40,756 nt of DNA from a virus: positions 1-40,756 of the IMG/VR virus record IMGVR_UViG_3300017783_000063. The stretch is one strand, 5' to 3'. Position 1 is the stretch's first letter. Each line of letters opens with the position of its first letter. A program made the position numbers and the translations under genes. Shown here in pieces: positions 1 to 40,756 of this stretch. The notes below the pieces were generated by a model that saw nothing but the letters and a program-made list of their open reading frames with translations, ran no database searches and had not been told where the DNA came from.

Positions 1-1
1 A

Positions 2-163
2 ACCTTTCAGATCAACCTCTACCCTGTCACCCGTCAATGCATGATCTTCTGGCATTCGGGTCACTACAGCAACCACCAGGTGAGACGCCGTGATATGCTG
101 CGCCTCTTGGTTGATCTGAAGCAGAGCGCAGGAGCATGGGTCAACAGGTTCGCCCTCGCCTAG
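2..163 (+). CDS. 3' end of an unrecognised GC-rich gene (partial)
   Basis: An open frame enters from the left edge and ends at TAG 161-163, leaving 53 codons. The visible C-terminus is basic and polar, with the stretch FWHSGHYSNHQVRRRD followed by a probable helix rich in L, D, K and Q. I do not recognise the family. Codon use is unlike the rest of the window: 39 of the 53 codons end in G or C, whereas the large genes to the right mostly end in A or T. That would suit a gene recently taken from a GC-rich Synechococcus-like host, but a phage gene of unusual composition is equally possible. The other two forward frames stop within this stretch, which supports the choice of frame. The start lies outside the window. 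Confidence 0.55.
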   Translation, partial: TFQINLYPVTRQCMIFWHSGHYSNHQVRRRDMLRLLVDLKQSAGAWVNRFALA

Positions 164-167
164 GGAC

Positions 168-204
168 AGGGTGGGGGGACTGTATATTGCCCCCCTATGC
201 CCCT
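168..204 (+). terminator. G/C-rich hairpin after the partial gene, possible terminator
   Basis: Six Gs at 173-178 can pair with six Cs at 190-195 around an 11-base loop, and AGGG 168-171 could extend the stem with CCCT 201-204 across bulges. It starts 5 bases after the stop codon of the preceding gene. There is no T-run after the stem, so it is not a classical intrinsic terminator. It may act as a weak terminator or protect the 3' end of the message. Confidence 0.35.
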
Positions 205-268
205 TAGCGGTTGCGCCAAGCGAAAATCCATGGGTCCCTCCTAACCTACAAAAGTATCCAGACGACCG

Positions 269-275
269 ATAAATA
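269..275 (+). promoter_or_regulatory. T4-type late promoter motif ATAAATA
   Basis: The sequence CGATAAATATATT contains ATAAATA, the -10-like element of T4-type late promoters used with the phage gp55 sigma factor and described in cyanomyoviruses as NATAAATA. It lies 57 bases before the first ATG of the small genes that follow, in the non-coding stretch 164-332. Nothing else is seen in that stretch apart from the hairpin near its left end. Confidence 0.55.
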
Positions 276-332
276 TATTTGAAAATTGGTTTTTGAAAAC
301 CTCTAAACCCAAAAAAATTTCCCAGCAAAAAA

Positions 333-584
333 ATGATGGAAAACCGTTTTGAGAATTTTGAGCAAATACTAAGTCAATTCGATGATTTCTGTGATACGTT
401 CGAATCGAAAGCCGCAGAAGCATTCAATAGAGGAGATACAAATAATGGACAAGTTGTTAGAGCAGCCACAGAAAAGCTTGGAGGAAAAACTCCTACTGTT
501 GTTGGAGAGGTTGGACACACTGGAGAACAGGGTGAAACTATTAGAGAGACCGACATTAGCGTACAGACGCCCGAAGGCGAGTGA
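333..584 (+). CDS. Possible small acidic protein overlapping the next gene
   Basis: This is an 83-codon open frame with two consecutive ATGs at 333 and 336. The first 40 or so residues are acidic and phenylalanine-rich (MMENRFENFEQILSQFDDF) and look protein-like. The second half is low in hydrophobic residues and rich in G, T and E, as expected if it is only the other frame of the following coiled-coil gene. The two frames overlap by 140 bp (445-584), far more than any other neighbours here. No clear Shine-Dalgarno sequence precedes either ATG, but a late-promoter motif lies upstream. It may be a real gene, a leader, or the 5' half of a product that shifts frame into the next gene. Function unknown. 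Confidence 0.35.
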   Translation: MMENRFENFEQILSQFDDFCDTFESKAAEAFNRGDTNNGQVVRAATEKLGGKTPTVVGEVGHTGEQGETIRETDISVQTPEGE

Positions 585-675
585 GTACGAAAGTTTGTCA
601 GACACTCTAGATTATCTTCACAATAATATTGAAGGTATGAAAGAAGATCTTTTAAAGGTTGCGAAGGCAGTGTAG
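445..675 (+). CDS. Small coiled-coil protein, function unknown
   Basis: The 76-residue frame starts at ATG 445, placed 8 bases after a strong Shine-Dalgarno sequence AGGAGA (431-436). The frame extends upstream to another ATG at 382 without a comparable site, so 445 is preferred. Residues from about 9 to 32 form a leucine-rich heptad pattern (KSLEEKLLLLLERLDTLENR), a probable coiled coil, and the C-terminal third looks like a second amphipathic helix. It ends one base before the ATG of the next gene, so the two are probably translated together. Short coiled-coil proteins are common in tail clusters as chaperones or oligomerisation adaptors, but nothing here shows which. I do not recognise the family. 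Confidence 0.65.
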   Translation: MDKLLEQPQKSLEEKLLLLLERLDTLENRVKLLERPTLAYRRPKASEYESLSDTLDYLHNNIEGMKEDLLKVAKAV

Positions 676-676
676 G

Positions 677-1837
677 ATGGCGGTACCCTGGATTAATTTT
701 TTAGCACCATCGATGGGTGGCATAGGACCGATAGAGTTATCGGATTTTAGTAAGTTACAGAAGCTTCAGAACAGGAATGGAGTACCATTTTATGCTGGAA
801 GGTTTTATCCAAAGGATTCACAAGCAATCATTGAGGGTTTAAGTGTAGGATTAATTTCCGAGACCCCACCATGGTTAGGGTGGGAGGAGATCAAACCCAC
901 GCAGATCTGGATGGTACCAGCGTTTGAGGACGAGAGAATTCTCAGTACAATGACAAGTATTGAGAGAATTGACGTATGGCCTCGCGATGAAGACGATCCT
1001 GGCGAGACTCCTGATTTCGACACAGAGACTTCTAGGCATATGGAAGTAGAGAATAATTATTGGGGTGATGCGGGATTAAGTCTCACTGTGTATGCGCCAA
1101 ACAATACAATAGACCCTGGGATTGTGGTAGAGCAAAATGTACTACCACCCATATTGGTTGCGGGATATGTGGGGATATCACAGATTAGCGGTCGTGTCTC
1201 CGAGTATGGATTTTATGATAGTGAGATTCATATTGTAAATCATAAGAGTTATGGACAGGAGCATCTTCCTACAGATGATTATGAGATGATACGAATTCGA
1301 GAGGATGGAGCATGGATACGCCGTGACGCCGAGCTACCACGACTTGATGATGGTAAATTAGCATTTGTAGATGATAATGAGGATGGGTATCCGAAGGATC
1401 GTGCGTGGAGTCGCGATGAATATTCTGGTGTTGATCTCTATGGTATGTTTGTACATAGTGATTATACTGAGTCAGGATTATTCGGACATCAGGTTAGTAA
1501 TTTATTAACACGCTGGACGAATCAAGAGAAACCAAAACCGAATGCTGGATTAATATCATTCCTTCCAAGTAAGATGGATACAATTGTATTAACAATTAAG
1601 ACATCATGTGTCACTGTTGTAATACCAGATCCTGTACCAGGTGAAACAAAGTTAACGATAGATGATTTGGCGAGTGCTGGACTAGAGACGCTTGGTAGTT
1701 TTTTATCAAACAATATTTGGTATTTTTATTTGCCTGTAAGGTATAATGGAGATATACCAAGTCAGAGATTTGATAATCTACTTGCTAGGGCGGGAATAAA
1801 TAAATTGGACGATATAAATTATAGACCACCAGGATGA
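677..1837 (+). CDS. Unrecognised 386-residue protein beside the spike-tip gene
   Basis: ATG 677 follows the previous stop codon (TAG 673-675) by one base; the frame could extend to 659, but that would run into the upstream gene. The protein is acidic and rich in aromatic residues, with no signal peptide or membrane segment. It begins MAVPWINFLAPSMGGIGPIE and has several predicted beta-strand stretches (for example VLPPILVAGYVGI and TIVLTIKTSCVTVVI), a central Asp/Glu-rich part and a C-terminus ending in YRPPG. Its last four bases overlap the PAAR gene start (ATGA). That coupling and the surrounding baseplate genes suggest a structural tail component, perhaps one working with the central spike. 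This is inference from position only; I found no family signature. Confidence 0.8.
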   Translation: MAVPWINFLAPSMGGIGPIELSDFSKLQKLQNRNGVPFYAGRFYPKDSQAIIEGLSVGLISETPPWLGWEEIKPTQIWMVPAFEDERILSTMTSIERIDVWPRDEDDPGETPDFDTETSRHMEVENNYWGDAGLSLTVYAPNNTIDPGIVVEQNVLPPILVAGYVGISQISGRVSEYGFYDSEIHIVNHKSYGQEHLPTDDYEMIRIREDGAWIRRDAELPRLDDGKLAFVDDNEDGYPKDRAWSRDEYSGVDLYGMFVHSDYTESGLFGHQVSNLLTRWTNQEKPKPNAGLISFLPSKMDTIVLTIKTSCVTVVIPDPVPGETKLTIDDLASAGLETLGSFLSNNIWYFYLPVRYNGDIPSQRFDNLLARAGINKLDDINYRPPG

Positions 1838-2145
1838 AACCTTTTGGATTAGCAGGTCAAGGATGGTATGGAACTCATGATATCCATCTACCATTAACAT
1901 TTAATGCACCTGGCACTGGATATTCAGCTAATGTAATGATCAACGGTAGTTTCGCCCACAGAGGCGGTGATATATCAGAACCACATATTCTACCCATCCC
2001 ACCATTTCCATCGCACCTAGAGACGATTGTAGCGTCTCCTAGCACGGTATTGATCAATGGTATGCCTGCCGCCGAGATCGGTGCTACGGTCACTGGTACA
2101 GGGTCTGTATTATTTCTTCCAAGTTTCTCTGTATTTTTCAGTTAG
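1834..2145 (+). CDS. PAAR-motif spike-tip protein (T4 gp5.4-like)
   Basis: The 103-residue protein has the PAAR signature near its C-terminus: TVLINGMPAAEIGATVTGTG, with glycine-rich, proline-rich beta segments before it (FAHRGGDISEPHILPIPP). PAAR proteins fold into a small sharp cone, usually with a bound metal, that caps the membrane-piercing spike of contractile tails and type VI secretion systems. In T4 the equivalent is gp5.4 on the gp5 needle, of about the same length. The histidines at 42, 51 and 61 are candidate metal ligands. Its ATG overlaps the stop of the preceding gene by 4 bp, so translation is probably coupled. The hub protein gp5 it would sit on is not in this window. I am confident of the family and less so of the precise partner. 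Confidence 0.85.
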   Translation: MKPFGLAGQGWYGTHDIHLPLTFNAPGTGYSANVMINGSFAHRGGDISEPHILPIPPFPSHLETIVASPSTVLINGMPAAEIGATVTGTGSVLFLPSFSVFFS

Positions 2146-2149
2146 ACTG

Positions 2150-2158
2150 TGGTATAAT
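2150..2158 (+). promoter_or_regulatory. Extended -10 promoter TGGTATAAT
   Basis: A perfect extended -10 element (TGn followed by TATAAT at 2153-2158) lies in the 36-base gap between the PAAR gene and the small basic protein. No good -35 box is visible, which an extended -10 can do without. It resembles promoters read by the host primary sigma factor (early type) rather than the phage late motif found elsewhere here. Chance occurrence in an AT-rich gap is possible. Confidence 0.45.
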
Positions 2159-2181
2159 AAAAAAGTCAATTAATTTGAGTT

Positions 2182-2328
2182 ATGGCAAAGAGCAGAGTTG
2201 GACTAAGCGGTGGCGACACAATTGAATCTAGACCAAAGCGTACTCGTCAAGGACGTGGTAAGCACACCAAGTACACCCCTACGTCACGTAACAGTGCGAA
2301 AAAGCGATATCGTGGTCAAGGGAAGTAA
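2182..2328 (+). CDS. 48-residue highly basic protein
   Basis: ATG 2182 to TAA 2326-2328 encodes 48 residues starting MAKSRVGLSGGDTIESRPKR. Fifteen of the 48 are Lys or Arg and only two are acidic, with Gly, Ser and Thr filling the rest; no hydrophobic core is evident. That suggests a disordered nucleic-acid-binding or charge-neutralising peptide. I believe a similar short basic protein occurs in other T4-like cyanophages, but I cannot confirm that here. It follows an extended -10 promoter by about 25 bases and its 3' end overlaps the proposed oxygenase start by 17 bp. The basic, regular composition and clean start support a real gene despite its size. Confidence 0.7.
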   Translation: MAKSRVGLSGGDTIESRPKRTRQGRGKHTKYTPTSRNSAKKRYRGQGK

Positions 2329-2872
2329 TTTTATCCATGAGTCTACGATTCCCTTTAATGTATGTGAAGGGATTGTAGATTTTTATTATAACAACGATAG
2401 TTACAAAACTCACGAAGGATCCCATAGTGGTGGGCAAAAAGATTCTAATATTAAAGAATCTGTTGATATATCGTGTAATGTTGATTATGGTGAGTTTGAT
2501 AATAGGATTGAGCAATACTTCCTACATCTAGATCGGCAACTAAAGGTGTACTTCAATAAGTTTGAACGTTCGCATATGCCATGTAATATTACTGATAAAT
2601 TTAATATTCAGTGGTATCCTCCTGGTGGGGGTTACAAGATATGGCATTTTGAAAGAACTGAAAAACGACATAGTGTAAGACGCCATTTAGTATGGATGAC
2701 CTATCTAACAGATAATCCTGATGGCGGTACAGAGTTTCTATATCAGGATTTGTATGTTCCTGCTGAGAGGGGCAAAACGCTGATATGGCCTGCCGAGTGG
2801 ACACATACCCACCGTAGTAGACCAGACACTAAATACGAAAAGATGATTATCACAGGTTGGGTTGAGTTGTAA
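2312..2872 (+). CDS. 2OG-Fe(II) oxygenase family protein
   Basis: This belongs to the 2-oxoglutarate and Fe(II)-dependent dioxygenase superfamily, which hydroxylates or otherwise oxidises proteins, nucleic acids or small molecules using 2-oxoglutarate and O2. With GTG 2312 as start (MVKGSNFIHES) it has 186 residues. The metal triad is visible as H112-x-E114 (WHFER), an HxE variant of HxD, with the distal His in WTHTHR (H165 or H167). The conserved core DGGTEFLYQ lies between them, and a lysine or arginine near the end (TKYEKMIITGW) could bind 2-oxoglutarate. No in-frame ATG precedes the conserved N-terminus. A GTG at 2210 is also open but lies inside the basic-protein gene and yields residues that do not look like the family. 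Such oxygenases are frequent in cyanomyoviruses; the substrate is unknown. Confidence 0.85.
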   Translation: MVKGSNFIHESTIPFNVCEGIVDFYYNNDSYKTHEGSHSGGQKDSNIKESVDISCNVDYGEFDNRIEQYFLHLDRQLKVYFNKFERSHMPCNITDKFNIQWYPPGGGYKIWHFERTEKRHSVRRHLVWMTYLTDNPDGGTEFLYQDLYVPAERGKTLIWPAEWTHTHRSRPDTKYEKMIITGWVEL

Positions 2873-3531
2873 TGAATTTAATTTGTAATCTTCCTGCTGA
2901 GAAAGTATGGGTTCGTAGAGAATACTTACGAGACCATCAAGATGGACACGGGGAGTTTGTCGAAGGCGTCTGGGTAGCAGCAAAGTCTATACCTGGGCGT
3001 GCTTTTTACTTTGAGACATACTTACCCACATATGGAGCAATGTATGACAAACTACCCATTAGTGCGTTTGTACGATCCCCCGAAACCCCAGTCATAGACA
3101 TGAGTTTGGAGAATCTACAATTTTGGAATTGTATGGATTATGGTGTCATGGCAATCAACAAAGGATTTGTCTCATCTATGGACTGTGAGGTCTTCACTAG
3201 AGATCATGGTCTTATGAAGGGACAATATTTGTTTACACTTGATAACTACCACGCAAATCCAGATGTAATAGATAACAATGTAAGTGAAGTGCCACAGGAG
3301 CACAAATCACATAATTGTATCGCATTGAACAATGGTCAGTACGCTTTGTATCCTAATAACAGGATGCGTCTGTATGACCTCTCTATTACCCCTGAGGAAC
3401 CCAAGTTCCCTGACTTCAAAGTATCTACCATAGAATACCAAGTAGAGTCAGGAACTGACTGGGGACGCTTAGGTGACACAGATGATTATTTTTGGCAAAC
3501 ACAAAAGGAGAAACAAAATGGGACACCCTAA
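2872..3531 (+). CDS. Unrecognised 219-residue protein
   Basis: ATG 2872 shares one base with the oxygenase stop codon (TAATG), so translation is probably coupled. The protein is rich in aromatic residues and predicted beta strands, with motifs such as YFETYLPTYGAMYDKLP and FWNCMDYGVMAINKGF, and a C-terminus heavy in Asp, Gln and Lys. There is no signal peptide or transmembrane helix. Five cysteines are scattered rather than paired in a metal motif. Its location just downstream of the oxygenase could mean it is a partner or substrate, but nothing in the sequence shows this. I recall similar proteins of unknown function in cyanomyoviruses but cannot name a family. Confidence 0.8.
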   Translation: MNLICNLPAEKVWVRREYLRDHQDGHGEFVEGVWVAAKSIPGRAFYFETYLPTYGAMYDKLPISAFVRSPETPVIDMSLENLQFWNCMDYGVMAINKGFVSSMDCEVFTRDHGLMKGQYLFTLDNYHANPDVIDNNVSEVPQEHKSHNCIALNNGQYALYPNNRMRLYDLSITPEEPKFPDFKVSTIEYQVESGTDWGRLGDTDDYFWQTQKEKQNGTP

Positions 3532-3709
3532 TCGATTAGACGGATCAGTTGACAAAGGTGAAGACTTTGTTAATGAAGGTATGACACTCATCACCGAGAC
3601 TGATAGTGATAAGTACCTAAACATGTCAGCAAAACGTAATCGTAACAAAGCAAAGGACGAAGAGGTTTTTAATTCTCAAGAATGGGCGGACGGATTTGTT
3701 GGTAAGTGA
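3518..3709 (+). CDS. Small charged protein, 63 residues, unknown
   Basis: ATG 3518 sits 7 bases after a strong Shine-Dalgarno AAGGAG (3505-3510). The frame could open 15 codons earlier, but that start has no ribosome site and the N-terminus MGHPNRLDGSVDKGEDF reads better. The protein is hydrophilic, with many Asp, Glu, Lys and Asn residues and a short possible helix near the end (VFNSQEWADGFVGK). It overlaps the end of the 219-residue gene by 14 bp. A late promoter motif begins on its stop codon. Function unknown. Confidence 0.7.
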   Translation: MGHPNRLDGSVDKGEDFVNEGMTLITETDSDKYLNMSAKRNRNKAKDEEVFNSQEWADGFVGK

Positions 3710-3715
3710 TAAATA
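3709..3715 (+). promoter_or_regulatory. T4-type late promoter motif before gene 25
   Basis: TGATAAATAG contains ATAAATA, overlapping the stop codon of the preceding small gene. It lies 24 bases before ATG 3740 and would drive the gene 25, gene 6 and gene 7-type run, in which no terminator is visible. Confidence 0.6.
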
Positions 3716-3718
3716 GTA

Positions 3719-3733
3719 ACAGCCTATTGCTGT
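3719..3733 (+). other. Small hairpin in the gene 25 leader
   Basis: ACAGC 3719-3723 can pair with GCTGT 3729-3733 around a CTATT loop, just ahead of ATG 3740. Gene 25 has no clear Shine-Dalgarno sequence, so a leader hairpin could affect initiation, but a 5-bp stem may also be chance. Confidence 0.25.
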
Positions 3734-3739
3734 GCCTAA

Positions 3740-4132
3740 ATGCCAACCTTTGAGACATTCAAAGATTTGAGTGTTACCTTTAAGAAACATCCTGTAAGTG
3801 ATGATTTAGTAACGGTAAAAGATAAGGCAGCTATCGTTCAATCGATTACTGCCTTACTTCTTACTGTGAAGGGAGAAAGACCATTTCAACCCCAATTAGG
3901 ATGTGGTATTCGGAATGTATTATTTGAACCATTAGATTATGGTAGTGCTGGTATTATCAAAGCAGAAATTGGAGATGTTCTGACTCGTTACGAACCAAGA
4001 ATTAGTATCGATAGTATTCTCTGCACTCCAGATTATCTTAATAATGGTTACGAAGTTGAGATGTCGTTTACAATTGTAGGTAGAAACGACACACCAATAG
4101 CAGTAGAATTCTTCCTAGAGCGTACACGATAA
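3740..4132 (+). CDS. 25: Baseplate wedge subunit gp25
   Basis: At 130 residues the protein is close to T4 gp25 (about 132) and carries the GPW/gp25 family signature: an early helix in which residues around KDKAAIVQSITALLLT are followed by the conserved GERPFQPQLGCGIRNVLFEP, then the EPRI motif (RYEPRISI) and a final beta hairpin. gp25 belongs to the baseplate wedge core, where it binds gp6 and gp53 and primes sheath assembly. The ATG lies 24 bases after a late-promoter motif, and the stop codon shares one base with the ATG of gene 6 (TAATG), so the two are coupled. Gene 25 directly before gene 6 is the arrangement I know from cyanomyoviruses. Confidence 0.93.
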   Translation: MPTFETFKDLSVTFKKHPVSDDLVTVKDKAAIVQSITALLLTVKGERPFQPQLGCGIRNVLFEPLDYGSAGIIKAEIGDVLTRYEPRISIDSILCTPDYLNNGYEVEMSFTIVGRNDTPIAVEFFLERTR

Positions 4133-5928
4133 TGCCTTATACTCAGGTTGCCAACCTAGACTTTGAAGATATCAAAGTTGCTCTGAAGGATTACCTCAGA
4201 GCGCAGTCAGATTTTACCGATTATGATTTTGACGGTAGTGTGTTATCGACGTTGATCGACACACTTGCTTATAATACGTATTATACGGCGTTTAACGCTA
4301 ACATGGTAGTCAATGAACTATTCATTGATTCCGCTACGTTGAGAGACAATGTAGTGGCAATTGCGAAGCAGTTAGGATATAGACCTAAGAGCGCAACGTC
4401 ACCAACTGCTTACATATCATTTACTGTAACTTATAGTAATCCAACTGCGGATACTGAACTCCTACTGAAGAAAGGAACAGGATTTATTACCTCATATGAT
4501 AATAACATCTACCAATATATCGTACTAAATGATGTGACGGGGCAAGTATCAAATGGTGTTGCTACTTTTGAAGATGTAGAAGTAAGAGAGGGAACACAGT
4601 TAGTCAATACTTATACTGTTAACACAGCACTTAAGTCACAACGTTTCAAACTTGACAACGAAAACATTGATACTAATACTATTAGAGTAAAGGTATTCCC
4701 AACTGGCGGATCATTTAGTGAAGCATGGTTAGTATCAGATAATATTATTGGTATCAACAGCAATTCAAAGATTTTCTTTCTAGAAGAGATTGAGGACTCA
4801 AGATATGAATTACTGTTTGGTGACGGTGTTTTAGGTAAGGCACTAGAGAATGGTGCGAGAGTAGAAGTGTCTTACTTAACTACTGCTGGTCCAGAAAGCA
4901 ATGGTGTGAGGACATTCGTATTCTCTGGTGTTTTGGAGAACCCACAAGGCGTTTCTCCTAACTCTTTTGATGTTTCTATTGTATCGACAATTGCGTCTGC
5001 TGGAGGCGAAGAGATTGAAGCCACAGAGAAGATTCGTTATACTGCGCCAAAGGCATATGGTACACAAGATCGTGCTGTTACTGCCGATGATTACTCCGCC
5101 ATTGTTAGACAAGTTTATCCAGCAACCAGCGATATTATCATTTTTGGAGGAGAGGACCAAGAACCACCTGACTACGGCAAAGTTTTTATTGTACTAAAAC
5201 CAAAAGATGCTGCTTACTTAACATCACTTACTAAAAACAATATTATAGAAGAACTTAAGAAGTATGCTGTTGCTTCTATTGAACCAGTCATTGTTGATCC
5301 ATCTATCACTTATGTTGAGATGAGTAGTAAGATCTACTACAACAGAAATACAACAGATCAGACACCAGCACAAATTAGAGATAAAGTAATTGGTGCGGTA
5401 CAAACTTATCTTGATACTTCCGACATTGAAAAGTTCAATGGTAAGTTTAGACATAGTAAAATGGTTGGTGTAATTGATGATGCAGATCGTTCTATCAATT
5501 CTAATCTTACTGAGATTACATTAAGAAAAGATTTCTATCCTCAGTTAAATTCTACATTCTATTACGAAATATGTTACCAGAACACTTTTGACAAGGATTG
5601 TGATGGTCCAGTCCTTGCTAGTACTGGTTTTAGAGTTACTGAGTATCCCAATTTTGATGTGTATCTTGAAGATATGGATGGCAAAATTGTCCTATATAGA
5701 CTAGATACTGCAACTGGCGAAAAGGTTGTCCTCGACAAAGAAGTTGGTGACATTGACTATGTAAACGGCGAATTGAAAATATATGCTTTGACTATCATTA
5801 AAGGTACATATTTTGATAACCGTATCTCTGTTCGAGTAAAACCCCTTTCAAATGATATTAAGGCACTCCGTGAGGTTTACCTTGATGTTGACGTAGCGAA
5901 TTCAAGTTTCACCGCATACAAAGAGTAA
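4132..5928 (+). CDS. 6: Baseplate wedge subunit gp6
   Basis: The 598-residue protein is somewhat shorter than T4 gp6 (about 660). It begins MPYTQVANLDFEDIKVALKD and continues through DFTDYDFDGSVLSTLIDTLA and the YNTYYTAFNANMVVNELFID helix, typical of the gp6/baseplate-J-like family. The middle part has the conserved APKAYGTQDRAVTADDY region with VRQVYP. gp6 forms the continuous inner ring of the T4-type baseplate as a heterotrimer with gp7 and gp53. The gene overlaps gene 25 by one base and ends 4 bases before the gp7-type gene, with no promoter or terminator in between, so it lies in one late operon. Codon use matches its neighbours. Confidence 0.9.
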   Translation: MPYTQVANLDFEDIKVALKDYLRAQSDFTDYDFDGSVLSTLIDTLAYNTYYTAFNANMVVNELFIDSATLRDNVVAIAKQLGYRPKSATSPTAYISFTVTYSNPTADTELLLKKGTGFITSYDNNIYQYIVLNDVTGQVSNGVATFEDVEVREGTQLVNTYTVNTALKSQRFKLDNENIDTNTIRVKVFPTGGSFSEAWLVSDNIIGINSNSKIFFLEEIEDSRYELLFGDGVLGKALENGARVEVSYLTTAGPESNGVRTFVFSGVLENPQGVSPNSFDVSIVSTIASAGGEEIEATEKIRYTAPKAYGTQDRAVTADDYSAIVRQVYPATSDIIIFGGEDQEPPDYGKVFIVLKPKDAAYLTSLTKNNIIEELKKYAVASIEPVIVDPSITYVEMSSKIYYNRNTTDQTPAQIRDKVIGAVQTYLDTSDIEKFNGKFRHSKMVGVIDDADRSINSNLTEITLRKDFYPQLNSTFYYEICYQNTFDKDCDGPVLASTGFRVTEYPNFDVYLEDMDGKIVLYRLDTATGEKVVLDKEVGDIDYVNGELKIYALTIIKGTYFDNRISVRVKPLSNDIKALREVYLDVDVANSSFTAYKE

Positions 5929-5932
5929 GTAA

Positions 5933-8900
5933 ATGGCTGCTGTTAAGACTAAAAGAATTTCTACTCTAATTGAGTCACAGCTTCCTGAATTCATTTCTAC
6001 CGAATACGAACTTTTTGCTAAGTTTGTACAAAAGTATTATGAAGCACAGGAAGTCCAAGGTGGTCCCTTAGACGTTCTTAGCAACTTACAAAAGTATGCT
6101 GATATTGATTTTTACGAAAAAAATCTTCTCAAGCAGAATAATAGTCTTGCCACACCCATCAGCATTTCTGATGAAACTATTACATTAATAGATGCTTCTT
6201 CATTTCCAAAGAAGAATGGTTATGTTCGCATTGGCAGCGAAATCATTTTTTATGCCACAAGAACTGACACCGAGTTACAAGAATGCTCCCGTGGTGTTAG
6301 TGGGAATACAACTTTAGGTGATCTTTATAGTGCATCAGATTTTCAGAGCACTGATGCTGCTTCTCATGGTATCGGTGAGACAGTATACAACGTTAGCAAT
6401 CTATTCTTGTATGCTCTAGTCAAGAATTTCGAATCACAGTATCTTGGTGCTTTCCCTGAGAAATATTTGAACGGAGACATTGATAAGCGTACTCTTATCA
6501 AAAATATTCAAAAATTTTATAAGACGAAAGGAACTAGTAGTTCAATTAAGTTTATTTTTACAACTCTTGTTGGCAAAGAAACTAAACCAGAGGTATATAA
6601 CCCCAAAGATTTTACGTATAAAGCATCCAAATCAGATTGGATCAATGTATATGCTCTAAAAGTAAAAATTGTTTCTGGTGATCCTAAAAATCTTATTGGA
6701 AATAAGATTATTCAATCAGAAACTAATGAGTATGGTTTTGTCTCTGCTACGGTTGACAATGTGTATCCAGATGGTACAGCAGATGACGAAAAAATCTGGA
6801 ACATTGTATTATCACCAGAAACTGTCACTGGTGAGTTTGCTATCTCAACCAAGACTCGATTAGAGAAAAATTTACCACAAACTTCTGGTGTTGGTAAGCG
6901 TGTAAACGCATTCTCAACTATTGGTTGGGGTAAGACTGGAGAGATTTTGATTGGCGAAGAAACAATCAAATTTGAAGAAAAAAATATTACTCAGTTTGTT
7001 ATCAAGCAAAGGGGTGACATCACCTATAATCACAGTAAAGGTGACTTCATTTACAAACCTGTTATTATCGAAGGTTCTGGGGTTAGACTACTGACTCTTG
7101 GTGTTGTATACAACTTCGAAACAGATGTATTACATCCATATGCTTATCCTGGTGATAAGATTCAAGTATCAAACCCAGGATTTGAAACATCCAACCCTAA
7201 GATTGTAAAAACAGGAACAAATGAGACTAGATGGATTCTTAACAACAATCTACCTGTCAATTCTCCAACTGTCCCTGCTGTACAAACAGAATTAAATGAA
7301 ATTTCTACGGATGTTTCTGCTATCTTTGAAGATGATCAGTACTATTATATCACATCTTCTGGTTTCCCTTCATATAAAATCCTAGATGGTTCTATAGTAA
7401 CTCAATCTGTACAAGATCAGAAATTGCTTCGTATTATTAGAAAACAAGCAACTAGAACTACAGAAAGATATAGTACACCCAAAAATGATGTTGGCATTTT
7501 ACTTAATGGTGTTCGTCTGTATGGATATCGTGATCCAGAAAGTATTCGTTTTGGTAAATTAGAATCTATTGAGGTCAACATCCGAGGTGGTGGATACACT
7601 AAACCGCCTTTTGTTTTGTTGGATGGAGTTCCCAATAAAGCGAGAGCAATTCTCATTGGTTCTGTTGTTGAAAGATATATTGTTGACACAGACACAGTAT
7701 TCCCAAGAGTTCCTGTAGTAGAAGTAACCTCTGGTAGAAATGCTAAAGTTCGTGCTGTGGTTACTGGTGATGAGATTACTAGTCTTGTCATTGAAAACGC
7801 AGGAGAATATTATTCATCTCCTCCACTTGTTAGAATTACTGATAGAAATGGAAAAGGAAGATTTGCTGACTATACCTCTATTGTAGATACTGACGGTACA
7901 ATCACTGGATTTACAAAGAATGCTGGTGGTAGTTTCTACAATCAAAATACGGTTCGTGTCGATATTATCCCAGTAGGCAGCGGTGCTACAGCAATTCCAC
8001 TTCTAACTGAATGGAACTATAACAGATTCGAAAAATTAAAAACTGAATTAGACACCGAGAATGGTTATTTGTTTGAGAACTATAATATCGTTCTTGAATA
8101 TGGATATGGTCATGTTGGCAACCCCAAAGCACTTAGGGTTGCTTTGAATGATAATATCAATAGTCTTGGAGCAGAACCAACAAATAAAGTTCACTCTCCA
8201 ATTATTGGTTTTGCTTATGATGGAAACCCAATCTACGGACCATTCGGTCATGAAGATCCATTAAACTCATCTTCTTCTATTGTGAGGATGACATCTAGTT
8301 ATGTGAAAAATGGATCTCGCCTAGGTGGACCCTCTACTACAGAGTATCCATTGGGAACATTTAATAATGACTATGCTTATACACACAAAACAGGTTCATT
8401 AGACGAAAACAATGGAAGATTTTGTATCACTCCCGATTACCCAGAAGGATCGTATGCTTATTTCCTTACTATTGATAGCAATCAAGTACCGCAATATCCA
8501 TACATTATAGGAGAAAATTTCTACTCACTTCCAGTAGATAGCAACTATAATTCTAACATCAACCAGAATGATGTTCCCAAAAAATCGAAGAGATTCTTCC
8601 AACCTGGTATGCCAAGAAATGGCGAAGGTGTGGTAGCACAAATTGAAGAAGTAAAATCTGGAACTATTGATTCTGTTTCTATTGATAGATCATCTCTCAA
8701 CTTCTCCCCTAACAGTAAAGTATATTTCAATAATAGAGGATCTGAGGGATCAGAAGCAAAAGCACTAGTTGAGTCAGTAAAAGGAAAATCTGTAAATTAC
8801 CTAGAAAGTTTTGAAGATAAGGTCGTCAAGTTAACAACAATTCAGAATGCTTATTTGTTTGCTGATGACACACTACGTCAACCTTCATCAAACGCATCTG

Positions 8901-11900
8901 GAACTATTGTAGGTAACATTAGAAATGATAACTTAATTGTTCTCAAGAATGTTATTGGTACATTTGACAATACAGGAACATTCTCTGCTGACATCAAAAC
9001 ATTCTTCATTCTACTAGATCAAAGAAGTTCTTATACCAAAGGAGCAAAGTTAAGTCTAACTGATGGCATCAACCCTCGTATTGCTAGAGGCGAAGTATTA
9101 AACGGAACTTCCTCTCAAAATACTGTTGAAATTAAAGTCATTCCTATCCAAGATGACTTTGAAGATTTACCCCAAGCAGATTGGGATTATGGTGATTGGT
9201 TCGCATTTGACACCGCAGATTATTTCCTCCAATCAGATGATTTTTTCAACACTTCAGGAACTAAACCAGTTACACTTACTTCTTTGAGTGATGGTCTAGA
9301 ACCATTTGATGTTAATCAAAGTGTTGCTCTTATTGAAACTGATAGTAATCATGGTCTAGGAATTGGCGACATTGTAGATATTAGTATCTTCCCAGATGAT
9401 GCTCTTAAGACTAAAAATTATTTTGTAAAGAAGAGACTATATCAAGAAATTGTACTACAATCTCCTGAGTTCTCCTCTACTATTAATGACACTGGTATTG
9501 GCAGGTTCCAAATCTTAAATGGTGGCGCTGACTATGCTCCTGGTACTTACGTAAGTGTACCATTGACAGGTGGAACTGGTACTGGAGCAACTGCCAATAT
9601 TACTGTTTCTGACGCTGGTATTGTATCAAATATTACTATCCAGGCAAAAGGATCTGGATATAGAAAAGCAGATTACATTGGTATTGACGATGAATCCCTA
9701 GAAAGATCTGTTGCTTCTCTTAGTACTGCTAGATTGACTTTATATGTCGATCATATTGGATTTGCTGCCGAATCTACAACCCTAACCTTAGATAGCACTA
9801 CAGGATTTTCTAATGGCGACTTGATTACAGTAGGATCAGAAATTATGGAGATTGTCTCTGTAAATGGAAAAAATCTCACTGTTAACACTGGTAGTGAAAA
9901 TACTTCTGCTATTGATCATTATGATGAGCAGGTAGTTTCTTTATACAAATCAAGATATAATTTCAATGCCAATTTTCAAGTAGGAAACACAGTTGGATCT
10001 GGTTACATCAAATCATATGACCTTGATACTCAGAAAGCAGTAGTTGTATTTGATTATGGCATTGATAAAGATACTTCTTCAAATATTGCTGTAGGCACAA
10101 CTTTCTTTGACTCAAGTTCACCTCAGAGATTAGTATTGGTTGAGCGTACAAGTTCTATTGATTACAAATATGAATTCTCTACAGATAACGTATCTTACAC
10201 TGAAAACCCAATTATAGATGTACAAGAGTTTTACAAGTACAAATTTGATACATCAGACTCATCTCTTTCAGGAACTCACTTTGATTTAAGTCCAAGCGGC
10301 AATTACAATATTGTTACTGTGGAAAAACAAGAGTCTACTATTCTCCATGGTAATCCTGGAGCATTTGTAGATGTCAAGTTTGGTTTCGGTTCTAGACTTG
10401 CTTCCAATACTTACGATGAAAAAGTTGGAACCGATTTTACAAACTTCTACTATTTTGACAGAAATGGTATTGTAAACTCGGATGGAAAGTATCTCAGAAT
10501 TATTACTGATCCTTTACAGGGAGTAAAGACTGTAAATTATGTAACTCCTACTAGATTTACTTATAATATAACCAGTGTACCGCTATGGGATGGATCAGGA
10601 ACAATCAAATATACAACTACTGGAAATTTTGCTGTTGGCGAAATCAATAGTTTTAAGATTACTAACTTAGGTCTGAATTATAAAAAGACTCCAGTAATTA
10701 GTGGTGTTGATCCAAGTGCTTCTTTCAAAGGAGCAGCAGATGTTCTTTTTGATACAGTTACAAATACTGTTACTGGTGTCAATATTACTAATGAGGGATC
10801 CAATTATATAAAACCAAAAGCAATTGTTGTTGATGGAGATGGTGTTGATCTAGAGTTTTCTATTATCACAAAAGATCAAAAACTTTTCTCGGTTCAAATT
10901 ACTAATCCTGGTAGAGGATATACATATCCCCCCAAGATTGAAATTGTTGAAAGTGATGTAGAGGCATACGTTGACAGTAGTACTATTGGTGTTCCACAGA
11001 GTATTAGCATTACTAGAAATGGTGGTGCTTTCCACTTAGATAAGACAGTTTCTTCTACTTTCTCTACACAGTATGTTGTAGCATTGAAAGATTATGCGGG
11101 TGACTTCCAGAAAGGTGAAACTGTTGTTCAAACGATTGGATCTACAGAAGTTGCTAGAGCAAGAGTATCTGAGTGGAGACTTGGTTCCAATCTACTTAAA
11201 CTAGAAGATATCAAAGGAACTCTAAGAAACAACGTTGATGTAATTGGTCTAATTTCCAGAGCAGCTGGAAATGTAAAGGCAATCTACGTTAGCACTTTCA
11301 AAGAAAACATTTCTTCCTTCTTTGATAATATCGGTTATTATAAGTCAGACAGAGGAAAAATTGGCGTTTCTAACCAAAAGATTCTCGATAGTTATTTCTA
11401 TCAAGACTATTCTTATGTTGTTAAGTCAAAGAAACCAATTGATCAGTGGCGTGAACTAATCAAGTCTACCACACATCCTGCTGGTTTTCAACTATTTGGT
11501 CAAGTAGACATTGAAGCGACTGCCAAAACAGAAATGCCAGTTGAAGTGCCTAAGGCATCTCACTTTTCTGTTATTCAGTTATGGGATCCAGATAAAAATA
11601 AGATTACAGTTGAAAATACTAGAAGAACAGTTACGCAAACTATTCAGAAGGTAGAAAATCAAAGAATTAGAAAGGGTGTTGGTTCTGCTGCTACATCTGA
11701 GTTTAATTTTAATGAGTCTCGTGCGTTTACTTTCAGGATTTACAACATGACTCCTGGTTATTATGATGCGGTCACGAATCCACCAAATATAGCTGATGCC
11801 AAACCATGGTGGACAAAGAATTCATTTGATGGTTATTTGGATAGTAATGGCAGATTACAAGGTACTACAATGTTCCAATTAAGGAACGATAATGATACCG

Positions 11901-14900
11901 CATTTACACCATCAGATGTTAAAAATTTAATTGTTTCTCTTGATGGTGTTTTACAAGAACCAGGAGTAGCATATACTACTACATCTGATAAGATTGTATT
12001 TTCTCAACCACCTCTCGGTCCTGGAGAAAAATTAACAGGTGCTAACTTAACAGAACTATCTCCATATAAAGGTGTTACTTTTTATGGTAGATATTTCTCG
12101 TTTAAGGATTCGCAGTATAATACAAGGTATTTTAAGAAATTGAGAAATATCTTCCAAAGAAATGGAAGATGGATAGATGCGGCAAACCAAGTAGAGTTAA
12201 ACAAAGATTTTATTGTTGGGGAATCTATTGGATATGGTAAAGAGTTTTACTCATCATTAGATTGGAGTACAAAGACTGATGATTACCAGAGAGACATCAG
12301 ATATATTCTTGATGCTTATGAACATGATCTACGTTTTGGTGGAAACGTTAAAACTGTAGATTACACATCTATTTTCAATCAAGATGATGACTATGATTAT
12401 ATCACAAAGAAAAAAACAGAGTCTTTAGGAATTTTTAATTATGCTACAAGACTAGCAAAACTTGCTGTTAGAAATTGGGACATTGTAGAATCTGGAGTTT
12501 CATACATCCAAGGTTCAAATAGAATGGTAGTTTCCAGTACTGATAGACTTGCTATCGGTATGCATGTAAGTTCTGGCAGGGCATATCCAGTAGGAACAAA
12601 AGTTACATCTATCGATAGTGATATTCAAATCACTTTATCAAATGCTGCACTATCAAACTCTGGTGGTGCTGGTGGTGCTGCTAGTGGAATTACTGATCTT
12701 GATGGATCAACTGGCGGAAATGATTTTATTATGCCTACAAATACTGGTTCTGTACAACCAGGAAATACATTTAGTGTTGACCCAGGAGATGTTCTTCAGG
12801 CACCAATTTCATTCTCAGCATCAGATGATGCTACATTCTTCTTCAGTGGTATTAATAACGGAACATTCTATGATGCTTCTAATTTAATTGCTGCTAACAA
12901 ATTATACTTACAAGAAGAAGTTAGCGGATACACTTATGCTAACTATGCTTTGCCTGCTGGTGATGAAGAGAAATGTAAGAGAGATCTTGGTTTTTTAATT
13001 GATGCTATTGTTTATCATCTCAGACTTGGTGGCAACCAAAAGGTAGTTGAGTTTGCTAGACTTTATTATACCAATGCTGGTTATCCAGATGGAGAAAATT
13101 TAACTTATATTAATAGATCAGTAGAAGAAACTGCTGCTGCTATCGACGCTTGGAATAAGTTAGGCGAGAAGATGACTCTTGCCATGAGAAATAATCTTGG
13201 ATCAGGAACTTACACTAGTGTTAATCCAGTTGTGGATAATTCTGTTGCTACAGATACTCAGTTCCCGTACTGTGTTGAAGTAGAATCTGCTATTGATAGC
13301 ATGATTCAAATTGTACAAGATATTCTAGAAAATGGATCTGGTGCTGTTGATCCAGTTTCTATCAATGCTAGCAAACCAGGCAATTGGGATCCTTCAACTC
13401 CTTACAGCAACTATAATATTATTGGTGATCCTTTACTGCCTTATGGAGAATGTGATGATGTTGTATCATCTCTTAGTTCACTATATGATAACATTGTAGA
13501 TGTTCTTGATGAGCAACTAGTTGCTAAGACATTGCCTGATTACGTTGACGGAGAAAATAAAACCTTTGAAATGTATTGGGATGATGGAAGCGAGGTTAGC
13601 ACCGAAGAAGATGAAGACTTGTTCTTGACTCTAAATGCTGTACTACAGAGACCCAAGTATACTGAAGAGTATCCTGGAGAATCGGCATACTTTATTGATA
13701 GAACTACAGTTCCAAACAAACTAGTATTTGATGTAGCACCTATATGGGATCAAGATTTTGGTGCCAAAAGCATTGGCGAACCAACAGCTGTTGAGAAAGT
13801 TGTTGGTATTGGTGTTGGTAATTATAAGCGTCTGACTATTGACTTTAATTTGGTTGATGGAACTAAAACGGGACCATTTTTGATTTTAGATGTAGAAGAC
13901 AATACTGTTCAATCTATTGAAGAAAAAGAATACTTATATGTCTTCTTGGATGGTGTTCTTCAAAGAGAAGGATATAGTTATCAAGTATCTGGACCTAATA
14001 TCTTTTTCAAGGATTCTATCAAAAAAGAAATGAAGGTTGATATGCGCTACCTCTATGGTAGAGATGTCGGACAAATCTTAAACATTTTTGACTTCGCACC
14101 AGATACTTATTTTTCCAGAGCATTATTTACTCTTAGTGGAGTAAATATGTCTACTGCTTCAAATTACAGTAGATATGATTGGATGGGTGACAAAATTGGA
14201 TCATCTATTCATTGCTGGCAAACACTAGCAGATGGTTCTAGATCAGTAATTGGTGAAGTAACAAATTACTATTTGGTTGGTAATACTATTACTTGGTCTC
14301 TAAAATCACAAAATGCTGTCATTGATCCTTCTCTAGATATCATATTTGCTACTTTTGGAGCATATGATAGACATTTCACATTCCCAAGTAATGATTTTAC
14401 TGGAGCAAATCTTGACTACAATGTAGACGAATTTGGTAGAAAAGTACTGACAGATGACAATGGTATCTGGTCAGGAACAGTTCTTAGAAGAACATATAGC
14501 AAGCAATTTGTAAGTCTTTCTAGTGGTGATCTAATTAGAGTTGAAGGTGAAGACAAATTCAGAAAGATTAAAGTTCTTCCATCCTCTGTAACTAGTAAGG
14601 ATGGCAGAAATGGTAGACCAGTATCAAATGATGTTTATGCTTCGGTCTCAGTTGAGACTTATGCTGGTATCACTAGAGGTGAAGGTCTTAGTGTTATCGC
14701 AACTGTTGAAAATGGATCTGTTACTTCTTTAACTTGGAACCAGAGAAGTTACAATCCAATTACACAACCGACTGCTTATCAGTATTATACTCCACCTGTT
14801 TTAGAATTCGTTCCTGTAAATGGTGAAGGTGGTGGTGCTAGAGCAGAAGTTATTGTAAGCAAGGGTCAAGTAATTAGTGTTGAACTTATTGAAGGTGGAT

Positions 14901-16555
14901 CTGGTTACACAACAGCACCAAAAGTTGCTGTTGCTAGAAGATATGACATTTTAAATAATAGAGACATTGGTATATCACTGATCAATTTAGGAATCAATCC
15001 TATAATTGAACAAGCTGGAATGAATGTGGTATCTAGTATTGATATCATCAATCTTCCACCCCCACTGGCGTTTACAACTTCTGCTATTGTCGCAGATAGT
15101 CCACGTCGAGTGGACATGGAACTTGAAGCAGAGATTCAACTAGTTGAAGAAGTTAATGAGAATCTCACAGCATCAGTATCAGAAATTCGTACTGATAGAC
15201 CTCAACCAACAGGTGCGGTTATTATTGATGTGTTTACCGAAACTAATCAATATGTCTCTCAAGTTTCTGGTCGCGTTGCTGATATTATTAGCAATTCTAT
15301 TGTAACAGCAAGTAGACAGATTACTAGCACTGTACACAATATTATTCAAAATACTGCTCTCAGTAACATCAATTACTATGAGGTTGCTGCATATACCGAT
15401 GTTGATACCCCCGCCAACTCTACTATTATCTACATCCCAGATACTAGTAAGTTTAATACTAATGGTTACTTGATGATCGGTAATGAGATGGTACGCTACA
15501 TGCGTAAACTCTCTGATAGATTCTTGATGGTCGAGAGAGGTCAGAAGGGAACAACTCCTCAGTTCTGGACTGCTGGAACATACCTCAGACAAGTACCAGA
15601 TCCAGTATCTCTAACACCTGTAGGCATCACTGAAGTATACAGTGAAGCATCTATTGTTACGGTTGGATTAGATGATAGAAGAAGCACTGAGTCTATTCGT
15701 TATAATGAATTTGTAACACCTGATGTAAAACAATCTGCTGTTGCTTCTAGAGTTCTAATTGCTGAGGTTCAACCACAAATCAATGTTGAATCTATTAGTA
15801 ACGTTACTTCTCAAGTAAGATATAAACTAGAAGTATCCGCTGCAAATATAAGATCATTTACAACCTCACACAATCAAACTGAAGTAACTAGCGAACTTCA
15901 AACTGTTCAGAGTGAATTTGTAGTTCAGAGGAATGCCACTGAGGTTCTCCTGTATACTCCACCATCTGGTGTTGTTGATGGATACCAAGAGAGTGTATTC
16001 ATCGATGATCCAATTAGTACAAGACTCAATGGTTTTATCGATCTTCTAGAACCATATACAGTTACAAGACGCGACTTAACTATAGTTGATGTTAATAACA
16101 GTGTATTTGGTAGAGGAAATGAATATATTGGAAGTTATGAAAGAACAAATGCTGGACACACTATCGGACACTTTGAAGGAATTTTTGATGATGGTGTTGC
16201 TGGTGTATCTGGATTAAGTATTCAAGAACTTTCTACTTACTATCCAGCACTAACCTTGAAAGACTTTATTGAGAGAAGTTCTTCTTCTTACACTCTTTCT
16301 GGTGCTAAGTTTACTCTCATGCCACCATCAATCCAAAACCCAGTTGCTATCACATCATCAACTGGTACTATAGGCGGACCTATTATAGTATTAGATACAA
16401 CATATTTCCCATCTGCTGGGTATCTGTTTACTTCTGGCGGAACTGTCATCCAATATACAGGAAAGACAGACACATCTTTCACGGGATGTACTCTGTATAG
16501 CGGAACTAATGCCATCAATAGTGGTGAAGAGTTGGTTCCATTTACAATTTCATAA
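5933..16555 (+). CDS. 7: Giant gp7-type baseplate wedge protein with YHYH-like domain
   Basis: At 3,540 residues it is over three times T4 gp7 (1,032) but sits in gene 7's place between genes 6 and 8. From memory of T4 gp7, its C-terminal core matches here in two blocks. The first is residues 1-320 (LIESQLPEFI; DKRTLIKNIQKFYKTKGTSS near 184; LIGNKIIQSETNEYGFVSA near 250). The second is near 1826 (YSYVVKSKKPIDQWRELIKS then THPAGFQLFG). About 1,400 intervening residues hold repeats with GGGYTKPP-type turns, a YHYH-like domain (about 754-870) and an IG-strand module. After about 1,860 come two copies of a helical GGN module (2117, 2345), three LDGVLQ modules (about 1997, 2560, 2667) and more turns. 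gp7 starts wedge assembly by binding gp10, gp8 and gp6. The ORF is unbroken; family call fairly sure. Confidence 0.75.
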   Translation: MAAVKTKRISTLIESQLPEFISTEYELFAKFVQKYYEAQEVQGGPLDVLSNLQKYADIDFYEKNLLKQNNSLATPISISDETITLIDASSFPKKNGYVRIGSEIIFYATRTDTELQECSRGVSGNTTLGDLYSASDFQSTDAASHGIGETVYNVSNLFLYALVKNFESQYLGAFPEKYLNGDIDKRTLIKNIQKFYKTKGTSSSIKFIFTTLVGKETKPEVYNPKDFTYKASKSDWINVYALKVKIVSGDPKNLIGNKIIQSETNEYGFVSATVDNVYPDGTADDEKIWNIVLSPETVTGEFAISTKTRLEKNLPQTSGVGKRVNAFSTIGWGKTGEILIGEETIKFEEKNITQFVIKQRGDITYNHSKGDFIYKPVIIEGSGVRLLTLGVVYNFETDVLHPYAYPGDKIQVSNPGFETSNPKIVKTGTNETRWILNNNLPVNSPTVPAVQTELNEISTDVSAIFEDDQYYYITSSGFPSYKILDGSIVTQSVQDQKLLRIIRKQATRTTERYSTPKNDVGILLNGVRLYGYRDPESIRFGKLESIEVNIRGGGYTKPPFVLLDGVPNKARAILIGSVVERYIVDTDTVFPRVPVVEVTSGRNAKVRAVVTGDEITSLVIENAGEYYSSPPLVRITDRNGKGRFADYTSIVDTDGTITGFTKNAGGSFYNQNTVRVDIIPVGSGATAIPLLTEWNYNRFEKLKTELDTENGYLFENYNIVLEYGYGHVGNPKALRVALNDNINSLGAEPTNKVHSPIIGFAYDGNPIYGPFGHEDPLNSSSSIVRMTSSYVKNGSRLGGPSTTEYPLGTFNNDYAYTHKTGSLDENNGRFCITPDYPEGSYAYFLTIDSNQVPQYPYIIGENFYSLPVDSNYNSNINQNDVPKKSKRFFQPGMPRNGEGVVAQIEEVKSGTIDSVSIDRSSLNFSPNSKVYFNNRGSEGSEAKALVESVKGKSVNYLESFEDKVVKLTTIQNAYLFADDTLRQPSSNASGTIVGNIRNDNLIVLKNVIGTFDNTGTFSADIKTFFILLDQRSSYTKGAKLSLTDGINPRIARGEVLNGTSSQNTVEIKVIPIQDDFEDLPQADWDYGDWFAFDTADYFLQSDDFFNTSGTKPVTLTSLSDGLEPFDVNQSVALIETDSNHGLGIGDIVDISIFPDDALKTKNYFVKKRLYQEIVLQSPEFSSTINDTGIGRFQILNGGADYAPGTYVSVPLTGGTGTGATANITVSDAGIVSNITIQAKGSGYRKADYIGIDDESLERSVASLSTARLTLYVDHIGFAAESTTLTLDSTTGFSNGDLITVGSEIMEIVSVNGKNLTVNTGSENTSAIDHYDEQVVSLYKSRYNFNANFQVGNTVGSGYIKSYDLDTQKAVVVFDYGIDKDTSSNIAVGTTFFDSSSPQRLVLVERTSSIDYKYEFSTDNVSYTENPIIDVQEFYKYKFDTSDSSLSGTHFDLSPSGNYNIVTVEKQESTILHGNPGAFVDVKFGFGSRLASNTYDEKVGTDFTNFYYFDRNGIVNSDGKYLRIITDPLQGVKTVNYVTPTRFTYNITSVPLWDGSGTIKYTTTGNFAVGEINSFKITNLGLNYKKTPVISGVDPSASFKGAADVLFDTVTNTVTGVNITNEGSNYIKPKAIVVDGDGVDLEFSIITKDQKLFSVQITNPGRGYTYPPKIEIVESDVEAYVDSSTIGVPQSISITRNGGAFHLDKTVSSTFSTQYVVALKDYAGDFQKGETVVQTIGSTEVARARVSEWRLGSNLLKLEDIKGTLRNNVDVIGLISRAAGNVKAIYVSTFKENISSFFDNIGYYKSDRGKIGVSNQKILDSYFYQDYSYVVKSKKPIDQWRELIKSTTHPAGFQLFGQVDIEATAKTEMPVEVPKASHFSVIQLWDPDKNKITVENTRRTVTQTIQKVENQRIRKGVGSAATSEFNFNESRAFTFRIYNMTPGYYDAVTNPPNIADAKPWWTKNSFDGYLDSNGRLQGTTMFQLRNDNDTAFTPSDVKNLIVSLDGVLQEPGVAYTTTSDKIVFSQPPLGPGEKLTGANLTELSPYKGVTFYGRYFSFKDSQYNTRYFKKLRNIFQRNGRWIDAANQVELNKDFIVGESIGYGKEFYSSLDWSTKTDDYQRDIRYILDAYEHDLRFGGNVKTVDYTSIFNQDDDYDYITKKKTESLGIFNYATRLAKLAVRNWDIVESGVSYIQGSNRMVVSSTDRLAIGMHVSSGRAYPVGTKVTSIDSDIQITLSNAALSNSGGAGGAASGITDLDGSTGGNDFIMPTNTGSVQPGNTFSVDPGDVLQAPISFSASDDATFFFSGINNGTFYDASNLIAANKLYLQEEVSGYTYANYALPAGDEEKCKRDLGFLIDAIVYHLRLGGNQKVVEFARLYYTNAGYPDGENLTYINRSVEETAAAIDAWNKLGEKMTLAMRNNLGSGTYTSVNPVVDNSVATDTQFPYCVEVESAIDSMIQIVQDILENGSGAVDPVSINASKPGNWDPSTPYSNYNIIGDPLLPYGECDDVVSSLSSLYDNIVDVLDEQLVAKTLPDYVDGENKTFEMYWDDGSEVSTEEDEDLFLTLNAVLQRPKYTEEYPGESAYFIDRTTVPNKLVFDVAPIWDQDFGAKSIGEPTAVEKVVGIGVGNYKRLTIDFNLVDGTKTGPFLILDVEDNTVQSIEEKEYLYVFLDGVLQREGYSYQVSGPNIFFKDSIKKEMKVDMRYLYGRDVGQILNIFDFAPDTYFSRALFTLSGVNMSTASNYSRYDWMGDKIGSSIHCWQTLADGSRSVIGEVTNYYLVGNTITWSLKSQNAVIDPSLDIIFATFGAYDRHFTFPSNDFTGANLDYNVDEFGRKVLTDDNGIWSGTVLRRTYSKQFVSLSSGDLIRVEGEDKFRKIKVLPSSVTSKDGRNGRPVSNDVYASVSVETYAGITRGEGLSVIATVENGSVTSLTWNQRSYNPITQPTAYQYYTPPVLEFVPVNGEGGGARAEVIVSKGQVISVELIEGGSGYTTAPKVAVARRYDILNNRDIGISLINLGINPIIEQAGMNVVSSIDIINLPPPLAFTTSAIVADSPRRVDMELEAEIQLVEEVNENLTASVSEIRTDRPQPTGAVIIDVFTETNQYVSQVSGRVADIISNSIVTASRQITSTVHNIIQNTALSNINYYEVAAYTDVDTPANSTIIYIPDTSKFNTNGYLMIGNEMVRYMRKLSDRFLMVERGQKGTTPQFWTAGTYLRQVPDPVSLTPVGITEVYSEASIVTVGLDDRRSTESIRYNEFVTPDVKQSAVASRVLIAEVQPQINVESISNVTSQVRYKLEVSAANIRSFTTSHNQTEVTSELQTVQSEFVVQRNATEVLLYTPPSGVVDGYQESVFIDDPISTRLNGFIDLLEPYTVTRRDLTIVDVNNSVFGRGNEYIGSYERTNAGHTIGHFEGIFDDGVAGVSGLSIQELSTYYPALTLKDFIERSSSSYTLSGAKFTLMPPSIQNPVAITSSTGTIGGPIIVLDTTYFPSAGYLFTSGGTVIQYTGKTDTSFTGCTLYSGTNAINSGEELVPFTIS
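8190..8541 (+). other. YHYH-like domain inside the gp7-type protein
   Basis: Residues about 754-870 of the giant protein read HSPIIGFAYDGNPIYGPFGH, then LDENNGRFCITPDYP, then SYAYFLTIDS and a YPYIIG ending. This order of motifs (GFAYDG.PIYGP, LDE.NGR, Y.Y, YPY) matches the YHYH protein domain, known from secreted bacterial proteins and of unknown biochemical role. The eponymous Y-H-Y-H is Y-A-Y-F here, so both histidines are replaced. Confidence 0.65.
12280..12490 (+). repeat. Helical GGN module, copy 1
   Basis: Residues from about 2117 of the gp7-type protein read YQRDIRYILDAYEHDLRFGG followed by a helix ending AKLAVRNW. The pattern (x)RD(I/L)xxxLDAxxxDLxxGGN then a long helix ending (A)xRNW recurs at 12967-13210, 35270-35480 and 35800-36000. 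Confidence 0.6.
12961..13210 (+). repeat. Helical GGN module, copy 2
   Basis: Residues from about 2345 read EEKCKRDLGFLIDAIVYHLR then LGGNQKVVEFARLYYTNAG, a linker and a helix ending LAMRNN. It is followed by two related helices, CVEVESAIDSMIQIVQDILE near 13267 and CDDVVSSLSSLYDNIVDVLD near 13450. Confidence 0.6.
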
Positions 16556-16576
16556 ATATCCGTATAAATATAAATA
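16551..16576 (+). promoter_or_regulatory. Triple late-promoter motif before gene 8
   Basis: ATAAATA occurs three times within 26 bases: at 16552-16558 (overlapping the stop codon of the gp7-type gene), 16564-16570 and 16570-16576, the last two sharing a base. The middle copy has the fuller form TATAAATA (16563-16570). The nearest copy is 36 bases before ATG 16613. This is the densest promoter signal in the window. Confidence 0.7.
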
Positions 16577-16612
16577 ACTCAGGCACAAACACTACGTCGG
16601 AACAGAAAACCA

Positions 16613-18442
16613 ATGGCTGCTATTATCTCTGATAAGTTTAGAATTTTTAATGCGAATCAATTCCTTGAATCGTTAACTGAAGGTGCTACCGAAACTAGTG
16701 CCGAGCGTTCACGAATGTATTTTTTCGTTGGACGACCACAACCCTGGAAGGCATACTTAGAAGTATATTCTAAGTCGGCAACTAACTTTACGGTTGGTAA
16801 TGAAGTATACGTAGGAAACTATAATACTTTCCGTGCCACCGTTTCCGCAGTTTATGATAGTGCCCTCCTTCTTACCGACGTATTTGGTGCCAGCGGTGTT
16901 AATTCCGCACCACCTCTTGGCAGCTCCCTATTAGAAACCGCTGATGGCGGTTCTACAACAACTTCAGCTTCAGCAACTACTGGCGTATATCGTTACGGTA
17001 CAGAAGACATTCCGCCCCTTCCTCTAGATAACCAAAGAGAAAAGATTGGTCTCTACGACGAAATTATTGCTGCTAAGCGTATCACAGATTCTTTCGCAAG
17101 AACTGTTATTCGTCGTTATAACTGGGATGTATCTATCAACCCAATCTACGATATGTGGAATCCTGACTACTCTGCTACTCCTGGTGGCGGTGGTCAAATC
17201 GGAAAATCCGCAGCATCTGGTGCTACCAGCATCTCTGATGCTAAGTTTTACGTAATGAACTCTAATTACGAAGTATTTAAGTGCCTCTACAATGGTGAGG
17301 ATCTCACCGTTGGTGGTGCTACTGCTCAGGAAGAACCTTTAACTACAGGTGCTAACTACGACGCAGCAACTGGTCTCTATACTGAAACCACTGGTGCTGG
17401 TTACATTTGGAAGCATATGTACACCATCCCAACTGATGATGTTCTGAAGTTTCTTTCTTCGGACTTCATGCCTGTTGTTCTTTCCACTAATCCTTCCCGT
17501 GTTGCTGTCGCAGGTTTAGCAGTCGCTGGTGCTATTGATGTTGCTCTAATCGAAGACGGTGGTAATAACCTCCCTGCTTCACAAACCCTTTACACTGGTA
17601 TTAAGGGTGATGGTACAGGTGGTATTGTAAAATTTGTGACAGATGGTACTGGAACAATTACAGAAGCATCCATCGAAGCTCGTGGATCAGGTTACACCTA
17701 TGCTAACATTCTCTTAGGAAACGGTAACCTCTTCTCTGATGCTGGTTTGTCTTCTGCTGTAGTAACTGCTTCTGGTGCTACTGGTGCTATTGAAATCGTT
17801 CTTGCTCCTCAAGGTGGTCATGGTTCAGACCATGAAACGGAACTTAACGGTAAGCGTGTAATGACAAATATTCGCCTTACCTACTCTGAGGGTGGCGGTG
17901 ACTTCCCTGTTGATAACGATTTCCGTCGTATTGGTATTATCAAAGACCCATACAACAACGGTACAACTACATTTGCTACAGACGATACTCTTTCTGGTCT
18001 AAAAGCACTCAAGATTGAAGGCGCTACTGCCGACTTCATTCCTGATGAGAAAATCAGTCAAACTGTAACAGATGGTACTGCTTATGGTTCAGTTGTTTCT
18101 TGGACACTCGATAGCGGTTCAACCGTTAATGGTGTTCTTAAGTATCTACAAACCAATGACGCTCATACGGATCAAGGTGTTGTAAGAGCATTCGAAAGCA
18201 ACGCTGGTAATGCTGTAACAGGTGCCTCATCTGCTTCTTCTGGTACAGTTGACGTTGATTACACTGGTCCACTACTAGGTTCTACTTTCGTTCTTGATGA
18301 TCCTGGTAATGCTAACTCAGGTGGCAAGGCATATGCCGAGATCGAGAATAACTCTGGTGACGTTATCTATATCGAGAACCGTCGTCTCATCACTCGTGCT
18401 CCCGACCAAATTGAAGATATCAAACTTGTTATTGAATTCTGA
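16613..18442 (+). CDS. 8: Baseplate wedge subunit gp8
   Basis: The 609-residue protein follows the gp7-type gene as in T4, where gp8 (334 residues) dimerises in the wedge between gp7 and gp10. Recognisable features are the N-terminal MYFFVGRPQPW segment, the RYNWDVSINPIYDMWNPDY region, the FKCLYNGED strand pair and YIWKHMYTIPTDDVLKF, which follow the gp8 order as I recall it. Compared with T4 it is nearly twice as long. Part of the extra length is an insert of glycine-rich repeats around residue 358 (GSGYTYANILLGNG), the same turn motif as in the giant neighbours. The gene is preceded by a triple late-promoter motif and closed by a strong terminator, so it can be transcribed alone. By eye it uses more C-ending codons than the giant genes. 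Confidence 0.87.
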   Translation: MAAIISDKFRIFNANQFLESLTEGATETSAERSRMYFFVGRPQPWKAYLEVYSKSATNFTVGNEVYVGNYNTFRATVSAVYDSALLLTDVFGASGVNSAPPLGSSLLETADGGSTTTSASATTGVYRYGTEDIPPLPLDNQREKIGLYDEIIAAKRITDSFARTVIRRYNWDVSINPIYDMWNPDYSATPGGGGQIGKSAASGATSISDAKFYVMNSNYEVFKCLYNGEDLTVGGATAQEEPLTTGANYDAATGLYTETTGAGYIWKHMYTIPTDDVLKFLSSDFMPVVLSTNPSRVAVAGLAVAGAIDVALIEDGGNNLPASQTLYTGIKGDGTGGIVKFVTDGTGTITEASIEARGSGYTYANILLGNGNLFSDAGLSSAVVTASGATGAIEIVLAPQGGHGSDHETELNGKRVMTNIRLTYSEGGGDFPVDNDFRRIGIIKDPYNNGTTTFATDDTLSGLKALKIEGATADFIPDEKISQTVTDGTAYGSVVSWTLDSGSTVNGVLKYLQTNDAHTDQGVVRAFESNAGNAVTGASSASSGTVDVDYTGPLLGSTFVLDDPGNANSGGKAYAEIENNSGDVIYIENRRLITRAPDQIEDIKLVIEF

Positions 18443-18463
18443 TCAAAATTAAATAAATTAAGT

Positions 18464-18490
18464 CCCCCGAGAGATCGGGGGATTTTTTTT
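18464..18490 (+). terminator. Intrinsic terminator after gene 8
   Basis: CCCCCGA 18464-18470 pairs perfectly with TCGGGGG 18475-18481 around the tetraloop GAGA (a GNRA loop), followed by A and eight Ts (18483-18490). It starts 22 bases after the gene 8 stop codon and is the clearest terminator in the window. Confidence 0.92.
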
Positions 18491-18497
18491 ATCTCTA

Positions 18498-18504
18498 CTA
18501 AATA
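18498..18504 (+). promoter_or_regulatory. Possible late promoter CTAAATA
   Basis: CTACTAAATACTA follows the terminator by 8 bases and lies 35 bases before ATG 18539. It deviates from ATAAATA in its first base, but the same CTAAATA occurs before the fibre gene at 32523. A promoter is expected here because the terminator separates this gene from the operon upstream. Confidence 0.45.
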
Positions 18505-18526
18505 CTAAGGACTAGATACTAGTATT
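18501..18526. repeat. Inverted repeat with a 10-bp palindrome
   Basis: AATACTA 18501-18507 is the reverse complement of TAGTATT 18520-18526, and ATACTAGTAT 18516-18525 is a perfect palindrome. It lies between the putative promoter and the start codon. It could be a protein-binding site or a leader hairpin, or chance in AT-rich DNA. Confidence 0.4.
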
Positions 18527-18538
18527 TGGCGAAGCAAG

Positions 18539-21500
18539 ATGCCCCAGAAGACTAACCTAAATGTAAATCCTTACTACGAGGACTTTGACGCGAGTAAGAA
18601 TTTTTATAAGATTCTATTCCGTCCTGGGTACTCCATTCAAGGTAGAGAATTAACACAGCTACAATCGATTCTACAGAATCAGGTTGAAAGTTTTGGTAAA
18701 TACGCTTTTAAGCAGGGGGAATTAGTTATCCCTGGCGAAGTTGGTCTCAATACAAAACTAGACTACGTTAAGTTGTCTTCAGTTTCGGAAGTTGCTATTT
18801 CTGAAGGAGATGACATCGTATACAGAAAGTATGATATCACACAATTAATTGATCTACAATTACGTGGTTTAACTTCTGGCGTCATTGGAAATGTTTTATC
18901 CGCAAATCTAGCAACTGAAAATTCTTCAGATACCTTATATGTTAGTTACCAAAATAGTGGTAATTCTAACACAGAATCTACTTTCCGCCAAGGTGAAACT
19001 CTAGAAGTTATTAATGGCGTCAATACTCCATTGATGGTTGTTGGTACTGATGGTAGTGTTCTGCCCACCAGTATTAGTGTAACAAATCCAGATACTGGAT
19101 TGACAACCTCTCTTAATAGTCCTGCTATGGGTCTTGCTTCTGCTGTTAAGGTAGAAGAGGGTATTTATTTTGTCAATGGTTACTTTGTAAGAAATCAAGA
19201 ACAACTTTTAGTTATTGATGAGTATTACAACAAACCATCCGCTAAAATTGGTTTTACAATCAAAGAAGAAATTGTAACACCAGAAGAAGACGGATCACTA
19301 TATGACAACGCTATTGGTTCTTCTAACTACACGGCACCTGGCGCACACAGACTAAGAATTAGTTTAGATTTAAAAGAGTTTGCTCTAAACGCAATTACAG
19401 ATAAGAATTTTATTCAACTTCTTACTGTAAGTCGTGGAGTTGTACAAAGAAAAGTATCTGCTGCAGATTATAGTATTTTAGAGCAGACTCTTGCTAGAAG
19501 AACATTTGACGAAAGTGGAGATTATGTAGTAAAAGATTTCTCTGTTGATATTAGAGAGTATGCTCAGCAAGATGGAAACAAAGGTCTCTATGCTGCTGAT
19601 GAATTTGGACTATTCAATGGTCTAACTGCCACAGAAGCTGGCAGGAAGATGATTACTAGCATTGGTCCTGGTAAAGCATACATCAGAGGATACGAGATTG
19701 TTAATAAAGAAACAAAGTATCTTGAAATCAATAAAGCAAGAGAAAGTCTCTCTAGTGACAATGTAACTCTCAAAACAAAAGGTCTTCCAACATATACTAT
19801 TACTAATGTATATGGCAGCGTTCCACTAAACAAAGAGGGATCACAACTTACCGCATATCCAACTGTCTTCTTATCGTCTCTATTCAATGATGGTTATGTA
19901 GGACTGTCTAACACAGAGTCTGATACAAACTATCGTCAAACTATTGACAGAAGAGGTAAGTTTTTTGACTCCAATATTGGAATTAAGACAGTAGCATTAG
20001 AAATTGTTGATGTTAATATTCCCATTACAAGTATTGTTCCAAGTGATTTAGAAAATACCTTTAGTAAGTTATGGTATGTAAAAACCAGAGCAGGAACAAA
20101 CATTGTCGGTTATGTCGATGTTCTTTCATACTCAAAAGTATTCAAACCACTTAAGAACCCAGGAACTACAGAAGAATCTAGATTCTTGGAAGTTACTGTT
20201 GCTGGATTGAAGAGTGACCTAGAAAATATCTTCAAAGAATATGACGAAAGTTCTCAAGGTAAGAACAGAAAAGTCTTTTTGACACAAGCTGATGCCGTTG
20301 GTGATGAAAAACAAAATCTAGCATCAACTACTTTTGCTAACATTGTTGATTATAGTGACACCATCACTCCAATTATTGGAACTGTTAAACCAAGTAACTT
20401 CTATCTACAGGAAAGAGGTGAGGGATTTAATTCCGATTCTGATATTGTAATTTCCAAAGGCACCTTGGCAGAAGGTGGTGAGGCATACAATGCTAAGTTT
20501 GCCTTATCATATTTCGATCCACAATTCTTTACTAAAATTACTCTAGAAACAGTAGTTCCATCAAATACTTATGGCGTTGGTCAGTATATAACTGGTTTGA
20601 CTAGTGGCGCTTACGGTGTTGTAGAAGGAATCTCCAATGGCGTCTTTTCTACTGGAAAGTACTTGTTTATTAAAACTCTATCTGGAAAATTTGTTCCTGG
20701 AGAAACTTTAACAGATGAAGCAGGCACTCTAGTTAAGATTGCTAACGAAAATACAATTTCCCACTTTGTTGTCCAAGAGAGAGGTTTAGGATACCCGTCC
20801 ACATCTACCATTGTTATCAATGGTGTTGGATATGACGCATCACAAGTAGAACTTGCATTTAATGGTCAAGGAATTTATAAAGTAGATATTCTAGACAGAA
20901 TTTCTTTAGACATCGAGTTCTCTAAACCTCCAGTAATTTCGATTGATTCTGGTAGCACAACTCCAACAACTACTGCTGTAATTATTCCTGTACTTAACAG
21001 AAATACTGTTACTACATACACACCACAAAACGTTAAATCTTTTGGAACTTCTTATGGTTCTGGTGGAATTAATTCGTTTACAGCAGACGTTGTTGTAGAT
21101 GACAGGTCATTTGCTAGTGTTAGTGATGTAACTGATTTCACTTTCTTTGGATCTAAAGGAACTAAGTTCCTTGAGTCTACAAGTTTCAGTGCTGATGCTA
21201 GTAGCATCGTTCAGCAAGGAGATCTAATTCAGTTCTCTGATGATGATAATAATGTCATTAGAGCAGTTGTTCAATATGCTACAATCCAAAAAGGATCTTC
21301 TAAAACAAGAATTTATATTGACGAAACTCTTTATGCTGATGTAAGCAACACCAGTGTTGTTTTACTTCGTCCTCAAATCAAAAATCCAAATTCTGGAACA
21401 CTTTTATTCCCAACAGGAAGTAAGCAAGTACAGAAAATTTCAGCTGGATCTGATGATACTAAAATTAAGTATTACTTCAGAAGAGATTTTGTTACTGCTG

Positions 21501-24500
21501 GTTCTACTGGTGGTGGCATTATCTCATTTGCTGCTCAGTTACCATTTGGCACACAAAGATTCACGACATTTAACGAGAAGAACTACATTGTTACTGTTCT
21601 GAATAAGAATAGTGCCGACTTGGTTGAAGATGGTGATATTGTTTACATTGACGTTGACAATGTAGAAGTTACTTCAGCAACTGACACCGCAAGTGGACTA
21701 ACTTCTGGTAGTATCACCTTCCAACTGCCAACTTCGTATTTTAATAGTAACTTTACTGGTGCAAACTATGTTGCTCCTGAGTTAAAACTCACAGCAACTT
21801 TGGAAGTGGAGAATGCAAAACCAAGACTCAAAACTTCTATTGAGAACAAGCGTATTGTTGTTGATTCTGCTGGTGATAAAGTAATTCCTTTCAGGGGAAC
21901 TGATTATGATAGCGACGTTGTAGAAATTCTATCATTCTCCGACGCATACAAATTACGTTATGTATATGAAGGAACTAGCACACAACCCCCCGAAATTGAT
22001 AGCGCAGGTAATCTAGTTTCTGGTACAGATATAACAAATAGATTTACTTTCGATAATGGTCAAAGAGATACAATCTATGATGTTTCTAGAATTGTTCTAA
22101 AACCAGGATTTGACTCAACTGTCGGACAAATTGTAATTGCTTTTGATTACTTCGAGCATTCACAAGGAGATTTTGCAACTATTGATAGTTATCTTCATGA
22201 AGCAGGTGTAACAGAAGCAGAAATCCCAACATTCAATTCATCTGCTCTTGGAAATGTAGAACTCAAAAATGTTATTGACTTCCGTCCTAAAGTAAATACT
22301 AACACCATTGTCGCTGGTTATCAGGATACTTCTACATTAGAAGTAACGACTAGCAACTTCACTGGCACTGGTTCTGTTGTAGCAGCAACTCCTGCTCCAG
22401 ACGAAGGATTAGAGTATACTTTCTCATTCAGTCAGGTTCAATACTTAGATCGCATTGATGGTATCTTCCTTAATAAGAGGGGAGAGTTTATTGTCAAGGA
22501 AGGTAATTCTTCACTTGATCCGACAAAACCAGATTCTATCGAAGATGCTGTTGCTCTATTCTATGCTTATATTCCAGCATATACAACATCTAGTAAGGAT
22601 GTAAGAATTACTCCTGTTGAGCATAAGCGTTACACGATGAAAGACATCGGTAAACTACAGAAACGTGTAGAACGTCTTGAGTATTATACTACACTTAGCA
22701 TCCTTGAGCAACAGGCATTAAATATGCAGGTCAAGGATGAAATTGGTCTTGACAGATTTAAGTCTGGTTTCTTTGTAGACAATTTTGAGACTCATGGTAT
22801 TGGAAACCTAGTTTCTGCTGACTATAAGTGTGCTATCGATAGCAGACAGTCTGTATTGAGACCACAGTCCAATGAAGATTCTATTCTCCTCAGAGAAGTT
22901 AACACCAGAGAAGACCAAAGATCAGTTGCTGGATATCAAAAATCTGGTGATATTGTAACTCTACCATATAGCAGTCTTTCTCTAATAGGCAACGATTTTG
23001 CTTCCAGCACAATCAATCCAAATCCATTTGTTGTATTCCAATATGTTGGTGAAGGATCTTTAGATCCTCAAATTGATCAATGGTACGATCAAGATGTAGA
23101 ACCATTGGTAGTAGATACCAACACAAGTCTATATGATATCTTTATTTCAACAAATACTATTAAAGAGAGTTTCTCCAGTCTCCACGATTCATTTATTGTA
23201 AACTGGGTCGGAACATCCCCATCATTTACATCTATTAATTCTCTTGGCGAAACTAATACCTCCATTGCTAAGTCTTCAGTTAAGTCTGCTTCTGTTGGAA
23301 GTACCTCTAATATTAGTCCACAGAATAATGAACTTGGTAAAGGAGTTCAAACTAAGACGGTTGGTGAAAGTGTTGTTGCTACATCACTACAGTTTTTTGC
23401 TAGAAGCAGAGAAATTAAGTTTGTAATTGGAAGACTCAAGCCTCTAACTAAAGTTTCTGTATTCTTGGAAGGTAGAAATGTCAATCGCTGGGTAAATCCT
23501 GACCTAAGATTTACTGGTATTGCTGGAAACTCACTATCAGCATTTAATGGTCAGGTTGTTGCTGATGCAAACGGAAATGCTAGTGGTCTAATTTTATTAC
23601 CTGCTGGGTTTGCTCCCAAAGAGAATGCTACTTGGACTGGTGATATCGACACAGTAGAATATGACGATTCCTCAGAAGAACTACGTTTTACAACTGGAGA
23701 ACTAACGTTTAGATTTACTTCGAGTGAAACTGATGAAGATAAGACAGGTGTTGATACATATGCCGAACTTAAGTACTATGCTACTGGTTTACTTCCAGAA
23801 AATCCATCTAGTATTGTTTCCACAAAACCATCCTACTTTAAGTCAAATGAAGGTGTACAGTTTGTAGAGAGTAATACTGATGATCCGTTAAGACCTAATC
23901 CTTTAGCTCAAGTAATCAAAGTTGAGAACTTTGATGGTGGAGTATTTGTAACTGGTGCTGATCTTTACTTCAAGACTAAGAGTGAAGAAATTCCTGTCAG
24001 AGTTTACATGACTAATGTGGACTTTAACAAACCCGCCAAGAACATTATTCCTGGTACCGAGAAGTCATTGACACCAGAGACATACCTTAAGTGTTTTACT
24101 TCAGGAAATATTGAAGTGACTCAAGGAGAGGTTGTTGTAGGTTCGAGTTCTGCTGCTTCTGGTCCTATTTCTAAAATTATTGATAAGAATGGTGTTGATT
24201 TGACCCCATCATCTACTGGAGTCTATGCTTTAACAAATGAACAGGTTTATACACTTGTTCTAAGTAATCACAATGGAAGATCTTTCCTACAGAATGAACT
24301 AATTGAAGTTCCATCTCTAACTACAGCAAATGCTACTGGTGGAACTGATCTTACTCTGACTATCGCTAAGAATAGTGGTAAACTTTCGGAAATTAGAATC
24401 ACAAACACTGGTGCTAATTACGACAGTGCTGTTCTTAACATCGAGAGTCCACAACTTCCTGGTGGATCTGTAGCAACTGCCAAGATTAATGTTTCTGATG

Positions 24501-26683
24501 GCAAGATCTATAATTCGGAAGTGTCTATTCCTGGTTTTGGATATACCGAAGCACCATCAGTCGTTATCAAGGGAGTCGGTAATGGTGCTGGGGGATGTAC
24601 TGTAGATACATTTATTGAGATTGATACCCCCGCAGTTAGAATGGGTGTAGCAATCGATTTTGAGGGTCTTACAGAGTCTACAACACCTACACACTTTACT
24701 TTCGATTACCCTGTATATCTAGAGAATGACTCTGAATATGCTTTGGTAGTCGAGACCGATTCAACTGACTATGAACTGTGGTCTTCTTCCCTAGGAGAAA
24801 CTGATCTTGCTACCAGTACTGTAATTACCACACAACCATCTCTTGGATCTCTTTATAAGTCTCAAAACACAGACTCTTGGACTGAGGATCTAGATCAAGA
24901 TCTTAAGTTTACATTATACCGTGCTGAATTTGATAATTCAAGACCTTGTGAGTTACTACTCAGAAATGTAAGTCTTGGTTATGAACTTCTTGAGAAAGAT
25001 CCAATTGAAACTGATGCTACTTCAGCATCTATTGCTACATCACAGTTGTTTAAAAATAACAATAGTATTATTAAAATTAATCATCGAGATAATGGTTTTG
25101 AAGACAGTGGCAATTCCTATGTATTCTTTAGAGGTGCTGATGAAGCGGGCGGCATTCCATCCGAAACATATAATACAAACTTATTCCGAGTTGCTAATTC
25201 TGGTGTAGATTCTTACACAATTAGAACAGTAACTAATGCTTCTAGAAGTTCGGTTTCTGGTGGACATGTTTATGCTACCTACAACAGAAAGTTTGAGGTT
25301 CTATATCCACAAGTACATTATCTATCTGTTACTGGCACAAAACTAGAAACATCAGTTAAGACAACTAATATTATTCCTATTGATTCTTCAACAACAAATT
25401 ATACTTCTTATTCACAGTCCAAATTTGAAAAGACATTCCTTAATGAATCACATTACTTTGAAAATCAAAAAGTAATTGCTTCAGAAATTAATGAAACTCT
25501 AAATGATCTTGACAGATCTATCACATATAAAATTGATCTTTCGTCTCAAGTCACTCACTTATCTCCTGTGATTGATCTTTCTAGTGCTTCACTCAAGACA
25601 GTATCCAACAGAATTGAAAATTCTGGTGGACAAGAAAACAGATACGGCAGAAGAAATCAGTTGGTTGAGTTTTATCCTGTCTTCTCATTCACACTATCTA
25701 CTACAACACCTGGAGTCACATACCAGAATAATCAGAGTGTCAAAGGAAATACTTCTGCCGCTAATGGTACTATTGCTAAGGTTGATGGAAACCAAGTTTG
25801 GGTTAAGGTCAAGACTAAGCAAGGATTTGTTATTGGGGAGGAAGTAGAACTAACTCAATTTGCCAGTGATCAATCAGCACCAACAGTTAATGTTGGATCT
25901 AGTCCATCACAAGTAACACCAATTATCAATAGCTCTACGCAATCTGCTGCTGGAGAATCTATTTCAATTATTGCCAGAAATCCAGTTGAATCTAAAATTT
26001 TAGAAACTTATGATAATAAAATTACTGGTAAGTCTATCGTATGGAATAGAACAACTAGAGTGCTGACATTGAGAACAGATGTTCAACCAATAAATGATAA
26101 TTATACTGCCAGAATTATTGACAATATCCTATATTCTAGAAGGAACGAAATTACTGATCAAATTGCTGACATCTTCCGTGTAGGTGACATTATTTCATAT
26201 CCAGATCAACCTGATGACGAAGCGTTCTTTATGGAAATTGCTAAGGTATCCTATAGTAGTGGTGTTGATTTTGTTGCTGAAGATACGTCTAAGAATAGTT
26301 CTTCTATTGCTAAGTATGTAACTAAAGAGATTACTATTACAAATCCAGCAACATCAGTAGATGTACATCTGCTTGCTAATGTCAAGAATATTGAGAATAT
26401 CGAAGTTCTCTACAAGTACAAGAGAGCATCTAGTCAAGAAAACTTCGAAGATGCTGAATGGTTCTACTTTAATGATACTGGTATGCCAGATACTCTAGAG
26501 ATTGCTGTTGCTGAGAATACTATTTCTAGTATTACCGAAAAGCAATCTTCATATCAAGATCTGAAGTATAGTGTATCCAATCTTCCTGAGTTCTCTTCAT
26601 TCGCAATCAAAATTGTAATGAAGGGAGTAGATCCAGCATATGTTCCTAAGATTCAGGATATCAGAGCAGTCGCCGCTTTCTAA
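18539..26683 (+). CDS. Giant DUF4815-type virion structural protein
   Basis: This 2,714-residue protein begins MPQKTNLNVNPYYEDFDASK and continues with FYKILFRPGYSIQGRELTQL, the N-terminal signature I associate with DUF4815 phage structural proteins. A second hallmark lies at residues about 1361-1440 (YTMKDIGKLQKRVERLEYYT, a short coiled coil). A third near 1617 reads LQFFARSREIKFVIGRLKP, followed by LILLPAGFAP, as in fibre or baseplate proteins whose shafts end in beta-sandwich units. Glycine-rich turn repeats occur near residues 630, 755, 1955 and 2000 (for example GFGYTEAPSVVIKG). Following gene 8, it occupies the place of T4 genes 9-10, so a peripheral baseplate or fibre-attachment role is likely but unproven. 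It lies behind a terminator and a putative promoter. Family call fairly firm; exact role unknown. Confidence 0.8.
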   Translation: MPQKTNLNVNPYYEDFDASKNFYKILFRPGYSIQGRELTQLQSILQNQVESFGKYAFKQGELVIPGEVGLNTKLDYVKLSSVSEVAISEGDDIVYRKYDITQLIDLQLRGLTSGVIGNVLSANLATENSSDTLYVSYQNSGNSNTESTFRQGETLEVINGVNTPLMVVGTDGSVLPTSISVTNPDTGLTTSLNSPAMGLASAVKVEEGIYFVNGYFVRNQEQLLVIDEYYNKPSAKIGFTIKEEIVTPEEDGSLYDNAIGSSNYTAPGAHRLRISLDLKEFALNAITDKNFIQLLTVSRGVVQRKVSAADYSILEQTLARRTFDESGDYVVKDFSVDIREYAQQDGNKGLYAADEFGLFNGLTATEAGRKMITSIGPGKAYIRGYEIVNKETKYLEINKARESLSSDNVTLKTKGLPTYTITNVYGSVPLNKEGSQLTAYPTVFLSSLFNDGYVGLSNTESDTNYRQTIDRRGKFFDSNIGIKTVALEIVDVNIPITSIVPSDLENTFSKLWYVKTRAGTNIVGYVDVLSYSKVFKPLKNPGTTEESRFLEVTVAGLKSDLENIFKEYDESSQGKNRKVFLTQADAVGDEKQNLASTTFANIVDYSDTITPIIGTVKPSNFYLQERGEGFNSDSDIVISKGTLAEGGEAYNAKFALSYFDPQFFTKITLETVVPSNTYGVGQYITGLTSGAYGVVEGISNGVFSTGKYLFIKTLSGKFVPGETLTDEAGTLVKIANENTISHFVVQERGLGYPSTSTIVINGVGYDASQVELAFNGQGIYKVDILDRISLDIEFSKPPVISIDSGSTTPTTTAVIIPVLNRNTVTTYTPQNVKSFGTSYGSGGINSFTADVVVDDRSFASVSDVTDFTFFGSKGTKFLESTSFSADASSIVQQGDLIQFSDDDNNVIRAVVQYATIQKGSSKTRIYIDETLYADVSNTSVVLLRPQIKNPNSGTLLFPTGSKQVQKISAGSDDTKIKYYFRRDFVTAGSTGGGIISFAAQLPFGTQRFTTFNEKNYIVTVLNKNSADLVEDGDIVYIDVDNVEVTSATDTASGLTSGSITFQLPTSYFNSNFTGANYVAPELKLTATLEVENAKPRLKTSIENKRIVVDSAGDKVIPFRGTDYDSDVVEILSFSDAYKLRYVYEGTSTQPPEIDSAGNLVSGTDITNRFTFDNGQRDTIYDVSRIVLKPGFDSTVGQIVIAFDYFEHSQGDFATIDSYLHEAGVTEAEIPTFNSSALGNVELKNVIDFRPKVNTNTIVAGYQDTSTLEVTTSNFTGTGSVVAATPAPDEGLEYTFSFSQVQYLDRIDGIFLNKRGEFIVKEGNSSLDPTKPDSIEDAVALFYAYIPAYTTSSKDVRITPVEHKRYTMKDIGKLQKRVERLEYYTTLSILEQQALNMQVKDEIGLDRFKSGFFVDNFETHGIGNLVSADYKCAIDSRQSVLRPQSNEDSILLREVNTREDQRSVAGYQKSGDIVTLPYSSLSLIGNDFASSTINPNPFVVFQYVGEGSLDPQIDQWYDQDVEPLVVDTNTSLYDIFISTNTIKESFSSLHDSFIVNWVGTSPSFTSINSLGETNTSIAKSSVKSASVGSTSNISPQNNELGKGVQTKTVGESVVATSLQFFARSREIKFVIGRLKPLTKVSVFLEGRNVNRWVNPDLRFTGIAGNSLSAFNGQVVADANGNASGLILLPAGFAPKENATWTGDIDTVEYDDSSEELRFTTGELTFRFTSSETDEDKTGVDTYAELKYYATGLLPENPSSIVSTKPSYFKSNEGVQFVESNTDDPLRPNPLAQVIKVENFDGGVFVTGADLYFKTKSEEIPVRVYMTNVDFNKPAKNIIPGTEKSLTPETYLKCFTSGNIEVTQGEVVVGSSSAASGPISKIIDKNGVDLTPSSTGVYALTNEQVYTLVLSNHNGRSFLQNELIEVPSLTTANATGGTDLTLTIAKNSGKLSEIRITNTGANYDSAVLNIESPQLPGGSVATAKINVSDGKIYNSEVSIPGFGYTEAPSVVIKGVGNGAGGCTVDTFIEIDTPAVRMGVAIDFEGLTESTTPTHFTFDYPVYLENDSEYALVVETDSTDYELWSSSLGETDLATSTVITTQPSLGSLYKSQNTDSWTEDLDQDLKFTLYRAEFDNSRPCELLLRNVSLGYELLEKDPIETDATSASIATSQLFKNNNSIIKINHRDNGFEDSGNSYVFFRGADEAGGIPSETYNTNLFRVANSGVDSYTIRTVTNASRSSVSGGHVYATYNRKFEVLYPQVHYLSVTGTKLETSVKTTNIIPIDSSTTNYTSYSQSKFEKTFLNESHYFENQKVIASEINETLNDLDRSITYKIDLSSQVTHLSPVIDLSSASLKTVSNRIENSGGQENRYGRRNQLVEFYPVFSFTLSTTTPGVTYQNNQSVKGNTSAANGTIAKVDGNQVWVKVKTKQGFVIGEEVELTQFASDQSAPTVNVGSSPSQVTPIINSSTQSAAGESISIIARNPVESKILETYDNKITGKSIVWNRTTRVLTLRTDVQPINDNYTARIIDNILYSRRNEITDQIADIFRVGDIISYPDQPDDEAFFMEIAKVSYSSGVDFVAEDTSKNSSSIAKYVTKEITITNPATSVDVHLLANVKNIENIEVLYKYKRASSQENFEDAEWFYFNDTGMPDTLEIAVAENTISSITEKQSSYQDLKYSVSNLPEFSSFAIKIVMKGVDPAYVPKIQDIRAVAAF

Positions 26684-26692
26684 TTTCCGCGT

Positions 26693-26899
26693 ATGGGTTA
26701 CATTAAAGTTGAAGGACATGATGGTCTCGTTAGGGACGAGACCTCAGGTGCCATCTTAAATCACGACAGTTCTGCTATTGAAGCTAGACGTAGGATAAAA
26801 CACTTGAATTCCGCGTTGGACGACATAAATATGTTGAAGGATGAAGTTTCTGAAATTAAATCCCTACTCAGAGAGCTAATAAGAAATGCCAGCAATTAA
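26693..26899 (+). CDS. 68-residue coiled-coil protein, unknown
   Basis: The protein starts MGYIKVEGHDGLVRDETSGA and ends with a probable coiled coil of about 35 residues (heptads across ALDDINMLKDEVSEIKSLLR). It lies 9 bases after the DUF4815 gene stop and overlaps the start of the next gene by 14 bp, so it belongs to the same transcript. The N-terminal motif of glycine, aspartate and arginine in a beta-hairpin pattern is seen in small proteins of T4-like phage tail clusters, as I recall. It may be an assembly adaptor or chaperone for one of its large neighbours. There is no clear Shine-Dalgarno sequence; translation may be coupled to the gene upstream. Confidence 0.75.
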   Translation: MGYIKVEGHDGLVRDETSGAILNHDSSAIEARRRIKHLNSALDDINMLKDEVSEIKSLLRELIRNASN

Positions 26900-29800
26900 C
26901 GTCGCAAGAACCGACACCTTTGAAATTCAAAGGACTAAGATTAACGAAATTGGAGATCAAATTTTTAATGTCACTGCTGGCGGTAGTGACTTATCTACTG
27001 GTCTTTTAAAACTAGGTGATGGAACTAGATTTAATCCATCTCTGGCATTTACATCTGACGCAGAGCTTGGTATCTACAAACCATCACAAGATACTATTGG
27101 TTTTGTAGCAAATACAAAAAAATTATTTGATATCTCTGATATCAATTTAAAATCTTACAAAAATCTTCTTTTACAGAAGAATATTATTACCACAGAAAGT
27201 CTTGTTATTACCAGCAGTGGTTCTGGATATGACGAAGGAACTTATTCAGACATTCCTCTCCTTGGAGGAACTGGTGATGGTGCCAAAGTAGAATTTGAAG
27301 TTGTAGGTTTCAGTGGCACAACTACAAATATTGGTGCTAACTATAACGATGGTCAGTTTACTGGCATTGATCTTATTGGTGGTACTGGTACAGGTGCGGT
27401 ATGTGCATTTGATGTTGACCTCCTCGATGGTGCTATCACAAACGGAGGTACTGGATATCCACCAGGATCATGGACAGGGGTTCCTGTTACTGGAGGAAGT
27501 GGTACAAACGCATCTCTAAATGTTACCGTTACTGGTACTACAGATATTACTGGCAACATTTCAAATGCTGGTAGTGGATATACACAGGGTGTATATGCTC
27601 AGACTGATGTTTATAACGTTCCTAGGCAGACATATGTAGTAGGAACAACTAATAATGCTAGTCCTCCCCCAAATGAACTTTACACTATTGATGGCAATAC
27701 ACAGCAAGCATTAACATTAGAGATTGGTAATACTTACAGATTTGATGTATCAGATCCATTATTATCAACTCACCCATTGTATTTTCATGGTTCTGGAGTT
27801 CTAGATGCTCTACCCCCAGAAGATTTTACTGTTGTAAGAAATGGATTAGAAGGAAATGCTGGTTCTTTTGCTGACCTAGTTATTCATGACACAGCATCTG
27901 TACAGCAAATTGGATACGGTTGTGCTGCCCACGCTGGAATGGGATCTACCATTTCCGTTGTTTCTGGTTCTCCATCAAATTCTGGTAGAGGTGCTACAGC
28001 TAATGTTACTGTAGATGCTAATGGTAATGTAACAGACGTTATTTTTACTCAGACTGGTGAAGGATATACAGCAGGAGATGTTCTTGAGTTTATCAGCGCA
28101 CAAATTGGTGGAGGTAGTGGAGCAACATATAGCATCACTGGAATATCATACAACAGTACTGTTTCTTCTGCTTCTATTGATACAGTGGGACAAAATTATG
28201 TTGTAAATGATGTCATAGGAGTTGATAATACTTTCTTTGGTGGATTTGGTAGTGGATTTGAATTCACTGTAACTACAAACCCAGGAAAAGTTTCCAATCT
28301 TGATATCACATCATATGGTTCTGGATATACAACAGGAGATTTATTAAATCTACCAGTAGGTGTAACAGGATTAACTACAGTTTTGCCAGGTGAAGTTACT
28401 GGAATTTCTACTACACTAACTGCTGGTCAATCACAGATCACTGTTGCTGACACTTCCAATCTCCAAATTGGAATGAATGTATTCAATGGTCCTGGTGATG
28501 TTGGATTTGTTGCTCAGGGTTGTGTAATTCAAAGTATTGACAGTGGTACTACTTTAACAATGTCATTCCCAGCAGATATCTCTGGTGCGGCAAACTTAAC
28601 ATTCTCATCTCCGAATACAACTTTAATTAATGTAACATCAGTTGTTGGCATTGCTATTGGCGACTCGGTTTCGCAAACTGCTGGTAACGGCGCATTGACC
28701 GCAGGCACTACTGTTAGTAGCATCGATGCTGTAGCTCTGACAATTATACTAAGTACCGCTCCATCCTCTCCTGGTAGTGCTACGTTGTCATTCTCACCAT
28801 CGTTTGGTGTTGGCACTACTCCATTTGAGTATAGAATCGATGTTTTAGGAGCAGTAAAAACAGTTGAAGTTTCTGATGGCGGTAATGGATATTCTGTAAC
28901 TGACTTGCTAAGTGTAAGTCCATCAGATCTTATTCAATCAATTACAAAAGTAGTTAAATTTTATAGCACACAAACACTGACATTCAGTGGCACTGTTCCT
29001 AACAGTGCTATGTCTGCTGGTGATACTATCAAACAAAGAGATGGTGCTGTAGTACAGGTTACATTGACAGCTGGTGCTGCTGTGCTAGCAGAAGCAAATA
29101 ATACATATAATGGTGTCTCTGCTACTGGAGGTAGTGGAAGCGGACTTACTGTAGATGTTGTTCGTGGTGGGGATGGATCACCATCAGCTATTGTAAATGC
29201 TACTGGTTTTGATTATGTCCAAGGAGAAACCGTAACAGTTTCTGGTAGTTTACTTGGTGGTGTAAGTCCAGGTGACGACTTAACATTAGAAATTTCCAGT
29301 ATTACAACATTCGATAATCAAGATATTATTGCCGTACAATCCTCGGGTAGCAATATTCAAAGTATTGTTGTTGCTAATTTAACACAAGCTATTAATACTA
29401 CTTTTGGCGCTGGTGATGTCTCTGTTGTAAATAGCGGAAATACATCATACACTATCGCTACTGCTTCTGCGGAAGGTGGAGACTACAAAATTTTAATCGA
29501 TGATGTCTTTGTTCCCAATCTCACCCTCTATGTTGGCAGCACATATGATTTTGATCTAACAGATGCTTCTAACGCTACACACAATTTTTCATTATCCTCA
29601 TTTGAAGGTGGCGACAAAGCACCATCATTCTATAGCGGAATTGCTTGTACTCTAGAAGATACCTCAACTACACTAACAGTAGCTACAACAAATAACCTTG
29701 CTGTTGGCATGACTGTATCATCCCAAGGTGATGGAAGTTTATCAACAGGAACAAAAGTTGTCAGCATCGATAGTTTAACAACTCTAACTATTGACAGAGT

Positions 29801-32018
29801 TCCAACTAGTGGTGGAGCATCTATTCTAACCTTTACTGGTTCTGAGTATACCGATGGTGTTACTAGAGAAAATAATATTCTTAAAATTAAAGTAATTTCA
29901 TCAACGCCAACTCTATACTACTACGATTCTGGAGATACTGGAGATGATGATGCTGGATTTAACTTTGGTACAGCAGCAACTTTAACAGTTGATCCAAACA
30001 ATCCCAAAACTTTTGGTAGTGGATTCCAAGCAGAAGTTATAAGTGTAGAAAGTACAGATATTGTTGTATCTAATGTAGATACAGGTAATGTTTCTGCTGT
30101 ATCTTTCACTGCTACCGAGCTAGTTACTACTCTTGATGCTTCTGTATCTGGCACATTAACTGCCCCAGATATCAATGGAACAGATTTAGAAATTTCTACC
30201 ATTACCAGCACTGCTGGAATTGTATTAACTACAGCATCTACATTCTTTATTCAGTCAAATATTGATGTATACAATCCAGATACAAGCACATCTACATTAT
30301 CTATAAGTCTGATTGATGGCAATTTAACTACTCAGGGTCAATTAAAAACCTTTAGTGATATTAATGTCAACGATCAAATTGAAATCGAGACAAACGAGAT
30401 TCGTAGTTTAGGAAGTAACGATCTTAAGTTTGTTCCAGCATCAGGAAGAATTGCCAACTTTGCTACTGACAGTGCTCTACAAATTCCAGTTGGAGATACA
30501 AGTGCTAGACCACCATCAAATTTACTAGCAAATGGTCAAATCAGATTCAATATTGATACACAGCAGTATGAAGGATACAATGCTCTAAACACAGCATGGT
30601 CTTCTCTTGGCGGTGTTAGAGACCTAGATGGAAATACTTTCATTAAAGCAGAAGAAACTGTAGGTGCTAACGATAACACACTATGGTTTATTAATGATGG
30701 TATTAATACGATCAAGATTACAAATGAGTTTCTTGAGTTTGTAAATTGTAAGAAAATTTCTTCTAGTAATACAAACGCTCCATCATACATTGAATGGAAT
30801 GCGAATACACCTGTAAATCTTGGGGAATACTTAAAGTACAAGAACAATCTTTATGAAGTAACTGTTGCTGGTACTACTTCTACTTCTGGCAGTGAACCAA
30901 CACATACCACTGGAGCACAACTAAACAATACCGCAGAACTTACATTCTGGGGTCCTGCAGTTGCTTCTCTTAGATTTGAAGAAATTCTGGATATTGAAAT
31001 TGATCCAACTGGTTCTTCTCCACTACTGATTAATGGTGATTTAAGACTTACTGAGAATGCTATTAAAACTGACATTAGCGACCTTATCCTACAACCAAAT
31101 AGTGGTAAAAAATTAGTAATTGATGCTAATACTTCTTTAGTATTACCATCTGGTGCTGATGGAGATAGGGGAGCAGCAGTAGTAGGTTCTGTTCGTTTCA
31201 ACACATCATCCATCCAATATGAGGGTTATGACGGAACCAACTGGGGTTCTCTTGGTGGTGTTAAGGACGTTGATCAAAATACATTTATCATTCCAGAAAC
31301 TGCTCCTGGTGCTAATGAAAATATTTTATACTTCTACAATGATGGTAACAATACTCTCCAGTTAACAACTACAAGACTTGACTTCCTTGCTATTGATACT
31401 ATCAGATCGGTAACAACTGACGAACTTGAAGTTACCGCATCTCTAGTAACATTTGATGCTGCTACTACAACATTAGATAATACATCATTAACGACAACAT
31501 TCTTACATACCAATAAGCAATACTTTGATATTGGTCTTTCTAGTGGTTTAACTGTAGATCCTGTTTTACGATTAGATAATGTAGGAGATGTATATTTTAA
31601 TACAAATTTTGGTACTGGTAATTTCCAGGGAGTTAAAGTATTTGACAGTGATCTAAAAGAGTTTGAACTAGCAGATATCAAATTACTAACAGACAAGATT
31701 ACCCTTGTTAAGGGAACTTCCAACAATGGAAGCACTCTTCTTTATAACAATGCTAGCGAAGAAGCAGCAAGGACAACTGTAGTTGCTCACGATCCAACTA
31801 CAAATGAGAAAGAGTTTATCGAGTTTGGTATTGTTGATGATGGCACAGATGTATATGCTACCGAGTATGGTAACGTTAGAACTGGAACTCAACTAATCAT
31901 TGCGACTTTTGAAGTTACCGCTTCTAACAACATCAGACTAAATATTGAATTGGGGTCTGGTGTCGCACCAACAAACAATGTCAACATCACATTCTCATCA
32001 AACGTAATTAAGAAGTAA
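26886..32018 (+). CDS. Modular virion structural protein with cupredoxin-like domains
   Basis: The 1,710-residue protein opens MPAINVARTDTFEIQRTKIN and GGSDLSTGLLKLGDGTRFNP, an N-terminus I associate with cyanophage structural proteins. Then, in order: glycine-turn repeats (about 110-240, such as GSGYDEGTYSDIPLLGGTG); a cupredoxin-like domain (about 244-360) with H296, H301, C346, H349 and M352; more turn repeats; two VGM/SID-type modules (about 510-630); a second cupredoxin-like domain (about 865-1025) lacking the ligands and holding a nested module; a VRFNT/SLGGV module (about 1213-1285); a carbohydrate-binding-like stretch (about 1300-1360); a second SLGGV module (about 1435-1502); and a beta-rich C-terminus. 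It overlaps the preceding gene by 14 bp. A baseplate-fibre or fibre role is likely from content and position. No catalytic motif is seen. Confidence 0.78.
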   Translation: MPAINVARTDTFEIQRTKINEIGDQIFNVTAGGSDLSTGLLKLGDGTRFNPSLAFTSDAELGIYKPSQDTIGFVANTKKLFDISDINLKSYKNLLLQKNIITTESLVITSSGSGYDEGTYSDIPLLGGTGDGAKVEFEVVGFSGTTTNIGANYNDGQFTGIDLIGGTGTGAVCAFDVDLLDGAITNGGTGYPPGSWTGVPVTGGSGTNASLNVTVTGTTDITGNISNAGSGYTQGVYAQTDVYNVPRQTYVVGTTNNASPPPNELYTIDGNTQQALTLEIGNTYRFDVSDPLLSTHPLYFHGSGVLDALPPEDFTVVRNGLEGNAGSFADLVIHDTASVQQIGYGCAAHAGMGSTISVVSGSPSNSGRGATANVTVDANGNVTDVIFTQTGEGYTAGDVLEFISAQIGGGSGATYSITGISYNSTVSSASIDTVGQNYVVNDVIGVDNTFFGGFGSGFEFTVTTNPGKVSNLDITSYGSGYTTGDLLNLPVGVTGLTTVLPGEVTGISTTLTAGQSQITVADTSNLQIGMNVFNGPGDVGFVAQGCVIQSIDSGTTLTMSFPADISGAANLTFSSPNTTLINVTSVVGIAIGDSVSQTAGNGALTAGTTVSSIDAVALTIILSTAPSSPGSATLSFSPSFGVGTTPFEYRIDVLGAVKTVEVSDGGNGYSVTDLLSVSPSDLIQSITKVVKFYSTQTLTFSGTVPNSAMSAGDTIKQRDGAVVQVTLTAGAAVLAEANNTYNGVSATGGSGSGLTVDVVRGGDGSPSAIVNATGFDYVQGETVTVSGSLLGGVSPGDDLTLEISSITTFDNQDIIAVQSSGSNIQSIVVANLTQAINTTFGAGDVSVVNSGNTSYTIATASAEGGDYKILIDDVFVPNLTLYVGSTYDFDLTDASNATHNFSLSSFEGGDKAPSFYSGIACTLEDTSTTLTVATTNNLAVGMTVSSQGDGSLSTGTKVVSIDSLTTLTIDRVPTSGGASILTFTGSEYTDGVTRENNILKIKVISSTPTLYYYDSGDTGDDDAGFNFGTAATLTVDPNNPKTFGSGFQAEVISVESTDIVVSNVDTGNVSAVSFTATELVTTLDASVSGTLTAPDINGTDLEISTITSTAGIVLTTASTFFIQSNIDVYNPDTSTSTLSISLIDGNLTTQGQLKTFSDINVNDQIEIETNEIRSLGSNDLKFVPASGRIANFATDSALQIPVGDTSARPPSNLLANGQIRFNIDTQQYEGYNALNTAWSSLGGVRDLDGNTFIKAEETVGANDNTLWFINDGINTIKITNEFLEFVNCKKISSSNTNAPSYIEWNANTPVNLGEYLKYKNNLYEVTVAGTTSTSGSEPTHTTGAQLNNTAELTFWGPAVASLRFEEILDIEIDPTGSSPLLINGDLRLTENAIKTDISDLILQPNSGKKLVIDANTSLVLPSGADGDRGAAVVGSVRFNTSSIQYEGYDGTNWGSLGGVKDVDQNTFIIPETAPGANENILYFYNDGNNTLQLTTTRLDFLAIDTIRSVTTDELEVTASLVTFDAATTTLDNTSLTTTFLHTNKQYFDIGLSSGLTVDPVLRLDNVGDVYFNTNFGTGNFQGVKVFDSDLKEFELADIKLLTDKITLVKGTSNNGSTLLYNNASEEAARTTVVAHDPTTNEKEFIEFGIVDDGTDVYATEYGNVRTGTQLIIATFEVTASNNIRLNIELGSGVAPTNNVNITFSSNVIKK
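27615..27966 (+). other. Cupredoxin-like domain with putative type-1 copper site
   Basis: Residues about 244-360 of the 1,710-residue protein show the strand pair LTLEIGNTYRFDVSD, then HPLYFH (H296, H301), then YGCAAHAGMG (C346, H349, M352). A His upstream and a C-x(2)-H-x(2)-M loop downstream is the arrangement of type-1 copper ligands; plastocyanin has C-x(2)-H-x(4)-M. Copper binding is inferred, not shown. Confidence 0.55.
29470..29965 (+). other. Degenerate cupredoxin-like domain with a nested module
   Basis: Residues about 865-1025 repeat the layout of the first copy: LTLYVGSTYDFDLTDASNAT then H899, and later TPTLYYYDSGDTGDD at about 1008. The Cys-His-Met loop is replaced by acidic and small residues. 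Between the two halves lies a complete VGM/SID module (about 929-976, LAVGMTVSSQGDGSLSTGTK). Confidence 0.5.
30523..30750 (+). repeat. VRFNT/SLGGV module, copy 1
   Basis: Residues about 1213-1285 read GQIRFNIDTQQYEGYNAL, then WSSLGGVRDLDGNTFI, then LWFINDGINTIKI. The same order occurs at 31188-31390. Similar sequences are common in phage fibres and look like beta-structured shaft or knob units. Confidence 0.6.
31188..31390 (+). repeat. VRFNT/SLGGV module, copy 2
   Basis: Residues about 1435-1502 read GSVRFNTSSIQYEGYDGTNW, then GSLGGVKDVDQNTFIIPE, then LYFYNDGNNTLQL, matching copy 1 position by position. Confidence 0.6.
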
Positions 32019-32019
32019 T

Positions 32020-32520
32020 ATGGCAACCACAAAGGAAAAATTTGATTCTATAAGTGGATTTTCTGTTGATAAAACAGTTGTTGTTGATGAATTTAGAAAT
32101 GGTAAAGATCTGAATACGTTAGAGATTAAAAACTCTTTCTTTTCTGACAGTAGTACCACCAACTATATTCTTCGTGGAATTAATACCACAATTCTCCAAT
32201 TAGATGATGTTGGTACACAAATACCAATTGGCAACAGCACATTGAATTTTGTCACAGGTCACATTATTGCTGCGAATCCACAGGGTTCTGTTTATTCAGC
32301 AAAACTGGAGACAGTAGTATCCAGTGACTCTGCAGGTAATACAACTGTTCTATCAAGTTTTAGAACGGTTATTAAAGATGATATTCCATCTGGACAAACT
32401 TGGAATATTGAACCATTGGGATCTACCAATCGTTTTAGTTATACAACAACAAGAGCAGGTACAACAAATTTAATTAAATGGTGTGTTTCAACTCAGGTTG
32501 TTAGTGTTCAGTGGAGTTGA
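32020..32520 (+). CDS. Unrecognised 166-residue protein
   Basis: ATG 32020 follows the stop codon of the 1,710-residue gene by one base. The protein starts MATTKEKFDSISGFSVDKTV and is rich in Ser, Thr, Val and predicted beta strands, with a single Cys near the end (WCVSTQVVSVQWS). There is no signal peptide, membrane segment or catalytic motif. Size, beta content and position between two fibre-like genes suggest a small structural or fibre-joining protein, perhaps standing where T4 has gp11 or another short tail component, but there is no sequence reason to equate them. The gene is followed by a 43-base gap with a putative promoter. Confidence 0.75.
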   Translation: MATTKEKFDSISGFSVDKTVVVDEFRNGKDLNTLEIKNSFFSDSSTTNYILRGINTTILQLDDVGTQIPIGNSTLNFVTGHIIAANPQGSVYSAKLETVVSSDSAGNTTVLSSFRTVIKDDIPSGQTWNIEPLGSTNRFSYTTTRAGTTNLIKWCVSTQVVSVQWS

Positions 32521-32522
32521 TG

Positions 32523-32529
32523 CTAAATA
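32523..32529 (+). promoter_or_regulatory. Possible late promoter CTAAATA before the fibre gene
   Basis: TGCTAAATATATATTAGG lies just after the stop codon of the 166-residue gene and 34 bases before ATG 32564. The core CTAAATA equals the motif at 18498 and differs by one base from ATAAATA. The gap has no terminator. Confidence 0.45.
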
Positions 32530-32563
32530 TATATTAGGAAAATAGGCGCAGGTAGTCAGCACC

Positions 32564-35500
32564 ATGAGTTTTAATATCAATTCCGATAAAGAGTTTATTA
32601 GGGGTTCAAAACCACAACTCATCGGTGATAATGAACTTACTGTTAGAGGTGGAACAGGATCCCTAGAAAGGGAAATCCTGCGAACACAGCTCGATAGTGA
32701 CACTGGTCTACCTCGTGTAGGTATTAACCGAACTGGACAGAGAGTCAACAATATTGAAATCGTTGAAGGGGGTGTTGGATACACTAGTATCCCTACTATT
32801 ACAGTAGATCCACCAACTACTGCTGGTGGTATCCAAGCACTTGCTTCTGCGTTTATTTTTAACGGTCAAGTTGTTAACATCGCTATCAATAACCCTGGTA
32901 GTGGATATACAGAAGCACCAAATGTTACTATTACTGGTGGTTTTGGTGCTGGTTGCGAACTTAATGCAGTTCTTGACACCGTTGATTTTGAACTTGATAT
33001 CAATGGTGCTATTAGAACCTCAACATCTATCATCTCTGACACAGCAAGAGTTTTAAACCTTGACATTGATAACTTTGTTACTCCTGACTTAGCTTTAAGA
33101 GGTCCACACCTTAAAACATACATAAACGGTACGGGTAACTTATACCCAACCCAACCAAAGATTTTCCAAAAGAACGAGTATGTATACTTTGGTGGTAATG
33201 TATACCAGGCATTAAATAGTGGAGAGGCAACTGTTATCGCTCCCGTCCACACCACTGGTATCGAACTTAACGGAGAAGTTAACTTCCAACACATTGGTTT
33301 CCGTGTTGATGATGCCAATGCTCTTGGATTTGGAGAAACAGGAGAAGCTGGATTATTCCCAAGATCTATTACTCCTTTGCTTGGAGATAGATCAGACAAG
33401 ATTGCTACTACAGAATACGTCCTCAACCTAGCAACGAATGACGTTGGTGGTCGTATCTATGTTTCAGAACAGATTGGTTCTGACTTAAATGATGGACGTT
33501 CCGCTGTTGCTCCTGTCAGAACTATTAAGAAAGCAGCGCAATTAGCGTGGGCAACTCCTGGTGTTAAAGAGACACTTATTGTTTCGGGTGGAGATTATGT
33601 AGAAGATAACCCAATCTCTTTACCTCCTGATGCGTCAGTTGTTGGTGATAACCTTCGTCTTGTTATCATCAGACCAGGAAATCCTGGTAAGCACATTTTC
33701 AAGTTTGGTGATAAAAACTATGTTATTGGCGTAACATATAGAGACAGAGTTGATGCTAATGGAGATGCTGTCTCTACATGGGACTTCGCAATGGTCTTTG
33801 ACGACAAACAGAGAGTTGTCTTAGATTACGAAGTTAATGGAGACTTTGGAGTTTCGTTCCCAATTGGTCATCAAATCTTTGGTCCTGATCAGTTTAGATT
33901 AGGATTCCAGCAGAATGGTGGTGGGTCATCACTACAAGTAGGAACACAAGTTGTTGGTGTTAACCAAGGTGCTGTTGCTGACGTTATTGGTATTGATTAT
34001 ACCACTACAATTGGTCCGAGCGCATTCCTTTCTGGTAACGTAGATGTAAGAGCAATTAGTGGTTCTATTGTTGAAGGTGAACAATTTAGATACATCACAT
34101 CAATTACTACAGGATCTGCTTTAGGACTAACAATTACTGAGACTATTGGAAATAATGGTTTTAGAACAACTACTGATCCTACTGGTATTATTGCTGCTGG
34201 GGATTATATCTACCTGGATGACACCGATGATTCCAGTTTTACAAATGGATATTTTCAAGTATTCACTGTTATTGCTGATCCTAACGGCGCGACTTTCTAC
34301 GATGTTACGGTAATTCCTGTTTTTGGATCTACTGGTTGGGACACAACACAAGCAGAAACAATTAATATCAATGCTGCTTCAGCAACATTTTTTACCTTTG
34401 ATACAATTTCTCTAAAATCAATTAGAGCAGAAGGTGAGGTTGTTTCCGTTGGGGAGGATTTAACCGCAACTTTACCTATTCAGAGAATTGACTTCTCTCA
34501 GCAAGGTTCATTTACAGATGGTCTACAAAGCGATCAGTTTGGTACCTCAGAGGACTTAGGTGGTATTGTATTCTACACCAATGAACTAGTTGGCAGAAGC
34601 AATATCCACGATTTTAGGGAAGGTGAAGAGATTACTATCGCTGGTCTTCCAACAACAACTCCCGACTTGTCGTTCCTTAACGGCAAACAGAGAATTTATA
34701 AAGTTCTGGAAGATGCTGACGGTAGAGCAAGAAGATTTGTAATTCCAAAAAAAGCACCAGCAATTAATGACTCAAACTTTGACCCAGGTCAATTTGCTAC
34801 GGTAAGCACATATTCTAGAAGCGTAACTCTATCGTTACTAAACAGTCCAAACACATTCCCACTATCAACTCCAGTAGAGAGAAGATATCAGGATGCTTGT
34901 AATTTAATTAGAAATAACAGAGATTTTATTGCTGAAGAAGTTGTTGGTAGAATCAACAACGAATTTAAGAAAGAGTACTACTCAGTATATGATATCTCAG
35001 GAAATGACTTTAAGATATATCTTGGTCCTTCTAGATTTGAACATACGTATGATTCTCTCAATCCAACAGGAACTGTAACAGTTGGTGGAGTAAATTATAC
35101 TATTACAGATTTTGTTTATGACCACTCACTTACTGGTGTAGCTACAATTACAACAACTGTTGTTATTCCAGCATTAGCAGAAGATAATATTGTACAACTT
35201 GCTGGTATTCAGGTAACATGTAGCAATGGAACTAAAATATACCCAAGTTTCAATATTCCAACTAGTGACGATGAGTGTAAGCAAGATATCAATCACTTCC
35301 TTAATGCTCTAGTTAGAGACTTAGAATTTGGATCTAACCATAATATTCTTGAAGCTGCTCAGAAGTATATTGTTAATGGCAAAATTGCGTACATCGAAGA
35401 TGAAATTATTCAAAATGTTCGTGCTATTGAGTATACTAAAGAACTAGTAATCTATGCGATGTGTAACTGGAGAACTGGCAACAGAACTCCAAGTGATCCT

Positions 35501-38500
35501 ATTTACACTCCACAATATTCATCAATTGTTAGATACTTTGACGATAGTGTAATCACAACCACTGCTTTGTTGAACGCTGATGGTACAACAAACAACAGTG
35601 GATTCGCTTGTGATGATGTAAGATCTGCTATTGATACTTTAGCATATCTCTGGGTAGATGTTATTGGCAACAATGCTTCTGGTACATACCTAGACGCCGC
35701 TTACTTGATTGCTAGAAACAGAGATCTAATTGCTGACCAGGCACTACTTGATACAGAAACAACATATCCATCCCTAGGACTATCTGATATACATCAGAGA
35801 AAATGCCGTCGTGACATCAGTTTGATGCTTGATGGTCTGATTAGAGACTTGGTGTTAGGTGGTAATAGTGGAATCGTAACAAATGGTGAGCGTTACTTTA
35901 CTGGAACTGCACTAACTGGTATTGATGCGAATCAATTAGATGAGACTATCTACGCATACCAGAGAGTCACTGTTTATGCAACTCAGGCAATGCGTAATTG
36001 GACTGATGGAAATTCCATTGGAACAACTCCAGTTGGCGCAACGTACACTGCTTCGTCTGGACAAGTCACCACTACTATTAATGGGTTAACTACTCTACCA
36101 ACAACTTCAGATAGAATTGCTTTTGCTGAAGGAGCATTAACCTTCAGTTGTTCATTAAATGGTGGTGGCAATCATGCTTCACCAGAAAAATATGATTCTA
36201 ATTTTGGCGATAGTTACGCTATTACAAATGTATCTGGAACTGTTGGTGGTCCAATTACAATTACATGTTCTGTTCCTGCCGCACCTGGAGCACAAGTCGC
36301 ACATGCGTTTGTAAGTGCTAAAGCAGGTGCTACTATCATCATTTATGATCCTGTAACTCTAACATCTCTAATTCCCAAGTTTGAAGATTGGAACATTCTC
36401 CTGTACCCGACACAACCACTCTGTGCAAATGTTGCTGCTACTATTAGCACTTCAATGGGTCTTTTTGAAGATCTTCTAGATGGTACAATTCTTCCTGGCG
36501 AGACTGCTATAAACACAGGAACTTTATACGATACAGCATCCATTATTACATATCCTGATTCTTTTGTAACTGATCAGAATAATGTACGGATGTCTATTCG
36601 TGGTATTTACAATGACAATCCAATTATTGAGGCATCTCCGTACACCCAGAACGCATCTGTTATCTCTTTCCTAGGTGGTGGCGGTGCTCTGGTTGATGGT
36701 TCTAAAGTTAAGCAACCCAACTGCCCTTTCCCTGGTCTAGAACTAGATGGTTCGGCAACATTCCCGAACCAAGGTAAATCGATGGTTGCCTCGGCATTCA
36801 CGATTGTTTCGTTTGGTGGTACAGGATACAAGGTTATTGAAGATGGTTATACTCAGTTAGTTTCAGTCTTCGTTATTTTCTGTGCTGATGGTGTCCTTGC
36901 TGAGACTGGTGGTTACTGCTCTATCACTAACTCTGCTACTAACTTTGGTATCTACGCTCTCCGTGGTATTGGATTTAGAAAAGAAGCATACGATTTTGAC
37001 GTTGCTACTATCACAAATGTATCTGCTACACCAACTGGCAGAACAATCTTTAATGTTGACAATCTAGGTAGAGAACCACTAGAGCATTATATCGTTAAGA
37101 TTGATGGTGTTGAGAATACAAACCCAGATATTGAATACTTCATCGATTCTGTTGGGGCAGTTGGTGCTGGTCCTCCATTTGCCGCTGAACTAACCATTGA
37201 TGATGGTCAAGGTCAACCCATGAATTTGACCGATAGTGCAACTGGAAACCCAATCTCTGCTGGTTCCTTAATTGGATACACCATTAGACTACACAGACCA
37301 TCTATTGTTAACTCTTCCTCACATACTTGGGAATTTGCTGGTTCTGGTACTAACTACCTAGCATTACCTGAGAACGGTGGTACTAAAGTCGAAGCAAACG
37401 AACAAGTATCTGAAAATTATGGACGTGTATATGTCTCTGGTACTGATGAACTTGGTGACTTTAAAGTTGGTACGTTCGCTAGAATTGAAAACAGAACTGG
37501 TAACATTACCTTTACGGGCACAGTTACAATCTCGGAAGTTGAGTTCTTAAAACTAAAAGGTGGCGACGTTGTTGTTACTGGATTCTCTGCTGACAATACT
37601 CTTGGTGGAGCAACTACAAGTGACTCCGTTCTACCTACCCAGAAAGCAGTTAGAGATTACATCACTAACAACCTCGGTCCATACATCAACAAACCATATT
37701 CAACTAATGCTGTTCCTAGAGCACTGGTTGAACTCACAGACTCTGGTAAAATCTCTATTGACCAGATTCCAGCACTAAGACCATTTGAAGTTTATACTGT
37801 TGCTGACCAAAATGAAAGACTCGCTATTGAAGGAGCACTTGCTGGCGATATCGCTATCCAACAGGATACCACAACATCGTTCATTCTTAATAATGATCTA
37901 GACAGTGTATTCGCTGGATTTGTACCTGATCCAACAGTTCAATTTACTCTCGGTGATATTTTTACTGGAAGTATATCAAACGGTCGTCTTCAGGCAACCG
38001 AGTATAGACAAGGTGTTGTCTATAGAATTAACCTTACCGATGGTGGTACTGGATATACACAACCACCAACAGTTACCGTTTCTGGAACGGTACAACAGGG
38101 TGGTGTAGAAGCAGCTGCTGTCACAACTATCGCAAATGGTGAAGTTGTAACAATTGACCTCGTAGTATTCAATGGATTCTTAGGTGGTAAAGGATACACC
38201 GCTGCTCCTACTGTTACTATTTCTGCTCCTCCAGGATCTGGAACTCAAGCACAAGCAATTGCTCTAATTGAAAGTAGACTCTATGGTGACGTTGTTAATA
38301 GAATCCTTATTGAGGATACTGATACTATCGATAGTAGTGATATCCCAGCAGTAACAATTAACATCACTAGAGTTGTTAACACTTCTGCTAATAATGCCAA
38401 CAACTGGGTATCTCTATCATCTAATCAGATTGCTGCCTCTGATATTACATCAGGTGTTATTGAAACTGATAGATTGGCATCTGGTGGTGTTGCTAACTCT

Positions 38501-40756
38501 TTCACCTTCTTACGTGGCGACCAAAACTTTGCTCTAGCAGTTCAGTCACTCAAGGGAGCAGAGAGAAGATACTTTGACAAACTTTATAGTACTGCATCTT
38601 CTGGATCAAGTCAACTAATTTTTACTACCAATGCCAATGTTCTCATTGGTCATGAGATTATCAACAGTGTAGTTGGTATTCAAGCAAATACCAATATTAC
38701 TGGTATCATAACCGCTGCTGGATTGACAACTATTTCGTTGAATAATCCACTAACACAAACCATCAACGCTGGAACAATTATTGAATTCCAACGTGGTTCT
38801 TCACCAATGGTATTTGAGTCAACATTTACTCAAGGTAACTTTGTTGATGACATCATCATTTCTGGTGGTGGTCTCGGATTTACAGATGGTCAATACTTTG
38901 ATGTTAATTTGACTGGTGGAACTGGTACAGGACTATCAGCAAACATCGTTGTTTCGGGAAATAGTGTAACTGATGTCGTAGTTACTGCTGGTGGATCTGG
39001 ATACAATAGTGACTTTACAATTACCTCACCTCCTATAGAAATTGGTGCTGGATCTGGTATTGTACTAGAAGCAAAAATCTCTACTGTTAACAGACAGTAT
39101 GCCAATGTTTCTGTTGATGTTCAACGTGTAACAGATCTCACAATTTCTTCTGACCTATATGGAACAATTGGTGTTTCTAGATATAAGAAAGATCAGTTTA
39201 ATCTCGGTACTTCTGGCAATGGTTCTGTTGAACTCAAGACTGGTCCTGGATCAGGTCTTGACTCTGACCTTCTCGACACACGTCAAGGTTCATTCTATCT
39301 AAATTCTGGTAATCAGAATGCTGGTACTCTACCAACAGATAGACTTGCTGGTACATATAACATCAGTACTTCTGGTACTTCTGGTAACACTATTAGACTA
39401 CTAACTGGTACCAACAACCCAACTTCAAATCCAGCTCCAAACAACTTTGTTGAGGGTCTAGTTGCTAATACCATTAACAATAGTGCTGACCAACTTAATG
39501 ATGGTGGATCTCAACACCTTGTTCTAACAATTAGAAACAAAGGTGAAGGTCTTACCGCTGAAGGTGGTGTCCGTCAAATGGCATTTACCGACAACAATAA
39601 TATTTACTTGCGTGGTTCTGGAACTGCTGTTACTACATTTGGTTCTTGGGCAAAGATGTGGACATCATTGAATGATGGTCCTGGTTCTGATCTTGATGCC
39701 GACAAACTTGACAACAAACAAGGAACTTGGTATCAAAACGCTCTTAACATTAACTTCGGTACTTTATCTGATAATAGACTACCAGGGTTTATCAGTTCTA
39801 CCAAGGTAAGAGATCTTCTAACAGTACAGTCATTTAATGGCGATCCTAAGTATAGAATTTACATTTCTGGTCGTATTCTAAACACGACACCATTTGTTCC
39901 AGGATCAAATGTAAACCTCTATAATGCTCAGGCACAAGGTACAGGAACTATCTCTATTGATAACTTGATCATCAATGATGATTTGGGTGATAACTTTAAT
40001 GATTTTACTATTATTGTTGGTAGATTAACCACTGGTAATTTTGTTGGTGCTGAGACCATTGGTACTGCTACTATCAGAGAACCGTTCCAAGACTTCGCTA
40101 TCGATGACGACAATGTTGTAGAGGTAGCAAAACTTGAGAGTGATGGTGGTACCGCTAACCTAAGACTTGGTAGAGCAGATGGTCAGGCAACATCACCTGC
40201 TGTTTACTTTAGAAGCGCACAGTTAGCACCATCTAACTACAACGCCGCTATTATTGCTACTGGCGGTAATGCTACCGATGGTTCAGGTACTCTAAACGTT
40301 CTTGTACAAAATTCTAATGGTTTGAATGTAAATGGTAACGTTGTTTGGAACTCTGGAAACATCGAGTTCCAATCAGCAAACATTGCTAATACTGCTGTTC
40401 TTCGTGATGCCAATGGCGACTTTGCTGGTGGAACATTCACTGGTAATGTAACTGGTGCTTCTTCACTGAACGTCTTAAAAGCAGGCGATACCATGACTGG
40501 ATCGCTAACTATCACAGGTACTAACTCCAACCTCAGCGTTAGTGGAGCAACAAGTCTACTGTCTACTGTTGGTATTACTGGAGACCTAACAGTAGACACG
40601 GATACACTATTTGTTGATGTATCGAATGATGCTGTTGGTATTAACGTTGGCACAACACTAACTGCTGGTATTGGTCTTGACGTTCTTGGTGGAGCAATTG
40701 CTGCTCTAAGATTAAGTGGTCCTGCTAATCCAACTGGACATCAACTTCTGCTTGAT
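32564..40756 (+). CDS. Giant tail-fibre-like protein, 3' end beyond the window
   Basis: ATG 32564 (MSFNINSDKEFIRGSKPQLI) opens a frame of 2,731 codons with no stop before the right edge. In order: glycine-turn repeats (about 62-137, GSGYTEAPNVTITGG); a carbohydrate-binding-like stretch (about 201-249); the fibre motif IATTEYV (280-286); a beta-helix-like block (about 295-420, GGRIYVSEQIGSDLNDGRSA and VVGDNLRLVIIRP); two helical GGN modules (C905, C1081); a VYVSGTDELGDFKVGTFAR region (about 1622); further turn repeats; twin motifs GPGSGLDSDLLDTRQGSFY (about 2227) and GPGSDLDADKLDNKQGTWY (about 2372); and the fibre motifs NVVWNSGN and LKAGDTMTGSLTI near the right end. These are hallmarks of long tail fibres, which recognise the host surface. 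The receptor-binding tip would lie outside the window. Confidence 0.8.
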   Translation, partial: MSFNINSDKEFIRGSKPQLIGDNELTVRGGTGSLEREILRTQLDSDTGLPRVGINRTGQRVNNIEIVEGGVGYTSIPTITVDPPTTAGGIQALASAFIFNGQVVNIAINNPGSGYTEAPNVTITGGFGAGCELNAVLDTVDFELDINGAIRTSTSIISDTARVLNLDIDNFVTPDLALRGPHLKTYINGTGNLYPTQPKIFQKNEYVYFGGNVYQALNSGEATVIAPVHTTGIELNGEVNFQHIGFRVDDANALGFGETGEAGLFPRSITPLLGDRSDKIATTEYVLNLATNDVGGRIYVSEQIGSDLNDGRSAVAPVRTIKKAAQLAWATPGVKETLIVSGGDYVEDNPISLPPDASVVGDNLRLVIIRPGNPGKHIFKFGDKNYVIGVTYRDRVDANGDAVSTWDFAMVFDDKQRVVLDYEVNGDFGVSFPIGHQIFGPDQFRLGFQQNGGGSSLQVGTQVVGVNQGAVADVIGIDYTTTIGPSAFLSGNVDVRAISGSIVEGEQFRYITSITTGSALGLTITETIGNNGFRTTTDPTGIIAAGDYIYLDDTDDSSFTNGYFQVFTVIADPNGATFYDVTVIPVFGSTGWDTTQAETININAASATFFTFDTISLKSIRAEGEVVSVGEDLTATLPIQRIDFSQQGSFTDGLQSDQFGTSEDLGGIVFYTNELVGRSNIHDFREGEEITIAGLPTTTPDLSFLNGKQRIYKVLEDADGRARRFVIPKKAPAINDSNFDPGQFATVSTYSRSVTLSLLNSPNTFPLSTPVERRYQDACNLIRNNRDFIAEEVVGRINNEFKKEYYSVYDISGNDFKIYLGPSRFEHTYDSLNPTGTVTVGGVNYTITDFVYDHSLTGVATITTTVVIPALAEDNIVQLAGIQVTCSNGTKIYPSFNIPTSDDECKQDINHFLNALVRDLEFGSNHNILEAAQKYIVNGKIAYIEDEIIQNVRAIEYTKELVIYAMCNWRTGNRTPSDPIYTPQYSSIVRYFDDSVITTTALLNADGTTNNSGFACDDVRSAIDTLAYLWVDVIGNNASGTYLDAAYLIARNRDLIADQALLDTETTYPSLGLSDIHQRKCRRDISLMLDGLIRDLVLGGNSGIVTNGERYFTGTALTGIDANQLDETIYAYQRVTVYATQAMRNWTDGNSIGTTPVGATYTASSGQVTTTINGLTTLPTTSDRIAFAEGALTFSCSLNGGGNHASPEKYDSNFGDSYAITNVSGTVGGPITITCSVPAAPGAQVAHAFVSAKAGATIIIYDPVTLTSLIPKFEDWNILLYPTQPLCANVAATISTSMGLFEDLLDGTILPGETAINTGTLYDTASIITYPDSFVTDQNNVRMSIRGIYNDNPIIEASPYTQNASVISFLGGGGALVDGSKVKQPNCPFPGLELDGSATFPNQGKSMVASAFTIVSFGGTGYKVIEDGYTQLVSVFVIFCADGVLAETGGYCSITNSATNFGIYALRGIGFRKEAYDFDVATITNVSATPTGRTIFNVDNLGREPLEHYIVKIDGVENTNPDIEYFIDSVGAVGAGPPFAAELTIDDGQGQPMNLTDSATGNPISAGSLIGYTIRLHRPSIVNSSSHTWEFAGSGTNYLALPENGGTKVEANEQVSENYGRVYVSGTDELGDFKVGTFARIENRTGNITFTGTVTISEVEFLKLKGGDVVVTGFSADNTLGGATTSDSVLPTQKAVRDYITNNLGPYINKPYSTNAVPRALVELTDSGKISIDQIPALRPFEVYTVADQNERLAIEGALAGDIAIQQDTTTSFILNNDLDSVFAGFVPDPTVQFTLGDIFTGSISNGRLQATEYRQGVVYRINLTDGGTGYTQPPTVTVSGTVQQGGVEAAAVTTIANGEVVTIDLVVFNGFLGGKGYTAAPTVTISAPPGSGTQAQAIALIESRLYGDVVNRILIEDTDTIDSSDIPAVTINITRVVNTSANNANNWVSLSSNQIAASDITSGVIETDRLASGGVANSFTFLRGDQNFALAVQSLKGAERRYFDKLYSTASSGSSQLIFTTNANVLIGHEIINSVVGIQANTNITGIITAAGLTTISLNNPLTQTINAGTIIEFQRGSSPMVFESTFTQGNFVDDIIISGGGLGFTDGQYFDVNLTGGTGTGLSANIVVSGNSVTDVVVTAGGSGYNSDFTITSPPIEIGAGSGIVLEAKISTVNRQYANVSVDVQRVTDLTISSDLYGTIGVSRYKKDQFNLGTSGNGSVELKTGPGSGLDSDLLDTRQGSFYLNSGNQNAGTLPTDRLAGTYNISTSGTSGNTIRLLTGTNNPTSNPAPNNFVEGLVANTINNSADQLNDGGSQHLVLTIRNKGEGLTAEGGVRQMAFTDNNNIYLRGSGTAVTTFGSWAKMWTSLNDGPGSDLDADKLDNKQGTWYQNALNINFGTLSDNRLPGFISSTKVRDLLTVQSFNGDPKYRIYISGRILNTTPFVPGSNVNLYNAQAQGTGTISIDNLIINDDLGDNFNDFTIIVGRLTTGNFVGAETIGTATIREPFQDFAIDDDNVVEVAKLESDGGTANLRLGRADGQATSPAVYFRSAQLAPSNYNAAIIATGGNATDGSGTLNVLVQNSNGLNVNGNVVWNSGNIEFQSANIANTAVLRDANGDFAGGTFTGNVTGASSLNVLKAGDTMTGSLTITGTNSNLSVSGATSLLSTVGITGDLTVDTDTLFVDVSNDAVGINVGTTLTAGIGLDVLGGAIAALRLSGPANPTGHQLLLD
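35270..35480 (+). repeat. Helical GGN module, copy 3 (in the fibre gene)
   Basis: From C905 the fibre protein reads CKQDINHFLNALVRDLEFGS, then a helix EAAQKYIVNGK and a helix ending AMCNWR. It shares the CxxDI, DLxFG and xNW positions with the copies in the gp7-type protein. Confidence 0.6.
35800..36005 (+). repeat. Helical GGN module, copy 4 (in the fibre gene)
   Basis: From C1081 the fibre protein reads CRRDISLMLDGLIRDLVLGG, then ERYFTG and a helix YAYQRVTVYATQAMRNW. It is preceded by CDDVRSAIDTLAYLWVDVIG near 35607, which resembles the CVEVESAIDSM helix following copy 2. Confidence 0.6.
38600..39110 (+). repeat. VGM-type strand module and glycine-turn repeats in the fibre gene
   Basis: SGSSQLIFTTNANVLIGHEI followed by ITAAGLTTISLNNPL resembles the VGM/SID module of the 1,710-residue protein. 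It is followed by GGLGFTDGQYFDVNLTGGTG and GGSGYNSDFTITSPP, the glycine-turn repeat. Confidence 0.5.

Follow-up and report, generated by a model that had tools for sequence, protein, structure and literature searches.

A probable cupredoxin with a type-1 copper ligand set in a baseplate-associated protein of marine T4-like phages

In a 1,710-amino-acid protein encoded by a marine cyanophage-like virus, residues ~241–361 probably form a cupredoxin domain in which the type-1 copper ligand set is complete. The domain is an accessory module, and the long protein that carries it is associated with the baseplate in T4-like marine phages (Kyanoviridae). It is likely that this domain, which we refer to as copy 1, holds a real type-1-like metal site. 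We infer that the bound metal is copper and that the domain is exposed at the virion surface.

A predicted cupredoxin module among baseplate genes

The window analysed here spans the 40,756 bases of one virus record, which is probably fragmentary. Its genes are T4-like baseplate and tail genes, and its nearest annotated phages are Kyanoviridae cyanophages. The gene order runs from wedge subunits through gp6, gp8, a gp7-type protein and a 68-amino-acid protein to the 1,710-amino-acid protein, a 166-amino-acid virion protein and a giant tail-fibre protein (Table 1), which places the gene of interest amid baseplate genes. The body of the 1,710-amino-acid protein belongs to PHROG 6005 (profile match with E 0 and 1,866 bits), and its orthologues include Syn1_099, S-PM2p086 and S-MbCM7_081. 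The Syn1 and S-PM2 orthologues are annotated as virion structural proteins, and the putative virion status of the 1,710-amino-acid protein rests on this annotation. They belong to a series in which S-SM1 virions were analysed by mass spectrometry and the resulting annotation was carried over to orthologues (PMC3037559). Inside the same baseplate gene cluster we also observed a 2OG-Fe(II) oxygenase-like protein (2210–2872) and a protein that matches a PHROG named ferredoxin and has no Pfam match (2872–3531); at 1834–2145 lies a short protein with a PAAR-like motif, which may form the tip of a tail spike. A partial cupredoxin-profile match at residues ~1412–1481 of a 3,540-amino-acid structural protein (ORF 5933–16555) was weak (E 0.0014 in a small set) and lacked the ligand loop, and we did not accept it as a domain.

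Table 1. Coordinates of the cupredoxin copies, candidate ligands and neighbouring genes in the 40,756-base window
Feature	Position	Strand	Evidence
gp8-type baseplate wedge protein	16613..18442	+	
gp7-type baseplate wedge initiator / 'virulence-associated' structural protein, upstream neighbour	18539..26683	+	
1,710-aa virion structural protein bearing the cupredoxin domain, PHROG 6005	26886..32018	+	
Copy 1, predicted intact cupredoxin domain, residues ~241–361	27606..27968	+	homology, AlphaFold2, fold match, profile–profile
H296, upstream His ligand candidate; model residue 59	27771..27773	+	
H301, non-conserved, no ligand	27786..27788	+	
C346, Cys ligand candidate; model residue 109	27921..27923	+	
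H349, second His ligand candidate; model residue 112	27930..27932	+	
M352, axial ligand candidate (Gln in some orthologues); model residue 115	27939..27941	+	
Copy 2, second cupredoxin homologue, interrupted by an inserted domain; no ligand loop left in this window (LYYYDSGDTGDDD)	29415..30005	+	
Beta domain inserted in copy 2, model residues 70–143	29622..29843	+	structural match (8eci, 9n71)
166-aa virion structural protein, PHROG 5449, downstream of the 1,710-aa gene	32020..32520	+	
Giant tail-fibre-type protein, cut by the right end of the window	32564..40756	+	

A sequence-only reading of this DNA had proposed a cupredoxin-like domain with a putative type-1 copper site at 27615–27966 (residues 244–360), a span that agrees with the limits we obtained from homology. 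The residue positions that it gave were exact in the translation of ORF 26886–32018: H296-P-L-Y-F-H301 is encoded at 27771–27788 and C346-A-A-H349-A-G-M352 at 27921–27941. It had offered both H296 and H301 as the upstream His. H296 is invariant in relatives, whereas the H301 position is occupied by H, R, S, Q, N, E, A, Y and other residues; this free variation rules out H301 as a ligand and leaves H296 as the sole upstream candidate. The proposed Cys-His-Met loop was confirmed; in length, C-x2-H-x2-M corresponds to the amicyanin loop and not to that of plastocyanin. The CxxHxxM motif occurs once in the 10,469 amino acids of the closed genes of the window, compared with 0.0019 occurrences expected from composition. 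Together with the conservation of the ligands under a ligand-masked profile (see below), this single occurrence argues that the motif is not due to chance.

We predicted the structure of copy 1 with AlphaFold2, using 50 relatives. The resulting model was confident (pLDDT 91.1, pTM 0.85) and adopted the Greek-key β-sandwich of cupredoxins, a fold borne out by its structural matches. Foldseek ranked rusticyanin first, followed by a three-domain nitrite reductase (NirK), CotA and other multicopper oxidases, and plastocyanin. The structure prediction that the sequence-only reading had called for favours its cupredoxin-like domain: among solved structures, blue copper proteins and multicopper oxidases match best, and they include plastocyanin, one of the two proteins it had named for comparison. 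VIA aligned copy 1 with two-domain laccases (Z 8.6, rmsd 3.0, 104 residues) and with the N-terminal cupredoxin of the NirK structure 2dv6 (Z 8.5, rmsd 2.8, 99 residues). In plastocyanin and amicyanin, the type-1 layout consists of a His before a strand, a Cys at a strand end, and a His and a Met in a loop. In our model, H59 lies right before strand 61–64, C109 ends strand 103–109, and H112 and M115 sit in the loop that joins the final two strands, before strand 117–122. The four ligand candidates therefore occupy the canonical type-1 strand-end positions in the predicted structure, with an upstream His and a Cys-x2-His-x(2–4)-Met/Gln segment between the last two strands, as in type-1 copper cupredoxins. 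Structural matches to the domain fold in BFVD included predicted β-sandwich proteins of Pithovirus and Marseillevirus genomes.

Searches of Pfam, NCBIfam and PDB sequences with the domain gave no match above threshold, only sub-threshold multicopper-oxidase and blue-copper matches. The domain falls short of the curated cut-off of PF00127 (Copper-bind), to which it is connected solely through bridging sequences. PF00127 searches in domain-bearing genomes recovered some Copper-bind proteins that are intermediate in type (GHPFY...YYYQCSLHNGMYGTI) and that the phage profile matched with E ~1e-6 to 1e-5 (500 sequences). When the phage alignment was compared by HHalign with bridging plus classical Copper-bind sequences, the match reached 95.8% (E 6.9e-9) and all four ligands were paired, so that H296, C346, H349 and M352, the ligand set of the sequence-only reading, align with the Copper-bind ligands; against classical cupredoxins alone the match was weak (16.8% and 30.6%). 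Because the ligand-masked profile did not recover the bridging cupredoxins, part of this link rests on the shared ligands. The predicted fold match is evidence separate from the sequence link, though AlphaFold2 too saw the ligands. Five Copper-bind proteins from Prochlorococcus and marine Bacteroidetes genomes, with the pattern HPFY...YYYxCSxH..GMxGxI, are intermediate between the phage domain and classical cupredoxins.

Ligand conservation and a single intact site

Using tblastn, we found the domain in 42 phage records, which comprised Synechococcus, Prochlorococcus, Pelagibacter and Methylophilales phages as well as marine virus records. Three IMG/VR scans added many further copies, with 263 confirmed stretches in one scan alone, and the domain was also present in tail-fibre proteins of unrelated marine phages. 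The C-x(2)-H-x(2)-M loops of marine phage structural proteins, which the sequence-only reading had mentioned, are real and very common. We aligned 19 copies, set all four ligand columns to X and searched with the resulting profile, which returned 164 matches. All 90 of the distinct matches that span the four ligand columns had H, C, H and M at these positions. Six columns of the family are fully invariant: the four ligands, a Tyr two residues ahead of the Cys and the Gly that follows the Met. As a check on search bias, we considered the copies found through ligand-free search peptides, and 17 of 17 had H, C, H and M. Genome contigs of marine bacteria and archaea contained 34 copies, of which 30 were HCHM and one was HCHQ; in the remainder, the Cys-His-Met part was lost jointly or the copy was cut. 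The cellular-genome bearers include large surface proteins that contain Ig-like, Calx-beta or RTX repeats, and others that appear phage-derived.

Intact sites varied only by an axial Gln, or in one case by a loop of plastocyanin length (C-x2-H-x4-M). Gln is the axial ligand of stellacyanin. The variation among intact sites stays within the range of characterised type-1 sites, with Met or Gln as axial residue and a loop of amicyanin or plastocyanin length. The axial Gln (C-x2-H-x2-Q) was seen in copy 1 of ten proteins and, in place of Met, in one cellular copy. Two viral proteins outside the PHROG 6005 orthologue set contain two tandem cupredoxin domains, both with intact ligand sets.

Further along the 1,710-amino-acid protein, near residue 848, a profile match identified another half-domain, homologous to the first. 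The AlphaFold2 model of this copy 2 (pLDDT 81) has a β domain inserted into it, and the insert is similar to domains of solved phage structural proteins (8eci, Z 8.4; 9n71, Z 8.3). The split outer shell matched copper nitrite reductases and a blue copper oxidase weakly (Z 4.5–4.8), and copy 2 taken whole gave no Foldseek match. In orthologues, the loop of copy 2 often reads C-x5..8-H-x2-E-G-G (for example, CASGAGHEDEGG), as in five proteins that include those of S-PM2 and S-B43. This lengthened loop, in which the Cys and His are kept and the Met is replaced by Glu, may represent a different metal site.

To compare the two copies across the family, we gathered orthologues through the C-terminal body alone, leaving the copper domain unused, by an IMG/VR scan and a phage search. 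The set of 91 usable orthologues, which also took in phage records fetched earlier through the copper domain and from which one truncated protein was excluded, had an intact site in copy 1 in 66 cases, in copy 2 in 21, in both in 0 and in neither in 4. After dereplication, exactly one intact site was present in 64 of 68 orthologues (copy 1 in 46, copy 2 in 18), two in 0 and none in 4. Copy 1 was undetected in proteins whose copy 2 is intact. The orthologues without a canonical site were those of S-PM2 and S-B43, which have the copy-2 Cys...His...Glu variant, together with that of S-WAM2 and one further orthologue. The copy-1 label changed eight times on the best tree, with at least four of the changes on supported branches. 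The supported independent pairs (2–4) ran in opposite directions wherever they differed, and were too few for significance (sign test p 0.125–0.5). Given that nearly all proteins keep one intact site and that the copy holding it has switched several times, the protein would appear to need one metal site. This one-site rule, as read from the orthologue sequences, would argue for a metal-dependent function beyond a metal-stabilised fold.

Role of the site and competing readings

In the mechanism that we favour, the apo-domain would fold in the course of virion assembly and the folded domain would then take up one copper ion, locking the Cys-His-Met loop. The metallated domain would work on the outside of the baseplate or fibre, where it would most likely make an adhesive or structural contact with a metal-dependent geometry. 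We consider a metal-locked contact of this kind the most likely role because the domain occurs in baseplate-cluster proteins, in tail-fibre proteins and in surface proteins of marine bacterial genomes. Our confidence in a structural or adhesive role is evenly balanced, and a redox or copper-sensing role is possible but unlikely. We also advance, tentatively, a more specific proposal: in marine phage virions, each baseplate or fibre polypeptide may contain a single type-1 copper centre as a metal-dependent working part maintained by selection, with the site mobile between two positions in the same protein. A copper- or redox-gated step in host recognition would be one example.

The same ligands could instead hold a structural ion, either Zn(II) or Cu(I) only, without forming a natural blue copper site. 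Cupredoxin sites made without copper can take up Zn, the sequence and fold evidence fits Zn(II) or permanently reduced Cu(I) equally, and several copy-2 domains have Cys...His...Glu instead of Cys-His-Met. However, a Cys, two His and a Met are the type-1 copper set, a Met or Gln axial residue is unusual for zinc, and the variation that we observed is confined to Met/Gln and to known copper loop lengths; we regard a zinc or Cu(I)-only site as rather improbable.

We give a still lower probability to copper delivery, in which a scarce metal borne by the virion makes host metal-uptake receptors take virions for cargo, a Trojan horse for which the Ferrojan horse hypothesis is the analogous proposal for iron in phage tails. 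We know of no receptor for such delivery of copper. The presence of the domain in tail and baseplate proteins, widespread among marine phages, would suit this idea. The Trojan-horse hypothesis has been applied to one marine phage whose tail fibre has putative iron-binding domains (PMC11705849). Yet type-1 sites hold copper tightly and are atypical as exchange sites, and the domain is also found in surface proteins of marine bacterial genomes.

The cupredoxin fold can evidently do without metal here, as the ligand-less copy 2 persists in the same protein, and copy 1 might likewise be a metal-free, ephrin-like structural fold whose conserved residues are retained for packing. This is very improbable: the ligand columns are four of only six fully invariant columns, and a site is kept elsewhere in the protein when copy 2 loses its own. 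The least credible reading is an enzymatic one, in which the domain would be part of a multicopper oxidase or a copper nitrite reductase, or a remnant of such an enzyme. In its favour, H296-P-L-Y-F-H301-G resembles the laccase HPxHLHG motif, and the structural matches include laccases and NirK alongside weak Cu-oxidase matches. However, the domain lacks the histidines of the trinuclear site, with Y299 occupying one position and H301 non-conserved, no HxH pairs of the type-2/type-3 sites are kept, and each protein has just one intact cupredoxin domain.

Relation to known copper proteins and phage tail proteins

The type-1 cupredoxin itself is already known, and cyanophages carry plastocyanin (petE) as a metabolic gene. 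A phage baseplate or fibre module with intact ligands and one site per protein appears to be new, in that we did not find it in the literature searched: full-text searches returned neither a paper that places a cupredoxin in a tail protein of a phage nor a description of a copper site there. Some of the proteins may already carry a flag from automatic superfamily annotation. Our results suggest that virus particles contain a previously undescribed copper centre. The pattern of exactly one site makes the need of the phage particle for such a centre directly testable and, if the need is real, copper would be a factor in phage infection in the ocean.

Compared with the PF00127 proteins amicyanin, pseudoazurin and plastocyanin, the phage domain shares the predicted sandwich, the upstream His before a strand and ligands in register, and with amicyanin it also shares the C-x2-H-x2-M loop length between the last two strands. 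It differs in having HP, rather than PHN, at the first ligand, and whereas the PF00127 proteins are soluble electron carriers, the phage domain is a module within a 1,710-amino-acid virion protein. Rusticyanin and the extra N-terminal cupredoxin of NirK (2dv6) are its top fold matches and, like it, show a type-1 domain as a fused accessory module; identity to them is only ~15–20%, and the phage protein has no catalytic partner domain. Laccases share the fold (Z 8.6) and a His-Pro at the first type-1 ligand, where the HPxxF motif of the phage domain resembles laccase HPxH, but the phage domain lacks the trinuclear copper ligands. Among phage proteins, the Kyanoviridae PHROG 6005 proteins and the P-SSM2_295 tail-fibre protein belong to the same family as the 1,710-amino-acid protein or contain the same domain, and are annotated simply as structural or tail fibre. 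The iron-binding phage tail proteins of the Ferrojan horse hypothesis likewise place a metal site in a tail protein, and differ from the cupredoxin described here in metal, fold and ligands.
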